64,000 nucleotides of DNA from Saccharibacillus sacchari DSM 19268 (GTDB lineage Bacteria; Bacillota; Bacilli; Paenibacillales; Paenibacillaceae). Below the pieces are notes generated by a model. The model was not told the origin of the DNA. It was given only the letters and a program-made list of their open reading frames with translations, and made no database searches. Location: positions 3,447,307-3,511,306 of the forward strand of contig NZ_KK073875.1 in NCBI RefSeq assembly GCF_000585395.1, written 5' to 3'. The translations under genes were made by a program, and so were the position numbers. Positions 1 through 64,000 of the stretch are shown piece after piece. Positions within the stretch are counted from its first letter, which is position 1. Each line of letters begins with the position of its first letter.

Positions 1-1
1 C

Positions 2-805
2 GTCGATTCCCGTCTTCAACACGGTATCTCGTTCACCGAGTTCTCTTACATGATCCTTCAAGCCTACGATTTCCAACGTCTGCACGAAGATGAGAATTGC
101 TCGCTGCAACTGGGCGGAAGCGACCAGTGGGGCAACATTACGGCAGGCCTGGATCTTATCGGCAAAACGGGCGGCGGCGACGCGTTCGGAATGACGATGC
201 CTTTGGTTACGAAAAGCGACGGCAAAAAGTTCGGCAAATCCGAATCCGGCGCCGTCTGGCTCGACCGCAGCAAAACGAGCGCGTACGCCTTCTACCAGTT
301 CTGGATCAACACCGACGACGCGGACGTGATCAAGTTCCTGAAATACTTCACGTTCCTGACTCGCGAGGAAATTGCGGAACTCGAAACCCAGCATCTCCAA
401 GCGCCGGAACAACGCAACGCGCAGCGCGAACTCGCCCGCCGCGTGACGACATTGGTGCATGGCGAAGAAGCCGTAATCAGCGCCGAAAAAATCACCGCAG
501 CCCTGTTCTCGGGAAGCTTCGCTGAACTGAGCGAGTCCGATCTGGCCGAAGCCCTGGCAGATATGCCAACCACTTCCGCCGCAGCCTCGTCCGAGCCTCT
601 GCTGATCGACCTGCTCGTCGAAGCCGGCGCCGCTCCGTCCAAAGGCCAAGCCCGCAAAGACATCCAAAGCGGCGCGGTCTCCGTCAACGGCGAAAAACGC
701 ACGTCGATCGAAACGGTCATCACCGCAGAAGACCGCCTGCACGGCAAAACCCTTGTCCTTCGCCGCGGCAAAAAGAATTACTTCGTCGTGAAATTCGAAG
801 GCTAA
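2..805 (+). CDS. tyrS: Tyrosyl-tRNA synthetase, 3' part (5' end outside window)
   Basis: This class I aminoacyl-tRNA synthetase attaches tyrosine to tRNA-Tyr in the cytoplasm. The frame is open from base 2, so the N-terminal part with the HIGH motif lies upstream of the window. Visible are the GGSDQWGNI segment of the tyrosine pocket, the KMSKS-type loop as KFGKS (bases 227-241), and a C-terminal S4-like RNA-binding domain ending in VLRRGKKNYFVVKF. Length and order fit the bacterial TyrS family. A terminator follows about 70 bases after the stop. Any T-box leader would lie outside the window. Confidence 0.97.
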   Translation, partial: VDSRLQHGISFTEFSYMILQAYDFQRLHEDENCSLQLGGSDQWGNITAGLDLIGKTGGGDAFGMTMPLVTKSDGKKFGKSESGAVWLDRSKTSAYAFYQFWINTDDADVIKFLKYFTFLTREEIAELETQHLQAPEQRNAQRELARRVTTLVHGEEAVISAEKITAALFSGSFAELSESDLAEALADMPTTSAAASSEPLLIDLLVEAGAAPSKGQARKDIQSGAVSVNGEKRTSIETVITAEDRLHGKTLVLRRGKKNYFVVKFEG

Positions 806-874
806 ATTTTTTTTATTTCGACCTTTGATTATGCAATTTAAAATCTTTCATTAAGCCCTTTAAGTTGAAAGAAA

Positions 875-911
875 GCGGATCAGGCATCCATTGCCCGATC
901 CGCCTTTTTTT
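875..911 (+). terminator. Rho-independent terminator of tyrS
   Basis: The stem GCGGATC (875-881) pairs with GATCCGC (897-903), with an inner GGCA/TGCC pair, and is followed by a run of seven T. Confidence 0.9.
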
Positions 912-945
912 ATTATCTTTTTTCCCTTTCTCTCTTTGATTGTCA

Positions 946-1093
946 CAGTGCCGAAGGAGCGGAGGGTGGATGCGTGCAGGAGCGATAGCGTTCGCCTTTG
1001 AATCCGGGAAATCCCCCTTTAAAAATCCAATCAAAATTTCCCGGATTCAACACGCGACCGAAACCATCCACCCGTAGCTCCCCCCCGCCACTG
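946..1093. repeat. Palindromic intergenic element A
   Basis: A long imperfect palindrome lies between the convergent tyrS and lysR-type genes. Inner arms GAATCCGGGAAAT / ATTTCCCGGATTC and outer arms GGGTGGATG / CATCCACCC pair. It shares GGAGCGATAGCG, TCGCCTTTGAA and TTCAACACGCGACCG with element B at 27863-28007, although the stem sequences differ. Confidence 0.7.
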
Positions 1094-1100
1094 TCCCAAC

Positions 1101-2006
1101 TCAAAGATGCCCCATCTCGATCGCCTGCCGAAACCGCGCCTCAAAGCGTTCGACCCCCGCGCCGAGCGCACGCGTCTCCGACCGCAAAAAACCGATCTGC
1201 ATCTCCGGCTGCGCCATGTCCGCGATCTCGATGATTTTCATGCGCCCCGCCTTCCATGACGGATGCTGGTATAACGAGAAATCATGCCCGATGCTGGCCG
1301 CAAGCCCATTATTCAATACGCTCGTAATCGCTTCGGAATTATTCGTCCAGAACAAAATAGACAATTCCCCGTAAACATCCGTAAACCGATCGACGAAATC
1401 ATGCACGAACTGATCATTATAAAGCGCCAACTGATGCTCCATCAATTGCTTCGGCGTAATGCGGTTGTACTGCGCCAGCGGAGATTCATGATGCGCTCCA
1501 ATCACAAGTTTTCCCGTATACATCTCGCTAAAATGCATCCCGTTCAGCTTTTTCAATTGGTTGCTGTAGATCGCGATGAATCCGAGCTGAATACGGCCTT
1601 GCCGAATATCCTCAGTGATCTCCATCGACCCTTTTTCCTCAATCGAGATATGAAGCTGCGGATGCTCTTGTTTCATAGAAGCGGTGGTTTCGATCAAATA
1701 AGGCATGACGCTCGGGAAAGTCGCGACCTGAATATGACCTTTGAGCCGTTTGTCAGAATCGCCGTTTATGCGCAGCAACTCCACGCGCCGCAAAATTTCG
1801 ATCGCCTGTTCAATAAAAAGTTTGCCTTCCTCGGTCGGAACCGCGCCTTGTCGGGACCGTTCGAAAACCGTCAGCTCAAGCTCCTCCTCCAATTTGCGCA
1901 CGGACTGGCTGATCGCGGATTGCGTCATATGCAGTTGCGAAGCGGCAGCGGAGAACGAACGTGTTTTGGCGATTTCGACAATGTATTCAAGTTGCTCCAA
2001 ATTCAT
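1101..2006 (-). CDS. LysR-family transcriptional regulator
   Basis: This is a DNA-binding regulator of 301 residues. The N-terminal winged helix-turn-helix begins MNLEQLEYIVEIAKTRSFS and continues through AAASQLHMTQSAISQSVRKLEEEL. The rest matches a periplasmic-binding-like effector domain. I chose the ATG at 2006 because GAGGAG lies just upstream; the frame stays open 13 codons further but without a ribosome-binding site. It is divergent from the butanediol-dehydrogenase-like gene at 2212, the usual arrangement for a LysR regulator and its target. That target is inferred from position only. Confidence 0.93.
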   Translation of the reverse strand: MNLEQLEYIVEIAKTRSFSAAASQLHMTQSAISQSVRKLEEELELTVFERSRQGAVPTEEGKLFIEQAIEILRRVELLRINGDSDKRLKGHIQVATFPSVMPYLIETTASMKQEHPQLHISIEEKGSMEITEDIRQGRIQLGFIAIYSNQLKKLNGMHFSEMYTGKLVIGAHHESPLAQYNRITPKQLMEHQLALYNDQFVHDFVDRFTDVYGELSILFWTNNSEAITSVLNNGLAASIGHDFSLYQHPSWKAGRMKIIEIADMAQPEMQIGFLRSETRALGAGVERFEARFRQAIEMGHL

Positions 2007-2138
2007 ATAGGCATCTCCTCGTATTAATTTAATTAATGGAATCATTAGTATCTATTATTATAAATGAAGGATAGATTAGCGATATAATAAAATTTGAATA
2101 ATGTATTACCTGATCAACTCGTAACCTTACTTTTAGCG

Positions 2139-2167
2139 TTGACAAGGTAATGGCTTTGTAACAATTA
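2139..2167 (+). promoter_or_regulatory. Candidate promoter in the lysR / dehydrogenase divergent region
   Basis: A perfect -35 TTGACA (2139-2144) is followed at 17 bases by a weak -10 (CAATTA). A weak -10 is common in promoters that need a LysR activator. The dyad ACCTTAC / GTAA around 2124-2162 could hold the regulator site. Confidence 0.4.
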
Positions 2168-2211
2168 ATCTTCAAAATCGAATTTATTTATTAAAAAAGG
2201 AGAGGTGTATC

Positions 2212-3255
2212 ATGAAGGCAGCAGTATGGTATGGCGCAAAAGACGTACGGGTCGAGGAACGCGAGGAGCGTCAGGTTCAATCCGGGCAGGTCAAAATCAA
2301 AGTCGAATACGCGGGAATCTGCGGCAGCGACTTGCATGCATATCACCACGGCGTCGGCATTCAGGAAGGGCAAGAGCACCCGCTATCCCATCAAAAGGCC
2401 CCGCTTGTGCTCGGTCATGAATTCGCCGGAGTCGTTGCCGAAGTCGGAGAACATGTAAGCGGTATCGAAAAAGGGCAGCGCGTGGTCATCGAGCCGTTGT
2501 ACCATTGCGGAGTGTGCGAATATTGCCTGCACGGGAACTATAACCAGTGCGTCGATTTCGGTTTTGTCGGACTGAACAGCGACGGCGGATTCGCGAATTA
2601 CGTCGTAGTCGAAGCGTACATGGTACATGCTTTGCCGGACGAAGTCTCGTTCGAAGAAGGCGCATTGGTGGAGCCGACTGCGGTAGCGATGCACGCCGTG
2701 CGTCACAGCACCTTGAAAGTCGGGCAAAAAGTCGTCGTTTACGGAGCCGGCCCGATCGGGCTGTTGACCGTGCTGTGCGCCAAAGCTGCAGGCGCTTCGC
2801 AAGTGTATGCGGTGGACATCTTCGATGAGCGTCTGAAACTTGCCGAAAAGCTCGGCGCAATTCCGGTCAACAGCTCCAAAGTCGATGCGACCGAAGTCAT
2901 CAACCGACAATCCGGCGGTATCGATATTGCTTTTGAAGCCGCAGGCGTGCAGCCGACGATGGATAGTGCCGTATCGATCGTGAAAAAGGGAGGGCAGGTC
3001 GTCGTGATCGCCGCGATTGCCGAACCGCTGAAGGTGGATTTCTTCCAACTGCTGGTCAAAGAAGCGACGGTAACGGCGACATTGGCTTATCGCCATATTT
3101 TTCCGGAAATCATTGCTCTGATCGCCGCAGGCTCATTGGATGTCAAACAAGTGATTACCCGCAAAATCGAGTTGGACGACATCGTCGAGCAGGGCTTGGA
3201 ACTGCTGCTCAGCGATAAAAGCCACGCGAAGATTTTGGTGAAGATCGGCGACTGA
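2212..3255 (+). CDS. Zinc-dependent 2,3-butanediol dehydrogenase-like protein
   Basis: This is an MDR-superfamily alcohol dehydrogenase of 347 residues, about the length of Bacillus BdhA. The family interconverts acetoin and 2,3-butanediol with NAD(H). Catalytic zinc ligands are visible as Cys37 in GICGSD and His69-Glu70 in GHEF. A Cys-rich lobe (CGVCEYCLHGNYNQC) follows, and the nucleotide-binding turn is VVYGAGPIGLL. An AGGAG site lies a few bases before the ATG. A close paralogue is at 26078. Sorbitol or threonine dehydrogenase activity is possible, since substrate is not fixed by these motifs. Confidence 0.9.
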   Translation: MKAAVWYGAKDVRVEEREERQVQSGQVKIKVEYAGICGSDLHAYHHGVGIQEGQEHPLSHQKAPLVLGHEFAGVVAEVGEHVSGIEKGQRVVIEPLYHCGVCEYCLHGNYNQCVDFGFVGLNSDGGFANYVVVEAYMVHALPDEVSFEEGALVEPTAVAMHAVRHSTLKVGQKVVVYGAGPIGLLTVLCAKAAGASQVYAVDIFDERLKLAEKLGAIPVNSSKVDATEVINRQSGGIDIAFEAAGVQPTMDSAVSIVKKGGQVVVIAAIAEPLKVDFFQLLVKEATVTATLAYRHIFPEIIALIAAGSLDVKQVITRKIELDDIVEQGLELLLSDKSHAKILVKIGD

Positions 3256-3352
3256 GACTTTTTCCGAAAAAACGACCTGAAACGATCCGGGAGCCTTAAC
3301 TTTTAGCAAGTCGAATATAAGGAAACGGTCGAAAAAGCTCCAAAAAAAACGA

Positions 3353-3385
3353 ACCGGCGCAGGCGAAAAGCTTGCGTCGGTTTTT
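3353..3385 (+). terminator. Rho-independent terminator
   Basis: ACCGGCGCAGGC pairs, with two G-T wobbles, with GCTTGCGTCGGT around a GAAAA loop, followed by five T. Confidence 0.8.
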
Positions 3386-6848
<3,463 letters not shown>

Positions 6849-6925
6849 TCCGATTCGCGGACTGTTCGAAGAATGGATTTCGAACGTGACCGTTACGGGA
6901 AAATAAGGTAAACTTTAAAACAGAA

Positions 6926-7005
6926 AACGAATGCGAACAGGAACGGCCTTGGTAGTTTGTCCCCTTTAAACAGGACAAGATACCCGGGTCGTTCCTTCAT
7001 TCGTT
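6926..7005. repeat. Nested hairpin element upstream of cysK
   Basis: Three nested stems are visible: AACGAATG/CATTCGTT (6926-6933 and 6998-7005), GGAACG/CGTTCC, and TTGTCC/GGACAA. No T run follows, so it is not an ordinary terminator. It lies 70 bases before the cysK start. Confidence 0.55.
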
Positions 7006-7074
7006 GCATGGCTTTGCGCAGAATTCGGAACTGATCGCAAATAAGCAGGCTAAGCAGAAAAGAGGGAGTGCGTA

Positions 7075-8034
7075 ATGACGGATAAGCTCGAACAGAAAGC
7101 AGGGTCAGGACATGCTTCAGGGGTATACCGCAGCGTGGCCGATCTGGTCGGCAATACGCCGATGGTTCGATTGGGCCGTACCGCGCCGAAGGATGCTGCT
7201 GACGTTTACGTCAAGCTGGAATATTTCAATCCGTCCGGCAGCGTCAAAGACCGTGCAGCCCGGAGTTTGATCGAAGCAGCGGAACGAAGCGGAGATTTGG
7301 GGCCGGGCAGCACAATTATCGAACCGACTAGCGGCAACACCGGAATCGGGTTGGCGATGATCGCGGCGGCTCGGGGTTATCGTGCGATTCTGATCATGCC
7401 GGATAATATGTCGCGCGAACGGATCAATCTGCTGAAAGCTTACGGGGCGGAGGTTGTGCTGACGCCAAGCTCCGAGCGGATGCCGGGAGCGATTGCCAAA
7501 GCACTGGAGCTGCAAGCCTCGATTCCGGGAGGCTTTATTCCTCAACAGTTTGAAAATCCCGCCAACCCCGATGCTCATCGGGGGACGACAGCTTTGGAGA
7601 TTTTGGAGCAGACGGAAGGCCGACTGGATGCTTTTGTGGCGACAGCGGGTACAGGAGGTACGATCACCGGAACGGGAGAGACGTTGAAGGCTGCGCTGCC
7701 GGAGCTGCATATCGCCGTTGTGGAGCCGGAAGGCTCGCCTGTATTGTCCGGCGGTGTACCGGGGCCGCATAAGCTGGTCGGTACGAGTCCCGGCTTCGTG
7801 CCGTCGATTCTGAACACGGACGTCTACGACGAGATTATTCGCATCAAGGATGACGAAGCGCTCGGCACGATGCGGGATCTGGCAAAGCTTGAAGGGATGC
7901 TGCTAGGTCCTTCTTCGGGAGCTTCGGTCTATGCGGCGATGCAGGTCGCGAAGCGTCTGGGTCCGGGAAAAGTTGTCGTATGTATTGCCCCGGATACGGG
8001 AGAGCGATACTTGAGCATGGGCGTGTTCGAATAA
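7075..8034 (+). CDS. cysK: Cysteine synthase (O-acetylserine sulfhydrylase)
   Basis: This PLP enzyme makes cysteine from O-acetylserine and sulfide. It has 319 residues. The PLP lysine is Lys58 in NPSGSVKDR, the substrate loop is TSGNTG (85-90), the phosphate-binding loop is GTGGTITGTG, and GPSSGAS lies near the C-terminus. RBS is GAGGGAG before the ATG. CysM or a cystathionine beta-synthase relative is possible but less likely. A DinB-family gene follows after 22 bases, probably in one transcript. Confidence 0.94.
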   Translation: MTDKLEQKAGSGHASGVYRSVADLVGNTPMVRLGRTAPKDAADVYVKLEYFNPSGSVKDRAARSLIEAAERSGDLGPGSTIIEPTSGNTGIGLAMIAAARGYRAILIMPDNMSRERINLLKAYGAEVVLTPSSERMPGAIAKALELQASIPGGFIPQQFENPANPDAHRGTTALEILEQTEGRLDAFVATAGTGGTITGTGETLKAALPELHIAVVEPEGSPVLSGGVPGPHKLVGTSPGFVPSILNTDVYDEIIRIKDDEALGTMRDLAKLEGMLLGPSSGASVYAAMQVAKRLGPGKVVVCIAPDTGERYLSMGVFE

Positions 8035-8056
8035 AAAACCGAAGGAGGCCAACCAA

Positions 8057-8587
8057 GTGAACGAACAGCGATTGGAAATCAAAGCCTTGCCGGGTTATCC
8101 CGAAGAGATCGGCCGTCAGTTATGGATGATGGAAGATATCCGGAGAGACCTGCTGCAAAAGCTGCAAGGCTTGACGCAGGAAGAACTGGATGCCACCGAG
8201 GACGGAGATGTGACAAGCATCGGGGCGCTGCTGTACCATATTGCGGAAGTGGAGACGGGGTGGCTGCATTTTGATATGCTGCTTCGGAAAAACCTGGACG
8301 CTGAGCTTGAACCTTGGTTTACGGCGCCGACGCGGAATGAGCAGGGAGAGATCTGGTGCCCGCCGGGGGAAAGTCTGGAGCGGCATTTGGAACGATTGGC
8401 TGTGGTGCGGCGCGACTTTTTGGAAAAGTTCCGTTCGGTCGATCTGGAGGATTGGCGGACGATTCGAGAGGTACCGGGGGAGTACGACGTGACGCCGGAG
8501 TGGATCGTGTATCATCTGATCGAGCACGAGGCGCATCATCGGGGGCAGATTTTCCGCATGATCGGGAGGATGAGACGGCAGGGTTAG
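8057..8587 (+). CDS. DinB-family protein
   Basis: A four-helix-bundle protein of 176 residues. Likely metal-ligand histidines lie in LLYHIAEVE and LIEHEAHHRGQI, the pattern of DinB/DUF664-like proteins, several of which are thiol-dependent S-transferases. The GTG start has GGAGG upstream and lies 22 bases after cysK. The enzymatic role is unknown, and a thiol-transfer function would only be an inference from the family and the neighbour. Confidence 0.85.
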   Translation: MNEQRLEIKALPGYPEEIGRQLWMMEDIRRDLLQKLQGLTQEELDATEDGDVTSIGALLYHIAEVETGWLHFDMLLRKNLDAELEPWFTAPTRNEQGEIWCPPGESLERHLERLAVVRRDFLEKFRSVDLEDWRTIREVPGEYDVTPEWIVYHLIEHEAHHRGQIFRMIGRMRRQG

Positions 8588-8604
8588 CCGCGGAGGTCCT
8601 ATTC

Positions 8605-8808
8605 GGGGGAAGCCGGGCGGCTGCGGGAAAAATTGCCAGCATATGCTTCCGAAGTGCATTTCTTCGAAATGCTTCACAGGGCGCTGTCTCGCGCAGAAAG
8701 CCTAAGGCTTTCCGTGCTCAAAGGCCAACATATCATCAGATGTTACCGCAGGCTTTCTTCGAACTCCTGTATTTCACTGAATTTCTCCCTCCGCCTATCG
8801 CTTCCCCC
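8605..8808. repeat. Palindromic intergenic element E
   Basis: The outer arms GGGGGAAGC...GGGAAAAATT and AATTTCTCCC...GCTTCCCCC pair imperfectly. Internal GCTGTCTC and TCAAAGGC are shared with element D (14377-14519). Extra hairpins such as GAAAGCC/GGCTTTC lengthen it. It fills the gap between two convergent genes. Confidence 0.6.
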
Positions 8809-8898
8809 GATCGGACAAAGGCTAAAATTCCCGCCTTGTAAGGGGTGAGAGTTTTAAGGACTTTTGTCAAAGCTGGAGTTGTTGCCCGTTGACCTTAC

Positions 8899-9231
8899 TT
8901 AATTTAAAGGACCGTTCAATGTAGCCTTTTGATAAGTGCCGTTTATTTCGACTGCAATGGCTTCGCTGGGATGGATTCCTTTGATTTCGAATAGCTTGCT
9001 TCCGACAGGCGTGTCGTTGGCTTCTTCATTAGCCTTTGGCATGACTTTGGCTACGCGTTTTACTTCGCCGAGCTGATTTCCGATATTGTCTGGTGTGACG
9101 GTATCGACTGTTAAGTTATAAAGGGTGTCATTTAAAGAAACGACATTTGGATAAGCCCCTTCGGATTGAGTTGAGCAACCCGTCACGATCAAAAGGGCAA
9201 AAAACACGGTAAACAGTGATTTCAATGGCAT
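8899..9231 (-). CDS. Small lipoprotein of unknown function
   Basis: This 110-residue protein has a short signal peptide and the lipobox IVTGC, so it should be anchored on the outer face of the membrane. The rest has no motif I recognise. GGGGGTG sits directly against the ATG at 9231, so the TTG two codons later may be the true start. It lies downstream of the sigma-factor fusion gene on the same strand, 49 bases after that gene's stop, and may share its transcript. Confidence 0.7.
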   Translation of the reverse strand: MPLKSLFTVFFALLIVTGCSTQSEGAYPNVVSLNDTLYNLTVDTVTPDNIGNQLGEVKRVAKVMPKANEEANDTPVGSKLFEIKGIHPSEAIAVEINGTYQKATLNGPLN

Positions 9232-9279
9232 TCACCCCCTAAGTATGAAACAAAAGGTGATAGCTGTTTATCCCGAATT

Positions 9280-11397
9280 TTACAATATATCCGTCAAAAT
9301 TGCGCCTGTCGCAGCTTCGACCATTCGGATAGAAAGTCCCGTTTTCGGATCCGTAAGCTTATAAGCGGGTTTGTACTTGATGGAGGAAGTTTCTTGGTTT
9401 TGATAATCGACTTCCCAAACAAGCTGAGGTTTGATGGCTTCAAGTAACCGCTTCTTGGCTTGTTCGGCGGTTAGCGCAGGGATGACGAACAACGCATCGA
9501 GTTGCTCTGCCGAAATGCCGCCTTTCATATAATGAGAGATCGCTCCCGTTGTTCGATCGACTTTAACGGATAGGCTTTGCAAGAAGCCGGATATGCCGTC
9601 TTTGTGAATCGGAAAATGAAAGTTTGCGTGCTGAGCCGACTCTGAATCTGTATCTGTATCCTCGCTAACTTCAAGCGACAAATAGGGAATCATGCGCGGT
9701 TCGACGGCGGCGATCAAGCGGAGCGCCGCGTCCAGGCACTGCTGACGACTCAGCGAGAGAGGGCCTTTTTCCGTATTAAAGTTCATGGCACCCGTTAATT
9801 GCCCGGTTGCTTGAACGATCCGAATTTTGACCGTACCTTCGGTGTGATGCCGAATATAGTCATCCATCGTGTAAGGCTGATGTACGTTGCCGGATTCCGG
9901 AAGGGTGACGGTTTCTTTTTTGCGATATATGAGTCCCCGTTCTTCTTCCAGATCGACCCCCCGCATCAGTTCGTATTCATCCTCCTTCAATCCCAACAGC
10001 TCCAGCGGCGAAAGGGCAGATGCCACCGAACCGTAAGATTTCAATGGCTCCGTAATCGGGATTTTGATCAGGTTTTGCGCCGTTTCGTCATCGAATCCTT
10101 GCGGATCGCCGGATGCGAATCCTGCATCGGCAGGACGCGCGGAATACCCCGTCAGATAAGGCTCCGGAATATAAACCAAATGCAGGCGGTTATCTCCTTG
10201 CGTATAGACGGATTCATGCAACAGCGCAAACTTCAATTTCATGTCCAGTTTGCTTGCGAGTTGCTCCAGCACTTTTTGCGGGGTCAGAAGATCTTGCGGA
10301 AGAGCGGGCGGCGAATGCGTGCCGAAGTATTTGAATGAGGCCACGAAGCCGCTGCGATGCATATCGATCCAGTAGCCTGATTGCGGCATGGGCATCCCGT
10401 CGGCCATTTGTCTGGACGTGCAGAATAATCGTTCGCCGCGATCTTCGATCTCCAAAGGACTGAATTGCTGCGAAGCATCGGGATAATGATCGCTCACGAA
10501 GCGCGTGGCGAGCTCCAACAATTGTTGCTCCGTCTGATGGGAATTCAGGTCTTTGTCTTCGTGCATCCCGGGATCAACGGCATAGTCGATCAGATCGCCT
10601 TCAGGCGTCAACGTCACGGAGACCCCGACTTCCGTTCCCGGTTTTGTCCAGATAAACAACAGCTCGCTAGGTGCGCCTTCTTCCTGGATCACGTCTTCGA
10701 TAAAAGGTTCAAGCGTGCTGCTAAGAGCAGCAAAGTCGCGTTCGATCAACGTTTTGGCATGGTCGCGAAGTTCATGCAGCAGGGCGGTAAGATTCATATC
10801 GGGTTCCTTCCGTGATTCGGATTTGTTTGTGGACAGCGACTCGTTTCGGTTCGATGGGCGGGAAAGCTTTCGATCTGCGATCTCGGCTTGATAATAGGCG
10901 CGCAAAAGATTCAATCCTTTGTTTTGATGCGTTTTAACGGTTCCGATCGGCAATTCAAGCAAAGCGGCGATGTCCGTCAAACGCAGATCGTGCATATATT
11001 TGAGCAGAATGACGCGACGGTATTTGGCAGGCAAACCCCCGATGGCATGCAGTAAGTCCATTCGGCGTTCCGTATCCTCGTGCGCCGCCGGAATATGGGC
11101 TGCGGGATCGCTTGCAGGGATTGTTCGGCGTGAGCGTTTCAACAGGTTCAAAGAGGCGTTGATTACGATCCGGGTCAGCCACGTGCGAAAATATTCAGGC
11201 TGGCGCAGTGAAGGCAAAGCTGCATAAGCGCGGCAGACGGCATCTTGTACCGCATCTTCGGCATCGACGATATGGCGTACGTAATAATTGGCGACTCGAA
11301 CAAGCTGCGGACGCTCGGCACGGATCAGTTCGGCAAAAGCTGCCGTATCGCCATTCGCCGCATCTTTTACGCGTTGGTCAAAATAGACGGAATCCAA
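9280..11397 (-). CDS. ECF sigma factor fused in frame to a YcdB/YcdC-like region
   Basis: The 705-residue frame starts with an ECF sigma-70 factor of about 175 residues: region 2 (DAEDAVQDAVCRAYAAL...YFRTWLTRIVINA) and region 4 (YRRVILLKYMHDLRLTDIAALLELPIGTVKTH). A charged linker leads to a long C-terminal part with repeated PepSY/YcdB-like units (for example LTPQKVLEQLASKLDMKL and LTAEQAKKRLLEAI). The start is TTG with GGAG ten bases upstream. An internal Met201 (codon at 10797) is preceded by GGAAGGA, so a second protein may start there. I see no membrane helix, so no classical anti-sigma domain. Confidence 0.8.
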   Translation of the reverse strand: MDSVYFDQRVKDAANGDTAAFAELIRAERPQLVRVANYYVRHIVDAEDAVQDAVCRAYAALPSLRQPEYFRTWLTRIVINASLNLLKRSRRTIPASDPAAHIPAAHEDTERRMDLLHAIGGLPAKYRRVILLKYMHDLRLTDIAALLELPIGTVKTHQNKGLNLLRAYYQAEIADRKLSRPSNRNESLSTNKSESRKEPDMNLTALLHELRDHAKTLIERDFAALSSTLEPFIEDVIQEEGAPSELLFIWTKPGTEVGVSVTLTPEGDLIDYAVDPGMHEDKDLNSHQTEQQLLELATRFVSDHYPDASQQFSPLEIEDRGERLFCTSRQMADGMPMPQSGYWIDMHRSGFVASFKYFGTHSPPALPQDLLTPQKVLEQLASKLDMKLKFALLHESVYTQGDNRLHLVYIPEPYLTGYSARPADAGFASGDPQGFDDETAQNLIKIPITEPLKSYGSVASALSPLELLGLKEDEYELMRGVDLEEERGLIYRKKETVTLPESGNVHQPYTMDDYIRHHTEGTVKIRIVQATGQLTGAMNFNTEKGPLSLSRQQCLDAALRLIAAVEPRMIPYLSLEVSEDTDTDSESAQHANFHFPIHKDGISGFLQSLSVKVDRTTGAISHYMKGGISAEQLDALFVIPALTAEQAKKRLLEAIKPQLVWEVDYQNQETSSIKYKPAYKLTDPKTGLSIRMVEAATGAILTDIL

Positions 11398-11628
11398 ATG
11401 TTTTCACTCCTTAGTCGAACGATATTCACTGATTGGACAGCCGAGTCCGGCAAATGGTTTTGGATCGAGATTAAAAATTTCGAATAAACGATTTTCCGCT
11501 GCGTGTCGGCTTCGCGTCCGATGCCCAAGATTCATCTGCAAATCCCGCGGGTATATGGACTCCAAGCAAGGAAAGCCGGAAAACAAACGGACGCGAATCG
11601 GCGATTCTTGAGGTAAGGAGAGGATAGA

Positions 11629-12648
11629 ATGGCAAAGCGCGATGCTTATTTCGACAACATGAAGGTTCTGCTGATTGCGCTGGTCGTGGTTGGGCATCTG
11701 ATTGAACCCTTGAGCAGCAGTGAGGCTTATCGCCCGTTGTATCTGCTTATTTATTCGTTTCATATCCCGTTGTTCGTACTGATTTCGGGCTATTTTTGCA
11801 AAGAGATTACGAGTAGCGATTACCGGATCAAAGTCGTCGGGTCGTTGATCGTGCCTTATTTGATCTTTGAGACGCTTTACTCGTTATTCGATTATTTCGT
11901 GATGGGCGCTCAAGCGCTCAGATTCTCGTACTTCACGCCGTATTGGTTGATGTGGTTTATTTTCAGCATGATCATCTGGAAAATGCTGCTGCCGTACGCG
12001 GTCAAAATCCGTTTTGCGCTGCCTATTTCGTTCGTGATCGCCATTCTGGCAGGTTATGCGGTCGATGCCGAGTATTATGCCAGCATATCGCGCACGATCG
12101 TCTTTTTCCCGTTTTTCCTGGCCGGCTATTATTTGGACAAAAAACATATCGACGCGCTGCGCACGCTGCCGATGAAGATTGCTTCCGCAGCCGTGTTGGG
12201 TGCAGCCGTTCTTGTTATGATAAACTATGGAAGCGGAATTCGCCCGGAATGGTTCTATGGCAGTCTGCCGTATGCGGCGCTGGATCAGCCTCATTGGACA
12301 GCGGGACTGTATCGGATCGCGGCTTACGGAGCGTCGGTGCTGATTGGCGGCGCGGTGATGATCCTGATGACGGGGCGACCGCTGCCGTATGTATCCGTGC
12401 TTGGACGCAATACGCTGTACGCTTATTTGCTGCATGGCTTCCTGGTCAAAGGGTTGATCGCTACCGGTTTCTACGAAACTTACGGCGAAGCGGCATGGAC
12501 GTGGCTATTGATTCCGTTTGGCGTGCTGCTTGCAGCCGGTTTATCGTCAGAGTGGATGCGCGTGCGGTTCGCTTGGCTGCTGGAGCCGAATCTGGACCGT
12601 TTGTTTAAAAAGCAGAATCGGGACGGCAGGGCGGAAGCGCGGCGTTAA
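11629..12648 (+). CDS. Membrane acyltransferase, acyltransferase-3 family
   Basis: A 339-residue polytopic membrane protein beginning MAKRDAYFDNMKVLLIALVV, with the catalytic-type His in VVGHLIEP and the FHIPLFVLISGYF motif typical of acyltransferase 3 / fucose 4-O-acetylase-like proteins. These O-acylate extracellular sugars. About ten hydrophobic segments are visible. RBS is AAGGAGAGG. The acceptor cannot be told from sequence, and no polysaccharide genes are adjacent. Confidence 0.88.
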   Translation: MAKRDAYFDNMKVLLIALVVVGHLIEPLSSSEAYRPLYLLIYSFHIPLFVLISGYFCKEITSSDYRIKVVGSLIVPYLIFETLYSLFDYFVMGAQALRFSYFTPYWLMWFIFSMIIWKMLLPYAVKIRFALPISFVIAILAGYAVDAEYYASISRTIVFFPFFLAGYYLDKKHIDALRTLPMKIASAAVLGAAVLVMINYGSGIRPEWFYGSLPYAALDQPHWTAGLYRIAAYGASVLIGGAVMILMTGRPLPYVSVLGRNTLYAYLLHGFLVKGLIATGFYETYGEAAWTWLLIPFGVLLAAGLSSEWMRVRFAWLLEPNLDRLFKKQNRDGRAEARR

Positions 12649-12691
12649 AGGTTGAGTATTTATCGATATCGTTAGACGGAGGGAGATCGAA

Positions 12692-13750
12692 ATGAGTCAA
12701 TCGCAAGAATCGACGAACCTGAATTCGAAGTCGGAGAAAAAGCTCGGGGAGATCCCGATATCCGTACTTGATTTGTCCCAGATTGTAGAAGGCAAGACGG
12801 CGGCGGACGCGTTCAAAGACAGTCTGGATTTGGCCCGCCATGCCGAAAAATGGGGCTATAACCGTTACTGGGTAGCGGAGCATCACAATATGCCGGGCGT
12901 CGCAAGTTCGGCCACGTCGGTCGTGATCGGGTATCTGGCGGCCGGAACGTCGAGTATTCGTCTGGGCGCGGGCGGCATCATGCTGCCGAACCATGCGCCG
13001 CTCGTGATTGCGGAGCAGTTCGGCACGCTGGAGTCCATGTATCCCGGGCGGATCGATCTGGGACTCGGCCGCGCGCCGGGCAGTGACCGTCGGACGTCTA
13101 TCGCGCTGCGGCGTGATGTAACGGCGGACGATTTCCCGGAACTGGTGGAAGAGCTGCGCAGTTTCTTCGACGCGTCGAAGACTTCGTATCATGCGCCGAT
13201 CCGGGCCGTGCCGGGCGAAGGGTTGGATATTCCGATCTGGTTGCTGGGGTCAAGCGACTTCAGCGCAAGGCTGGCGGCTTATCAAGGACTGCCGTTTTCG
13301 TTCGCGGGTCATTTCTCGCCGGATTATCTGGATCGGGCGCTGGAAGTGTACCGGACCACGTTCCGGCCGTCGAAGACGCTGTCCGAACCGTATGTCATGC
13401 TGGGCGTGTCGTTGATCGCCGCGGATACGAATGAACGTGCCGAGTTCTTGTCCACGACGATGCAGCAGCAAGTGGTGGCGCTGACGCGCGGCCGTCCCGG
13501 AAAAATCCAGCCGCCGGCCGATCTGTCGTCGCAGCTTGACCCGCTTGAACTGTCGGCGGTGCGCAAACGGATGGAATCGGCAATCGTCGGAGACCGTGAC
13601 ACCGCGGAACGCCGTTTGCAGGAACTCTTGGCTCGAACGCAAGCGGATGAATTGATCGTAACGAGCGGGATCTACGATCATGCGGAACGTTTGCATTCTT
13701 ACGAAATCCTGGCTGATATCGCGATTCCGTCCGGCAAGGCAACGTTGTAA
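12692..13750 (+). CDS. LLM-class flavin-dependent oxidoreductase
   Basis: A luciferase-like monooxygenase of 352 residues. Typical segments are [45 protein letters not shown] and [16 protein letters not shown], which form the TIM-barrel FMN site. The substrate is unknown. RBS GGAGGGA precedes the ATG, and a strong terminator follows at 13797. Confidence 0.92.
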
Positions 13751-13796
13751 AAAAAATCGACGTTTTGGCGATCTTTTTCGCGAATTCGCATATTTC

Positions 13797-13857
13797 GCCC
13801 CGACTCCGTATTCTCGGCAAAGCGCTTCATGCTTGCCGAATCGGGTCGGGGCTTTTT
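13797..13857 (+). terminator. Rho-independent terminator
   Basis: GCCCCGAC pairs with GGTCGGGGC, and the inner CGGCAA pairs with TTGCCG. Five T follow. Confidence 0.85.
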
Positions 13858-14010
13858 ATCATGATTAAGAACTTGCTAAACGAAAACGATTGAAATGCCG
13901 ATTAAGAACATATGTACGTAAATTCTTCGACGAATTTCGTTTTTCGGGCCAATTATCGGTATAAAAATGGTATAATAAAAAAATCACATGCAAGGCAAGG
14001 AGGAAGCGGT

Positions 14011-14262
14011 TTGGCAAAAGGTAAAGTAGCAAAGCGGCCGACCCGCGACGAGTTTGTTCTGGAAGAAATAGGGAATCAATTGACTGAAGCCTACCAGGAG
14101 AAATCCGTTGTGGAATTGACGGTCTGGGGAGTACCTGAAGCGGTTCGGGGAACGATCGTCAAGATGGACTCGAGAACCGGTAAAGTTCATGTCGAACAAG
14201 AAGAAGAAACGAAAAAAGTCTCTTTCATGGACATTATGGCCTTGAACTATCCGCGCGATTAG
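14011..14262 (+). CDS. YolD-like small protein
   Basis: An 83-residue YolD-family protein (DEFVLEEIGNQLTEAYQEKSVVELTVWG...VKMDSRTGKVHVE...VSFMDIMALN). In Bacillus the family is often next to DNA polymerase Y genes, which are absent here. The TTG start at 14011 is chosen because CAAGGAGGAAGCGG precedes it. The frame is open further upstream without a start signal. A TATAAT lies at 13971. Confidence 0.85.
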   Translation: MAKGKVAKRPTRDEFVLEEIGNQLTEAYQEKSVVELTVWGVPEAVRGTIVKMDSRTGKVHVEQEEETKKVSFMDIMALNYPRD

Positions 14263-14325
14263 TGATCCCGATCACTCTGCACAGCCATGCACCGCGGAGG
14301 AACAAGCTGATTGAAATACAAAAAA

Positions 14326-14367
14326 AGCTCTGCCCGAGTTGAATGTTCTCGGATAGAGCCTTTTTTT
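14326..14367 (+). terminator. Rho-independent terminator of the yolD-like gene
   Basis: GCTCTGCCCGAG pairs with CTCGGATAGAGC, followed by seven T. Confidence 0.85.
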
Positions 14368-14376
14368 CTGAGTGGG

Positions 14377-14519
14377 GAAGCTGAGGGGTTGCGCGGAGAG
14401 AGAAATTCGTTCAAGACGCTGTCTCACCCGGAAAGTTGAATTGGATTTAAGTAAGGAATCTTTCCGGGTTCAAAGGCGTCTTTCACTGAATTTCTCTCTC
14501 CGCTCCGCACGTTAGCTTC
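14377..14519. repeat. Palindromic intergenic element D
   Basis: Outer arms GAAGCT...GCGGAGAGAGAAATTC and GAATTTCTCTCTCCGC...AGCTTC pair, as do inner CCCGGAAAG/CTTTCCGGG. Read on the minus strand it matches element B (GAGAAATTCAGTGAA, GCCTTTGAA). Confidence 0.65.
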
Positions 14520-14526
14520 TTGTTTT

Positions 14527-14568
14527 AGAAAAAGACCTTCCTCGGTGAGTAGAGGAAGGTCGAAAAAA
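14527..14568. terminator. Bidirectional hairpin terminator
   Basis: A perfect 10-bp stem GACCTTCCTC/GAGGAAGGTC is flanked by an A run on the left and A/T runs on the right. On the minus strand it is followed by TTTTT, so it may stop transcripts from trhO. Confidence 0.6.
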
Positions 14569-14569
14569 T

Positions 14570-14795
14570 TACTTTTTTAAAGTATAGGGCTGGTAATTTG
14601 TCTTTCTCTGGTCTTAGTGCTTGTCGCTTTTAAGGTTTGCCGTCTTTACAGCCTTTAACTCTTGCGTCGGGCAAAGCCCACGCCATATCTTTTCCGAGAA
14701 GTTAGGCACTTCGCGGAAAAAAGAGCAGAGCGACAACCCAATCCCGTGCAAAGGGGATTGGATGTCTCCCCTACCTAAAAGCCATTCGGCGCGGG
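14570..14795. other. Intergenic stretch with no assigned gene
   Basis: I see no credible reading frame. One strong small hairpin, CCAATCCC/GGGATTGG (about 14739-14761), and T-rich tracts are visible. A small RNA is possible but nothing identifies a family. Confidence 0.3.
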
Positions 14796-14932
14796 CGCAG
14801 CGGAGGGGCGGGGGAAGCTTGAGAAGCGGAGCGTTCGCCTTTAAAATCGGATTTCCCACCATAAACTTGTTTTATCCAATAGGAGGAAATCCGATTTTGA
14901 CAGCGATCGAAAGCTCCCCCGCCCCGCAGCGT
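14796..14932. repeat. Palindromic intergenic element C
   Basis: Arms GGCGGGGGAAGCTT / AAAGCTCCCCCGCC and AAAATCGGATTTCC / GGAAATCCGATTTT pair. It shares GAGCGTTCGCCTTT with element A and lies 3' of trhO. Confidence 0.65.
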
Positions 14933-14956
14933 CACCCAAGCGCCAGCCGTAACTTC

Positions 14957-15838
14957 TCAGCCGGCAGCGACGGTTTCCTTACACTCGTCCGAGCAGTAAT
15001 GGCTGTGCTCATCCGAACACGACTCGCACACCAGATGCTGCAAGTTGCACACCGGGCAGTTTACATAAACGTCGGTCGGTTCGTCGCAGTGGTAGCATGT
15101 GCCGACGATGCTTGGCGCGACATGGTTGATCGGCACGGAAATGCGTTCGTCGAATACATAACATTTGCCGTCGAACAGGTCGCCTTGGACTTCTTCGTCT
15201 TTGCCGTACGTCACGATGCCGCCCTCGAGTTGGCCTACATCCGTAAAGCCCTCGTCGATCATAAAGCCGGTCAGCTTTTCGCAGCGGATGCCGCCCGTGC
15301 AGTAGGTAAGGATCGTTTTGTCTTTGTGTTCGGCCATGTTTTCGCGGATCCATTCCGGGAAATCGCGGAACGAATCGATATTCGGGCGGATCGCGTTACG
15401 GAAATGACCCAGGTCGTATTCGTAATCCGTGCGTCCGTCGAGTACAATAACATCGTCGCGCTGCAATTGTTCATGGAACTCTTTCGGAGAAAGGCGTTTG
15501 CCGAACTTCACGTTCGGGTCGAGTTCTTTTTCATAGCGGAACGTGACTAATTCTTCTTTATGACGAACGAACAGCTTTTTGAACGCATGTTCTTCGGAAT
15601 CGTCGATTTTAAAAACCGTGCCTTCGAAGCGCTCGTCGGCCAGCAGATCCTTCATATATTGCTCGGTCTGCTCGTACGTGCCGGACAGCGTGCCGTTGAT
15701 GCCTTCGCTGGCGATCAGGATGCGTCCTTTGACGCCGAGGTCTTTGCAATATTGCAGATGTTGAGCGGTATAGACTTCCGGCTCATCGATTTTGACGAAT
15801 TTATAAAAAAGCAGAATGCGGTAAGGACTGTTTTCCAT
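14957..15838 (-). CDS. trhO: tRNA uridine-34 hydroxylase / rhodanese-family protein
   Basis: A 293-residue UPF0176 protein, the family of TrhO (YceA), which makes 5-hydroxyuridine at the tRNA wobble base. An N-terminal ferredoxin-like part (LLFYKFVKIDEPE...GRILIASEGINGTLSG) precedes a rhodanese domain with the active Cys in YCTGGIRCEK. The C-terminal Cys-rich tail (CYHCDEP...CPVC...CESC...CSDEC) is a zinc-ribbon type seen in Firmicute members. The start has a gene-proximal GGGTGAT on the minus strand. Confidence 0.93.
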   Translation of the reverse strand: MENSPYRILLFYKFVKIDEPEVYTAQHLQYCKDLGVKGRILIASEGINGTLSGTYEQTEQYMKDLLADERFEGTVFKIDDSEEHAFKKLFVRHKEELVTFRYEKELDPNVKFGKRLSPKEFHEQLQRDDVIVLDGRTDYEYDLGHFRNAIRPNIDSFRDFPEWIRENMAEHKDKTILTYCTGGIRCEKLTGFMIDEGFTDVGQLEGGIVTYGKDEEVQGDLFDGKCYVFDERISVPINHVAPSIVGTCYHCDEPTDVYVNCPVCNLQHLVCESCSDEHSHYCSDECKETVAAG

Positions 15839-16013
15839 ATCATATCACCCGTAATCTCATTGATTTTTGCCGCCGCTTCCTGTAGGATGCTTGCGTGCAA
15901 CTTAAAATTTTAGACGTTTTATCGGCATTCGTCAATTGATTCGTTTGTTAACGGGTTCAACAAAACAAACGGAATAAATATATATGAAGAACGTGAAGAG
16001 GAGAGTACCCCAT

Positions 16014-17036
16014 ATGACTTCGAAAAACCAACGATTTGAACAGCTATTCCAAAGCAACGTCAAGCTGTCTGCCTACTCGACATACGAGATTGGCGGGGAG
16101 GCTCGGCACTTGGCGCTTCCGCGAACAATAGAAGAACTTTCGACCATGCTGCACGGCGCGCGTACCAAAGGATTGAATCCGTTCCTGTTCGGCTCCGGCT
16201 CCAACACGCTGTTCCCGGATCATCCGGACGAGGAGATGTTGTTCTTTTCGCTTAAGGAACATATTGAATTCAAGCTGCTGCCGGGACGCCTCTTTGTTTC
16301 CGCAGGCACGCCCATGACGCTGCTGGCTTTATTTGGGTTGTATACGGGCATTAGCGCTTTCGATTTCACGTTCTTGCTGCCGGGCACGCTCGGAGCGGGA
16401 GTATATATGAACGCCAAATATTTCAGCCACCAGATCAGCGACGTGTTGGAAACGGCTTACGTGATCGACAAGGAGCATCCGGAAAAAGGCATTATCTCGG
16501 TGCCGCTCGGCAGTTGCGAATACGGCTACAAAAAGTCGATATTCATGCGCATGCCGTGGATCGTGGTCGGCGCGGATCTCAAGCTTCCGGTCGATCCCAA
16601 ACTGACGCCGCAGGAAACGGACGAGCTTTTTGCCAAATTAAAAGCCAAAAACCTGTCCTCTTCGGTGCTGCCTGATTATTATCGTCATTACACGAACGAA
16701 CTGAATATTGCGGCGAAACAAGGGCTGGAAGTGCGTCAGGAATTGCTGGACGTGATCGCGGATCGCGGCGGCAAGCTGCATTTTGATTTTCCTTCATGCG
16801 GTTCCGTGTTCAAAAACAACTATACGATCGGCGAACCGATGGGCAAGCTGGTGGATCGGATCGGGTTGCGCGGCACGGTAATCGGCGGCGCGATGATCTC
16901 CGATCACCACGGAAACATCATTCAGAATCGCGGCGGGGCAAAAGCAAGCGATATCGTGGACCTCGTTCATCTAGTTCAAGAGAAGGTGGAAGCCGAATTC
17001 GGTTTCGTACCTGAGCCTGAACTTGTGATCGTTTAG
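16014..17036 (+). CDS. murB: UDP-N-acetylenolpyruvoylglucosamine reductase (MurB-like)
   Basis: This flavoenzyme performs the second committed step of peptidoglycan precursor synthesis. Features are the FAD-binding segment GSGSNTL, PGTLGAGVYMNAK, the proton-donor region FPSCGSVFKN, and GGAMISDHHGNIIQN near the end. I chose the ATG at 16014 (340 residues) because AGGAGAG lies 8 bases before it. The ATG at 15984 has no ribosome-binding site. The gene stands alone, so it could be a second MurB paralogue. Confidence 0.92.
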   Translation: MTSKNQRFEQLFQSNVKLSAYSTYEIGGEARHLALPRTIEELSTMLHGARTKGLNPFLFGSGSNTLFPDHPDEEMLFFSLKEHIEFKLLPGRLFVSAGTPMTLLALFGLYTGISAFDFTFLLPGTLGAGVYMNAKYFSHQISDVLETAYVIDKEHPEKGIISVPLGSCEYGYKKSIFMRMPWIVVGADLKLPVDPKLTPQETDELFAKLKAKNLSSSVLPDYYRHYTNELNIAAKQGLEVRQELLDVIADRGGKLHFDFPSCGSVFKNNYTIGEPMGKLVDRIGLRGTVIGGAMISDHHGNIIQNRGGAKASDIVDLVHLVQEKVEAEFGFVPEPELVIV

Positions 17037-17223
17037 TATTGGGTCATACGAACTAATATTTGCATTTTACAGGATTTTAACACTTTTTCTCAATTTTTTT
17101 ACGAAACAATGAACTTTCCTGTTTGGACACATGCTAGAATGAGACGCAGATGGCTTGATACCAAAATCTTGCTATGCCAAAAAATGTTCTCAAAAAAAGA
17201 TCCAAACAGGAGGCGGTTGAAAA

Positions 17224-20058
17224 GTGGGTAAGTTTTCGCTGTTCAAATCTAAAGGACTGAAAGCGGTGTTGGCGCTGTCGGTCGTAGCATCGCTCGAAGT
17301 CGGATTGTTCTCGTCGGTACCGGCATCCGCCGAAACGGCAGCTGATCCGGCTCCGTTCATCAATGCGAAGGTCGTGAACGAAAACGCGGGCAAAAAGGTG
17401 CTGTTCGACAACACGCATGCGCAAACGGCGGGTGCGGCGGATTGGGTTATTGACGGCGGCTTCTCCGACTTCGGCAACGGAATCGCAGGCGAAGGCTACT
17501 ACGTCAAAGAACTGCGCAAAACGACGCCGATTACATACGCGGATCTGGCGGATTACGACGTCTTCGTCATTGCGGAGCCGAATATTCCGTACAAGGCGAG
17601 CGAACAAGCCGCGATGCTGCAATACGTAGAGCAAGGCGGAAGCATCTTCTTCGTAGGTGACCACTATAACGCGGACCGCAACAAAAACCGTTGGGACGGT
17701 TCCGAAGCGATCAACGGTTACCGTCGCGGAGCTTGGGAAGATCCGACAAAAGGCATGAGCGCAGAGGAGAAAAACTCCGCAGCGATGCAGGGCGTAGTGA
17801 GCTCCGACTGGCTGGGCGAAAACTTCGGCGTTCGTTTCCGTTATAACGCGCTGGGCGATATCACGGCAAACAACATCGTAGCGGCTGACCAAGCATTCGG
17901 CATTACGGCGGGCGTGAAAGGCGTTGCGATGCATGCAGGCTCGACGCTGGCCATCATGGACCCGACCAAAGCAAAAGGTATCGTTTACCTGCCGAAAACA
18001 AACGCGGCTTGGGGCAACGCGGTTGACCAAGGCGTTTACAACGGCGGCGGCGTCGAAGAAGGCCCTTACGTAGCGGTTTCCAAAGTAGGACTGGGCAAAG
18101 CGGCATTCATCGGCGACTCTTCGCCGGTCGAAGACGCAACGCCGAAGTATCTGCGCGAAGAAACAGGCGCAAAAAAGACGACATACGACGGCTTCAAAGA
18201 AGTCGACGACGCGGCGCTGCTGCTGAACACGATCAACTGGCTGGCGGATCAGGAAGATTACACGGATCTGACGCAAGTCGACGGTCTGACACTGGATCAA
18301 CCGACAGCGCTGCTGCCGTTCGAAGATCCTGCTGCTTCGACCGAGCCGCAACCGGAGCCTTGGTCGAATCCGGCAGCCGGCTACAAATGGTGGGACCCAT
18401 CCACCTTCAAGCCGGGTTCTTACGGTTCGTCCGTAACGGTGACTCAGCCGGTATTCAATCTGATCCACCAGGATCAACTGCCGAATGCGGAGGAGTTCCA
18501 AATCCGCCTAAAGATCGACAACCTGGCACCTAACTCGACGACATCGGGTTACAGCGCAGGGATCTATCTGACAGGCGGTACGCAAGTTGCACAGATTCAA
18601 AACCCGGACGGCACTTGGCCGACGTCGTACGGATACAGCCAAACGTTTAGCGTGACGACAGATGCCAACGGTACGGCTTACCGCGATATCGGCGTACGCA
18701 TCAAAGCGGGCACGAACGGTGCAGCCAGCCTGCGTCTGCGTCAAAACGGCACGAACCTGCTCACGAAGAGCGTGACGGTGGCGAATGTTCCGGCGCAGCC
18801 TCTTCCAGAGATCGAGCAGCCGGGCAGCAACATTCCCGAGCTGAGCACGATCGCGTCGGCTCGCACGCAAGCGGAAGGCACGCTGGTTACGTTGGAAGGC
18901 GTAATCACGACTCAACCGGGTTCGTTCGGGGGCCAGGCTTTCTACCTTCAAGATGAGACGGCAGGCATTTACGTGTTCCAAAGCGAGAGCGGCTTTAATC
19001 AGGGCGACAAGATTCGCGTAACGGCACCATTGGCGCTGTACAACACGGAGCTTGAACTGACAACGCCGGTTGCAATCGAAAAAACGGGGACGGCAGAACT
19101 GCCGTCCCCGGTCCTTGCGGATACGGTAACGGAGGCAAACCAAGGTCAACTGATCCAACTGAAAAACGTAACGGTATCCAATATCGTGGCGGCAACTCCT
19201 GCTGGCACATTTGAATTCGACGCGACTTCGGATGCCGGCGTGGCTACGCATATCCGCGTAGACGGACGTACAGGTCTGACGCAGGATCAATTCGCTTATG
19301 CGGAAGGCGACAAGCTCGATATTACGGGCGTATCGGCAATCTTCCGCGGTGCTTTCCAACTGAAACCGCGCAGCGCATCGGATATCGTTCCGGCCGCTTC
19401 GACCGAAGAACCTCCGGTTGAAGAGCCTGAACAGCCAGGTCAACCTGTCGACGGTCCGGCTACGGCAGCTCCGGGAACTCCGGTGCTGACTGACGACAAC
19501 GGACATGACACCGGTCTGCGCGACGGCAGCTACAATGTCACGATGAACCTGTGGTGGGGCAATAACGGTTCTTCGTACAAACTGTACGAAGACGGCAAAG
19601 TGATCAAAAGCGCTCTGCTGACCGACGCAACGCCGGGCGCGCAAAAAGTATCCGTACCGGTAGAAGGCAAAACAAACGGCACGTATACGTACGAGCTGGA
19701 ACTGACTAACCGTTTCGGCACGACAAAAAGCAATGTGCTAACCGTTAAGGTAACGGATGCAGCGCCTGCACAAGCGGTTCTGTCCCAAGACAACTGGGAT
19801 CGTGACGGCAACTACAACGTGACGATGAACCTGTGGTGGGGAACGAACGCGTCTTCGTACGAACTGTATGAAAACGGCGAACTGGTCGACACGCAAAGCT
19901 TGAACGCGGCAACGCCAGGCGGCCAAAGCGCAGTAACGAAAATCAGCGGCAAAGCACCGGGTACTTACGAGTACAAAGCCGTGCTGAAAAACGCGGCTGG
20001 CGAAACTTCGACGCAAAGTATCAAAGTTGAAGTCGGCTCGTTTGCGAGCGCAGCTTAA
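17224..20058 (+). CDS. Large secreted modular protein with two chitinase-type Ig domains
   Basis: The 944-residue protein has a Sec signal peptide ending near VPASAETA. An N-terminal domain resembles a DUF4350/GATase-like fold (VLFDNTHAQTAG...DYDVFVIAEPN...GGSIFFVGDHYN...AAFIGDSSPV). A middle beta domain is followed by an OB-fold-like domain of secreted nucleases (GTLVTLEGVITTQPG...FYLQDETAGIYVF...GDKIRVTAPL). Two C-terminal repeats share NYNVTMNLWWG (about residues 765 and 860) and resemble Ig modules of chitinases. GTG start with AGGAGG. No catalytic motif is proven; it may be extracellular nuclease- or polymer-binding. Confidence 0.8.
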   Translation: MGKFSLFKSKGLKAVLALSVVASLEVGLFSSVPASAETAADPAPFINAKVVNENAGKKVLFDNTHAQTAGAADWVIDGGFSDFGNGIAGEGYYVKELRKTTPITYADLADYDVFVIAEPNIPYKASEQAAMLQYVEQGGSIFFVGDHYNADRNKNRWDGSEAINGYRRGAWEDPTKGMSAEEKNSAAMQGVVSSDWLGENFGVRFRYNALGDITANNIVAADQAFGITAGVKGVAMHAGSTLAIMDPTKAKGIVYLPKTNAAWGNAVDQGVYNGGGVEEGPYVAVSKVGLGKAAFIGDSSPVEDATPKYLREETGAKKTTYDGFKEVDDAALLLNTINWLADQEDYTDLTQVDGLTLDQPTALLPFEDPAASTEPQPEPWSNPAAGYKWWDPSTFKPGSYGSSVTVTQPVFNLIHQDQLPNAEEFQIRLKIDNLAPNSTTSGYSAGIYLTGGTQVAQIQNPDGTWPTSYGYSQTFSVTTDANGTAYRDIGVRIKAGTNGAASLRLRQNGTNLLTKSVTVANVPAQPLPEIEQPGSNIPELSTIASARTQAEGTLVTLEGVITTQPGSFGGQAFYLQDETAGIYVFQSESGFNQGDKIRVTAPLALYNTELELTTPVAIEKTGTAELPSPVLADTVTEANQGQLIQLKNVTVSNIVAATPAGTFEFDATSDAGVATHIRVDGRTGLTQDQFAYAEGDKLDITGVSAIFRGAFQLKPRSASDIVPAASTEEPPVEEPEQPGQPVDGPATAAPGTPVLTDDNGHDTGLRDGSYNVTMNLWWGNNGSSYKLYEDGKVIKSALLTDATPGAQKVSVPVEGKTNGTYTYELELTNRFGTTKSNVLTVKVTDAAPAQAVLSQDNWDRDGNYNVTMNLWWGTNASSYELYENGELVDTQSLNAATPGGQSAVTKISGKAPGTYEYKAVLKNAAGETSTQSIKVEVGSFASAA

Positions 20059-20105
20059 GCTGGCTTGTTGAGTATTGTAGACTGAAGTAGAGGCGCATGC
20101 GATTG

Positions 20106-20150
20106 AAAAAGGATTCCTTTCTCCGGGTGGCGGGGAAGGGAATCCTTTTG
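20106..20150. terminator. Bidirectional terminator between convergent genes
   Basis: AAAAAGGATTCC...CTCC pairs with GGGGAAGGGAATCCTTTT. It serves both the plus-strand secreted protein gene and the minus-strand gene ending at 20162. Confidence 0.8.
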
Positions 20151-20161
20151 TTTTTGGGCGA

Positions 20162-22204
20162 CTACGACTTGGCGATATAGGCAACTCCACGGATCGTATT
20201 ACTTCGGTATTCGAATATAAGAAAATAACTGTTCATCTCGTACCAACGCAGCGTATACTTTCCGATTTTGTCGACTTTCGATTTGCCGTAAATCGAATCC
20301 AGATCGGCAGCGCGCTGCAAGTTGATGTTGCGGAGAATGCTCCTGTCGATTGTCGCATAAGCGTTTTTCAATCGGCCGTCTTTGAATACAAGCGTTGTAT
20401 TTCCCGAGTAGTATCCTTGCATGCCCACTGTTGGCTTAGCGACCATTTTTCCGTTTTCGACCTCGTAATAAGAGTTATAAATGAGTTCAAAGTCTTCGAT
20501 AAATTCGTGCTTTTCCGGATCGGCGGCGACTTGATCTTCCCTCAGGTCTTCCGTGAACAGACGCAGGACGTCATAACTGTAGCGATCCGAAGTCGAAGCG
20601 TAATCCGTAAAAGCAGCGACCACGCCCAAAGATTCATTGAGTCGCTCGAGCGGAATATAAGCTTTGCCTGCATGGAAAACGGCTTCTTTGTCCGATGCGG
20701 AAACGGTCAGTTTTTTGCTGCCTTTTGTAAAGGTAATGCTTTTTTTCGAACGCACAAGCGTGGCATCGATTGCTTTCGCGAAATCTCCTGCTTCGATATA
20801 CCAGCGATTATCGTGAGTCAGGAAAGGACCTTGCCCGGCAAACGAAATCATCTTGTCGTCCACGTAAGTGACCGGAGGAGGCTGCAGACTAAGCAAGCCC
20901 TGCTTCGACCCGTACAGAACGCCGCTGTTTTCGTAAGTGTTATTCGCGTTTGGAAGGACCTGGCTAAGCGTTCCCGTAGGCAAATGCAAGTACGAATTGA
21001 AGCTCGAGACATTGCTACTGATATAAACGACATCTTCGTAGAAGGCATCGACGCCCCAACCTTTGCTTTTGGGAAGCGGCTTTTCGATTTTGCGGATCAG
21101 TTTTGCAGTTGCGGCATCAAAAACCCAAAGATTTTGCAGGTCGAATTTTTGTTTCCCATTCACTGTTTTTGCCGGAAGCTCGCTGACAACGATGTATGCA
21201 TTGCCCGGACTGAAATGAGCGAAGCTTCGGGACGTGCTCGGAGTCAAAGGAATGATTTTGTCGCTTGTGCCGATTCGGTAGCCAAGTCGGGCCAGACCGG
21301 TTGCAGGATCGAGATAGGTGAAGTAGCTGTATTTTCCTGCTTTATATTCTTTTCGTTCAGAAGATGCAGGGCTTTCAACATCGGAAGAATCGACTTTCTT
21401 GCCGTTTTGAAGATAATTTCGAAAAACGGCTTCGTATTTTTGATTGCCTATTTGCGCATATGTCATATTCTCGCGCGGATTGCTTGCAGATTCTTTGTAC
21501 GCGATATAGTCTTGAACTTGCAAATAAGGCTCTTGATTTTCGGAAAAGTAAACTTGCGCATGACCTTTTCCGGAAGTTCGGGTAAGCAGTTTTTTGCTGG
21601 CCAAGGAGTAGATTTCCGTAGTGCGGTTCGTATAGGTTTCTTTTTCTTCTTGTGCGCGACGGATTTGATAAGCTTCAAAATCGTGGAAAATCGTAATCAT
21701 TTGACGGCTGGCGATCACGTTACTGCGATCTAGCATGGTTAGCTTCCCTGTTGTCGGGTTGAACTCATAAATAAATTCTTTTTGAAGTACTTTGTTTCGC
21801 GGCTTTTCTTTTTCATCCACATGAATTTGCGACAATACGTATATTCTTGTCTGACGATCGGAAGTAAAATACCGAGGGTTGTCGAAATCGGCCCAGAACG
21901 TTTGGGTTTTGGAGTTATCGGATTCGCTGCGAAATTGAGCTTTTTGAGGAAGCTTCTCGCTTTTTTCCGGATAGCTCCATATCTTGGTTTGCGGAAGACC
22001 CGTATTCAAATCAATCCGGATGACTTTGGCTTGCGGAGTAACCGTAGTTTTATCCTCCGATAATAGGTATTCAAATTCGATTTCCATTCTAGCCCGTTCC
22101 GCAGCTTGCATGTGCTCTGCATGCCCGAAAAACATGATCGCAGCCATCAAAACGATTATGGTGACTGTTATCTTTTTCCATGCGGTTATCTGTCTCTGTA
22201 TCAT
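20162..22204 (-). CDS. Exported protein with copper-amine-oxidase-N-like (stalk) domain
   Basis: A 680-residue protein with an N-terminal signal/anchor (ITVTIIVLMAAIMFFGHAEHMQAA), a central beta-propeller-like region, and a copper_amine_oxidN1-like unit (SKKSITFTKGSKKLTVS...YIPLERLNESLGV). It has no copper-oxidase active site, since this domain is a common cell-surface module in Paenibacillaceae. The ATG at 22204 is chosen for the AAGGAGCAGAGGGA before it. The function is unknown. Confidence 0.8.
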   Translation of the reverse strand: MIQRQITAWKKITVTIIVLMAAIMFFGHAEHMQAAERARMEIEFEYLLSEDKTTVTPQAKVIRIDLNTGLPQTKIWSYPEKSEKLPQKAQFRSESDNSKTQTFWADFDNPRYFTSDRQTRIYVLSQIHVDEKEKPRNKVLQKEFIYEFNPTTGKLTMLDRSNVIASRQMITIFHDFEAYQIRRAQEEKETYTNRTTEIYSLASKKLLTRTSGKGHAQVYFSENQEPYLQVQDYIAYKESASNPRENMTYAQIGNQKYEAVFRNYLQNGKKVDSSDVESPASSERKEYKAGKYSYFTYLDPATGLARLGYRIGTSDKIIPLTPSTSRSFAHFSPGNAYIVVSELPAKTVNGKQKFDLQNLWVFDAATAKLIRKIEKPLPKSKGWGVDAFYEDVVYISSNVSSFNSYLHLPTGTLSQVLPNANNTYENSGVLYGSKQGLLSLQPPPVTYVDDKMISFAGQGPFLTHDNRWYIEAGDFAKAIDATLVRSKKSITFTKGSKKLTVSASDKEAVFHAGKAYIPLERLNESLGVVAAFTDYASTSDRYSYDVLRLFTEDLREDQVAADPEKHEFIEDFELIYNSYYEVENGKMVAKPTVGMQGYYSGNTTLVFKDGRLKNAYATIDRSILRNINLQRAADLDSIYGKSKVDKIGKYTLRWYEMNSYFLIFEYRSNTIRGVAYIAKS

Positions 22205-22357
22205 TCCCTCTGCTCCTTTATCCTCTAAAATGCTAGCTAACTCAATCATAACATTGTATTGACCATAAATCCCTTTATTTCCCGAATCAAAAAAGCGATT
22301 GTTTGGCAGCTTCTCTTACGGGTAATGGGGTTACGTAGAAATAAGGAGGCGATCAGC

Positions 22358-23287
22358 ATGAATGTAAAACCTCGAATTACTCCCTGTTTACGCAAATCGC
22401 TGAAACTTGCTCCCGCCGCGTTGATCGCGGCGCTTGCGCTCAGCGGCTGCGGGAATACGTCAGGAAACGCGCCGGAAGAAGCGAACGCGCCCGCCGATGC
22501 AGTAGCCGAAGACGGCGGAGCGAATGTCGTTCCCGGCACGGGGCCGGCGACGAGCGGAGAAAACGCAGCGACGGACGACTCAGATATGGAACAGACAGCT
22601 GACGATTCTGTAAAAGGTGCAGACGAAGCACAAGACGCAAACGCACCGGATACGGAAGGCGTAATCGATCAGATCCGTGCGCAGTTGAAGCTTCCGGATG
22701 CTGTACTGCCGACGGAATTTAAGCTGGCGGACGGACATTATTTGACGGCATCGATCGAGAAAAATGAAGATGCCGCGTTCAACGTGGTTTTTTACGAGAC
22801 AGAGGAAGTTGTACCTGTAGACGATGACTCCCTGGAGCCGACCGGAGAGACGCCGATCCTTGCGATCGTGAACGCGGAGAGTTATGACGATCCGTCAAGC
22901 CGCGAAGAAATCTTTTTCCCGGCTTCCGACCTGGAGGATATTTCTCCGGAAATGGCGGTCGATCTGGGGAACGGCATCCAAGGCATGCAGGAAGGCGCGG
23001 CGGGTACGCAGTATCTAACTTGGAAAGAAGGACGCTGGGTGCTGCAAATCCAATCGCTGAGCGAAGATCAGATGGATCAACCGGGAATCGCGCGGAAAAT
23101 GGTCGACTATCTGGAGACGCACTCGCTTCCGGCACCGGACGATGCGGGACGGGTCAGCGCAAAGTATCAGCAAGGCGGAGACACGGTGCAGAATATCGTA
23201 GCGTGGAACAAGGGAGACGTCGTGTATCAGATCGAGACGCAGCGCGTTCCGCTCGAAGCGTTGGCGATGACGGTATCGGTAAAATAA
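22358..23287 (+). CDS. Lipoprotein of unknown function
   Basis: A 309-residue protein whose signal peptide ends in the lipobox ALSGC. An Ala/Glu/Asp-rich linker follows (about residues 35-100), then a folded domain with no family I recognise. The start at 22358 has AAGGAGG at the right distance. The upstream extension to 22259 lacks one. The low-complexity acidic linker suits a surface-tethered protein. Confidence 0.8.
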   Translation: MNVKPRITPCLRKSLKLAPAALIAALALSGCGNTSGNAPEEANAPADAVAEDGGANVVPGTGPATSGENAATDDSDMEQTADDSVKGADEAQDANAPDTEGVIDQIRAQLKLPDAVLPTEFKLADGHYLTASIEKNEDAAFNVVFYETEEVVPVDDDSLEPTGETPILAIVNAESYDDPSSREEIFFPASDLEDISPEMAVDLGNGIQGMQEGAAGTQYLTWKEGRWVLQIQSLSEDQMDQPGIARKMVDYLETHSLPAPDDAGRVSAKYQQGGDTVQNIVAWNKGDVVYQIETQRVPLEALAMTVSVK

Positions 23288-23328
23288 GACTCGGCATGAT
23301 TTGGTTTTTTTGAAAAATGCAGCGATAA

Positions 23329-23364
23329 GAGAAGAAGAGGCGAGAGATCGCTTCTTCTTTTTGC
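23329..23364 (+). terminator. Rho-independent terminator
   Basis: GAAGAAG (23331) pairs with CTTCTTC, followed by TTTTT. Confidence 0.65.
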
Positions 23365-23452
23365 CGATTTTGCTATGTGCGCGGGGCGGATGATAGGATA
23401 AGGGATAAAGCCTGCCGTCTTCAAAGCGGGCGGATAACGGGGGATCTCAGCG

Positions 23453-24586
23453 ATGGAAAAGTTTAATGTGTTCGACGTTTCTTCGGCGCTCATCGAGCGA
23501 ATTCAGCGGGATTATGCAGAAGATGTCGCGATTGCGGCTTATTATGGTTCGTATACCGACGGAACGGCAACCGAACGCTCCGACCTGGACTTTTTCTATA
23601 TTCCGACGAATCCGAAAGGCTATAACGCCGGACTGTCTTTTATCCTGAACGGAATCAGCTTTGATTTCTGGCCGATCGATTGGGAACGGGCGGAACGCAT
23701 GGCGCGGCTGGAAGACAGCAAGACCGGGATTTTGGCCGATTGCAAGCTGCTGTATGTGCGATCCGACGAGGATCTGGAGCGTTTCAACAATCTCAAGCTT
23801 CAGATCAAGGATATGCGCTCATTCGAAGGAGAAGAGAAGTTTCTGGATATGGCGGAAGAGACGCTGAAAAGCGTGTATCCGTTTTTGCTGGAGATGAGGC
23901 GTGCAGGCACCGGGCAATCCCTTTCCTTTTACCGACTTCAGGCATTCGAGGTTATCGCTCCGGTGCTGGAGGCAATTGCGCTGGCTAACCGGACTTATCT
24001 GCGCAAAGGGTGGGGCAAGAACCTCACGGAGATCTACAATCTGCCTGTTCGCCCGGCCGAACTGGAACAGGTGATGAATACGATCATGCGAAGCGCCGAA
24101 CCGCCTGCGATCATTGGAGCCTGCGAGTTTCTGGCGGATGCGGTGAACGGGGTCATTGACGACCGGAGAAGCCTGCTTCAACCGCCAACGCCCGATTATG
24201 CGCAAAGAGCCGAAGGGTTTTTCGAAGAGTTCAAAGGGCTGCTGGATAAAGTGCAATCGGCTTGCGAACGCAAGGATTATGAGCTGGCCTTTTTCTCGGC
24301 GGTGCATGCGGAGAGCGAACTGAACAGCTTCCTCGTATTTTGCGAAACGGGACACTGGAACGTTGGACGAAAGGCGCAAGAGGCGGGTCGAAAGATTGCT
24401 GAACGAGCCAAATTGCCTTCACTCGTGTCGGTAATCGACCCTGCCAATCTGTTTGCGCTTCAATCCGCTGCGAACCGCTTGGAAGTGACGTTGGAGCGCT
24501 TTTTCCGTGAGCAAGGCGTGGATATTCGGAAATTCGATAGCTTGGCCGAATTCCGTGCGTTCTTGTTGGAATCGAAATCAGAGTGA
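23453..24586 (+). CDS. Nucleotidyltransferase-domain protein
   Basis: A 377-residue protein with a pol-beta-type nucleotidyltransferase core near the N-terminus: YYGSYTDGTATERSDLDFFYI matches GSxxxGxxxxxSDxD. The remaining helical region resembles the C-terminal part of aminoglycoside adenylyltransferase-like proteins. Antibiotic modification is possible but not shown. It stands alone; the RBS is weak (GGGGGATC). Confidence 0.8.
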   Translation: MEKFNVFDVSSALIERIQRDYAEDVAIAAYYGSYTDGTATERSDLDFFYIPTNPKGYNAGLSFILNGISFDFWPIDWERAERMARLEDSKTGILADCKLLYVRSDEDLERFNNLKLQIKDMRSFEGEEKFLDMAEETLKSVYPFLLEMRRAGTGQSLSFYRLQAFEVIAPVLEAIALANRTYLRKGWGKNLTEIYNLPVRPAELEQVMNTIMRSAEPPAIIGACEFLADAVNGVIDDRRSLLQPPTPDYAQRAEGFFEEFKGLLDKVQSACERKDYELAFFSAVHAESELNSFLVFCETGHWNVGRKAQEAGRKIAERAKLPSLVSVIDPANLFALQSAANRLEVTLERFFREQGVDIRKFDSLAEFRAFLLESKSE

Positions 24587-24602
24587 GACCATAAGATAGA
24601 AT

Positions 24603-24748
24603 GAAAAAAGCACCGACCGAGTAGCTTGACCAACCCTAATTAAAGGTTTACGTTCGGCTGAAACGCATACGTTTCAGGTGGGCGTAACTTTACATTTAAC
24701 TTGGTCAAGCTCCCAGAACGTAAATTCGTTCTGGGAACGGTGCTTTTT
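24603..24748. terminator. Elaborate bidirectional terminator between convergent genes
   Basis: The outer AAAAAAGCACC/GGTGCTTTTT, AGCTTGACCAA/TTGGTCAAGCT (24622 and 24701), and inner GAAACG/CGTTTC and CCCAGAACG/CGTTCTGGG stems are visible. The extra internal hairpins make it unusually long. Confidence 0.65.
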
Positions 24749-24756
24749 GGCGTGTT

Positions 24757-25785
24757 TTAGTTATCCTGCATCGAGGAACGCTTCAGCGACACGCTTGACT
24801 CCCGGACGATCAGACGCGGTTCGAACTGGACTTTTTCATAATCGCCAATGATCTGTTCACGGATACGCTTCAGTAAAAGTTCTGCCGCTAATCGAGCAAC
24901 TTCGCTGCCCATGATGGAAACGGAGCTGATTTGCGGGCTGCTGATCGTGGTCCACTGGTTGTTATCGACGCCGACGACGGCCACTTCTTCCGGTACGCGC
25001 ACGCCCAGTTCTTTGAAACGGTTTACGAGGCCGATTGCCACCATGTCGTTGACCGCGTACACGGCATCCGGCATATGGGCCAATCCGTGAAAATAGTCGG
25101 CGGCGCGTGTTCCGGTTTGCAACGAAAAGTCGTCGCCGAAATACACCAGTGAAGCGTCTACCCGATCCAGTGCCCGTTCATAGGCGAGGTAGCGGTCTTC
25201 GATGACGTCTTTTTGCGTGCCGGCATAAGCAATACGGCTGCGGCCGATCTGCTTGAGATGTTCCATGACGAGCTGGCCTTCCAGCATGGACAAACACACG
25301 ACGTCCGCTTGAAGCGCGGAGTCCAACTGCTTACCGTAGTTGATCACCGAAATCGGCACGCCGGCTTTGTTGATCAGCTCGGGGAGCGTCTTGGGGTAGG
25401 CCAGCGGCATGATGATGAGTCCGTCCACGTGCAGCTTTTTGATATCGCGAACCACTTCCAGCTCGGCCCGCGCGTTGCCCGCCGTGTTGATCTGGACGAC
25501 CCGGTAACCGTGCGCTTTCGCGGCTTGCTCGACGGCCCAGGCAATATCCGGAATGATCGCGTTGCGGATATCCGGCACGGCGAGCGCGATTTGGTTGGTT
25601 AGACGAACCTTTAGGCTCTGCGCGGATGTATTGGGGATGAAGCTGAGTTCTTCTATCGTTTGGAGGATGCGGGTCCGGGTCTTGGCGCTAATCCCTTCGC
25701 CGTTGTTAATCGCCCGGGAAACGGTTGCGATCCCGACTCCGGCATGCCGGGCCACATCCTCGATCGTTACTTTCTTCGATGTCAC
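24757..25785 (-). CDS. LacI-family transcriptional regulator
   Basis: A 342-residue repressor. The N-terminal HTH is KVTIEDVARHAGVGIATVSRAIN, followed by the hinge helix NTSAQSLK and a periplasmic-binding-like effector domain with the DDYVxxxG-like YAVNDMVAIGLVNRF. It is divergent from the dehydrogenase gene at 26078. Palindromic operators occur in front of both genes (25811-25828 and 26015-26028), so it probably represses itself and the dehydrogenase. Confidence 0.93.
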   Translation of the reverse strand: MTSKKVTIEDVARHAGVGIATVSRAINNGEGISAKTRTRILQTIEELSFIPNTSAQSLKVRLTNQIALAVPDIRNAIIPDIAWAVEQAAKAHGYRVVQINTAGNARAELEVVRDIKKLHVDGLIIMPLAYPKTLPELINKAGVPISVINYGKQLDSALQADVVCLSMLEGQLVMEHLKQIGRSRIAYAGTQKDVIEDRYLAYERALDRVDASLVYFGDDFSLQTGTRAADYFHGLAHMPDAVYAVNDMVAIGLVNRFKELGVRVPEEVAVVGVDNNQWTTISSPQISSVSIMGSEVARLAAELLLKRIREQIIGDYEKVQFEPRLIVRESSVSLKRSSMQDN

Positions 25786-25810
25786 GCTGATCGCCTGCCT
25801 TATTTGGATT

Positions 25811-25828
25811 TTCGGAATCGTTTCCGAA
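25811..25828. promoter_or_regulatory. LacI-type operator in front of the regulator gene
   Basis: The palindrome TTCGGAATCGTTTCCGAA has one central mismatch and lies 26 bases upstream of the regulator start. Confidence 0.7.
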
Positions 25829-25978
25829 AAGTTCTGAGAACTCTGCTATGTCTCTTTATTATATCATTCCATTCATAGGCAAGGCTGAAATTCAGGCATA
25901 TTGGCTTTAAAAAGCTTATTTTTAAGGTTTTTGATGATGAAAAGTCTATAAAACGTAAGGATGTATCTGCTTGATTGG

Positions 25979-26028
25979 TTTGACAATGTGTCAAAGCTGT
26001 GACATATTTGATTTCGGAAACGTTTCCG
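25979..26028 (+). promoter_or_regulatory. Promoter and LacI-type operator of the second dehydrogenase gene
   Basis: A perfect -35 TTGACA (25979-25984) and a -10 CATATT (26002-26007) are 17 bases apart. The operator palindrome CGGAAACGTTTCCG (26015-26028) lies where it would block polymerase. Confidence 0.8.
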
Positions 26029-26077
26029 GAATTATCGGAGCGTATAGCGTCAAGACAATCGAAGGAGATGACCGGCA

Positions 26078-27127
26078 ATGAAAGCATTGAGATGGCATGG
26101 ACCGAAAGATTTGCGATTGGAGACAATCGAGGAGCCGAAAGCGCTTCCCGGAAAAGTAAAGATCAAAGTCGAATGGTGCGGCATTTGCGGCAGCGATCTG
26201 CACGAATATACGGCAGGGCCCATCTTTATCCCGGCAAGCGACCCGCATCCGATCACGGGCGAAGTCGCTCCGGTCGTGATGGGGCATGAATTCTCCGGCC
26301 GCGTCGTGGAAACGGGCGAAGGCGTGACTCGGGTGCAAGCCGGAGATCGCGTCGTCGTCGAACCGATCTATGCTTGCGGTAAATGCGAAGCTTGTCGGAA
26401 AGGCAAATATAATCTGTGCGAAAAAATGGGCTTCCTCGGTCTCGCCGGAGGCGGTGGCGGATTCTCCGAATATGTAACGGCTGAAGATTATATGGTGCAC
26501 AAGATTCCGGACAGCATTTCTTACGAGCAAGGCGCATTGGTTGAACCGTCTGCTGTTGCGCTGCATGCCGTGCGTCAAAGCAAACTGAAAGTCGGCGATA
26601 AAGCCGCAGTATTCGGCGCAGGTCCGATCGGCCTGCTGGTGATCGAAGCGCTCAAAGCATCCGGTGCTGCGGAAATCTATGCGGTCGAGTTATCCCCGGA
26701 ACGTAAAGCCAAAGCTGCTGAACTTGGCGCGATCGTGCTCGATCCGAAAGAATTCGACGTTGTTGCCGAGCTGCATGCCCGTACGAACGGCGGCGTGGAT
26801 GTCGCTTACGAAGTGACGGGGGTACCTCCAGTGCTGACGCAAGCTCTAGAATCGACAAATATCGGCGGCGAGCTAATGATCGTCAGCATCTTCGAGACCG
26901 AAGCTCCGATCATGCCGAACCGCATCGTGATGAAAGAACGCACCGTGAACGGCATCATCGGCTACCGCGACGTATTCCCGGCAGTCATCAGCCTGATGGA
27001 TCAAGGCTACTTCCCGGCAGACAAGCTGGTCACAAAACGGATCGGGTTGGATGAAGTGCTGAGCGAAGGATTTGAGACGCTGTTGAAAGAGAAGAATCAG
27101 GTGAAGATTCTGGTTAAGGCAGAGTAA
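26078..27127 (+). CDS. Zinc-dependent 2,3-butanediol dehydrogenase-like protein, second copy
   Basis: A 349-residue MDR dehydrogenase closely related to the protein at 2212. It has GICGSDLHEY, GHEFSG, CGKCEACRKGKYNLC and VFGAGPIGLL in the same order. RBS GAAGGAGATG. The palindromic LacI-type operator under the promoter suggests induction by a sugar or fermentation signal. The substrate is uncertain, as for the paralogue. Confidence 0.9.
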   Translation: MKALRWHGPKDLRLETIEEPKALPGKVKIKVEWCGICGSDLHEYTAGPIFIPASDPHPITGEVAPVVMGHEFSGRVVETGEGVTRVQAGDRVVVEPIYACGKCEACRKGKYNLCEKMGFLGLAGGGGGFSEYVTAEDYMVHKIPDSISYEQGALVEPSAVALHAVRQSKLKVGDKAAVFGAGPIGLLVIEALKASGAAEIYAVELSPERKAKAAELGAIVLDPKEFDVVAELHARTNGGVDVAYEVTGVPPVLTQALESTNIGGELMIVSIFETEAPIMPNRIVMKERTVNGIIGYRDVFPAVISLMDQGYFPADKLVTKRIGLDEVLSEGFETLLKEKNQVKILVKAE

Positions 27128-27235
27128 ATGGTAGTGGGCGTCTATTCGTTTTAATAAGCCACCAGTGAAACGATTCTTACTTCGAGCAAAGGCCCCACCT
27201 TGTCTGGAAGTATAGAAGCAATAGCTGGCAAACTA

Positions 27236-27273
27236 ATCCCGGAAACGTTAGAGACGTTTCCGGGATTTTTATT
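27236..27273 (+). terminator. Terminator whose arms carry operator-like half sites
   Basis: AATCCCGGAAACGT pairs with ACGTTTCCGGGATT around a short AGAG loop, followed by TTTTT. The arms contain GGAAACG/CGTTTCC, the same half sites as the LacI-type operators upstream. Confidence 0.85.
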
Positions 27274-27289
27274 GTGAATGCAAATAGGG

Positions 27290-27478
27290 AATGAATGTGA
27301 GCTTACAAAAGTGCGAACCTGAAGCTCACATAAAATCCTCGGAAGGTTCGCACCCCTTATGACATAAGGGATTTGAGAGATTTTATTGTGTTTTTGTCTG
27401 CTTTTCGCTAGTCTAAATTTGAGGTTCGCACTTTTGCCCCCTTAAAGCCTCGCTGGGAAAGGGCTGAAAGTGGGTACA
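27290..27478 (+). promoter_or_regulatory. CRISPR leader
   Basis: An AT-rich stretch ends exactly at the first repeat. It has AAAGTGCGAACC, GGTTCGCAC and GAGGTTCGCACTTTT, inverted pairs that resemble leaders of type I-C arrays as I remember them. No cas gene lies upstream, where the dehydrogenase ends at 27127. Confidence 0.6.
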
Positions 27479-27776
27479 GTCGCTCCCCACGCGGGAGCGT
27501 GGATTGAAACGGATCACTAACATGACGATAATACGTTGCTTTAGGTCGCTCCCCACGCGGGAGCATGGATTGAAACAAATGGAGAGCTTGTGTCGATCAA
27601 AGGTAGATACGGTCGCTCCCCACGCGGGAGCGTGGATTGAAACGCCAGCATGAATTCGTGTTCGGGATGCTGGTACATCGTCGCTCCCAATGCGGGAGTG
27701 TGGATTGAAACCATTAAAGGATAAAGCTTATTTGTCTTGCTTGGGTCACTCCCTATGCAAGAGCGTAGATCGAAAC
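27479..27776 (+). CRISPR. Short CRISPR array, type I-C-like repeats, no cas genes
   Basis: Five 32-bp repeats start at 27479, 27545, 27612, 27680 and 27745, separated by four spacers of 34, 35, 36 and 33 bp. The repeat begins GTCGCTCCCCACGCGGGAGC and ends GTGGATTGAAAC, the type I-C form. Repeat 2 has one change, repeat 4 several, and repeat 5 is strongly degenerate (GTCACTCC...GATCGAAAC), which places the leader at the 27479 side. No cas genes are in the window, so the array is orphan or a remnant unless cas genes are elsewhere. Confidence 0.95.
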
Positions 27777-27809
27777 CAGTCCTTAAATTTGAATTCTTTA
27801 CATCCCCAA

Positions 27810-27830
27810 ACCACGGCATCTTCCCGTGGT
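27810..27830. repeat. Small hairpin resembling the IS target hairpin
   Basis: CCACGG, CATCTT, CCCGTGG forms a small stem-loop very similar to the hairpins at 28041 and 29630. It lies just after the CRISPR array. Confidence 0.5.
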
Positions 27831-27862
27831 TTCAACGTGTCTATTAAAGTCTAACGTAGCTA

Positions 27863-28007
27863 GAAGCGAGGAGACGGAGAGAGAAATTCAGTGAAGGAGC
27901 GATAGCGATCGCCTTTGAAATCGAGAAAAAACCAATATAAGTTTCAATCCATTTTCTCGATTTCAACACGCGACCGGAACGAATTTCTCTCGCAGTCTTC
28001 TCGCTTC
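27863..28007. repeat. Palindromic intergenic element B
   Basis: Outer arms GAAGCGAGGAGAC / GTCTTCTCGCTTC, middle GAGAAATTC / GAATTTCTC, and inner GAAATCGAGAAAA / TTTTCTCGATTTC pair. It shares GGAGCGATAGCG and TTCAACACGCGACCG with element A. Confidence 0.7.
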
Positions 28008-28040
28008 CCACGTACACAGGACTTTCAAAGACAGCCCAGA

Positions 28041-28061
28041 ACCACGGTATCTGACCGTGGT
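28041..28061. repeat. Left copy of the duplicated IS target hairpin
   Basis: This 21-bp near-palindrome (CCACGG...CCGTGG) recurs without change at 29630-29650 on the other side of the IS element. It fits a target-site duplication of a terminator hairpin. Confidence 0.75.
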
Positions 28062-29629
28062 CAGAATGTCGAGAAACCCAGCTCTCCTCATAGAGAGTTG
28101 GGTTTCTTTTGCGTCTCGTGACTCTTTTTTCCTCGGCCGGCAGGCCAAGCAGGCCGGTTAGGCCTGTTTGGCCTGCCGGTCCAGGTGGTTCGCCACCTTC
28201 TTCATGTTCTGCACGGCGGCGGTCAGGAGTGCCTGCTCCGTCACATTCGCAAGTCCGCGCAACCTGAAATAACGAAACCCATGCAGCTCTTTCGCATCTG
28301 CAAAGCTTCGTTCAATCGTCTCTTTTCGTTTGCGGTACAGCTGCTTGCCCGAGCGGCTCAGCCGGTTTTCCCGCATCTTTTCCTTACTGTCTTCCCAGAC
28401 GTGCCGGGTCACCACTTTTCGTCGGTTCGCCGAGCGTGTACAGCTCTGGAGCCATGGACAGTCTTGGCAGAGCTTGGGGTCGGAGGCATATTGGCGGTAC
28501 CCTTGTCGGTCGGTGGTTCGGTACGGTAACTCTTGCCCATTTGGACAGGTGTAGTGGTCCTCCTCGGCATTGTAGCGGAATTTGGCTTTCGGAAAGAGAC
28601 CTTTCACAGACTGGAATCTTCGGTGGGCAATCACGCCATAAATCTGTCGTTCTTCAAGTCCTCGGCAAATCGGATTCGTCAAATAACCGGCATCCAGCGC
28701 CACGGCTTCCACTTGAAACGAGAATCGCTCACGCTGCCGGTCCAGGCGCGTCAAATACGGTACGGAATCATGCACATTTCCAGCCGTCACATGCACATCG
28801 GTAATCACATTGTACTTCCCATCAACCGTGCGGTGGTCCAGGTAGAAAAAGCCTTCTGGCTTTCCATCACGCACCATGTAGCCACTGTCCGGATCGGTCG
28901 TGCTCACTTTCACTTCTTTGGTTTCTTCCACCTCCTCTCGTGGTTTTAGCGCTTTTTTCCATGCGCCTTTCGGTCGGCTTCGACAGCAGTGTTCAGCTCG
29001 TCCAGGTAGTCTTTTGTGTTTTGCAGCACTTCTTGCTTCGTGTACTTGTGTTTGTTGGCGCTCGCTTTGACGTGGGTCGAATCCGAGAACAAAACACGTC
29101 CACCTACCATCTTGTGCGACATGGCCTGCAGCACAATCTCATCGAAAATGTCCTGGAAAATTGTCGTCTCCTTAAAGCGTGTTCGGCGATTCCAGCTAAT
29201 CGTGGAAGAGTCCGGCACTTTGTCAGTTAAGCCAAGCCCGAGAAACCAACGGTAAGCCAGATTCGTTTGGACTTCGCGTTCCAGCTGGCGTTCGGAACGA
29301 ATGCCATAAAAATAACCCAGGAAAATCATCTTGAAGAGAACCGTCGGGTCAATGGCCGGACGACCGTTGTTTTCGCAATAAAGAGGACGGACCTTTGCAT
29401 CGATGAAAGAGAAATCGATATACCGATCAATCTTGCGCAGCATATGGTTTTCGGGCACAAGATCTTCAATCGAAACGAGTTCGTAGGCTTGTTGTTTTTC
29501 TCGATTTGGACGCAACATGAGAACACCATCCGTTCGTTAAAAGGTACTTCTATTATACAACATTAACGCGGTGTCGTCATAAACAGAATAGACATAAAGA
29601 AAGGCTATCGAGAGTTTCTCGACAGCCTG
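28062..29629 (-). mobile_element. IS1182-family insertion sequence
   Basis: The ends are inverted repeats of the form CAG-xx-TGTCGAGAAAC (28062-28077 and, inverted, 29614-29629). They enclose an IS1182-type transposase on the minus strand. The left end carries an internal hairpin terminator, AGAAACCCA/TGGGTTTCT with T run (28071-28110). The element is flanked by 21-bp direct repeats. Confidence 0.85.
28158..29518 (-). pseudogene. IS1182-family transposase in two overlapping frames
   Basis: The N-terminal frame (29518 to 28946, 190 residues) has the InsH-like domain (SIEDLVPENHMLRKIDRYIDFS) and the first catalytic Asp in [10 protein letters not shown]. The C-terminal frame (from 28931 to 28158) has [14 protein letters not shown] and the [20 protein letters not shown] region near the catalytic Glu. 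The frames would join after a -1 shift at an A run (complement of 28953-28958) in the context A AAA AAG. This is either a one-base indel that inactivated the gene or a programmed frameshift site. IS1182 transposases normally have a single frame, so inactivation is the plainer reading. Confidence 0.85.
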
Positions 29630-29650
29630 ACCACGGTATCTGACCGTGGT
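29630..29650 (+). terminator. Right copy of the duplicated hairpin, with T run
   Basis: Same 21-bp hairpin as 28041-28061, here followed by TTTTTTCC, so it still looks like a terminator. It marks the original target site of the insertion sequence. Confidence 0.7.
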
Positions 29651-29688
29651 TTTTTCCTTTTCTAAATCAAATTAAACCCAGGAATTAA

Positions 29689-29727
29689 TTGACATCTACA
29701 ACTCAAATGTATATATTGTCTATATAC
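29689..29727 (+). promoter_or_regulatory. Promoter and GntR operator of the ABC operon
   Basis: The -35 TTGACA (29689-29694) and -10 TATATT (29712-29717) are 17 bases apart. The perfect inverted repeat GTATATA-5-TATATAC (29709-29727) covers the -10 box, so binding of the GntR protein encoded next would repress the operon. Confidence 0.85.
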
Positions 29728-29775
29728 AAAGAGAACATCAGACCTACACACCTCAAGACACAAAGGAGGTCCGCC

Positions 29776-30159
29776 ATGAACATTTTGATCTCCAATTCGT
29801 CCGGTGAACCGATTTATGCACAGATTGTGGCTCAGATCCGGCAATTGATTCTGAACGGGGAGTTGGAGCCAGGGGCATCTTTACCTTCGATCCGGCAGTT
29901 GGCGAAAGATTTGCAAATCAGCGTCATCACGACGAAGCGCGCTTATGAAGAACTGGAGCGCGAAGGGTTGACCGAATCAATGGTGGGACGCGGTTCATTC
30001 GTTGCCGGCGTGAATCGGGAGTTTCTGCGGGAACGAAGGTTGAAGGCATTGGAGCAGATGTTATACGAAGCCATGATCGAGGCGCGAGCTTTAGGATTGA
30101 GCCAACAAGAATTGACCGAATATCTAACCACGTTATACGAGGAGGAGAATAGAAAATGA
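29776..30159 (+). CDS. GntR-family regulator, YtrA subfamily
   Basis: A 127-residue repressor with the winged HTH (PIYAQIVAQIRQLILNGEL...LPSIRQLAKDLQISVITTKRAYEELEREGL) and only a short helical C-terminus, the YtrA pattern. The ATG at 29776 follows AAGGAGG. Its stop overlaps the start of the ABC ATPase gene, so the two are translationally coupled. In YtrA operons the regulator controls its own ABC exporter. Confidence 0.93.
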   Translation: MNILISNSSGEPIYAQIVAQIRQLILNGELEPGASLPSIRQLAKDLQISVITTKRAYEELEREGLTESMVGRGSFVAGVNREFLRERRLKALEQMLYEAMIEARALGLSQQELTEYLTTLYEEENRK

Positions 30160-31028
30160 ATGCAGCGACGCTTGAAGGCGTATCAAAGCGGTATGATTCA
30201 TTTAAGATTGAAGACATAAGTTTTCCTATTCGAAAGGGATATGTGACCGGATTGATCGGACCCAACGGCGCGGGCAAAAGCACATTAATCCGCATGATCA
30301 TGCAGATGGTGAAGCCCGATGCGGGCCATGTTGAGCTGTTTGGCAGCAAGTTGGAGAACGAAGCAACCGGAATGCGGGAGCGTATCGGCTATGTCTCGGA
30401 CGAGAATGTCTTTTACGATCATTTGACTTTAAAAAGAATGACTAACATTCTCGCTCCGTTCTATCGGAACTGGGAAACGGACACTTTTCGCGATTATCTG
30501 GAGCGGTTCGAACTGCCGGAGAACAAGAAGATCAAAGACCTATCCAAAGGGATGAAAATGAAATTCTCGCTCGCGGTAGCTTTGTCGCATTCCGCCGAGC
30601 TGCTGATCATGGACGAACCCACGGCTGGACTGGACCCGGTCTTTCGCCGCGAGTTGCTCGACCTGCTGGCGGATCAGCTGCAAGATGACCAACGTTCCAT
30701 TCTGTTCTCCAGTCACATCACCAGCGATCTGGATCGTATCGCCGACTATATTGTGTTTGTGAATAAAGGCAAGCTGATCTTCAACGAAACGAAGGATGAA
30801 GTGCTGGAACGTCATGTGTTGGTCAAGGGAGGAAATGAACTGCTTGATCCCGATATCCGACCGCTATTTGCAGGATTGCGCGAGACGGGAGTCGGTTTCG
30901 AAGGGTTGATGACCGATCGCGTCGAAGCAGAGCGAATTTTTGGCAGCGTGGCCTTGATCGAACAGCCGACGCTTGAAGAGGTTGTGTATTTCACGGTAAA
31001 AGGCAAAGGAGGGCTTGTCCATGCATAG
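30156..31028 (+). CDS. ABC transporter ATP-binding protein
   Basis: A 290-residue ATPase with Walker A GPNGAGKST (about residue 37), signature LSKGMKMKFS, Walker B LLIMDEPTAGLDP, and the H-loop SSHI. It is the second gene of the GntR/ABC operon, with start and stop overlapping both neighbours. It probably powers export of a peptide or cell-envelope-active compound, by analogy with YtrB/YhcH. Confidence 0.93.
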   Translation: MNAATLEGVSKRYDSFKIEDISFPIRKGYVTGLIGPNGAGKSTLIRMIMQMVKPDAGHVELFGSKLENEATGMRERIGYVSDENVFYDHLTLKRMTNILAPFYRNWETDTFRDYLERFELPENKKIKDLSKGMKMKFSLAVALSHSAELLIMDEPTAGLDPVFRRELLDLLADQLQDDQRSILFSSHITSDLDRIADYIVFVNKGKLIFNETKDEVLERHVLVKGGNELLDPDIRPLFAGLRETGVGFEGLMTDRVEAERIFGSVALIEQPTLEEVVYFTVKGKGGLVHA

Positions 31029-31659
31029 CGTCGCGTATCTGATTCGTAAGGACATCCTGCTTGTTTATCGATATGTGCTGATTGTCATCCCGTTTCTTCT
31101 CTATATGGCCTGGGCGGAAACAGGAACGCTGCTCGTATACGTGACATTTCCTGCTGTGGTGATGCTGGTTACTTCCTGTACGTTGGATATGCAAAATAAC
31201 AGCCAGCGCTTCACCGCAAGCCTGCCGGTAAGCCGAGCCCAGATTGTCTGGTCGAAATACTTCAGCATTCTGGCGTTTACGCTGGTCGGGCTCGCTTTTG
31301 CCGCTGTGCTTCAACTTCTGTCCATGATGTTGAATGTGGAAACTGTGGCATTCGGGCTTCCCGAGGTAGGCATGGTGCTGATGCTCAATCTGCTGGTGAC
31401 CTCGATTTTTCTTCCTCTTTATTTCTGGCTCGGTCCGAAAGGCATGCAGATTGTGCGAACAGTTTTTATTATGTTGATCGCGATCGGAAGCGCAGTCGTC
31501 GGTACGATGTTGAAAGATTACGACATCATGCAACACGGGATATTCGGCGGAGCCGGCAGCGCGGGATTGCAACTCTCGCTCGCCGTAATTTCCATTCTGA
31601 TCCTGCTATTCCTGTCCGTTTTGCTATCGCTCAAGCTATACGCCAGGCAAGATATTTGA
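31021..31659 (+). CDS. ABC-2-type membrane permease
   Basis: A 212-residue protein with six hydrophobic segments beginning SVAYLIRKDILLVYRYVL, the partner of the preceding ATPase. The ATG at 31021 has GGAGG 7 bases upstream and overlaps the ATPase stop. No terminator is obvious after it. Confidence 0.88.
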   Translation: MHSVAYLIRKDILLVYRYVLIVIPFLLYMAWAETGTLLVYVTFPAVVMLVTSCTLDMQNNSQRFTASLPVSRAQIVWSKYFSILAFTLVGLAFAAVLQLLSMMLNVETVAFGLPEVGMVLMLNLLVTSIFLPLYFWLGPKGMQIVRTVFIMLIAIGSAVVGTMLKDYDIMQHGIFGGAGSAGLQLSLAVISILILLFLSVLLSLKLYARQDI

Positions 31660-31683
31660 TCCAAAGCGCACCAAGCTCGAAAT

Positions 31684-31712
31684 TTGTAAAACTGCGGGGT
31701 AACCTCTATACT
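31684..31712 (+). promoter_or_regulatory. Promoter of the small alarmone synthetase gene
   Basis: The -35 TTGTAA (31684-31689) and -10 TATACT (31707-31712) are spaced by 17 bases. Confidence 0.65.
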
Positions 31713-31806
31713 TAAAGTGACCGATATTCATGATATAACGAATATTTGACGGGCGGCCGGATGCCGAATTTGGTGCCCCCTGCAGAGAGGAACGGAAACA
31801 AATTTC

Positions 31807-32571
31807 ATGGAAAACAATGCTTTGGATTTGACGAGTAAAAGAGTTCCGATGGAGCAGTTGAAGTCGTTCCGCGACGAAGTGACCCGCTTTATGATGACGT
31901 ACAAGTTCGCGCTCGACGAGATGGAGACGAAGATCGACATCCTGAAGCAGGAATTTCAGACCTTGCATGACTACAGTCCGATCGAGCATACCAAGTCGCG
32001 CCTCAAGTCGCCGGAGAGCATCGTGAACAAGCTGATTCGCAAGCAGCACGATATTTCCCTGACTTCGATCAAAGAGCACATCCGCGATATCGCGGGCTTG
32101 CGCATTACCTGCTCGTTCATTTCGGATATCTATAAGGTCAGCGAGATGCTTCAGCAGCAGAACGACCTTAAAGTATTGGACATCAAGGATTACATTGCCC
32201 ATCCGAAAAGCAACGGTTACCGCAGTTTGCATCTGTTGATCGAAGTGCCGGTGTTCTTGTCCGACCGTACGGAGCATGTCTGCGTGGAGCTTCAGATTCG
32301 CACCATCGCGATGGATTTCTGGGCCAGCCTGGAACATAAAATCTTCTACAAATACAATCAGGACGTGCCTAGCGAACTGCTGTCCGAGCTGAAAACGGCT
32401 GCGGATTCCGCCAGCTCGCTCGATCTGCAAATGGAACGGTTGCAGCATGAAGTACAGGCGATCAAGGACGCGCATGACGCGGAAGAACGCGAAATGTTGA
32501 AGACGATTCATATCAACGGCCAGCAATTCCGGATTCCGGGAACGCTGCTCGATATTTTGGGACAAAACTGA
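31807..32571 (+). CDS. Small alarmone (p)ppGpp synthetase, RelQ/YjbM-like
   Basis: A 254-residue single-domain GTP pyrophosphokinase without hydrolase, TGS or ACT domains. Synthetase motifs visible are HIRDIAGLRITC, the HPKSNGYRSLH motif, VELQIRT and DFWASLEHKIFYK. Such enzymes make (p)ppGpp under cell-wall or other stress. It is somewhat longer than B. subtilis YjbM. Monocistronic, with its own promoter and terminator. Confidence 0.92.
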   Translation: MENNALDLTSKRVPMEQLKSFRDEVTRFMMTYKFALDEMETKIDILKQEFQTLHDYSPIEHTKSRLKSPESIVNKLIRKQHDISLTSIKEHIRDIAGLRITCSFISDIYKVSEMLQQQNDLKVLDIKDYIAHPKSNGYRSLHLLIEVPVFLSDRTEHVCVELQIRTIAMDFWASLEHKIFYKYNQDVPSELLSELKTAADSASSLDLQMERLQHEVQAIKDAHDAEEREMLKTIHINGQQFRIPGTLLDILGQN

Positions 32572-32578
32572 TTTTTTG

Positions 32579-32617
32579 AAAAAGACCAGGGTGGAAAAAT
32601 TCCATTCGGTCTTTTTT
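32579..32617 (+). terminator. Rho-independent terminator
   Basis: AAAAAGACC...TGGAA pairs with TTCCATTCGGTCTTTTTT. Confidence 0.85.
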
Positions 32618-32663
32618 ACTATATTTATAGGTAAATATTGCTTAGAAAATGCTTATGAAACCA

Positions 32664-32692
32664 TTGATTTTAGCGCTCAAGGCCCGTAATAT
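32664..32692 (+). promoter_or_regulatory. Promoter of the diguanylate cyclase gene
   Basis: The -35 TTGATT (32664-32669) and -10 TAATAT (32687-32692) are 17 bases apart. Confidence 0.6.
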
Positions 32693-32773
32693 ATTGTATA
32701 CTTAGTAATTGTGTGCGCGAGAACCGCGAACGATTTGAACGGAAAACATTGCTGGGATGGGGGAGGAGTCACC

Positions 32774-34402
32774 TTGCCGGGACAACATATGTATAGAAAA
32801 GGCACACAGTTCAAACAGCCGGATTGGGGGCTGCTTGACCGAGAGGGCGAATCGGGAGGTTGCACGGCTGAAGAATTCTCGCGCTTGCTTGACTTATTGG
32901 AAGTTCAGCCTTACCGCGAGATCAATTCGGCGATTGCGCCGGTTCAGCAAGCGCTTTCCGTTGCCGCCAGATTGAACCGCGAGGATCTGACCCAGCGAAC
33001 CCGCCTTATCCATGCCGACGTTTTGGGACGCCAGGCTAAAATCGCCGATAGCGGACGCCTGATTCGCGAAATCAACGCCTGGGCGATCGAGAACGATCAC
33101 GAACATATTTTGGCGCGGAGCCATCGTCTGTTGGCCGGTTTTTTTCGGCGGTTGGGCGATAACGACAGCTCGCTAGAGCATGCATTTCGCGGGCTGAAGC
33201 ATCTTCCTAGCGGCGTCGCGCCGGCTACGCGTGCGGACCACTTGATGATGCTGGCGCTCGCGCTCGACGAATCCGGGGCTTACGACGACGCGAAGCAGCG
33301 TTTCGACGAGGTGCTCGAGATCGCGAATGCAACCCAAGACGTACAATTTGCTTTGTATGCGCTCAACAATATGGCGTTCACGTATTACGATCTGGGCGAT
33401 CTGGAAAAGGCGGAAGAGCTGATCGTGAAAATTCGTGATCTATCCGCCGTCCATGGATTCCCGCTTAACGCGATGCAGCTGGATACGATCGCGAAGGGAG
33501 AGATGCTGCTCGGTCGGCCGGAAGAAGCGGAGCGTACCTTGCTGCCGGTCATTACCGATCCGTCCGAGCGTCGTTTGAGCGAGCTTGCTTCACTGCCTGA
33601 ATGCATGCTGACGATTGCTCAGGCTCAATTGCTTCAGGATAAATTGGAAGAGTCCCAGGCGATGCTGGATGAAGCCAAGCATCTATGCGACGATCACGGT
33701 CTGGCGGCTTTGAGTGTTCGGGTTCGCTTGCGTCAAGCGGAGTTGTACGCGGCGGCGGGGCTTTATAAGGAAGCGTACGAGGAACATCGCTTGTTCCACG
33801 ACGAATCCGAGGCGCTGCGTTCCGCGGAGCGCGAAGCTAAGGCCCATATTTTCCAAGCGGTATTCGAAGCCGAAGAAGCACGCAAGAGCAGCGAGCATTT
33901 CCGCGAAATGGCACTGCGCGATCCGCTTACGGGACTGCGTAATCGGCGCTTCATCGACGAGCATATCGACACCTTGCTGAAGGAAGCGAAGGAAACGGGC
34001 GAAGCTCTCACTATCGCGATTATCGACTTGGATCATTTTAAACGCGTTAACGATACGTTATCGCACGTCGTCGGCGATACGGTGCTGATCAACGTCGCCA
34101 AAATTTTGTCGGTGGCGGCGGCCGAACCGGCTGCGGTAGCGCGGATGGGCGGCGAAGAATTCGTGGCGTTGTTCCCGCGCGCGGACGAAAAACAAGGCCG
34201 CGAATTAGCCAATCGGTTATGCCGGGCGATTCGCGGTGCGGACTGGAGTCCGATTACGGGCAGTCTGCCTGTAACCGCAAGCATCGGCGTGCATACCGTA
34301 TACGGCGGTTCGATCGGACGGACCGAGCTGCTGGCGATCGCGGATCGGCGTTTGTATATGGCGAAGCATGCAGGCAAAAACTGCGTGGTATCCGAGGGAT
34401 AG
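32774..34402 (+). CDS. TPR-repeat diguanylate cyclase (GGDEF)
   Basis: The 542-residue cytoplasmic protein has about 350 residues of TPR-like helical repeats (for example ALNNMAFTYYDLGDLEKAEEL), a short coiled coil, then a GGDEF domain from RDPLTGLRNRRF. The active-site GGEEF is at residues 459-463, so it should synthesise cyclic-di-GMP. I see no RxxD inhibitory site at the usual spacing. The TTG start at 32774 is chosen for GGGAGGAG 8 bases upstream. TPR repeats probably sense a peptide or partner protein. Confidence 0.88.
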   Translation: MPGQHMYRKGTQFKQPDWGLLDREGESGGCTAEEFSRLLDLLEVQPYREINSAIAPVQQALSVAARLNREDLTQRTRLIHADVLGRQAKIADSGRLIREINAWAIENDHEHILARSHRLLAGFFRRLGDNDSSLEHAFRGLKHLPSGVAPATRADHLMMLALALDESGAYDDAKQRFDEVLEIANATQDVQFALYALNNMAFTYYDLGDLEKAEELIVKIRDLSAVHGFPLNAMQLDTIAKGEMLLGRPEEAERTLLPVITDPSERRLSELASLPECMLTIAQAQLLQDKLEESQAMLDEAKHLCDDHGLAALSVRVRLRQAELYAAAGLYKEAYEEHRLFHDESEALRSAEREAKAHIFQAVFEAEEARKSSEHFREMALRDPLTGLRNRRFIDEHIDTLLKEAKETGEALTIAIIDLDHFKRVNDTLSHVVGDTVLINVAKILSVAAAEPAAVARMGGEEFVALFPRADEKQGRELANRLCRAIRGADWSPITGSLPVTASIGVHTVYGGSIGRTELLAIADRRLYMAKHAGKNCVVSEG

Positions 34403-34430
34403 TCATTCAGTGAAAATCGAATTCGATTGC

Positions 34431-34471
34431 GCAGCCGTTAGCGGATAGAAGATCCGCTGCGGCTGTTTGCC
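34431..34471 (+). terminator. Weak terminator-like hairpin
   Basis: GCAGCCG...CGGAT pairs with ATCCG...CGGCTG, followed by only TTTG. Confidence 0.4.
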
Positions 34472-34477
34472 GTGCTT

Positions 34478-34637
34478 GGGCGTGTCTTCAAACCTCGACG
34501 GAAGCAGATTTTGCCGAATTTTCGTGCTGAATAAGGAACTTTTCTGAAGGCGTGCCGGGGCACGTCAAGGGAAAGTGACGCAAGGCAGCGCGAAAAGGCG
34601 GTAAAAGATGCACGTTGGCAGGTTTGAAGACACGCCC
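34478..34637. mobile_element. MITE-like element with 18-bp terminal inverted repeats
   Basis: The perfect inverted repeats GGGCGTGTCTTCAAACCT (34478-34495) and its complement (34620-34637) enclose 124 bp with no gene. The size and termini fit a miniature transposable element. A target duplication is not clear; flanking TTG and TAG could be imperfect remains. Confidence 0.65.
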
Positions 34638-34788
34638 TAGGGGAGGACATTTCGCTGCTGCATGGAAGGTGGCAGGAACGGTACGTTTTTCACAGGAGTC
34701 CGTTGACCGGGTAGCGAATTAGGTTTTGGATATTTTCGGGAGATCGTGTTTAATGGAGAAGAACAGCAAGCGGACAGGAGGATGTCAG

Positions 34789-35508
34789 ATGAGTAAAAAA
34801 GTACTGGTCGTGGATGATGAGCCGGGGATTCGCAGCGCGATCGCGTATGCGCTCAAGCGCGAAGGCTACGACATCGAAACGGCGGCGGACGGCGTGGAAG
34901 CGTTGGAGAAGGTAGAGTCGTTCGGCCCTTCGGTGTTGGTGCTCGATGTAATGATGCCACGCATGGACGGGTATGAGGTATGCCGTCGCCTGGAGAATCG
35001 CAGCGGGATCGGGATTATTTTGCTGACCGTCAAAAACGATATGGTCGATAAAATCGTCGGGCTGGAGCTTGGCGCGGACGATTATATGACGAAGCCGTTC
35101 GAAATTCGCGAGGTGCTGGCACGGGTGAAAGCGCTCATGCGCCGGGTGGAGAAACAGACGCCGGCCGTCGAAACGCATGACATTCCGGCAGAAGAGTTCG
35201 ACGCGGACGATCGGGTGGAGCTGGGGCCGCTGCGTATCCGGATCTCGCACCGTTCGGCCGAGCTGGACGGGGAAGAGTTGGAGTTGACGCCGAAAGAGTT
35301 CGATCTGCTCACCTTGCTGGTGTCGCGTCCTTCGCGGGTGTTTACCCGGGATGATCTGCTCGACCGCGTGTGGAGCATGGATTATGCAGGTGGGACGCGA
35401 ACAGTGGATATTCATGTGCAGCGGCTGCGGAAAAAACTGGGCGAAGCTCATCAAGGGATGCTGCAAACGGTATACGGCGTCGGGTATAAGGCGACCGCGC
35501 CGTCATGA
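34789..35508 (+). CDS. OmpR/PhoB-family response regulator
   Basis: A 239-residue regulator with a receiver domain (acidic pair Asp9-Asp10, phosphoacceptor Asp53 in VLVLDVMMP, Lys in YMTKPF) and a C-terminal winged helix (ELTPKEFDLLTLLVSRPSRV, TVDIHVQRLRKKLGE). A roughly 25-residue acidic linker separates them. The ATG at 34789 follows GGAGG. Its stop overlaps the start of the sensor kinase. Confidence 0.95.
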   Translation: MSKKVLVVDDEPGIRSAIAYALKREGYDIETAADGVEALEKVESFGPSVLVLDVMMPRMDGYEVCRRLENRSGIGIILLTVKNDMVDKIVGLELGADDYMTKPFEIREVLARVKALMRRVEKQTPAVETHDIPAEEFDADDRVELGPLRIRISHRSAELDGEELELTPKEFDLLTLLVSRPSRVFTRDDLLDRVWSMDYAGGTRTVDIHVQRLRKKLGEAHQGMLQTVYGVGYKATAPS

Positions 35509-37211
35509 GGGTCAGCATCAAGCTGAAATTTACGCTTTTTCTGGCGCTACTGCTTAGTTTGACCGTGGGCGTGTTGAGCGTGCTGATTTTGCAGGGAACG
35601 GAACGCAGTCAGACGCAGCAGATCGAAGACACGATGGCCCGGCAGACGCAATTGGCCAATCTTCGGGTGCGGCAGGAGTATTATACGCAGGAACCGAGAC
35701 TGGATCCGCCGGAGTTTTTGCAGCAGGAAGGGGTACGGTTGTCGGACGAGTTGTCGGATCTGATCGGCATGCCGGTGACGCTGTACGATACCGAAGGGAA
35801 GCGGATCGGGACTTCGCTACCGGGCGAGATTCCGCCGCTCGAAGGCGATCCGTCCGGCGCTTCATCGTTCCGTTACGCGATGGCCGGACAGGTGGCGTAT
35901 TGGAAACAAGGGAGTTCGCTTGAATATTTCGCGCCGCTGGAAGGTCCGGAAGGGCAAGTCGGGGTGATTCGGTTCCGGTATTCGATTGCGAGTTATCAGG
36001 CGGCTTATGCGGATATTCGGGGGCTTTTTGTCAGCATAGGGCTTGGCGTGGTCGGGTTGAGTTTTGTGTTGGGCTATTTGTTCTTCAATCGGTTTGCGGC
36101 GGGGATTATTCGTTTGAAAAGAACGGCGGATGCGATTCGGCGCGGCGAGTTTGTGCGCAGCGCACCGTTCAAACGCCGCCGGGATGAGCTGGGGCAGTTG
36201 GGCGAAGGATTGTACGAGATGAGCGGAGCGATCGAGCGCAATATCGACGCGATGCGTGAGGAGCAGCATAAACTCAAGCTTGCGGTCGAGAAGCTTCAGG
36301 CGCTGGAAAAGCAGCAGAAAGAGTATATTGGCAGCATCAGCCACGAGTTCAAAACGCCGCTGACTTCGATCAAAGCGTACGTCGAGCTGCTGGAAATGTA
36401 CGGGGACGACCCGAATTTGCTGGAGGAAGCGCGGAGCAATATCGGCAAAGAAGCGGAGCGGCTGTACGAGATGGTCGAGAAGGTGCTGCGTCTGGCCGAG
36501 CTGGAGAAGTACGATTTCGAGATTCAGGCGGGGGAAATGGATGCGGAGGAAGCGCTGCGGGACGTGGTCGGACGGATGCGCGGGAAGGCAGAGCGGTTCG
36601 ATCTGACGCTGCGAGTGGAGTCGCGGGCGGAGTCTGTGGGCAGCAGCGATGTCGTTAACGGAACCGATACAGCCCTTTTTGAAGATGAGGAAAAAGCGGA
36701 TGAGGAACCTGGAACGGAAATTTCTGCGGCAGCGGCGTTCAAATTAGATCCGGCGCCTCGTTTTCCGATCTGGTTCGACCGGGAGAGTTTTATGCATATT
36801 TTCGTGAATTTGCTGGATAATGCGATTAAGTATAACGTGCCGGACGGCACCGTTCTCGTGGAATTGCAGAAGCGATCGGCGCGGGAGGTTGAAGAGAAAC
36901 GTCGGCAGCGAAGTTCGGATGTGGGGATTGTCGAGGATTCGGATGCGGGAGTGGAGACTGCGGCGGGAAATCGGCTGGTCGTTCGGATCTGCAACACGGG
37001 ACCCGCGATTCCGGAAGAGCTGCGGGAGCGGATCTTCGAGCCGTTTTTCACCGTTAACCGGGATCGCGCGCGGCAGTCCGGAGGAAGCGGGCTGGGACTG
37101 GCGCTCGTGAAAAGGTTGACGGAGGCACAGGGGGGCACGATTGAGCTGCTGTCTTCGGATGAGCGGGGGACGGTGTTCGAGCTGACTTTTTCGTTGATGA
37201 ACGACGTTTAG
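35505..37211 (+). CDS. Sensor histidine kinase
   Basis: A 568-residue membrane kinase with two transmembrane helices (about residues 7-27 and 170-192), an extracytoplasmic sensor between them, HAMP, HisKA with phospho-accepting His280 in GSISHEFKTPL, and a HATPase domain (NLLDNAIKYN; GGSGLGLALVKRL). The ATP-binding region carries two acidic low-complexity insertions (around DEEKADEEPGTE and SSDVGIVEDSD) that are unusual for the family. Overlaps the response regulator by four bases (ATGA). Confidence 0.94.
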   Translation: MRVSIKLKFTLFLALLLSLTVGVLSVLILQGTERSQTQQIEDTMARQTQLANLRVRQEYYTQEPRLDPPEFLQQEGVRLSDELSDLIGMPVTLYDTEGKRIGTSLPGEIPPLEGDPSGASSFRYAMAGQVAYWKQGSSLEYFAPLEGPEGQVGVIRFRYSIASYQAAYADIRGLFVSIGLGVVGLSFVLGYLFFNRFAAGIIRLKRTADAIRRGEFVRSAPFKRRRDELGQLGEGLYEMSGAIERNIDAMREEQHKLKLAVEKLQALEKQQKEYIGSISHEFKTPLTSIKAYVELLEMYGDDPNLLEEARSNIGKEAERLYEMVEKVLRLAELEKYDFEIQAGEMDAEEALRDVVGRMRGKAERFDLTLRVESRAESVGSSDVVNGTDTALFEDEEKADEEPGTEISAAAAFKLDPAPRFPIWFDRESFMHIFVNLLDNAIKYNVPDGTVLVELQKRSAREVEEKRRQRSSDVGIVEDSDAGVETAAGNRLVVRICNTGPAIPEELRERIFEPFFTVNRDRARQSGGSGLGLALVKRLTEAQGGTIELLSSDERGTVFELTFSLMNDV

Positions 37212-37236
37212 GGTGAGAGTGAAGAGTCATAGAGAA

Positions 37237-37266
37237 GTCGCGGGGAACCGCGGCTTTTTCTTTTTT
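37237..37266 (+). terminator. Rho-independent terminator of the two-component operon
   Basis: CGCGG pairs with CCGCG around GGAA, followed by TTTTTCTTTTTTT. Confidence 0.75.
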
Positions 37267-37389
37267 TATCAGAGTAAGAAGTTGAGCATGCTATTGCAAC
37301 GCGCTATTTACGTGTTGGAAACATTTTCGAAGCATTTGTTCGGTACACTGATTGCAATCACACAGATTCGACGAGGGGAAGGAATTCAT

Positions 37390-38586
37390 ATGAAGTCAAT
37401 ATATAGAGGAAAGTCTGGCGTCAGACCAGGGCGGGGCGTATCTCGCGTCAAAGGGATTGCGGCCGCGGTTGCTGTATTGGCATTGCTCGCGGGGTGTGCT
37501 TCACCATCGTCCCCATCCGGGGAAACGGTCGTCGTACCTGATTCATCCAGCAGCCAAACCGATCATTCGACTCAAGCGGCTGCGCCGAGCATTACGGTTA
37601 AAGACAATACGAATGCTTCGGTTTACGCCGATCTGAAGCTTGAAGATATCCAGCAGATCGACGGCGTGCGCGGGCAGGATTGGCTCAGCGAGGATGAAGT
37701 CGTGGTGAATCGTCAAAACGATGCGGGCGAGCCGACCGAGTTCAGCGACGGAGAGATTTTGCCGCAGGGGCTTTATGTGCATGCGCTTGCCGGAGGGAAA
37801 GAGAAGACGATCATCGCGGACAATACCAACTGGGGAGGAGCCAAGCTGTCGCCGGACAAAAAGCATCTTTTTTACCAAGAGATCTTCGAAATGACCGGGG
37901 TGGGTTACATCATGGATCTGGAAACGGGAGAGTCGGTACAGATCGCGGACGGGCGCGAGATTCTGATCGACGGGGCTTGGTTGGATAATAATCATTTCGT
38001 TTACGGAAATATTGAAGGGCAGTTGTTCCAAACGGACTTGACGGGAAAAAGCGAGCAGCTGCTGGATCTGGCCGATGCCGGGCAGCGCGCGAGCGGAATT
38101 CAGACTGTGGGCGATATTGTGTATTATACCGGGTTGAACGAGCAGGAATTGTTCGCTTATCATACGTCGACGAAAGAATTGGAACGGTTCGGCAGCGGTA
38201 TTCTGTGGGCGATCCCGGCACCGGACGGCAGTCAGCTCGCGCTGGTGAAGCGCACGGGCGAGACGGAAATGACGATGATGCTGACGGACTTGGCGGGAAA
38301 TGAGAAGAAAACGCTGGCGACCGGAACGCAGGTGTTTGGAACAAGCTGGTCGCCGGACGGGAAACGGCTGGCGTATACCGTGACCTCAGCGGACGACGGG
38401 AGCAAGGACGGGTTTTATATTTCAGACGTGAATACGGGCGAGGCGTTTATGATTTCGTCGGACCTGGCGGATGCGGGAGATGCGATGAAATGGAGCCCGT
38501 CGGGGACGAAGATCATGGTGAATAAAGTGGATCGGAAGAACGGTGAGATGCTGGCGCAGTCGTCAATTATTACGGTGTCGTGGTGA
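37390..38586 (+). CDS. Lipoprotein with TolB-like beta-propeller
   Basis: A 398-residue protein with a signal peptide ending in the lipobox LLAGC, a Ser-rich linker, and a WD40/TolB-type propeller (for example KLSPDKKHLFYQE, FGTSWSPDGKRLAYT, MKWSPSGTKIMVN). It is probably attached to the outer face of the membrane. The ATG at 37390 has GAGGGGAAGG upstream. It is the last ordinary chromosomal gene before the cassette array. Confidence 0.85.
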   Translation: MKSIYRGKSGVRPGRGVSRVKGIAAAVAVLALLAGCASPSSPSGETVVVPDSSSSQTDHSTQAAAPSITVKDNTNASVYADLKLEDIQQIDGVRGQDWLSEDEVVVNRQNDAGEPTEFSDGEILPQGLYVHALAGGKEKTIIADNTNWGGAKLSPDKKHLFYQEIFEMTGVGYIMDLETGESVQIADGREILIDGAWLDNNHFVYGNIEGQLFQTDLTGKSEQLLDLADAGQRASGIQTVGDIVYYTGLNEQELFAYHTSTKELERFGSGILWAIPAPDGSQLALVKRTGETEMTMMLTDLAGNEKKTLATGTQVFGTSWSPDGKRLAYTVTSADDGSKDGFYISDVNTGEAFMISSDLADAGDAMKWSPSGTKIMVNKVDRKNGEMLAQSSIITVSW

Positions 38587-38644
38587 GACGGGAGCGTTGA
38601 AAGTTTGGGAGAAGTAGAGGATGGACGATATGGGATAGAGGTGG

Positions 38645-38672
38645 AAAGCCTGCGCGATCGCGCGGGCTTTTT
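38645..38672 (+). terminator. Rho-independent terminator at the host/array border
   Basis: AAAGCCTGCGCG pairs with CGCGCGGGCTTT, followed by TTTTT. It insulates the cassette array from host transcription. Confidence 0.9.
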
Positions 38673-38720
38673 GCTTTGCGGTGCGGGAATGCAGGCGAGA
38701 GGAGAACGGTGAAAAAATGG

Positions 38721-38749
38721 TGTTCATGCTTGGTAGGTAGGGTTATACT
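38721..38749 (+). promoter_or_regulatory. Candidate cassette promoter (Pc-like)
   Basis: The -10 TATACT (38744-38749) and a -35 TGTTCA (38721-38726) are 17 bases apart, directed into the array. It lies between the host terminator and the attI-like site. Confidence 0.5.
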
Positions 38750-38775
38750 GTAAGTGAAGGTGAAAGATGGGGGAT

Positions 38776-38868
38776 GTTCGTGAATACCACGATCAAAGCG
38801 TGTATTCGGAAGTTCGTGAATATCGCAAATAGGAAGTATAAGCGAAGTTCGTGAATAAGACGTTATAC
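38776..38868 (+). other. attI-like site at the start of the cassette array
   Basis: Three direct repeats of GTTCGTGAATA lie at 38776, 38812 and 38847. The last is followed by the R'-like GTTATAC (38862-38868), where the first cassette begins. An imperfect hairpin (GAATACCACG / CGTGTATTC) joins the first two repeats. Unlike the attC-like sites it has no AAC-type R'' and no three-hairpin core. It could be a true attI or a worn attC remnant. Confidence 0.5.
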
Positions 38869-39215
38869 GAAATTACGAAGAGCTGATTAAGAGCATTTGA
38901 ATGATGATCTTTCCTAGAACGACGAGCCCTTTGATCGGCTCGAAGAAGACGAATTGGAAAAGTAAAATGGGGAATCAAAAACAGATAAGAAATAGGTAAA
39001 AGCAAAAAGCAAATTTGAATGAGAAGAACGATTGGAAGAAGAAGCGGAATCAAAGAGGTAAACGTCTCGGAGGAAAGCATTTAAAACCCAGTGAAATCCA
39101 AAACGTAAACAGTGGGAAATGACATTTCAAGAACAGAAAACATTGAATAAAGCGGAGTCAGACATTAGATATAAGAATAATTTTGGGAGACCAATTCAAA
39201 GAAGAACGTAACTCC
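38869..39215 (+). other. Cassette C0 body: no convincing gene
   Basis: Cassette C0 (38863-39305) has no credible plus-strand frame. The minus-strand frame is a shadow. It is clearly homologous to the body of cassette C13 (48244-48584), with substitutions and small indels. A small hairpin GAGCC/GGCTC (about 38926-38943) is kept in both. It may encode an RNA or be a decayed cassette. Confidence 0.6.
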
Positions 39216-39311
39216 GCATAACATAATATTCACGCTGCGGGCATACGCCCTTGGCCCGGCATTCGCCGGACACTCGACATACGTCGAGTCGTGAATACAG
39301 GAACGTTAGAC
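39216..39311 (+). repeat. attC-like site attC0
   Basis: R'' GCATAAC, R' GTTAGAC. R'' differs by one base from the complement of the C0 start (GTTATAC); the homologous C13 keeps the match. Hairpins GGGC/GCCC, CCGGC/GCCGG and CTCGAC/GTCGAG. Confidence 0.9.
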
Positions 39312-39348
39312 GAAATATCAAAATCAAAAGGTTCAAGGGAGAACTTAT

Positions 39349-40437
39349 ATGAATTTTGAAGAAGCTGAACCTACATTATTTGAAATTATAGAATTACTTA
39401 AAGAAGGTCTTGTTTCTTATGCAACTGGAAACACAGCCGGTATTGATAATGAGGAATATAAAAGATTAAGAAAGATTCTATTAAGCACTGAACAGCTAAG
39501 TGATAAACTTCCCGATTTTCTCAAGCAATATAGATCACTAGACGAATTTTGGGCATATATCAAAGATATTTCAGCTTCGTATGCTGGACGAAGACAATAT
39601 TTAGGTGAAGTATTTAACCCCTTGTTAGATGAATTAGAAACAGATAGTGCTGCGATGACAAATGATTACTCAGAACTTGAAGTAATTGGATCAGGTGGTT
39701 TTGGAGAAGTAAAGAGAATGCGGCACAATTTATTAAGAATGGATTTTGCTTTTAAATTTTTCTCACCAATTTTTTCGAACGGAGATGAACGGAATTTAGA
39801 AAGATTTTTTCGAGAAGCACAGATTCTATTTAGACTAAATCATCAGAATATTATCAAAGTATATGACGTCGGTTTGTTAGGTAGTAAACCATTTATTAGA
39901 ATGGAATTATTTGAAGGAGTAAGTTTAAACCAAGTGCTTAAGGACCACGGTAAATTTCCAGTTAACAAATCTATTGATCTGATGAACGAATTAGCTGATG
40001 CATTGAGATATGCACACGAAGTTGGGATTGTTCATAGGGATATTCGACCAAGCAATATAATGGTTGCAAGACCTGGGAAAGTGAGAGTGATTGATTTTGG
40101 GCTTGGTATATATCTTGAGAATGAATTAACTTCAAGGCTTACCAAAACAGGACACAATATCGCTGGAGGTCATTTCACTGCACCTGAATTAATAAGTAAT
40201 CCAAAATTGATAGATCCAAGGACTGATATATATTCTCTAGGAGCAGTCTGGTATAACATTCTTACTGGAAGCATTCCAGTTGGAAGAAGGATGAAAGAAA
40301 CACTTTTATCAATTGAAGGGATGAATGAAGATATTGCTGAAGTAATACTTAAGTGCCTTGAGGATCCAGAGGAAAGATTTCAGTCAATGAATGATCTAGC
40401 ATTAGCTATTGTAGAATTAAACAGTGATTTATTTTAA
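39349..40437 (+). CDS. Cassette C1: serine/threonine protein kinase with Abi-type N-terminal region
   Basis: The 362-residue cytoplasmic protein has a C-terminal Hanks-type kinase: glycine loop GSGGFGEV (from residue 114), Lys136 in FAFKFF, HRDIRPSN (His229, Asp231, with Arg233 where Lys is usual), and DFG (249-251). The first ~110 residues (YKRLRKILL...LPDFLKQYRSLDEFWAYIKD...YAGRRQYLGEVFNPLLDELE) match a preamble I know from several abortive-infection proteins. RBS AGGGAGA. A short attC-started frame ends over the ATG (TATGAATTTTGA), which could couple translation. A phage-triggered kinase is the likely role, by inference. Confidence 0.85.
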   Translation: MNFEEAEPTLFEIIELLKEGLVSYATGNTAGIDNEEYKRLRKILLSTEQLSDKLPDFLKQYRSLDEFWAYIKDISASYAGRRQYLGEVFNPLLDELETDSAAMTNDYSELEVIGSGGFGEVKRMRHNLLRMDFAFKFFSPIFSNGDERNLERFFREAQILFRLNHQNIIKVYDVGLLGSKPFIRMELFEGVSLNQVLKDHGKFPVNKSIDLMNELADALRYAHEVGIVHRDIRPSNIMVARPGKVRVIDFGLGIYLENELTSRLTKTGHNIAGGHFTAPELISNPKLIDPRTDIYSLGAVWYNILTGSIPVGRRMKETLLSIEGMNEDIAEVILKCLEDPEERFQSMNDLALAIVELNSDLF

Positions 40438-40464
40438 TCGAAATTCAAGAAAGAATGATACTGC

Positions 40465-40560
40465 GTCTAACATAATATTCACGCTGCGGGCATACGCCCT
40501 GGGTCCGGCATTCGCCAGACACCCGACATACGTCGGGTCGTGAATACAGGAACGTTATAA
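40465..40560 (+). repeat. attC-like site attC1
   Basis: R'' GTCTAAC is the exact complement of the C1 start GTTAGAC. R' is GTTATAA. Third hairpin CCCGAC/GTCGGG. Confidence 0.92.
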
Positions 40561-40619
40561 GAAATCCCTCAAAAACTTATAAACGGCTATAACCACTAAA
40601 TTCAACTGAAAGAGAGCGG

Positions 40620-40955
40620 ATGAGAATGGCTTACGAAATACATATTGAAAGAAAAGATGAAGAAAATTCGATCACGATGGAAGAATGGGAAAATTATATC
40701 GAGAACGACAACGAATTAGAGGCGACCGATCATATTGAAATTGAACTTCCAAATGGAATGACGATAGGAATGTCAGGAGAAGGAATGGCTGTTTGGAAGA
40801 AAACGATCGAAGACGAAGAAATTGCAGTGACATTCACCTTTAGAGAAGGTGAAGTATCAGCCCGTTATTTAAATGACAATCAAATTGAAAAAATGAAAGA
40901 TATTGCGACTAAGCTTCAGGCCATCGTAGTAGGGGATGAAGGCGAGGAATATTAA
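40620..40955 (+). CDS. Cassette C2: hypothetical protein
   Basis: A 111-residue acidic soluble protein (MAYEIHIERKDEENSITMEEW...GMTIGMSGEGMAVW). I do not recognise the family. The size and acidity fit an immunity or antitoxin-like protein, but that is a guess. A second ATG two codons later has a similar distance to the weak AGAGAG site. It is the only gene of the cassette 40555-41124. Confidence 0.75.
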   Translation: MRMAYEIHIERKDEENSITMEEWENYIENDNELEATDHIEIELPNGMTIGMSGEGMAVWKKTIEDEEIAVTFTFREGEVSARYLNDNQIEKMKDIATKLQAIVVGDEGEEY

Positions 40956-41034
40956 ATTTAAAGGGAGTATAAAATGCGGGAAATGAGCGGATCATAACTG
41001 AATAGGAATGTTAATCAAAGAAGAGAGGGACATC

Positions 41035-41130
41035 TTATAACATAATATTCACGCTGCGGACATTCGTCCTGGGTCTAGCATTCGCTAGACACCCGACATG
41101 CGTCGAGTCGTGAATACAGAAACGTTATAC
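41035..41130 (+). repeat. attC-like site attC2
   Basis: R'' TTATAAC complements the C2 start GTTATAA. R' is GTTATAC. Second hairpin CTAGC/GCTAG shows a paired change from CCGGC/GCCGG. Confidence 0.92.
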
Positions 41131-41366
41131 GAACATGAACTCCGACGGAAGAACAAGGATAGAGGAAGATCGAAGAGAACGGGAAGTGGATTCACGCGAA
41201 TCTTGGATTGGAAGTTTAGAAGCGTCGAAGAAGGAACGTTTCCATACGGAAACTGATCCATGAATAAGAAATGCGGATTGACTGAAAGGGAAGGTGCGCT
41301 TCCATACGGAAGCAGACTAGATGTGAGTTTGCGGGAGAAAGCTTCGAAGCCCGTCGATTTCACGAC
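41131..41366 (+). other. Cassette C3 body: no convincing gene
   Basis: C3 (41125-41458) is the shortest cassette. The purine-rich body has two hairpin-like copies of TTCCATACGGAA (about 41229 and 41301) and no credible frame on the plus strand. A minus-strand frame running through the attC sites is probably spurious. Confidence 0.5.
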
Positions 41367-41464
41367 CTATAACAAAATATTCACGCGGCGAGCCATGCGG
41401 CTCTGGGTCTGGCAGTCGCCAGACACTCGACAGTCGTCGAGTCGTGAATAAGGGAACGTTATAT
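41367..41464 (+). repeat. attC-like site attC3, 98-bp variant
   Basis: R'' CTATAAC (one mismatch to the C3 start GTTATAC), R' GTTATAT. The first hairpin is GAGCC-ATGC-GGCTC, shared only with attC25. Confidence 0.88.
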
Positions 41465-41502
41465 GAAAGAGATGTACACCCTAAATAAAAAGTGGTGAAT
41501 CT

Positions 41503-41913
41503 ATGGATCTAAACATCGAACAAAATTTCATTAAATTATTTTGCATACCTAGAAAGAGAGAACGATTACATTTTGAATTAAGTTCAACCCGTAAAAGAAG
41601 AGCCGCATTAGGTCGGTTTTCACACCAATTTAAAAACATACTTATTGAGAAATACATGATTGAATTACCCAAACCAAATTCAGATGCAGAAGAAATTTTT
41701 AAATTAATGAAGAGTTATGGAGCTAACGAAGAGGGCTATTGCCTATCCTTTAATCCGGAAATTGACGGAAAGACATTACCTCTATTGGAAGGGCTTCAAA
41801 AAGCAGTCGGATGTGGACTTCCGTCCATCATTCTTTGTGGTGAAAAACTTTGTTATTTTGAATCGGAACAAGAAGTAGGGCCACCAAAGAGATTTGTATT
41901 GAAGCGAGAATAA
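41503..41913 (+). CDS. Cassette C4: hypothetical protein
   Basis: A 136-residue soluble protein, MDLNIEQNFIKLFCIPRKRER at its start and ending in PKRFVLKRE. The middle (LSFNPEIDGKTLPLLEGLQKAVG) has no motif I recognise. The start has only a weak GTGGTG-type site. Single gene of cassette 41459-42038. Confidence 0.75.
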   Translation: MDLNIEQNFIKLFCIPRKRERLHFELSSTRKRRAALGRFSHQFKNILIEKYMIELPKPNSDAEEIFKLMKSYGANEEGYCLSFNPEIDGKTLPLLEGLQKAVGCGLPSIILCGEKLCYFESEQEVGPPKRFVLKRE

Positions 41914-41948
41914 ACATTTGAATGTGAATCAAGGAAGGCATCTCCATC

Positions 41949-42044
41949 ATATAACATAATATTCACGCTGCAGGCATACGCCCTGGGTCCGGCATTTGCC
42001 GGACACTCGACATACGTCGAGTCGTGAATACAGGAACGTTAGGC
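41949..42044 (+). repeat. attC-like site attC4
   Basis: R'' ATATAAC complements the C4 start GTTATAT. R' GTTAGGC. Confidence 0.92.
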
Positions 42045-42074
42045 GAAATCATTGTGAGGAGGAACAATCAAGGA

Positions 42075-42707
42075 ATGAATATTAGAGGAATCATTCTTGA
42101 AGGTTACTCGAATTCAGGAAAAACATCATTGCTTAGAGCCATAAAACAATATCAAGCCCAAGATGAAACTTCAGAATCAAGTGTGGTTATACTTGGAGAA
42201 CATTACTCTCAAATATTGAATAACGTCCATGGAAAGTTAGTCCAATTATCTCAAGAACAACATATCGATTTGTTGAGAAACCGAGTGGATATGATCAAAC
42301 AATTAAATGATTGGGCGAATTTTTTAGGTCCAGGTAGAAGAAAATCTAGAGGCCTCTTTTTTGTGTTAGAAAGATTTCATTTAAATCATCGAGTTGCATT
42401 CTCTGAATCGAATCCTATTGAAATTACAGAACTAGAAAAGCAATTATATGAACTTGGAGCTAAATGCATGTTGCTTACGATTTCAAATGATAAAGCAGAA
42501 GAACGAATAAAGAGTAGAAATTCAGAGGACTGGCTCAATAAATCGAAGGAGTCCATTGAACAGGCGTGTAAAGATTTAATTGAAACTCAAAACATTCTTA
42601 GAATACAAGCAGCAAAGTCAGTAGTACCCACTACGGAAATGAATACAGATCATAAGAATTGGGATGAGTATGCAAGATTAATCATGGAGGACCATGACTT
42701 CGCCTAA
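42075..42707 (+). CDS. Cassette C5: P-loop NTPase / kinase-like protein
   Basis: A 210-residue protein with an N-terminal Walker A, GYSNSGKTS (residues 10-18), after the strand IRGIILE. Later segments (FFVLERFHLNHRV; CMLLTISNDKAEERIKSR) resemble a thymidylate/AAA-type small-molecule kinase, with a Walker-B-like hydrophobic strand. The ATG at 42075 has AGGAGG about 13 bases upstream. The frame is also open from GTG in attC4, giving an MNTGTLGEI extension. The stop overlaps attC5. Substrate unknown. Confidence 0.8.
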   Translation: MNIRGIILEGYSNSGKTSLLRAIKQYQAQDETSESSVVILGEHYSQILNNVHGKLVQLSQEQHIDLLRNRVDMIKQLNDWANFLGPGRRKSRGLFFVLERFHLNHRVAFSESNPIEITELEKQLYELGAKCMLLTISNDKAEERIKSRNSEDWLNKSKESIEQACKDLIETQNILRIQAAKSVVPTTEMNTDHKNWDEYARLIMEDHDFA

Positions 42708-42797
42708 CATAATATTCAAGCTGCGGGCATACGCCCTTGGCCCGGCATTCGCCGGACACTCGACATGCGTCGAGTCGTGAATACAGGAACGTTATAA
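42702..42797 (+). repeat. attC-like site attC5
   Basis: R'' GCCTAAC complements the C5 start GTTAGGC. R' GTTATAA. L'' reads TATTCAAG. Confidence 0.92.
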
Positions 42798-42841
42798 GAA
42801 ATTGCAGGTAAACTAAGTTTAAAACCTAGGGGTGATTTGAA

Positions 42842-43645
42842 CTGATTCATTATAAGCTAAAAAACTGGAGAGATATTATACCTTGGGGAGATGATAATCA
42901 TCGCGTTTTGCATTGGTTTGGTTTAACTGACTCCTATTACTGGTTTGATTTTAAAGGAATCGAGTTTCCGAAATATAGTAAAGCAATCATAAATAAATGG
43001 AATCAAACGAACGACTTGAGGTTTATTGACTATCAGTTTAAGAGAATATTTGAAGATCTTTTTGAAGTGATAAGGCATGTGGAAAATCCAGTGCCGGATA
43101 AAATTTTTCAGGAAATGAGCTCGCTAGAAAAGTTAGAAGACTACTTACAATCCTTACAAGAATGGATTGAATTATCGTGGGATGAGAGTGATAAACAATT
43201 TGATGAAGTTTATGAAGTGGCTCGAGAATGGTTGTACGGCAGGAAGTTGGATTTTGGATATTTAATAGGTGCGCCCGACTGTTTTATGATTAGAAATAAA
43301 AATCAGTTATATATTTATTGGATTACAGAGTATAAAGATGAACAAGGCACTCCATTTTGGGAACAGCCTAAAGGAGTGTTCTCTTGCGATTACCATGAAT
43401 TCATGAGTGACCTAATAGAAAGTTTCAAAGCATTTGGTTTAGATATGCGAGAGCAAATTTCAGATTTATTCAAAAATAAACCCGAAAATTTAAATATAGA
43501 TTGTGAACAGATTATTGCTAGTCAAATTCAATATGAAGAACTGATCATAGAACTCGAAAATAAACGACTATTCTATGCGGATGTCCCAGACTGGAATAAC
43601 GTTCTAAAACAAATGAATGAAATTTCAAGAAATAGAGTTGAATGA
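42842..43645 (+). CDS. Cassette C6: DUF5984-like protein
   Basis: The frame encodes about 267 residues. The N-terminus (KNWRDIIPWGDDNHRVLHWFGLTDSYYWFDF) resembles what I recall of the DUF5984 family, often seen among polymorphic-toxin immunity proteins. There is no ATG in the right place. CTG at 42842 (or ATT at 42845) lies 6-9 bases after AGGGGTGA, and the first conventional start is an internal TTG at 42908. An original ATG may have been lost. Single gene of cassette 42792-43758. Confidence 0.65.
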   Translation: MIHYKLKNWRDIIPWGDDNHRVLHWFGLTDSYYWFDFKGIEFPKYSKAIINKWNQTNDLRFIDYQFKRIFEDLFEVIRHVENPVPDKIFQEMSSLEKLEDYLQSLQEWIELSWDESDKQFDEVYEVAREWLYGRKLDFGYLIGAPDCFMIRNKNQLYIYWITEYKDEQGTPFWEQPKGVFSCDYHEFMSDLIESFKAFGLDMREQISDLFKNKPENLNIDCEQIIASQIQYEELIIELENKRLFYADVPDWNNVLKQMNEISRNRVE

Positions 43646-43668
43646 TTATTCGAGAAGACTGCAACATC

Positions 43669-43764
43669 TTATAACATAATATTCACGCTGCGGACATTCG
43701 TCCTTGGTCTGGCATACGCCAGACACTCAACATGCGTCGAGTCGTGAATACGGGAACGTTATGT
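43669..43764 (+). repeat. attC-like site attC6
   Basis: R'' TTATAAC complements the C6 start GTTATAA. R' GTTATGT. Confidence 0.92.
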
Positions 43765-43796
43765 GAAAAATGACGAAGGAAAGAGGAGGTAGCAGA

Positions 43797-44591
43797 ATGG
43801 AATGGCTAAACGATTTCATGAGTTCTTACTTTCAAGGCAATAGAGAAGAAGCATACAAAATAAAAAAAGAAAATATCCCAAGCAGGCTTTTCAAATTTCA
43901 GCCAATTGAAGATGTGAGAATAAATAGCCTTTTACAAAATGAAATTTGGTTTTCAGTTCCAAAAGAATTGAACGATCCATATGATTGTATGGGAACTTAT
44001 TGGGAAGAGGAAGAAATAGAAGAGATTTTAAGAAAAACTATTTCTTCTGAGAATCTAAAACAACGTTCTACAAATGAAATTATAAATGAAGCTCTTGATT
44101 CTTTACGGGATCACACTAAAATTAGCTGTTTTTCGGAAGAACTTTATAATATGCCAATGTGGGCACATTATGCGAATAATCATCAAGGAATTTGTGTTGA
44201 ATACAACTTTACTTCCTTGAATGCTGGAGTTGATTTCTCCAAAAGTTTATTTCCTGTTGGTTATGAAAAAAATAGATATAATATCACAGACTTATTAAAA
44301 AGAAGTTTTGAAAACTCTAATGACCCTAAAATTCGCTTGTTATATTTTGTGATGCAACTTAAACACGAAAGCTGGAAATATGAGAAGGAATGGAGAATCA
44401 TATTACACACAGAGAATATGAAAAGTGGACTAGTAAGTTCCCCCATTCAACCTACGGCTATATATTTTGGACTAAATTGTAGAGAGTTTGAAAAAGTTGC
44501 AAAAAAGATTAAAGATAAATTTGACTGTCCAATATATAAAATGAGTCTAAATAATTCAAAGTTCTATCATTTAGATATATTAAACCTTTAA
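43797..44591 (+). CDS. Cassette C7: DUF2971 protein
   Basis: A 264-residue DUF2971 protein. Family marks are RLFKFQPIEDVRINSLLQNEIWFSVP at the start, ELNDPYDC, SCFSEELYNMPMWAHYANNHQGICVEY and KHESWKYEKEWRII. The function is not established, but DUF2971 genes are common in defence islands and integrons of other bacteria. The ATG at 43797 follows GAGGAGG with good spacing; the ATG at 43770 lacks a site. Confidence 0.88.
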   Translation: MEWLNDFMSSYFQGNREEAYKIKKENIPSRLFKFQPIEDVRINSLLQNEIWFSVPKELNDPYDCMGTYWEEEEIEEILRKTISSENLKQRSTNEIINEALDSLRDHTKISCFSEELYNMPMWAHYANNHQGICVEYNFTSLNAGVDFSKSLFPVGYEKNRYNITDLLKRSFENSNDPKIRLLYFVMQLKHESWKYEKEWRIILHTENMKSGLVSSPIQPTAIYFGLNCREFEKVAKKIKDKFDCPIYKMSLNNSKFYHLDILNL

Positions 44592-44619
44592 AGTTAATGC
44601 TTCGAAGAAGTCATTCATC

Positions 44620-44715
44620 ACATAACATAATATTCACGCTGCGAGCATTCGCTCTTGGTCCGGCATTCGCCGGCCACTCGACATGCGTCGAGTCGTGAAT
44701 ACGGGAACGTTATGT
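44620..44715 (+). repeat. attC-like site attC7
   Basis: R'' ACATAAC complements the C7 start GTTATGT. R' GTTATGT. First hairpin GAGC/GCTC. Confidence 0.92.
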
Positions 44716-44758
44716 GAAATACCCAAAGTCAAAAACGTAATTAAAGGATGTAAAATGG

Positions 44759-45142
44759 ATGACTGATGACGATTTTGATTACTATACCGATCAAGATTTT
44801 GAATGGACTGGAGTTTTGAACCTATACAGCGGTTCAGAATTTTCAAATCAGAAAGGCACCATTTTTAGAATAGGACTATTACTTGCAGAAGACCTTGAAA
44901 AATCAGAATTGTCTATTTTGAAATCACTTGGGCAGTCATGGACATGGGGAGAAGATCGTCGAATAAAAGCTTTTGAACTGCTGGATTTTCAATACATCAA
45001 TAAAAAGCTTGTTTTTGATTTTAGAACGATTAGAAAGAGTCAAAGATATGATGAGATTAAATACTTCTTATTCGATTTAGGTGCAGGGATCGAAAGTGGA
45101 GGAAACAAGATTGAGGAAATTCAGGTAAGACAGTTGAAGTGA
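44759..45142 (+). CDS. Cassette C8: hypothetical protein
   Basis: A 127-residue acidic protein starting MTDDDFDYYTDQDFEWTG, rich in Asp/Glu, with AGGATGTAAA as a modest RBS. The pattern (short, acidic, EWTGVLNLYSG, SWTWGEDRRIKAFELLDF) reminds me of polymorphic-toxin immunity proteins, but I cannot assign a family. Confidence 0.75.
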   Translation: MTDDDFDYYTDQDFEWTGVLNLYSGSEFSNQKGTIFRIGLLLAEDLEKSELSILKSLGQSWTWGEDRRIKAFELLDFQYINKKLVFDFRTIRKSQRYDEIKYFLFDLGAGIESGGNKIEEIQVRQLK

Positions 45143-45164
45143 TTGTTTTAAAGCCGGGTACATC

Positions 45165-45260
45165 ACATAACATCATATTCAAGCTGCGGACATTCGTCCT
45201 GGGTCTGGCATTCGCCAGACACTCGACATATGTCGAGTCGTGAATACAGGAACGTTAAGT
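45165..45260 (+). repeat. attC-like site attC8
   Basis: R'' ACATAAC complements the C8 start GTTATGT. R' GTTAAGT. Confidence 0.92.
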
Positions 45261-45329
45261 GAAATGAATGAAAAACAAATTGAATATTATAATCTTCTGG
45301 TGATAAGATCGTGAAAAGGGAGGATTTAA

Positions 45330-45686
45330 ATGAGAAAAATAACAGTTACAACACAATTCATTCAAGAGCTATCATTTCTATTGGATAAAGGTGTTAGTTT
45401 CTCAATTGCAGAAGTTCATAAACACATTGAGAACAAGGATGTTATAGATTGGTTAGAATCTGAGTTCCCATTTGGTACAGAGAATGGACTTGATTTTAGT
45501 TTATTTGAACAAAGACATAGAGATTATTTGCACAACGAATTAGAAGCTATATATGGCGGTTACGCAGGCAACGAAAGACGAAAATGGGGGATTGTAAGTA
45601 ACGGATTATGTATACTAATTAGTTGGAGCACAGAAATCATTAGAGATATTTATGGGAGAGATAATAAAACTGGGTGGATTAAATAA
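45330..45686 (+). CDS. Cassette C9: hypothetical protein
   Basis: A 118-residue protein (MRKITVTTQFIQELSFLLDK...HRDYLHNELEAIYGGYAGNE...WSTEIIRDIYGRD). No family recognised. RBS GGGAGGA fits the ATG. It is followed by its own terminator, unusual among these cassettes. Confidence 0.78.
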   Translation: MRKITVTTQFIQELSFLLDKGVSFSIAEVHKHIENKDVIDWLESEFPFGTENGLDFSLFEQRHRDYLHNELEAIYGGYAGNERRKWGIVSNGLCILISWSTEIIRDIYGRDNKTGWIK

Positions 45687-45697
45687 TGTAATTACTT

Positions 45698-45737
45698 AAG
45701 AATGCACTGAACATTTTCTATAAGTGCATTCTTTTTA
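45698..45737 (+). terminator. Rho-independent terminator inside cassette C9
   Basis: AAGAATGCACT (45698-45708) pairs with AGTGCATTCTT (45723-45733), with T run, between the gene and attC9. It would stop read-through from upstream promoters. Confidence 0.85.
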
Positions 45738-45770
45738 ATTTAGAAGCCGTTCTCTAAAGTCATTCACTTC

Positions 45771-45866
45771 ACTTAACATAATATTCACGCTGCGGGCATG
45801 CGCCCTTGGTCTGGCATTCGCCAGACACTCGACATTCGTCGAGTCGTAAATACAGGAACGTTATGT
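45771..45866 (+). repeat. attC-like site attC9
   Basis: R'' ACTTAAC complements the C9 start GTTAAGT. R' GTTATGT. L' carries one change (CGTAAATA). Confidence 0.9.
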
Positions 45867-45996
45867 GTAACTCCCAAGGACGATTAAAAACTTTTTCAAA
45901 CCGAGGTGAATCCTCATTCTTTCTAAATCTTTTTTCATCTTTAAGATCTATCGATTAAAGCGAGAACTACGAATTGTAAAGCCTATATTTGAGATC

Positions 45997-46353
45997 ATGA
46001 CAGACCGGAAAGAGATTTTTATCAACCATTGGGAAGCCCGATCAGAAGCTTATCCTTCACTTCGCGAACCAACTATTCGCGAAGTGTGGGAGTATACGAA
46101 AGAAAAACTAATTGAATTGAAAGCGTATTTAAATACCATGAAGTCAGATCGAAGGACAGAGGAAATCATAAAATTCTACAAAGAACATGTCGAACTACTT
46201 TTGAAAGAGCATCAAAGAGAACAAGAAGAATATCCAGGAAACTACATGTATTTTTACAACGAACTTCTTTTAGGGTCGGAGAGATATCTGACGATCAAAA
46301 ATGAATTAAAGAAATTAGGTTATGAAATCGAAGAAGAGGGGAGCAACACATAA
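45997..46353 (+). CDS. Cassette C10: hypothetical helical protein (first copy)
   Basis: A 118-residue, charged, mainly helical protein (MTDRKEIFINHWEARSEAYP...LKEHQREQEEYPGNYMYFYNELLLG). No family recognised. The TAA stop lies inside R'' of attC10. No strong RBS precedes the ATG, and about 130 bases of cassette leader lie upstream. The full cassette (45861-46437) recurs without visible change as C15. Confidence 0.75.
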   Translation: MTDRKEIFINHWEARSEAYPSLREPTIREVWEYTKEKLIELKAYLNTMKSDRRTEEIIKFYKEHVELLLKEHQREQEEYPGNYMYFYNELLLGSERYLTIKNELKKLGYEIEEEGSNT

Positions 46354-46443
46354 CATAATATTCACGCTGCAGGCATACGCCTTTGGTCCGGCCTTCGCCG
46401 GACACTCGACATGCGTCGAGTCGTGAATACAGGAACGTTAAGT
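46348..46443 (+). repeat. attC-like site attC10
   Basis: R'' ACATAAC complements the C10 start GTTATGT. R' GTTAAGT. Core identical to attC15. Confidence 0.92.
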
Positions 46444-46513
46444 GAAATTCCAGTGAGAGTTATAGGCTTATGAAATGATATAATATAACCATCAAAAAAG
46501 AGGAGGGAAAAAG

Positions 46514-46756
46514 ATGAAGTGGCAAGAAGTTCAACAGATCTTTCCGAATCAATTTGTGAAATTCGAGGTTCTTCATTCAGAAGAAACCGATCATCAAGAG
46601 ATCATTGATGATGTAGCCGTAATTGGCCCGATCAGTGATGAAGAAGCAACTCGCGAATTATTGAATAGCCGAGATAAAACGCTGGTTTATCATACTTCCA
46701 GAAATCAAGTCGTAGTGAAGGTGCGGAAAAATATAGGGTTAAGGAGAAGTCTTTAA
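46514..46756 (+). CDS. Cassette C11, gene 1: small hypothetical protein
   Basis: An 80-residue protein (MKWQEVQQIFPNQFVKFEVL...EEATRELLNSRDKTLVYHTS). From memory, such small proteins are often encoded just before retropepsin-like proteases in Firmicutes, as here. RBS GAGGAGGG is strong. It ends directly before the next ATG, so the two genes form a coupled pair within one cassette. The role is unknown; it may be a partner or substrate of the protease. Confidence 0.8.
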   Translation: MKWQEVQQIFPNQFVKFEVLHSEETDHQEIIDDVAVIGPISDEEATRELLNSRDKTLVYHTSRNQVVVKVRKNIGLRRSL

Positions 46757-47134
46757 ATGAATATTGAATATCGAGACGGACTGTTATTTACGGAAATAAC
46801 AGTCCATTTTAATAAGCAAAAGAAAGTCATATCGAACATCGTGATCGATATAGGAGCCAGTCATAGCTTAATTTCACAAGATGAAGTGGACGAGATCGGG
46901 ATACAAGTGGACATGGACGATGAAATCATAACTAGCTATGGGATTGGAGGTAAAGAGCATGCCTTTAGTAAGAAAATTGAGGGCATACAAGTAGGTGATT
47001 TTATTTTAGAAGATGTATACATCGACTTTACTTCATTCAAATATCACAACATTAACGGACTTTTGGGGCTTGATGTACTGACTGAAGGGGAATTTAATAT
47101 TGATCTAAAGGCATTTAAATTACTTCGTTCATAA
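46757..47134 (+). CDS. Cassette C11, gene 2: retropepsin-like aspartic protease
   Basis: A 125-residue single-domain protein with the active-site-like motif VIDIGASHSLIS (Asp-Ile-Gly-Ala instead of the usual Asp-Thr-Gly-Ala), then GIGGKEHAFSKKI and NGLLGLDVL, the pattern of bacterial retropepsins that act as dimers. RBS AAGGAGAAG lies inside the end of the previous gene. It may process its neighbour or another protein. Confidence 0.8.
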   Translation: MNIEYRDGLLFTEITVHFNKQKKVISNIVIDIGASHSLISQDEVDEIGIQVDMDDEIITSYGIGGKEHAFSKKIEGIQVGDFILEDVYIDFTSFKYHNINGLLGLDVLTEGEFNIDLKAFKLLRS

Positions 47135-47187
47135 GAGATAAAGAAATTAAGAAATTGAATGAGTAATTCGATGGAGACTGGAACATC

Positions 47188-47283
47188 ACTTAACAATATA
47201 TTCACGCTGCGGGCATACGCCCTTGGCCCGGCATTCGCCGGACACTCGACATACGTCGGGTCGTGAATACAGGAACGTTATCC
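47188..47283 (+). repeat. attC-like site attC11
   Basis: R'' ACTTAAC complements the C11 start GTTAAGT. R' GTTATCC. The spacer after R'' is AATA instead of ATAA. Confidence 0.9.
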
Positions 47284-47340
47284 GAAACATCTGGAGAAAA
47301 TAATTTAAGAAATACAAATAATAAAAACGGAGTGATTCAA

Positions 47341-48114
47341 ATGAGAGATATTGATAATTTGAAGAAAATTGCTGTTCTTATTGATGCCGATAATGCTCAA
47401 AAGAAAAAAATCAAATATATTTTTGAAGAAGTGTCTACGAAAGGACATATTATCACTAAAAGAGCTTACGGAGATTGGTCTAATGAAACATTGAAGAATT
47501 GGAAAAATGACTTGAATGAATTGGCAATTCAACCAATGCAGCAGTTCGCATATACGACAGGGAAAAATGCCACTGATTCTGCAATGATAATCGACGCTAT
47601 GGATCTGCTTTATACTAACAAATACGACGCTTTTGTTATTGTTTCAAGCGACAGTGACTTCACTAAACTCGCAACAAGATTAAAAGAATCAGAAGTATTT
47701 GTGATTGGTGTAGGTGAGAATAAGACTCCAATATCTTTTAGAAGCGCATGTGATGAATTCATTTTAACGGAAAATCTAGGTGAAATAAAAATCGAACCGA
47801 TCGTTGAAAAAGACGCCGAGAAAAAAGTGAAAGAAACTTTAACAGAGGATATAAAGGAGCCAGTAAAAGAATCATTAAATGAAGTAATTGGACTGTTATT
47901 AAAAGCTCATGAAAAATACGAGGAAGAAGGTTGGTGCAATGTTAGCGCGGCTGGTTCTTTCATAAAAAGAATAAAACCGGATTTTGATGTCAGAACATTT
48001 GGAGTAACCAAGTTGCCTGAACTACTTGAGCAACTTAATGAAGTTTTTGAAACGGATAGGTACAAAGGAAAAGGTGTAGTTAACATAATCGCTTATAAAC
48101 CTAAAGAAAAATAA
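47341..48114 (+). CDS. Cassette C12: NYN-domain nuclease-like protein with LOTUS/OST-HTH domain
   Basis: A 257-residue protein. The NYN (PIN-like) domain has acidic residues in AVLIDADNAQ (Asp15, Asp17), GKNATDSAMIIDAMDLLY and FVIVSSDSDFTKLATRL. The C-terminal ~75 residues (LNEVIGLLLKAHEKYEEEGWCNVSAAGSFIKRIKPDFDVRTFG) match the OST-HTH/LOTUS fold, which binds RNA. Likely an RNase or RNA-binding protein. The ATG at 47341 is preceded by GGAGTG; the frame is also open from attC11. Confidence 0.88.
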   Translation: MRDIDNLKKIAVLIDADNAQKKKIKYIFEEVSTKGHIITKRAYGDWSNETLKNWKNDLNELAIQPMQQFAYTTGKNATDSAMIIDAMDLLYTNKYDAFVIVSSDSDFTKLATRLKESEVFVIGVGENKTPISFRSACDEFILTENLGEIKIEPIVEKDAEKKVKETLTEDIKEPVKESLNEVIGLLLKAHEKYEEEGWCNVSAAGSFIKRIKPDFDVRTFGVTKLPELLEQLNEVFETDRYKGKGVVNIIAYKPKEK

Positions 48115-48147
48115 TTTTTGTAAGCTACTCAAGAGGACAGATGCATC

Positions 48148-48243
48148 GGATAACATAACATTCACGCTGCGGACATACGTCCTTGGTCCGGCATACGCCG
48201 GACACTCGACATGCGTCGAGTCGTGAATACAGGAACGTTATAC
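48148..48243 (+). repeat. attC-like site attC12
   Basis: R'' GGATAAC complements the C12 start GTTATCC. R' GTTATAC. Confidence 0.92.
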
Positions 48244-48584
48244 GTAATTACGAAGAGCTGATTAAGAGCATTTGAATGATGATCTTTCCTTGAACGACGA
48301 GCCCTTTGATCGGCTCGAAGAAGACGAATTGGAAAAGTAAAAGTGAAATCGAAAACAGATAAGAAATAGGTGAGGGAAAAAACGAATTTAGATTGAAGAA
48401 CGATTGGAAGAAGAGGCATCAAAGAGGTAAACGCCTCGGAGGGAAAACATTTAAAACCAAGTGAAATCCAAAACGAAAACAGTGGGAATGACATTTTAAG
48501 AACAGAAAACATTGAATAAAGTGGAGTAAGACATTAGATATAAGAGTGATTTTGTGAAGCCAATTCAAAGAAGAACGTAACTCC
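48244..48584 (+). other. Cassette C13 body: no convincing gene, homologue of C0
   Basis: C13 (48238-48674) has no supported frame. Most of its length matches C0 with scattered substitutions and indels, including the GAGCC/GGCTC hairpin. The two copies differ enough to be old. Conservation without a frame suggests an RNA or a passive element. Confidence 0.6.
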
Positions 48585-48680
48585 GTATAACATAATATTC
48601 ACGCTGCGAGCATTCGCTCTTGGTCCGACATTCGTCGGACACTCAGCATACGCTGAGTCGTGAATACGGGAACGTTATAC
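48585..48680 (+). repeat. attC-like site attC13
   Basis: R'' GTATAAC complements the C13 start GTTATAC. R' GTTATAC. Third hairpin CTCAGC/GCTGAG is a paired change. Confidence 0.92.
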
Positions 48681-48724
48681 GAAAGAATCAAAAGATTTAA
48701 TAAAAATAAAAGTGAGGTTATGAT

Positions 48725-49582
48725 ATGGAGTCGTCATTCGATACTCAAAAGTTTGTCTCTTCTTTGGGAGAGGAATTAATATACGCATTTAGTAAGTCAG
48801 GAATGACTACTCATCCTCATTCTGTCGGTTCAGGAAGAGAGAGCGCTGCTAAAGTCAAACTTGAGGCTATTTTGCCACCAGGAATAGGTATAGGTAGTGG
48901 TTTTGTAATTGATAGTTATGGAAATACATCAGCTCAGTGCGACATAATTTTATATGAACAAAATTATTCTTTAAAATTTATTATTAACGAAGACAAGGCT
49001 TATACCTATTACAGCTGTGAGAGTGTCATTGCTGTTGGCGAAATAAAATCAAGTGCTTCAATTAGTGATATAGAAGATTCATTTAAAAAGATAAAAAGAA
49101 TTCGTGAATTAAAGAGAAGAATAAGCAGAGAGGATGAAGAGAGCAATTCATTTAGAAAATATTTTTCTAGTATGTCTTTAACAGGAACTGAAGAAGAACG
49201 TTATTCTCAAGATAAAAAGCAATTTGATCAAATATTTACGTTCATCCTTTGCAAAAATTTAAGTACACCTTTAAGCAGTATTAAGAATAAAGCAAGTGAA
49301 ATATTTGATGATTATAGCCAGTACTTTAATTGTATTTTATCAATTGAAGATCTTTACATACAATATGCGAAAATAAAAAATGCTACGGCAGTTGAGCACG
49401 CATTTAGTGCTTTAGAAGCCGATTATATTTTTTCTACTGAAAATGCTGAATTGAATTTTAACTTGTTCATTAAATATTTAACAAGCTTCATTGATAGAGG
49501 TAGAACAGTGCCCCTCGATTATCATCATTATCATTTGAAAGAAGACGCTAATATAAATATTAAAGAACTAATAAATCTGTGA
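48725..49582 (+). CDS. Cassette C14: DUF6602 protein, nuclease-like
   Basis: A 285-residue protein. GSGRESAAKVKLEAILPPGIGIGSGFVIDSYGNTSAQCDIILYE and VIAVGEIKSSAS follow the DUF6602 pattern and the PD-(D/E)xK layout (Asp in QCDII, then Glu-x-Lys in GEIKS). The C-terminus is helical. A DNase role in defence is likely but unproven. The RBS (GTGAGGT) fits the ATG. Confidence 0.82.
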   Translation: MESSFDTQKFVSSLGEELIYAFSKSGMTTHPHSVGSGRESAAKVKLEAILPPGIGIGSGFVIDSYGNTSAQCDIILYEQNYSLKFIINEDKAYTYYSCESVIAVGEIKSSASISDIEDSFKKIKRIRELKRRISREDEESNSFRKYFSSMSLTGTEEERYSQDKKQFDQIFTFILCKNLSTPLSSIKNKASEIFDDYSQYFNCILSIEDLYIQYAKIKNATAVEHAFSALEADYIFSTENAELNFNLFIKYLTSFIDRGRTVPLDYHHYHLKEDANINIKELINL

Positions 49583-49605
49583 TTGTTCCAAGAAGAGATT
49601 CCTTC

Positions 49606-49701
49606 GTATAACATAATATTCACGCTGCGGACATTCGTCCTAGGTCCGGCATTCGCCAGACACCCGACATGCGTCGGGTCGTGAATACGGGAACGTTATG
49701 T
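49606..49701 (+). repeat. attC-like site attC14
   Basis: R'' GTATAAC complements the C14 start GTTATAC. R' GTTATGT. Confidence 0.92.
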
Positions 49702-49831
49702 GTAACTCCCAAGGACGATTAAAAACTTTTTCAAACCGAGGTGAATCCTCATTCTTTCTAAATCTTTTTTCATCTTTAAGATCTATCGATTAAAGCGAGA
49801 ACTACGAATTGTAAAGCCTATATTTGAGATC

Positions 49832-50188
49832 ATGACAGACCGGAAAGAGATTTTTATCAACCATTGGGAAGCCCGATCAGAAGCTTATCCTTCACTTCGC
49901 GAACCAACTATTCGCGAAGTGTGGGAGTATACGAAAGAAAAACTAATTGAATTGAAAGCGTATTTAAATACCATGAAGTCAGATCGAAGGACAGAGGAAA
50001 TCATAAAATTCTACAAAGAACATGTCGAACTACTTTTGAAAGAGCATCAAAGAGAACAAGAAGAATATCCAGGAAACTACATGTATTTTTACAACGAACT
50101 TCTTTTAGGGTCGGAGAGATATCTGACGATCAAAAATGAATTAAAGAAATTAGGTTATGAAATCGAAGAAGAGGGGAGCAACACATAA
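49832..50188 (+). CDS. Cassette C15: hypothetical helical protein (second copy)
   Basis: Same 118-residue protein as the C10 gene at 45997, with no residue difference. The complete 577-bp cassette including its attC core is repeated (49696-50272), and the flanking cassettes differ on both sides. This points to recent cassette duplication and reinsertion. Confidence 0.75.
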   Translation: MTDRKEIFINHWEARSEAYPSLREPTIREVWEYTKEKLIELKAYLNTMKSDRRTEEIIKFYKEHVELLLKEHQREQEEYPGNYMYFYNELLLGSERYLTIKNELKKLGYEIEEEGSNT

Positions 50189-50278
50189 CATAATATTCAC
50201 GCTGCAGGCATACGCCTTTGGTCCGGCCTTCGCCGGACACTCGACATGCGTCGAGTCGTGAATACAGGAACGTTATAG
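50183..50278 (+). repeat. attC-like site attC15
   Basis: R'' ACATAAC complements the C15 start GTTATGT. R' GTTATAG. The core is identical to attC10 while the bases after GTTA differ, as expected for a G/TT exchange point. Confidence 0.92.
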
Positions 50279-50318
50279 GAAATTGACGATACAATAAGAT
50301 ATTTTAAAGGAGGATATT

Positions 50319-51050
50319 ATGGGGTTTCTGAAAAAAATATTTTTTATGAGGCGTTATGAATCATTAGCACCAATTATTAAACGTGGTAAGGATATTTTCA
50401 ATATTGAAGGAGATTACGTAATATTAGAAATGTTGAAAGACCAAGACAATGATTATAGAAAAGAATGGTTTATTCCTTCTGACAAAATAATATTAGGACT
50501 TAGTCGTAGTAAAGAAAAAAACGGAAAAGGATGTAAAGCGAATTGGGAATTTGATTTAAATCCTATGAAAAACGGACGTGTAGTAAGAGCAGAATTAAAT
50601 ATAAAAACATCAAGATCTAACGCAGGGTTACATACTTCAAAAAAGCTTGCCTTAGAAGCACTACATGAAGTGAAAGAAAAAAAGAGAAAGTTACCTAGGT
50701 ATGCAAAAATTAATATTAATAAAAGTGAAGTAGATACTATAGTTCTTCTTTCAAAAATGAATTCGCAATTATTGGATAGTGATTTTCCAGAAGGATTAGA
50801 AAGTTACAAAGACTTTGGCTTTAACAAAATCAACTCTTATGACTTGGTCCCATATTTAAAAGAGGTACGAAAAGAAGATAAGTTATTATTGACTGTTGAA
50901 GTAGATGAAATTGTTTATTGGGACATAGATAGTATATTGATTGAAAATATAGTTCTAGAGAAGTATGAATTGAATCAATTTTTTTGGATGATATTAGGAG
51001 CAGTGATTAGTGCTGCGATTGGTGTTATAGCTTCTTTATTCTTATTATAA
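50319..51050 (+). CDS. Cassette C16: hypothetical protein with C-terminal membrane anchor
   Basis: A 243-residue protein. Most is soluble and basic (EWFIPSDKIILGLSRSKEKNGKGC...NIKTSRSNAGLHTSKKLALEALHEVKEKK). It ends in one hydrophobic helix (FFWMILGAVISAAIGVIASL), so it is probably tail-anchored with the bulk in the cytoplasm. No family recognised. RBS AAAGGAGG. Confidence 0.8.
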   Translation: MGFLKKIFFMRRYESLAPIIKRGKDIFNIEGDYVILEMLKDQDNDYRKEWFIPSDKIILGLSRSKEKNGKGCKANWEFDLNPMKNGRVVRAELNIKTSRSNAGLHTSKKLALEALHEVKEKKRKLPRYAKININKSEVDTIVLLSKMNSQLLDSDFPEGLESYKDFGFNKINSYDLVPYLKEVRKEDKLLLTVEVDEIVYWDIDSILIENIVLEKYELNQFFWMILGAVISAAIGVIASLFLL

Positions 51051-51107
51051 AATTAGGTTTAAATCATATAAGAAATTTGAAGAGGATTCAACGAAGATGT
51101 CAACATC

Positions 51108-51203
51108 CTATAACATAATATTCACGCTGCGGACATACGTCCTGGGTCCGACAGTCGTCGGACACCCGGCATGCGCCGGGTCGTGAATACAGGAACGTTA
51201 GAC
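51108..51203 (+). repeat. attC-like site attC16
   Basis: R'' CTATAAC complements the C16 start GTTATAG. R' GTTAGAC. Hairpins CCGAC/GTCGG and CCCGGC/GCCGGG show paired changes. Confidence 0.92.
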
Positions 51204-51227
51204 GAAATACCTGAAGGAGGAAGAAAT

Positions 51228-51653
51228 ATAAATATTCAGATTCTTGAAGTGGATTTTTCTAAACAGAAAATCTTACAGTCAATTGGATCTAAAGCATACT
51301 GGATCAAATATAGACATGCTCTGATTGAAGGCTTTTGCTATTTTGTTCCATCCTCGGGTAGAGAAATTGAAGTTATGAAGAAATATTCGGTGGAAACCTC
51401 TCAGGAAAAAGTGCTTAGTGTAAGGAAAATTTATAAGGATCATTTGATTACATACAAGTCTCAAATCGATACTTACGAAGTAATAGGGGAAGTGAGTTTT
51501 ATAAGTAAAGATAAAGAAATCATGTTTTTATCAATACGTGATATAGAATTTTGTATTGATAAAGATGAAATTGATATTTCAGAAATAAATATAAAAGATA
51601 ACGTGGAAATAGAAATTAAAGAATTGATTTTATGGGATGTGGGCATCTACTAA
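51228..51653 (+). CDS. Cassette C17: hypothetical protein with non-standard start
   Basis: A soluble protein of about 141 residues (ILEVDFSKQKILQSIG...YRHALIEGFCYFVPSSGREIEVMKKYS...EIEIKELILWDVGIY). AAGGAGG (to 51220) is followed 7 bases later by ATA at 51228, where ATG would be expected. No ATG, GTG or TTG is nearby in frame. The frame runs open from attC16 (MRRVVNTGTLDEIPEGG...), so an attC-supplied start is the alternative. No family recognised. Confidence 0.65.
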   Translation: MNIQILEVDFSKQKILQSIGSKAYWIKYRHALIEGFCYFVPSSGREIEVMKKYSVETSQEKVLSVRKIYKDHLITYKSQIDTYEVIGEVSFISKDKEIMFLSIRDIEFCIDKDEIDISEINIKDNVEIEIKELILWDVGIY

Positions 51654-51668
51654 GAAGTCAGGTACTTC

Positions 51669-51764
51669 GTCTAACATCATATTCATGCTGCGGACATTCG
51701 TCCTTGATCTGGCATTCGCCAGACACTCGACATACGTCGAGTCATGAATACAGGAACGTTATAT
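51669..51764 (+). repeat. attC-like site attC17
   Basis: R'' GTCTAAC complements the C17 start GTTAGAC. R' GTTATAT. The inner stem is TATTCATG/CATGAATA, a compensated change from TATTCACG/CGTGAATA. Confidence 0.92.
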
Positions 51765-52107
51765 GCAACCTGCAAGGCAGATAAAGATTGGAGAAAGATG
51801 AGCTGACAAGGCGCCGAGTTCCCGATCGGCGTTTTTGGTTTAAGGCAAAAGCATTTGAAAAATCAAAGGGACTTACAGGTCACAGAACGATTAAAGTCTG
51901 AGTTCCAGTTTTGAAAGCGGAAGCAGGGTGTCGCTTCCGATCAGGGGAATAAAGAAAAGAAGTTTTGAAAGCATTTTAAACCAAAAGGAATTTGAAAAAG
52001 ATGGAGGGAAAGCTAAAAAATCATTGAAGAAAGACAGAAAGAAAGCATAGAATTGAAGAAGGAAAAGATCGAATAAGATTAAGAGAAATTGGAAGAGTAC
52101 AGGCAGC
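51765..52107 (+). other. Cassette C18 body: no convincing gene
   Basis: C18 (51759-52197) is purine-rich with no supported plus-strand frame. GCGCCGA...TCGGCG followed by TTTTT (about 51811-51837) looks like a terminator close to the cassette start, which would suit a short RNA or block read-through. A second hairpin, GAAGC-AGGGTGTC-GCTTC (about 51921-51938), follows. The size is like C0 and C13 but the sequence differs. Confidence 0.5.
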
Positions 52108-52203
52108 ATATAACATAATATTCACGCTGCGGACATTCGTCCTTGATCCGGCATTCGCCGGATACTCGACATACGTCGAGTCGTGAATACAGGAACGTTA
52201 TAC
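52108..52203 (+). repeat. attC-like site attC18
   Basis: R'' ATATAAC complements the C18 start GTTATAT. R' GTTATAC. Confidence 0.92.
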
Positions 52204-52242
52204 GACAGAACGAAGAATAATATAGATTATAGGAGATTACAA

Positions 52243-53484
52243 ATGGGAGAATATGCATCGATCGGAGTAAGAGAATTTGATTTTTGTGTAAGTAAAAATC
52301 ATATAAATCCAATATGGCTGACTTTATACAGAGAATCAGACAAGAAATTAAAAACAATATTAGATGAAGATAACGAAGAGCGAAGAATATGTGAGTATGT
52401 ATCAACAGTGAAAAATATAAAGCTTCGTCTAGACGTAATGGGTTTTACTTTAAAAAAAGCTAATATTGAATTCGATTTACATAATGAGAGTTCACAACAT
52501 TTTTGGTTTGGAAAAAATCTAAAAGCTGTAGAAGTTGAAATAAAAGAATATAGCTTTGAAAAATGGCTAGAATCTCTAAAAGCTATTGTAAATGCTCCTT
52601 ATAAACACTATTTGGATTACATGGATGACATATCAGTTGAAGATTTCCCGATACAATGTTTTATTATGCGAGAGGATTATGAGGGTGAATCAATATTTGG
52701 TTTTGCAAGTACTGATATTAGATATGTTTTTCGAGCACTATTAGAAGTTTTCGATGAAAATGAAGATTGTAAAATTGATTTTTCTTCACTGGTTGATGGT
52801 GGGTGGTGCTATGAAGACGATAATCTATGCGAAGAAACTTTAAATGCAATTGCAGAGTCTCAAATAAGCAACGATAAAATTATTATTTTAACAGAGGGAT
52901 CTTCTGATATATCCATTCTTAAGCGTAGTATGCAAGTTTTATACCCAGCTGTAGTAGATTACTATTCTTTTATGGATTTTAATACATCAAATGCTTCCGG
53001 GAGCGCGTCTGCATTAGTCACTTATATCAAAGCCTTTATAGGATCAAAGTTAAAAAATAGGATCATAGCAGTGTTTGACAATGATACAGCTGCCAATGAA
53101 GCAATGAGAGGATTAAATAAAGTAGAAGTTCCTAATAACATAAGAGTTTTAACGTACCCCAATTTAGATTCTGTGAAAAATTATCCAACGCTTGGCCCTC
53201 ATGGAATAGTAACTGCAAACATCAATGGATTGGCCTGTAGCATCGAATTATACTTAGGATTCGATATATTAAGGGATGAAAATGGAGAGTTATTTCCTGT
53301 TCAGTGGAAAGGCTATAGTCAATCTTTGAATAAATATCAAGGTGAAATTTTGAATAAAGAATTGATACTTCAAAAATATTATACTTTTTTAAATGATATT
53401 GAGAAAAGTGAAATATTAGATACTAATCATGATTGGTATGGGGTAGATAAAATTCTACAGATGATTTTTAAAGCTTACGAATAA
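52243..53484 (+). CDS. Cassette C19: HEPN/Toprim-associated protein
   Basis: The 413-residue protein starts MGEYASIGVREFDFCVSKNHINP, like the HEPN_Toprim_N domain as I remember it. A Toprim-like core lies in the middle: IIILTEGSSDISILKRSMQVLYP (acidic Glu) and RIIAVFDNDTAANEAM (Asp-x-Asp). This resembles OLD-family and other defence Toprim nucleases. The Gly-His-rich loop GPHGIVTANINGLACSIELYLG follows. The ATG at 52243 has TAGGAGA upstream. Longest single-gene cassette. Predicted nuclease, probably anti-phage. Confidence 0.8.
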   Translation: MGEYASIGVREFDFCVSKNHINPIWLTLYRESDKKLKTILDEDNEERRICEYVSTVKNIKLRLDVMGFTLKKANIEFDLHNESSQHFWFGKNLKAVEVEIKEYSFEKWLESLKAIVNAPYKHYLDYMDDISVEDFPIQCFIMREDYEGESIFGFASTDIRYVFRALLEVFDENEDCKIDFSSLVDGGWCYEDDNLCEETLNAIAESQISNDKIIILTEGSSDISILKRSMQVLYPAVVDYYSFMDFNTSNASGSASALVTYIKAFIGSKLKNRIIAVFDNDTAANEAMRGLNKVEVPNNIRVLTYPNLDSVKNYPTLGPHGIVTANINGLACSIELYLGFDILRDENGELFPVQWKGYSQSLNKYQGEILNKELILQKYYTFLNDIEKSEILDTNHDWYGVDKILQMIFKAYE

Positions 53485-53511
53485 ATTGTGAGAGTAACTC
53501 AATGTTCCATC

Positions 53512-53607
53512 GTATAACATAATATTCACGCTGCGGACATTCGTCCTTGGTCTGGCATTCGCCAGACACCCGACATGCATCGGGTCGTGAATACAGGAAC
53601 GTTATAC
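53512..53607 (+). repeat. attC-like site attC19
   Basis: R'' GTATAAC complements the C19 start GTTATAC. R' GTTATAC. Confidence 0.92.
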
Positions 53608-53650
53608 GCAACCCTAAAATCCTAAAAACAAATAGAAAGAGGTAATTATA

Positions 53651-54118
53651 ATGGCGAGAGTAGCTCAAGCAGACTTTTATTTCGGTGCTGCGTTATCAAT
53701 TTTATTTAATAACAACCATAATATGAAGCTGGCTTTAGTTGAAGGCGGAGAAGACAGAAGAATTTACGACATCTTAACCAATACGGCAAATTACAAAGTG
53801 TATATGAAATACAGATCAAAAACAAATTCTGGAGATGAAAAATATTCAAGTTGGCAGTTCACATTCTCGCAAGAAGATATTAACGAAATTAAAGAGTTTA
53901 GTAATGAGAATTTCAAGATGTTATTAATATGTGGTAAACCTAAATTGAATGAAAGTGAAGTAGTGATATTGCAAGACGATGAAGTGAAGTTGTGTTTAAC
54001 GGAAGCCAACAAAAAGCATTTTACAATTTCCAGAAGAAAAAATGAAAAATACTACAGAATCTCTATGGGTGGGGGAAGAGATAATAGCCTTCAGATTAAA
54101 TCGAAACCATTGGATTAA
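53651..54118 (+). CDS. Cassette C20: hypothetical protein
   Basis: A 155-residue soluble protein (MARVAQADFYFGAALSILFNNN...LALVEGGEDRRIYDILTN...SSWQFTFSQEDINEIKEF). The N-terminal layout suggests a small nuclease- or methylase-associated fold, but no motif is decisive. RBS AGAGGT. It is followed by 75 bases of AT-rich DNA before attC20. Confidence 0.75.
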   Translation: MARVAQADFYFGAALSILFNNNHNMKLALVEGGEDRRIYDILTNTANYKVYMKYRSKTNSGDEKYSSWQFTFSQEDINEIKEFSNENFKMLLICGKPKLNESEVVILQDDEVKLCLTEANKKHFTISRRKNEKYYRISMGGGRDNSLQIKSKPLD

Positions 54119-54193
54119 ATTAATTGTTTAGATTCCAAAGTATATTCAAACTTAATTGTAAAAGAAAAATGTAATTTCAACTGCAAGGGCAGC

Positions 54194-54289
54194 GTATAAC
54201 ATAATATTCACGCTGCGGGCATACGCCCTTGATCCGGCAGTCACCGGATACTCAACATACGTCGAGTCGTGAATACAGGAACGTTATAG
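54194..54289 (+). repeat. attC-like site attC20
   Basis: R'' GTATAAC complements the C20 start GTTATAC. R' GTTATAG. Two hairpins carry unpaired changes (CAGTCACC, CTCAAC). Confidence 0.9.
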
Positions 54290-54349
54290 GAAATCAACTG
54301 AAGTGCGAAAAACTATTTAAAATATAATTCAGCTTGTTGGGGGATATTG

Positions 54350-55207
54350 ATGAGCTACATCGATATGAAATATATAAGTACTTATTATTATGCCAATGTA
54401 ATACAAGGTGTTATTGAAAATCCATCTAATTACTTAGTGAATCTAGAAAGCATTTTCGGGGATTCTGGAATCTTGAATTATATAGAACCGTTCAAAAAAA
54501 GAAGTAATCTTCACGTGTTCATTGAATTTATTATTGATTCATTATTTTGGGAGCAGTATTCAAAATTAAAAATTTCAAACTGTATCGATAGATCACATTT
54601 TGATTTTAGTAACCTTAGATATATTACGCCTTTAGAAGAGATATTTGTTGAATACGGAGTAGATCATTTGTCTTTTATGGAATGGTGGGAAGAATCGGAA
54701 GAAGATGTTTTAGAGGAAAGACATTTTGAAGAATATTATCAAGAGTTAGTTCTTTTAGAAGGTTATTATGAGGTCATTGAACTGCTCTCAGAGGATGTCT
54801 TTTATATTTTATTTTTGAATCGAAAATTTTTACAAGAGTTTAATGAGATTTTTTCTTCATATTTAAGCATGTGTGAAGGAGATGACTTTGCAATAGAATA
54901 TTCAAAAGAAAGTTCTTTGAAGCATCACTTAAGAAAGGATTGTAAGTTAAAGCGTGTTAGCATTCCATCATGGGTGAAAAAAGCAGTATATTTTAGAGAT
55001 AGAGGTGCTTGTACAAAGTGTGGGAAAGACTTAAGTGGATATTTATCTTTAGAAAATAAAGAAAACTATGATCATATAATTCCATTGAATTTATACGGAT
55101 TTAATGATGTGACTAATATTCAGTTGCTGTGTAAAGAATGCAATTCTGAAAAGAGCGGTTATAAACATGCTACTGAAACTAGATACCAAAGTTGGTATGA
55201 GAAATGA
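54350..55207 (+). CDS. Cassette C21: HNH endonuclease
   Basis: A 285-residue protein with a helical acidic N-terminal region and a C-terminal HNH domain: VYFRDRGACTKCGKDL, YDHIIPLNLYGFND and NIQLLCKECNSEKSG. The two Cys pairs should bind structural zinc, and Asp-His in DHIIP and the Asn in VTNIQLL are the catalytic set. Probably a restriction-like DNase. The ATG at 54350 follows GGGGGA. Confidence 0.9.
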   Translation: MSYIDMKYISTYYYANVIQGVIENPSNYLVNLESIFGDSGILNYIEPFKKRSNLHVFIEFIIDSLFWEQYSKLKISNCIDRSHFDFSNLRYITPLEEIFVEYGVDHLSFMEWWEESEEDVLEERHFEEYYQELVLLEGYYEVIELLSEDVFYILFLNRKFLQEFNEIFSSYLSMCEGDDFAIEYSKESSLKHHLRKDCKLKRVSIPSWVKKAVYFRDRGACTKCGKDLSGYLSLENKENYDHIIPLNLYGFNDVTNIQLLCKECNSEKSGYKHATETRYQSWYEK

Positions 55208-55283
55208 ATATACAAATTTTAATAAAAGAGAAGTTTGAGAATGAAATGAAAACTTGAAGTATCTCGGAGAAGATGTTGACATC

Positions 55284-55379
55284 CTATAACATAATATTCA
55301 CGCTGCGGGCATACGCCCTTGGTCTGGCATTCGCCAGACACCCGATATGCGTCGGGTCGTGAATACAGGAACGTTAGGC
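55284..55379 (+). repeat. attC-like site attC21
   Basis: R'' CTATAAC complements the C21 start GTTATAG. R' GTTAGGC. Confidence 0.92.
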
Positions 55380-55406
55380 GAAATTATTTAATATCGAGGA
55401 GAAAAT

Positions 55407-56420
55407 ATGAAGACCATACAAGATTTTTTTACTTTAGTACATCAGAGTGACATAATTGCATATTTATTTGGTATAACCTTAGGCATATTAACGCTAGTTG
55501 GATTTGCTGCAGTTTTTGTATCAATTAATAGTCAGCATAAAGCTCAAAAAGCAAGGGAAACCTATTGGGAATTAGCTTCATTCCCATATTCTTTTTCAAA
55601 TTATAAAGATGAGAATATAGGTAAGCTAATATTTCAGAAAGTGAATTTATACAATAATATAATTACTCCTGCTGACAAAAATACTACGAAAATAATTGAT
55701 TGGATTAGACATTCATTACTTTCAGTTTCTATAGTTTGGTCAATTTTTTTGCTTATCCTAGCTGCAAACCTACATATTATAGAGTACATATTAATTTTTG
55801 TTCCAACAATTGTAATTATAAATTTGTTTTATTTCTTCACTCGTTATTTAAATAATTTGAAAAATATAAAAAAAGTTGCGGGATTATTCTCGATTGAAGA
55901 AATATTTGATGTTGGTAACATTTCATGCGATATACCAACGCCTAGTCTCGCAGCAATATCGTCAAGATTAAGAATAGCTAGAGAAGAGAAGAATTTATAT
56001 TCTATTTCTGTAGGGTTTCCAGTTCCGTTTAATAACTTTTTAGTAAGGCCGATAATTACAGGAGTGAATGAAGGCACGGATCATTGGAACGAAAATTTTA
56101 AATTTATTAATGATACTGATTCAGAAAAAATTACTTTTATTGATTCGAAAGATACTACATGGTGGTTAGGAAGTCCTTTATACTGGCATGAAATTGAAAA
56201 AATTTCTTTGCCTGAAGATATAAATGAACTGAATATACAATTGGACTATAACTCTAGAAAAGGGCTAACAATGGTGTTTTTTAGATCTATACCTGTTCGC
56301 GAACTATTGAATTTAGATAGGATTACGAAATATAGCACTTTGCCTGATGATATACAAGAACAGTTTTCTTTAAATTTTGATAAAGGAAGAAGACCAACAG
56401 AAAATGTACAAGATAATTAA
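55407..56420 (+). CDS. Cassette C22: membrane protein of unknown function
   Basis: A 337-residue protein with three hydrophobic helices: IIAYLFGITLGILTLVGFAA, LSVSIVWSIFLLILAANLHI and YILIFVPTIVIINLFYFF. A soluble C-terminal half of about 170 residues follows. The last part (KRGRRPTENVQDN region) is charged. No family recognised. RBS GAGGAG. Membrane-anchored defence effector is one possibility. Confidence 0.8.
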   Translation: MKTIQDFFTLVHQSDIIAYLFGITLGILTLVGFAAVFVSINSQHKAQKARETYWELASFPYSFSNYKDENIGKLIFQKVNLYNNIITPADKNTTKIIDWIRHSLLSVSIVWSIFLLILAANLHIIEYILIFVPTIVIINLFYFFTRYLNNLKNIKKVAGLFSIEEIFDVGNISCDIPTPSLAAISSRLRIAREEKNLYSISVGFPVPFNNFLVRPIITGVNEGTDHWNENFKFINDTDSEKITFIDSKDTTWWLGSPLYWHEIEKISLPEDINELNIQLDYNSRKGLTMVFFRSIPVRELLNLDRITKYSTLPDDIQEQFSLNFDKGRRPTENVQDN

Positions 56421-56435
56421 AGAATAAATAACTTC

Positions 56436-56531
56436 GCCTAACATAATATTCACGCTGCGGACATTCGTCCTGGGTCCGGCATTCGCCGGACACCCGACAT
56501 ATGTCGGGTCATGAATACAGGAACGTTATCC
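56436..56531 (+). repeat. attC-like site attC22
   Basis: R'' GCCTAAC complements the C22 start GTTAGGC. R' GTTATCC. Confidence 0.92.
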
Positions 56532-56583
56532 GAAATCCTTTAAAAAACATGTGAAAATATCTAAAGATAAAGGAGTAAAAAGA

Positions 56584-57090
56584 TTGTTTGAAAATAAGAG
56601 ACATATTCGTATAGGTACAGAAAGTTGGTTGGAAGATCTAGAAGATGCTCAAGTGGATGTCGTCGTAACATTTCCCGATTCAACAAAATGGATTTCCAAT
56701 TTCTATACGATTACATGTATTGAATCAATGAGAAAAGATTACTCACTGACAGGACATCATTTGAATGGTGCCTATTGGTGCGCTTCTTCGCCAATAATTA
56801 TTGTCGACCGTATAAGTCGTGACAGAATTGAGCAAGTCATTGACGAACTAATTGAAAATGAAGGATTTAGATATCTGTTTGATTACTTCGGAGCTGTTCA
56901 AGAAGAAGATCTTATACGGCATGGATATCCTGAAAACTTTTTTGATCAAAACTCTAAATTAGATCCTTCATATGTTACCTATCATGCAAGTCAGTTAGCC
57001 CAAATGTTAGATCAATCAAGTGAAGAAGTGAGAGAAACTGTATTGAAGGGCATATTAGGGCATTTCAAAGAAGCTAAGGACTTCGGATAA
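56584..57090 (+). CDS. Cassette C23: hypothetical protein
   Basis: A 168-residue protein (HIRIGTESWLEDLEDAQVDVVVTFPDSTKWISNFYTI...YWCASSPIIIVDRISRDRIEQVIDELIENEGF). I chose the TTG at 56584 because AAAGGAG lies 8 bases before it; a GTG at 56551 has no site. The stop lies inside R'' of attC23. The compact size resembles immunity proteins, unassigned. Confidence 0.78.
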   Translation: MFENKRHIRIGTESWLEDLEDAQVDVVVTFPDSTKWISNFYTITCIESMRKDYSLTGHHLNGAYWCASSPIIIVDRISRDRIEQVIDELIENEGFRYLFDYFGAVQEEDLIRHGYPENFFDQNSKLDPSYVTYHASQLAQMLDQSSEEVRETVLKGILGHFKEAKDFG

Positions 57091-57180
57091 CATAATATTC
57101 AAGCTGCGGACATTCGTCCTTGGCCCGACATTCGTCGGACACTCGGCATGCGCCGAGTCGTGAATACAGGAACGTTAGGC
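57085..57180 (+). repeat. attC-like site attC23
   Basis: R'' GGATAAC complements the C23 start GTTATCC. R' GTTAGGC. Third hairpin CTCGGC/GCCGAG is a paired change. Confidence 0.92.
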
Positions 57181-57210
57181 GAAATTATTAAAATTAAAGG
57201 AGAAATTCAA

Positions 57211-57996
57211 ATGTCTTTTGACACAACAGGTTTTTTGGGAGAACAAATACAAGAGTTTTCTTTAAGTAATTATCAAAACCATAAAATACTCTTTGAGGTG
57301 GGCTATGAACTTAATAAGTTTGCATATAATCTTATGCATTCTATTAATCTTGATGCTGATGATAGTCAACACTTAATTTGTTGTTCGTTATTTTCGAAAA
57401 TTCATAGTGGTTATCAAGCTATATTGATACTTTATAAAATGGGTTTAGAAACGGAAGCAAAAGTTATATTGAGAACAATTTTAGAAGCTACATTTGTATT
57501 GAAAGCCATTTCAGAAGATAAAAATGAAGTTAAGAATTTTATTGACACAGATAAGAAGCAGCAAGAAAACTTACTAAAAATTATATTAGAGAAAGACGAA
57601 GCAAACTTGTATAAAGATATAAAAGGGTCATTAAGTAAGGAAAAATTAGATGAGTTGAAAAAAGAGATTAAAGAAGAAGGAATTAAAGATATAAAAATTT
57701 ATGAATGGGCTAATAAGGCGCAATTAGACATAATGTATGCATATGCATATAAGATGTTGAACTTCGAAGTTCATACAGACGTAAGAACATTATCAAAATA
57801 TTTAGAAATCGACAAAGAAAATAACTTAGTTGTTGGAATCAATTCACTTCCAAGCGACAGAGAGATAAATAGTTCATTATTAACTGCATACTCTATTATG
57901 CTTATAGTTCTTGGATGCCTAAACCATATGTTTAATTTGGAATTAGATGAGGAATTAAGGGTTCAGGAAGACAAGGTAATGACTTTAAGAACATAA
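57211..57996 (+). CDS. Cassette C24: DUF5677 protein
   Basis: A 261-residue helical protein with the DUF5677 core: SKIHSGYQAILILYKMGLETEAKVILRTILEATFVLKAI. The family is common beside defence genes but has no proven activity. The ATG at 57211 follows AAAGGAG. The frame is also open from attC23 (MRRVVNTGTLGEI...). Confidence 0.85.
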   Translation: MSFDTTGFLGEQIQEFSLSNYQNHKILFEVGYELNKFAYNLMHSINLDADDSQHLICCSLFSKIHSGYQAILILYKMGLETEAKVILRTILEATFVLKAISEDKNEVKNFIDTDKKQQENLLKIILEKDEANLYKDIKGSLSKEKLDELKKEIKEEGIKDIKIYEWANKAQLDIMYAYAYKMLNFEVHTDVRTLSKYLEIDKENNLVVGINSLPSDREINSSLLTAYSIMLIVLGCLNHMFNLELDEELRVQEDKVMTLRT

Positions 57997-58000
57997 CTTC

Positions 58001-58096
58001 GCCTAACATAATATTCACGCTGCGGGCATACGCCCTTGGTCTGGCAGTCGCCAGACACTCGACATGCGTCGAGTCGTGAATACGGGAACGTTATAT
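58001..58096 (+). repeat. attC-like site attC24
   Basis: R'' GCCTAAC complements the C24 start GTTAGGC. R' GTTATAT. Confidence 0.92.
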
Positions 58097-58142
58097 GAAA
58101 TTCTCAAAGTAATAGAAATATGAAATATTAGGAGTGAAAAAG

Positions 58143-59144
58143 TTGAAACCAAGATACGAAGAGGCAACATTATTATCAGAAGAAATACTGAAGAATTTTG
58201 AATTAACTGAAATTCCTACACAGAATATTGTTTTAAAATGCTTAAGATTGGCTCGTTTAATAAACGACTTTGATTCCGTAGAATGGCTCAAAAATGAAGC
58301 TAACGGATATGAAAGAAATGAGCAAGGGTTCCTTACAGTTACTGCTTGGAAAGCTGCTGGAAAATCAGGTAGAAGGTATTTCAGTGACAATCCCAATAGC
58401 CAAAAAGATAAAAAGGAAAAGGTGGAGAGGGCATTTACTGATACTATTGCTGTGATGGAGGCAAATGTAAACGCAGCTAAAGCAAGAATGGAAGTTGCAT
58501 ACGATCGAAACGTATCTCTTTCAAGTCATTCTACTTTTTCCCCACCTATTCCTCCAACTAATGCGTCTGAAAGAAACTCCATATTCAAGATCATTCAAGA
58601 CAATACTGGAAAGATCGAAAAAGTTAAGTCATATTTATATCAATACGTATTTGATGTGAATTACGAATTGAAATTTGCAGATATCACGGAAGATATATTT
58701 ACTCGGAAGCGTAATACTGTAGATAGTAAGTTGAAAGATATTTGTCCTGAAGCTATTCAAAAATTCATTTCAGTTTATGAAAATTTGAAGTCAGATAATG
58801 ATGAGGATTGGGCAAATGCTGTTCATACATGTAGAAGAATTATTAAAGAAGTTGCAGATTCACTTTACCCTCCTTCAGATAATTTAATTGAATTATCAGG
58901 GGGGAAGAAGTTGAAAATTGGTGAGGATCAATATATCAACAGGTTGATCCAATATATCGAAAGTAAATCAACTAGTGATAAATTTGCTTCAATCGTCGGC
59001 TCTCATTTGAAATTCATTGGTGAAAGATTAGATGGTGTCCATGAAGCTGCTAATAAAGGGACTCATGCGGAAGTAACTCTTGAAGAAGCAGAAAGATATA
59101 TTATATATACTTACTTAGTCTTGGGAGACATTTTGTCACTTTGA
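58143..59144 (+). CDS. Cassette C25: AbiTii-domain protein
   Basis: A 333-residue protein whose N-terminus (EEATLLSEEILKNFEL...LKCLRLARLINDFDSVEWLKNEANGY) matches the AbiTii domain of abortive-infection systems. The long C-terminal part is helical and ends in EAANKGTHAEVTLEEAERYIIYTYLVLGDI, an ApeA/HEPN-like helical pattern. A toxin acting on infected cells is a reasonable expectation. TTG at 58143 is preferred because TAGGAG is 8 bases upstream; GTG at 58134 overlaps that site. Confidence 0.85.
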   Translation: MKPRYEEATLLSEEILKNFELTEIPTQNIVLKCLRLARLINDFDSVEWLKNEANGYERNEQGFLTVTAWKAAGKSGRRYFSDNPNSQKDKKEKVERAFTDTIAVMEANVNAAKARMEVAYDRNVSLSSHSTFSPPIPPTNASERNSIFKIIQDNTGKIEKVKSYLYQYVFDVNYELKFADITEDIFTRKRNTVDSKLKDICPEAIQKFISVYENLKSDNDEDWANAVHTCRRIIKEVADSLYPPSDNLIELSGGKKLKIGEDQYINRLIQYIESKSTSDKFASIVGSHLKFIGERLDGVHEAANKGTHAEVTLEEAERYIIYTYLVLGDILSL

Positions 59145-59176
59145 AATTAGAATAAATTAAAAATAATGAGAACATC

Positions 59177-59274
59177 ATATAACAAAATATTCACGCGGCG
59201 AGCCATGCGGCTCTAGGTCTGGCAGTCGCCAGACACCCGACATACGTCGGGTCGTGAATACGGGAAGGTTATAT
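59177..59274 (+). repeat. attC-like site attC25, 98-bp variant
   Basis: R'' ATATAAC complements the C25 start GTTATAT. R' GTTATAT. Shares AACAAAATATTCACGCGGCG and the GAGCC/GGCTC hairpin with attC3. Confidence 0.92.
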
Positions 59275-59308
59275 GAAATACATTTTAAATTTGAGGTGAA
59301 TCAAAAAC

Positions 59309-59887
59309 ATGCTTGAAAATTCAAAAACAAGTAAGAAACCTATTATAATTGGTACAATAATTTTATTAGTGATTGGTTTTTTAATTTGGTTCTTAATTAA
59401 GTGGCTCCTATCAATATTTAATGCTATTCCTAAAGAAGTTGCTGCGCCCTTAATTGCAGCTTCTGCAACAATAATAGTCTCAGTTTTATCAATCGTTATT
59501 GCGAAGTACTATGAAAAGAAAAGAGCAATTGAACTGGAACATAGAAACAAAAAAATACCTATATATGAAGATTTCGTAGAATTTTTATTTAAATTATTGA
59601 TGAGTGAAAAAATAGAAGGAAAGCCAATGAGTGAAAAGGAAATGCTAGAGTTTATGAGTAGATTTACTCAAAAGTTAGTTGTTTGGGGTTCAGACGATGT
59701 TATAAATCAGTGGTCTAAATGTAGAAATCTATTTGCAAATGAAGAGAGCACTGAGAAAAACAAAATCATGTTTCAAATCGAAGAATTATTGATAGCAATT
59801 CGAAAAGATACTGGTCATAAGATTGGAAAGTATAAAAAAGGAGATATTTTAAGACTTTTTATTAACGATATTGATAAACACCTTTAA
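59309..59887 (+). CDS. Cassette C26: small membrane protein
   Basis: A 192-residue protein with two N-terminal membrane helices (IIIGTIILLVIGFLIWFLIK and AAPLIAASATIIVSVLSIVI). A cytoplasmic helical domain follows (YEKKRAIELEHRNKKIPIYEDFVEFLFKLL). Similar two-helix proteins with a KKIPIYE segment occur widely as accessory genes; function unknown. RBS GAGGTG. Confidence 0.8.
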   Translation: MLENSKTSKKPIIIGTIILLVIGFLIWFLIKWLLSIFNAIPKEVAAPLIAASATIIVSVLSIVIAKYYEKKRAIELEHRNKKIPIYEDFVEFLFKLLMSEKIEGKPMSEKEMLEFMSRFTQKLVVWGSDDVINQWSKCRNLFANEESTEKNKIMFQIEELLIAIRKDTGHKIGKYKKGDILRLFINDIDKHL

Positions 59888-59907
59888 AATTTAAAGCAAT
59901 GTACATC

Positions 59908-60005
59908 ATATAACAGAATATTCACGCTGCAGGCCATACGGCCCTTGGTCCGGCATACGCCGGACACTCGACAGGCGTCGAGTCGTGAATACGGGAACGT
60001 TAGGT
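59908..60005 (+). repeat. attC-like site attC26, 98-bp variant
   Basis: R'' ATATAAC complements the C26 start GTTATAT. R' GTTAGGT. First hairpin is extended, AGGCC-ATAC-GGCCC. Confidence 0.9.
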
Positions 60006-60041
60006 GAAATTACCTTAAAATCTAAGGAGCGAGTTAAAAGG

Positions 60042-60374
60042 ATGTCTAAAATTGCTAAAACATTTTTTGTTTTAATGCTATTGATAACAGTTTTTACTGG
60101 CTGTGAGAGACAGAGCGATACGATTAATTCCGTAGCAACATTTCTTCGTGTGACTGAGAAGGATTATTCTGACGATTACAAAGAAAAATGGATTGTTGGT
60201 TATAACTCAAGTGCTCAGGAAATAGAGGAAGTACAAATAGAAATAGAAGATGCAAGGCTCTGGAATCTCATTGAAGTAAATAAAGAGTATTTTGTTTCGT
60301 ATCAAGGGTCTAAAGAGAAAGGTTATGGCTTAGGTCAAATAGAACATGTGGGAGACGAAAACACCTTAAGATAA
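60042..60374 (+). CDS. Cassette C27: small lipoprotein
   Basis: A 110-residue protein with a signal peptide (MSKIAKTFFVLMLLITVFTG) and a lipobox VFTGC, so it should be lipid-anchored outside the membrane. The mature part is acidic (ATFLRVTEKDYSDDYKEKW...EEVQIEIEDARLW), unassigned. It is the only cassette in the window with an exported lipoprotein; immunity or superinfection exclusion is possible. Confidence 0.8.
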   Translation: MSKIAKTFFVLMLLITVFTGCERQSDTINSVATFLRVTEKDYSDDYKEKWIVGYNSSAQEIEEVQIEIEDARLWNLIEVNKEYFVSYQGSKEKGYGLGQIEHVGDENTLR

Positions 60375-60395
60375 CTAGAGGAAGAAGGCAACTTC

Positions 60396-60577
60396 ATCTA
60401 ACACCGCATTCACGCATTGGAGCTGAAGTTTCTCGGTCCGAGAGAAGTATCTTCGACGAAGCAGATTCAGTGGACAAGCCTGCACTGGCTAAGTCTATGG
60501 CCCAGCGAATCGATCGCTGCGCGAGATCGTTCGGCAACTTAAACTAGTGATAGTGCGTGAATGCCTGAACGTTAGAT
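60396..60577 (+). repeat. attC-like site attC27, divergent 182-bp form
   Basis: R'' ATCTAAC, L'' GCATTCACGC, L' GCGTGAATGC and R' GTTAGAT are kept, but the central ~110 bases are unrelated to the other sites and fold differently. Only the recombination-relevant parts are shared, as among canonical attC sites of different lineage. R'' pairs with the C27 start with one G-T wobble. Confidence 0.85.
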
Positions 60578-60613
60578 GAAATTGCTCAATACTTATTAAA
60601 GGATGAAATACAA

Positions 60614-61051
60614 ATGATTATTCCTTCTATAAGGTAAGAACTAGAGGATGTTCGAAAACAATTAAACCCTTTAAAGGAGGAATTCAATGAGGTTCAAAAA
60701 AGTCAGTGGGAATCAATAATATCAAAGATCACGAACCGATTTATTAGATATACACATTCTCTTCATTGGGGTTGGGAATATTTTAATGGAAAGTCATTTG
60801 GATTAGATAATCTTGAAGTTAGACCATATTCAATTTTGAATAAGTTGCTCCCTCACAAAGAAAGAGTTTGGTTTATTGTAGAGGATCATACTGAAAATCC
60901 GAAATTTTGGATTTACGAAGGGTCAATAAAAGCAATTCAGATCATGATTGAGAATACAACTAGATATGAATACTACATTGTATCAAAAAAGTTTGATTGG
61001 TTACTTTGTGAGAATCATCATGAGGTCTTGATAGGACAGGAGAAAACATGA
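60614..61051 (+). pseudogene. Cassette C28: DUF6756-like protein gene with an early stop codon
   Basis: From the ATG at 60614 (after AAAGGATG) the frame reads MIIPSIR, then TAA (60635-60637), then continues without break as ELEDVRKQLNPLKEEFNEV to the stop at 61051. The C-terminal part (RVWFIVEDHTENPKFWIYEGSI...YEYYIVSKKFDWLLCENHHEVLIG) resembles DUF6756 as I recall it. A single nonsense mutation at codon 8 is the simplest reading. A TTG at 60836 could start only a short fragment. Confidence 0.75.
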
Positions 61052-61102
61052 TTAAGAAATCAAAGAACTTTTCGAAGCATTATTCAAGGGAGGGGCAACT
61101 TC

Positions 61103-61198
61103 ATCTAACATAATATTCGCGCTGCGGGCATACGCCCTGGGCCCGGCATACGCCGAACACCCGACATACGTCGAGTCGTGAATACGGGAACGTTATAC
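61103..61198 (+). repeat. attC-like site attC28
   Basis: R'' ATCTAAC complements the C28 start GTTAGAT. R' GTTATAC. L'' has one change (TATTCGCG). Confidence 0.9.
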
Positions 61199-61220
61199 GA
61201 AAGGACCGAGGTAAGTGATA

Positions 61221-61664
61221 TTGAATAAGCCACTTGATCCATACGATTTCGTTATTCAATCTGAAGATAAGAAATCATATATTTTCTTTTCATTTAAGGA
61301 CATTGAATTAGAGCGATGTAAATCCATTAACTACTTGGTACATATTAAGGACGATCAGTTTGCTGGACAAGCCGAGATCTGGATTGAGTATGAAGAAATC
61401 CATGATTTTATGGAAGGACTTTTAAAAGCTGAATATAGCGAAGTCAAAACGATTCATTTAAAAGCCATGAGTGATAAAGACTTTGAAATGAGTTTTATCG
61501 ATCAAAAAATGGGGCATTACGAAATTGCCTATTCCATTACAAAGCGAAGATATTCAAGAGACGGATTAATAGAAACGACATTGAAAGGCTCTTTTGGCTA
61601 CGATAGTGAATTTTTAAACCTACTGAAAGAGAGTTTGAAGAGAATTAATAGACTGTTGTCTTAA
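61221..61664 (+). CDS. Cassette C29: hypothetical protein
   Basis: A 147-residue soluble protein (DPYDFVIQSEDKKSYIFFSFKDIELERCKSINYLVHIKDDQFAGQAEIWIEYEEIHDF) that looks like a compact alpha-beta immunity-type fold, unassigned. I chose TTG at 61221 because GAGGT lies 8 bases before it; GTG at 61215 is too close. Confidence 0.75.
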   Translation: MNKPLDPYDFVIQSEDKKSYIFFSFKDIELERCKSINYLVHIKDDQFAGQAEIWIEYEEIHDFMEGLLKAEYSEVKTIHLKAMSDKDFEMSFIDQKMGHYEIAYSITKRRYSRDGLIETTLKGSFGYDSEFLNLLKESLKRINRLLS

Positions 61665-61692
61665 ACATTTTTGAGCAATTCAAGGTCCCTTG

Positions 61693-61788
61693 GTATAATA
61701 TAATATTCAAGCTACGGACATCCGCATTTGGTCCGGCATTCGCCCGACACCCAGCATGCGCTGGATCATGAATACAAAAACGGTATGT
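61693..61788 (+). repeat. attC-like site attC29, damaged
   Basis: R'' reads GTATAAT (AAC lost) and R' reads GGTATGT (GTT lost). The first hairpin no longer pairs. Length is still 96 bp. Probably inactive. Confidence 0.8.
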
Positions 61789-61821
61789 GACATACCAAAA
61801 AGGCATAGAGGAGAAATTAAT

Positions 61822-62160
61822 ATAAATTTCAATATAGAGATTACTGATAAAGAAGAGATTGAAACCTTTTATTCCCTACTGGTTTTGGGCTGCATAACGG
61901 CTATACGAGAAGATCTTCTGACTTGGGATCAAGTGGAAGAGCGGTTATTCAGTCCGAACACTTTAACAAAATTAGAAGAACTAAATCTTCACTCTACCCT
62001 CATCGAAATCACAAATCAAGGAATAATGGAACTGAATTTGCTTCAAAGATTAAATGCAATAGAATATGAAAAATCGATGGATGAAATAGAAAATCTTTTG
62101 AAGACATTTATAAAAGAACAAAAAATAAGTGAAGGTGAATGGAAACATTGGATTAAATAA
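61822..62160 (+). CDS. Cassette C30: DUF3969-like protein with lost ATG
   Basis: About 112 residues: NFNIEITDKEEIETFYSLLVLGCITAIREDLLTWDQVEERLFSPNT, like the DUF3969 family. AGAGGAG is followed 8 bases later by ATA (61822), exactly where the family's initiator ATG is expected. No other start lies between. The frame is open back into attC29 (MNTKTVCDIPKRHRGE), so it may be translated from there or be silent. Confidence 0.65.
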   Translation: MNFNIEITDKEEIETFYSLLVLGCITAIREDLLTWDQVEERLFSPNTLTKLEELNLHSTLIEITNQGIMELNLLQRLNAIEYEKSMDEIENLLKTFIKEQKISEGEWKHWIK

Positions 62161-62202
62161 GATCGAGAAAGACTGAATGCAATTCGAGAAGAGTGGTACG
62201 TC

Positions 62203-62220
62203 ACATAAAAGACGTTATGC
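62203..62220 (+). repeat. Remnant of an attC-like site (attC30, core deleted)
   Basis: ACATAA (62203-62208), which still complements the C30 start, is followed after five bases by the R'-like GTTATGC (62214-62220). The inner stem and all three hairpins are missing, so cassettes C30 and C31 are fused. Confidence 0.65.
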
Positions 62221-62270
62221 GAAACCGTCAAAACCGATTTCTTAAATATTTTAGATCAAGGGATGATTGG

Positions 62271-62615
62271 ATGAAGAATAAGAAAATTATTTCAATATTA
62301 CCTGAGGGTCTGACTTATCAGAATAGAGAAGGGGATCAAATATTTATTGATTTTGAGGAATGTCGAATAAACTTTTTAAAATGGCTACAGAAAGAAAATG
62401 AACGAACGGATGAAGAAATGAAAAATTTAAATGAGAAAACAAAATGTGTAGCAGTACGCAACGCCTTTGAAGAGCCTAGATATATTGAATTTTTTACAGA
62501 GCCTAGAGTAAGATTTGAATTCAAAAAGTCTTGGATAAAAGATAGTTATAAAGAATATAGAAGTTTAAATACCAAGATTATTGAAGCGGGATGGAAGACA
62601 TTTGATTTGGGGTGA
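62271..62615 (+). CDS. Cassette C31: hypothetical protein
   Basis: A 114-residue protein (MKNKKIISILPEGLTYQNREGDQIFIDFEECRINFLKWLQKENERTDEEM...GWKTFDLG). No family recognised; size and shape resemble immunity proteins. The ATG at 62271 has AAGGGATG upstream. The cassette start GTTATGC does not match the R'' of the following site. Confidence 0.75.
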   Translation: MKNKKIISILPEGLTYQNREGDQIFIDFEECRINFLKWLQKENERTDEEMKNLNEKTKCVAVRNAFEEPRYIEFFTEPRVRFEFKKSWIKDSYKEYRSLNTKIIEAGWKTFDLG

Positions 62616-62636
62616 ATAATAAAGGGCTACGGCATC

Positions 62637-62732
62637 CTATAACATAATATTCACGCTGCTGACATAAGTCCTTAGTCCGGCATACGCCGGACACTCAGCA
62701 TGCGTCGAGTCGTGAATACAGGAACGTTAGAC
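62637..62732 (+). repeat. attC-like site attC31
   Basis: R'' CTATAAC, R' GTTAGAC. R'' does not match the C31 start (GTTATGC), which suggests an unseen deletion. First hairpin weak. Confidence 0.88.
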
Positions 62733-62756
62733 GAAATTCTAAAACCGAGGATCACT

Positions 62757-63239
62757 ATGAAAACAATACGAGCATTATCAAGATACTATTATATAGGATT
62801 AATTATTGGCTACTTCACTAAGAAAGATGTCCTTGATTGGACAGATCGGATAATTGAGAGAAACGAGCAATTTCCATATGAATTGATTGAGATTTCCTTG
62901 TCTAGTCACAAACCGTCGGTGGATTTAGCATCAACACTTAAACAGATCTGTGGAGAGGAGATCCTACAAGAACCCCTTTATCAGCTTTTAGGAGAACTCG
63001 TAAACGATTTTGAAATTGGAAGAATTAAAGAAGAAGAATTATTTACTTATCTATCTAATCTACATTATCAAGAAAGTGAGATCGTTTTAGATGAAGATCT
63101 ATCCTATTCGTTAAATCGATTAAATGATGCTTATTATTTAGCATCGGAAGGGATATATGGAGATGCGAAGACTGTTTGTGAAGAAGGAATAGACGAACTA
63201 AATAAATATAAAGAATATATAGGGCGAATTAAAGAATAG
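62757..63239 (+). CDS. Cassette C32: hypothetical protein
   Basis: A 160-residue helical protein (MKTIRALSRYYYIGLIIGYFTKKDVLDWTDRIIERNEQFPYELIEISLSS at its start) that may be an immunity-type helical fold; unassigned. The ATG at 62757 follows CCGAGG. The frame also runs in from attC31 (MRRVVNTGTLDEI). Confidence 0.75.
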   Translation: MKTIRALSRYYYIGLIIGYFTKKDVLDWTDRIIERNEQFPYELIEISLSSHKPSVDLASTLKQICGEEILQEPLYQLLGELVNDFEIGRIKEEELFTYLSNLHYQESEIVLDEDLSYSLNRLNDAYYLASEGIYGDAKTVCEEGIDELNKYKEYIGRIKE

Positions 63240-63248
63240 CAGAACTTC

Positions 63249-63316
63249 ATATAACATCATATTCACTTTGCGGATCGAGGACGTATGTCCGCAGTGTGAA
63301 TACAAGAACGTTATTA
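63249..63316 (+). repeat. attC-like site attC32, short 68-bp form
   Basis: R'' ATATAAC, TATTCAC/GTGAATA inner stem, one TGCGGA/TCCGCA hairpin instead of three, R' GTTATTA. R'' does not match the C32 start. Last site seen in the window. Confidence 0.8.
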
Positions 63317-63345
63317 AAAACTGACTAAACATAAGGAAGAGAGAA

Positions 63346-63777
63346 GTGAAATTATTAAAAGCAAACGAATTAAAAAATTTAAATTATATCGAGCTTTTTC
63401 CAGGAGTCTTATCTAAAGGATATCTGAATGAAGAATCCGTTTATGTAGACGATGATTCTTTTGCTTTTTTAGTTCCAGCAATTAGTAGAGGGTTTCAACC
63501 CTATACTAGTTTTGCGCGTTTTGAAATTCAAAAAATTCATTGGGATTCAATTATAAAAGAGCTAGTAAATCTTAGAGAGATCATTGTATCTAGAGACAAA
63601 GAGCGATTAACAGGCTATATTTCAACATTTTTTTGGAAAAAATCATTGTACGAATGGATGTTGGAGAATTATAAGCAAGCTAATATCGTGAAATTACCGA
63701 AATTTATTGATGAATTAATTGATTGGATTAAAGATCAATCGAAGAGAAATGAAGTCATCACTTTAATAGGATTATAG
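63346..63777 (+). CDS. Hypothetical protein after the last attC-like site (C33)
   Basis: A 143-residue protein (ELKNLNYIELFPGVLSKGYLNEESVYVDDDSFAFLVPAI...FFWKKSLYEWMLENY). No family recognised. GTG start with GAAGAGAG upstream. It may be the first gene of a further cassette; no site follows within the window. Confidence 0.75.
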   Translation: MKLLKANELKNLNYIELFPGVLSKGYLNEESVYVDDDSFAFLVPAISRGFQPYTSFARFEIQKIHWDSIIKELVNLREIIVSRDKERLTGYISTFFWKKSLYEWMLENYKQANIVKLPKFIDELIDWIKDQSKRNEVITLIGL

Positions 63778-63837
63778 GCGATAAGACTTGTCAGATTCTT
63801 AAGAAGACGTCGGTGACTTTAATAAGGAGGAGTACCC

Positions 63838-64000
63838 ATGGAGGATATTGAAAAGATTCATACACTGGCAAGAAAGTATTGTATGGTGAAAAGTGCATAT
63901 TGGGGAAGAAAATATTCAAAGCTGATTGAGGAAGGTACGTCTAGATTAGACAGCGGGGATTACACTTTAGAAGAAAAGAAGCTATTTCCAAGATACATTG
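63838..64000 (+). CDS. Hypothetical protein, 5' part, cut by window end
   Basis: ATG at 63838 follows a strong AAGGAGG. The frame is open to the last base (MEDIEKIHTLARKYCMVKSAYWGRKYSKLIEEG...). It shares a cassette or transcript with the gene at 63346. Confidence 0.7.
   Translation, partial: MEDIEKIHTLARKYCMVKSAYWGRKYSKLIEEGTSRLDSGDYTLEEKKLFPRYI

Follow-up and report, generated by a model that had tools for sequence, protein, structure and literature searches.

Exact duplication of a single gene cassette within an integron-like array of Saccharibacillus sacchari

The window analysed in this study, a stretch of 64,000 nucleotides from Saccharibacillus sacchari DSM 19268, carries on its plus strand a cassette array (A1) of approximately 29 kb, which extends approximately 4.3 kb beyond the window end. 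At its head (38777-38865) lies an attI-like site composed of direct repeats, TTCGTGAATA, at 38777, 38813 and 38848 (spacings of 36 and 35 bp), the last of which forms the core, TTCGTGAATAAGACG followed by TTA (38848-38865). A search for this core over 188 kb, covering both strands of the window and of loci L020 and L017, returned that site as its single match. Judging from its sequence, a putative attI adjoins the array, as in integrons. The first cassette (38863-39305) has no long ORF and is 90% like the cassette at 48238-48674, with which it forms an older, diverged pair. It is followed by cassettes 2 to 10 (39306-45860), then by two copies of one cassette, the 11th and 16th of the array, enclosing four different cassettes (46438-49695; starting at 46438, 47278, 48238 and 48675), these intervening units, like cassettes 2 to 10, running core to core, and finally by further cassettes (50273-63310), the last part having decayed attC sites. 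Rfam gave no matches at E≤0.1 in window positions 38500-64000. No recombinase gene stands beside the array, the nearest match to the integron-integrase profile TIGR02249 being a 140-aa frame 71 kb away.

Base-by-base comparison of the duplicated cassette (45861-46437 and 49696-50272) returned zero differences over 577 of 577 bp, attC core included, as the preliminary description of this sequence had claimed; chance cannot account for an exact match of this length. The maximal exact repeat measures 586 bp (45855-46440 and 49690-50275, plus strand) and comprises the cassette together with GGAACG on its left and TTA on its right. Both ends fall within the shared GGAACGTTA, also as described before, and outside them the left flanks (AATACA versus AATACG) and the right flanks (AGTGAAATTCC versus TAGGAAATTG) are unlike, so that the duplication stops within the core and does not run into adjacent cassettes. 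The two copies, said to lie 3.8 kb apart with different neighbours, start 3835 bp from one another. These data agree with the proposed cut between G and TT, but attC sequence resolves the cut only to the conserved 9 bp; comparison of the attI junctions (AAGACG followed by TTA versus GGAACG followed by TTA) would narrow the exchange point to the shared ACGTTA. The sequence gives an interval of 6-9 bp, within which the cut is assigned to G and TT by analogy.

The cassettes of the array each end in an attC site with R''/R', L''/L' and a conserved GTT core, as integron cassettes do. The sites ending the two copies (46343-46446 and 50178-50281, plus strand) score 120.2 and 116.6 bits, respectively, the former being among the sequences from which the attC model was built and having the order R''-L''-three hairpins-L'-R'; the latter differs from it only in the R' part belonging to the next cassette. 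The model gave 32 plus-strand matches in the window, 29 of which are among its 40 model-building sequences, and 44 matches in the genome at E≤0.001. Searching viral contigs for exact matches to the attC core pattern returned none. Across the three arrays of this genome, R'' was complementary at 9 of 9 positions to the start of its own cassette in 30 of 47 cases and to that of the next cassette in 3 of 47. Among 160 cassettes from 11 genomes, leaving aside 16 without a readable R'', it matched its own start in 98 of 144 and the next in 12 of 144, the 2000 shuffles giving a mean of 8.9 and a maximum of 22. Such a preference of R'' for its own cassette start is typical of units that move in circular form. 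The five attC strands folded had z-scores of -4.3 to -5.7 and three arms. Paired changes on both sides were found in 81 cells versus 34.2 in shuffled alignments, with 0 of 500 shuffles as high; further pair types did not rise above the shuffles (495 of 500 as high), and four of the five covariation measures exceeded the shuffles while one did not. In these tests, attC folds as a single strand into a structure that paired changes have maintained.

Each copy contains a 118-aa ORF (45997-46353 and 49832-50188, plus strand; identical to each other) that belongs to no known family and has no Pfam match above the cut-off. A search for other copies, which the preliminary description had called for, yielded 42 matches in the whole genome including the two exact copies: one further full-length relative lies in another array (A2; 5505930-5506506, minus strand; 85% over all 577 bp), and the remaining 39 are limited to the attC portion of the query (base 440 onwards). 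Relatives were further sought in 16 genomes of the genus and a plasmid collection, the latter providing no match and no carrier. Two other species possess them: G012 has one copy at 83% (cassette body) and another at 90% (ORF), and G014 has a relative at 59% as protein. The ORF is under purifying selection, with dN and dS of 0.108 and 0.557 versus the A2 copy and of 0.062 and 0.300 versus a G012 copy. Sharing is not confined to this cassette, 32 cross-genome pairs of cassettes 75-98% alike having been found in other species, and shared cassettes stand in a different order where this was checked (A1 versus locus L075).

The genome has three attI-headed arrays and one recombinase gene of matching kind, the sole genome match to its product at E≤1e-40. 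This best candidate, a 384-aa tyrosine recombinase, is encoded 2 Mb from the window array and upstream of a second such array. It scores 203 bits against TIGR02249, below the cut-off of 265 (a value exceeded, for comparison, in 2 of 398 Bacillota genomes), with profile positions 181-232 unmatched. Between its K-motif and HxLRH lie 59 residues, as in all 25 family recombinases examined (open frames selected among those of the 101 family genomes with a match), versus 100 in IntI1 and two of three Bacillota IntI proteins, the motif not being found in the third. The enzyme lacks the IntI-specific insert, an additional domain regarded as necessary in IntI (PMC9668308). Its best NCBIfam score is to NF040815 (210 bits, cut-off 220) and its best PDB sequence match is 4a8e. 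Its AlphaFold model is of middling quality (mean pLDDT 69.8), and the PDB matches of this model, to XerA-like 4a8e, IntI4 2a3v and XerA 5hxy, do not distinguish Xer from IntI and were not relied upon. The genome has other tyrosine recombinases, with 13 stretches matching TIGR02249 below the cut-off.

Twelve of the 16 Saccharibacillus genomes have a match to this recombinase, and in 11 of these 12 an attI core with at most three mismatches lies 50-158 bp behind it, the gene being just upstream on the same strand and broken in some copies. In the wider family, 101 of the 295 genomes sampled carry related recombinase genes, some fragmented or interrupted by stops, and 91 of these 101 also have matching attC sites while 10 do not; of 158 genomes with attC matches, 67 have no recombinase match. 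Counts for both, attC only, recombinase only and neither are thus 91, 67, 10 and 127 (Fisher p 2.5e-21), or 70, 36, 31 and 158 with stricter attC calls (p 1.4e-17), both uncorrected for kinship, and the weaker recombinase matches (38-42% identity) may include other recombinases. G003 lacks a recombinase match despite its 11 attC matches. The attC model (R1) found nothing in nine distant recombinase loci (L026-L034), and a generic R''/R' scanner proved too weak, returning nothing at L025 although R1 detects five sites there, on their own strands; of the two loci read by eye, L027 and L030, the former has a recognisable classic attC-like array.

We consider it probable that the duplicate arose by integron-type copy-and-paste of one mobile cassette through a recombinase acting in trans. 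The duplicated unit would be a mobile gene cassette, consisting of the 118-aa ORF and its own attC, within an integron-like array, and the tyrosine recombinase encoded approximately 2 Mb away, beside a second array of the same attI/attC kind, would excise a copy from the folded single-stranded attC, which may then reinsert at another attI or attC core. Since integron excision is semi-conservative and completed by replication, the donor copy can remain, and the cassette would therefore be present twice. IntI1 is known to duplicate resistance cassettes by copy and paste (PMC8024014); the present case resembles it in that one cassette was duplicated at a non-adjacent place and differs in that there the new copy was first in the array and under selection, whereas the two copies here lie inside the array, with no known selection. 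Neither copy occupies the first position, where attI insertion would place a new one, which counts against the proposal; later insertions would therefore have pushed both inward, or insertion was between attC sites. Also weighed against it were an enzyme without the IntI domain, the other tyrosine recombinases in the genome, G003, the genomes with only one of the two partners, and the further pair types of attC that did not rise above shuffles. Four elements of this account are inferred: that this recombinase is the enzyme responsible, that it serves the window array in trans, that it works through a folded single strand, and that the copying happened recently.

The preliminary description regarded the duplicate as direct evidence of recent movement or copying. 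That one cassette moved or was copied is indeed the best reading, because the unit is complete with its own attC, its boundaries lie at the exchange core and its neighbours are unlike, but "direct" is too strong, as RecA-type gene conversion acting on the copies of an older duplication could also give zero differences. Conversion tracts would stop where homology stops, i.e. at the same core, and an older pair does exist in the array; yet that pair (38863 and 48238) has not been homogenised, the contiguous perfect homology between the copies is only 586 bp and the first duplication, itself in need of a mobile cassette, would be left unexplained, making gene conversion quite improbable. Two separate captures, in which the array acquired the same cassette through attI on two occasions, from an outside source or from another array, are conceivable though unlikely: the relatives in A2, G012 and G014, and the cassettes common to several species, speak for them, but the copies seen elsewhere are not identical, two captures would need 577-bp identity and the plasmid collection had no match, although a source closer than those in the 16 genus genomes and this collection may exist.

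Tens of attC repeats in the array could also recombine, so that crossing-over between them might have duplicated a whole segment from which the other duplicated cassettes were then lost. The stretch contains no further exactly duplicated cassette and several exact deletions would be needed, leaving this route very improbable. An assembly artefact, to be considered since the duplicate is known from assembled sequence, is the most improbable explanation: the genome assembly is one contig of 6,075,237 bases (6.08 Mb) rated 100% complete, which makes a fault unlikely for two spaced copies with unlike neighbours, and when repeats are misassembled, their copies usually collapse into one instead of landing beside unlike neighbours.

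The system resembles integrons, including sedentary chromosomal integrons, in several features: tandem cassettes, mostly of one gene each, attC sites with R''/L''/L'/R' and a GTT core, R'' fitting its own cassette start, a head that resembles attI in its direct repeats and core, a tyrosine recombinase beside one array, and sharing, shuffling and duplication of cassettes. It departs from them in the recombinase, without the IntI-specific insert and below the TIGR02249 cut-off, which lies upstream of its array on the same strand, whereas canonical integrons have the integrase in divergent orientation; in the three hairpins of attC, where the canonical site has one terminal structure; and in having several attI-headed arrays per recombinase gene. 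The enzyme resembles XerA/XerC-like recombinases (NF040815, PDB 4a8e and 5hxy) in its best scores and short spacing without insert, but possesses an N-terminal extension of approximately 105 aa and a C-terminal SPLD motif as in IntI1, adjoins a cassette array and stands apart from three other recombinases of its own genome in a tree whose long branches meet and of which only the two fully supported clades were used. With no recombinase beside it, the window array corresponds to a CALIN, a cluster of attC sites without an integrase as defined in a review (PMC8618304), but it retains an attI-like head and a matching recombinase is encoded elsewhere in the genome. Its classification as a mere degenerate integron was rejected, the sister genome G006 carrying, next to the same upstream flank, an attI-headed array that likewise has no recombinase.

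The IntegronFinder 2.0 report (PMC9024848) records one complete integron and a few CALIN in Firmicutes, a phylum that the review cited above (PMC8618304) lists among those bearing integrons. A search of an open-access library returned no paper joining integrons and Saccharibacillus, and among the titles and abstract openings listed there none presents an integron of the Paenibacillaceae. On balance, we favour the view that the Paenibacillaceae own an unrecognised integron lineage, in which a domain-less recombinase would serve several attI-headed arrays in trans via three-armed attC sites; in Bacteroidota, ordinary attC arrays may likewise use patch-less relatives. If this is true, the IntI-specific domain would not be required for integron recombination and Bacillota would not be integron-poor. 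This platform outweighs the duplication in importance, the exact duplicate being a ready marker of its putative activity. It would provide a natural example of several arrays supplied by a single recombinase and would extend the shuffling of gene cassettes to a large Gram-positive group.

In the current study, base-by-base comparison of the 11th and 16th cassettes of A1, the array within the window (45861-46437 and 49696-50272), revealed identity at 577/577 positions, which bears out the exact duplication noted in the preliminary description. The maximal exact match extends to 586 bp (45855-46440 = 49690-50275) and, as had also been described, both of its ends fall in the shared core GGAACGTTA while the flanking cassettes of the two copies differ. 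The genome-wide check for further copies returned only one more full-length relative, 85% identical and located in another array (5505930-5506506, minus strand). Both copies are carried by the genome assembly, a single contig of 6,075,237 bp. Zero differences in 577 bp place the 95% upper bound on divergence at ~0.5% (3/577), as against 6-8% in the upstream flank of A1 relative to the sister genome G006, from which we infer that, given equal rates and no conversion, the duplicate is much younger than the split from G006. The cassette sample comprised 160 units drawn from 11 genomes (19 of the 22 stretches contributed, while two of the 13 genomes yielded none); in it the duplicated cassette forms the sole exact within-genome pair, other such pairs being 84-95% identical. 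Its ORF matched no known family, has relatives in two further genomes of the genus and is under purifying selection (dN/dS ~0.2, an ATG start being assumed).

The core-to-core units of A1 run from 38863 beyond the window end to ~68350 (coordinates of the window plus L020, the stretch continuing it). From 39306 on, 33 of 34 units measure 334-1404 bp and one 2872 bp, and the longest ORF is on the plus strand in 30 of them. Well-kept attC sites span ~104 nt each and comprise R'' (NNNNTAAC), a spacer, L'' (TATTCACG) and three short hairpins, followed by L' (CGTGAATA), CAGGAAC and R' (GTTANNNN), the last being a property of the next cassette. Across 40 sites, 91.1% of 1400 cells are paired, and both sides have changed in 15 pairs (shuffled 9.2) and 81 cells (shuffled 34.2), further pair types not rising above shuffles (29 versus 32.6); folding energy was 4.3 to 5.7 standard deviations lower than that of shuffles in the five strands folded. 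No Rfam family corresponds to the A1 attC.

Cassettes without a clear plus-strand ORF were observed at 38863-39305, 48238-48674 and 51759-52197. The first two share 90% identity and have counterparts in G006 (array L075, at 8268 and 11133), so that an ORF-less cassette is kept and spread. A PADLOC scan of 10 cassette proteins gave any match in five; resemblance to anti-phage proteins was noted for genes at 39349-40437, 43770-44591, 48725-49582 and 58134-59144, the matches being a PD-T4-6-like kinase (a generic match, resting on the kinase domain), PDC-S31 (DUF2971), a PD-DExK/NucC-like DUF6602 protein and AbiTii.

The integron R'' at a cassette end pairs with the start of its own cassette, since these sequences come together in the circular form alone. 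In the S. sacchari genome, a 9/9 fit of R'' to its own start was found in 30/47 cassettes and to the next start in 3/47; in the multi-genome sample (144 cassettes with readable R''), four variable bases agreed with the own start in 98 cases and with the next start in 12, against a mean of 8.9 (maximum 22) in 2000 shuffles. Since R'' fits its own start far more often than the next, the variable bases to the right of the core move with the cassette, and the cut must lie at GTTA or to its left.

The attI-like head of A1 consists of direct repeats TTCGTGAATA at 38777, 38813 and 38848, the last running into AAGACG|TTA before the first cassette, and is the only match to the attI pattern in the window, L020 and a further stretch, L017 (188 kb, both strands). 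The same repeat arrangement lies immediately behind the recombinase of A2, the second array, and an attI-like core (≤3 mismatches) follows the recombinase match at a distance of 50-158 bp in 11 of the 12 genus genomes with such a match. The last repeat alone was found in G012 and G005, and in G014 and G011 the contig stops shortly afterwards. The exception is G006, where the core is missing and two inverted attC sites (8841 and 9175, minus strand; L062 7178-9300 = L025) were observed; this is a rearranged array head. Cores of this kind also stand in front of arrays that have no recombinase beside them, namely A1, A3 (L019), L075, L076, L077, L078 and L081.

The surroundings of A1 yielded no recombinase, the closest weak match being a 140-aa frame 71 kb off. 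The genome's best integron-integrase match, at 5508351-5509502 on the minus strand, is a tyrosine recombinase of 384 aa encoded upstream of A2 on the same strand, and searching the genome with it gave a single match at E ≤ 1e-40. It falls below the cut-offs of both TIGR02249, the integron-integrase profile (203 bits; cut-off 265), and NF040815, the XerA/XerC-like family (210 bits; cut-off 220). The spacing from K-motif to HxLRH is 59 residues in 25/25 family recombinases examined versus 100 in IntI1 and 2/3 Bacillota IntI (motif not found in the third); the stretch bearing the IntI-specific insert is absent from the 384-aa protein. Its N-terminal ~105 aa (L018 8348-9502, residues 1-105) gave no Pfam match, 24/25 family open frames examined are at least 368 aa long, and matches on two Chryseobacterium plasmids and one Phocaeicola plasmid align across this extension too. 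In a 40-row tree the 25 family recombinases form one clade (support 100/98), separate both from four IntI (100/99) and from three S. sacchari recombinases of different kinds, deeper joins being unsure owing to several long branches. A 94% identical recombinase occurs in Saccharibacillus endophyticus (Paenibacillaceae), and the genus assignment used here is based on it.

Matches to R1, the attC model, occur in 15/16 genus genomes (1 to 44 per genome) and in 158/295 genomes of the family at E ≤ 1e-4; at E ≤ 1e-8 across 299 genomes of the class, which serves as specificity control, 18 matched, 18/18 of them Paenibacillaceae. The recombinase is matched in 12/16 genus genomes (fragments with stops in G002 and G004, split by one stop in G005, without its N-terminal part in G012) and, at E ≤ 1e-45, in 101/295 family genomes, including fragments and genes with stops. 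Both were found in 91 genomes, attC only in 67, recombinase only in 10 and neither in 127 (odds ratio 17, p 2.5e-21, kinship uncorrected); stricter attC calls gave 70, 36, 31 and 158 (odds ratio 9.9, p 1.4e-17, likewise uncorrected). The ten family genomes with a recombinase match but without an R1 match (G042, G064, G069, G074, G108, G129, G131, G177, G181 and G288) may have attC sites that have diverged, or other recombinases may be included among a few of the weak matches. A canonical TIGR02249 match above cut-off was present in 2/398 Bacillota genomes. Recombinases of two genomes of another genus (L086 and L088, from G199 and G243) cluster closely with the Saccharibacillus recombinases (100/100), which suggests transfer of the platform between genera. 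A Bacteroidales MAG (L027 1900-9269) encodes a recombinase lacking the IntI-specific insert, 44% identical, behind which reading by eye shows a GTTATGGGC site and then four attC-like sites of the classic type (GCCCATAAC ... GTTATGGGC, with variants); this would represent a similar system beyond Bacillota.

A1 (in its upstream flank only), A2 and A3 each have a counterpart array in G006 with 92-96% identity in one or both flanks, so the three-array layout probably predates the split from G006. The cassettes common to the arrays of both genomes are few and their order is not conserved; between A1 and L075, 38863 and 48238 correspond to 8268 and 11133, 46438 to 15739 and 56526 to 6504. Between genomes, 32 cassette pairs are 75-98% identical across 60% or more of their length.

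In integrons, the folded attC exchanges its bottom strand only and replication resolves the junction, according to PMC8024014 and PMC8946536, so that the donor copy can remain in place when the cassette is inserted anew. Such copy and paste in A1 would yield an exact, non-adjacent duplicate with its ends in the core. The internal positions of the copies fit either a pair of attI insertions that subsequent ones pushed inward or insertion at an attC. Judging from sites, position and co-occurrence, the 384-aa recombinase is the likely agent of this reaction, acting in trans.

Duplicated cassettes are known but rare: PMC8024014 gives a share of 5% among those INTEGRALL integrons that carry at least two cassettes. 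Taken alone, the duplication would be ordinary, and it is the platform that is not. An additional domain defines the canonical integron integrase, as stated in PMC9668308, whereas the candidate recombinase is without it, and on this ground we call the platform integron-like, a putative new variant rather than a member of the canonical family.
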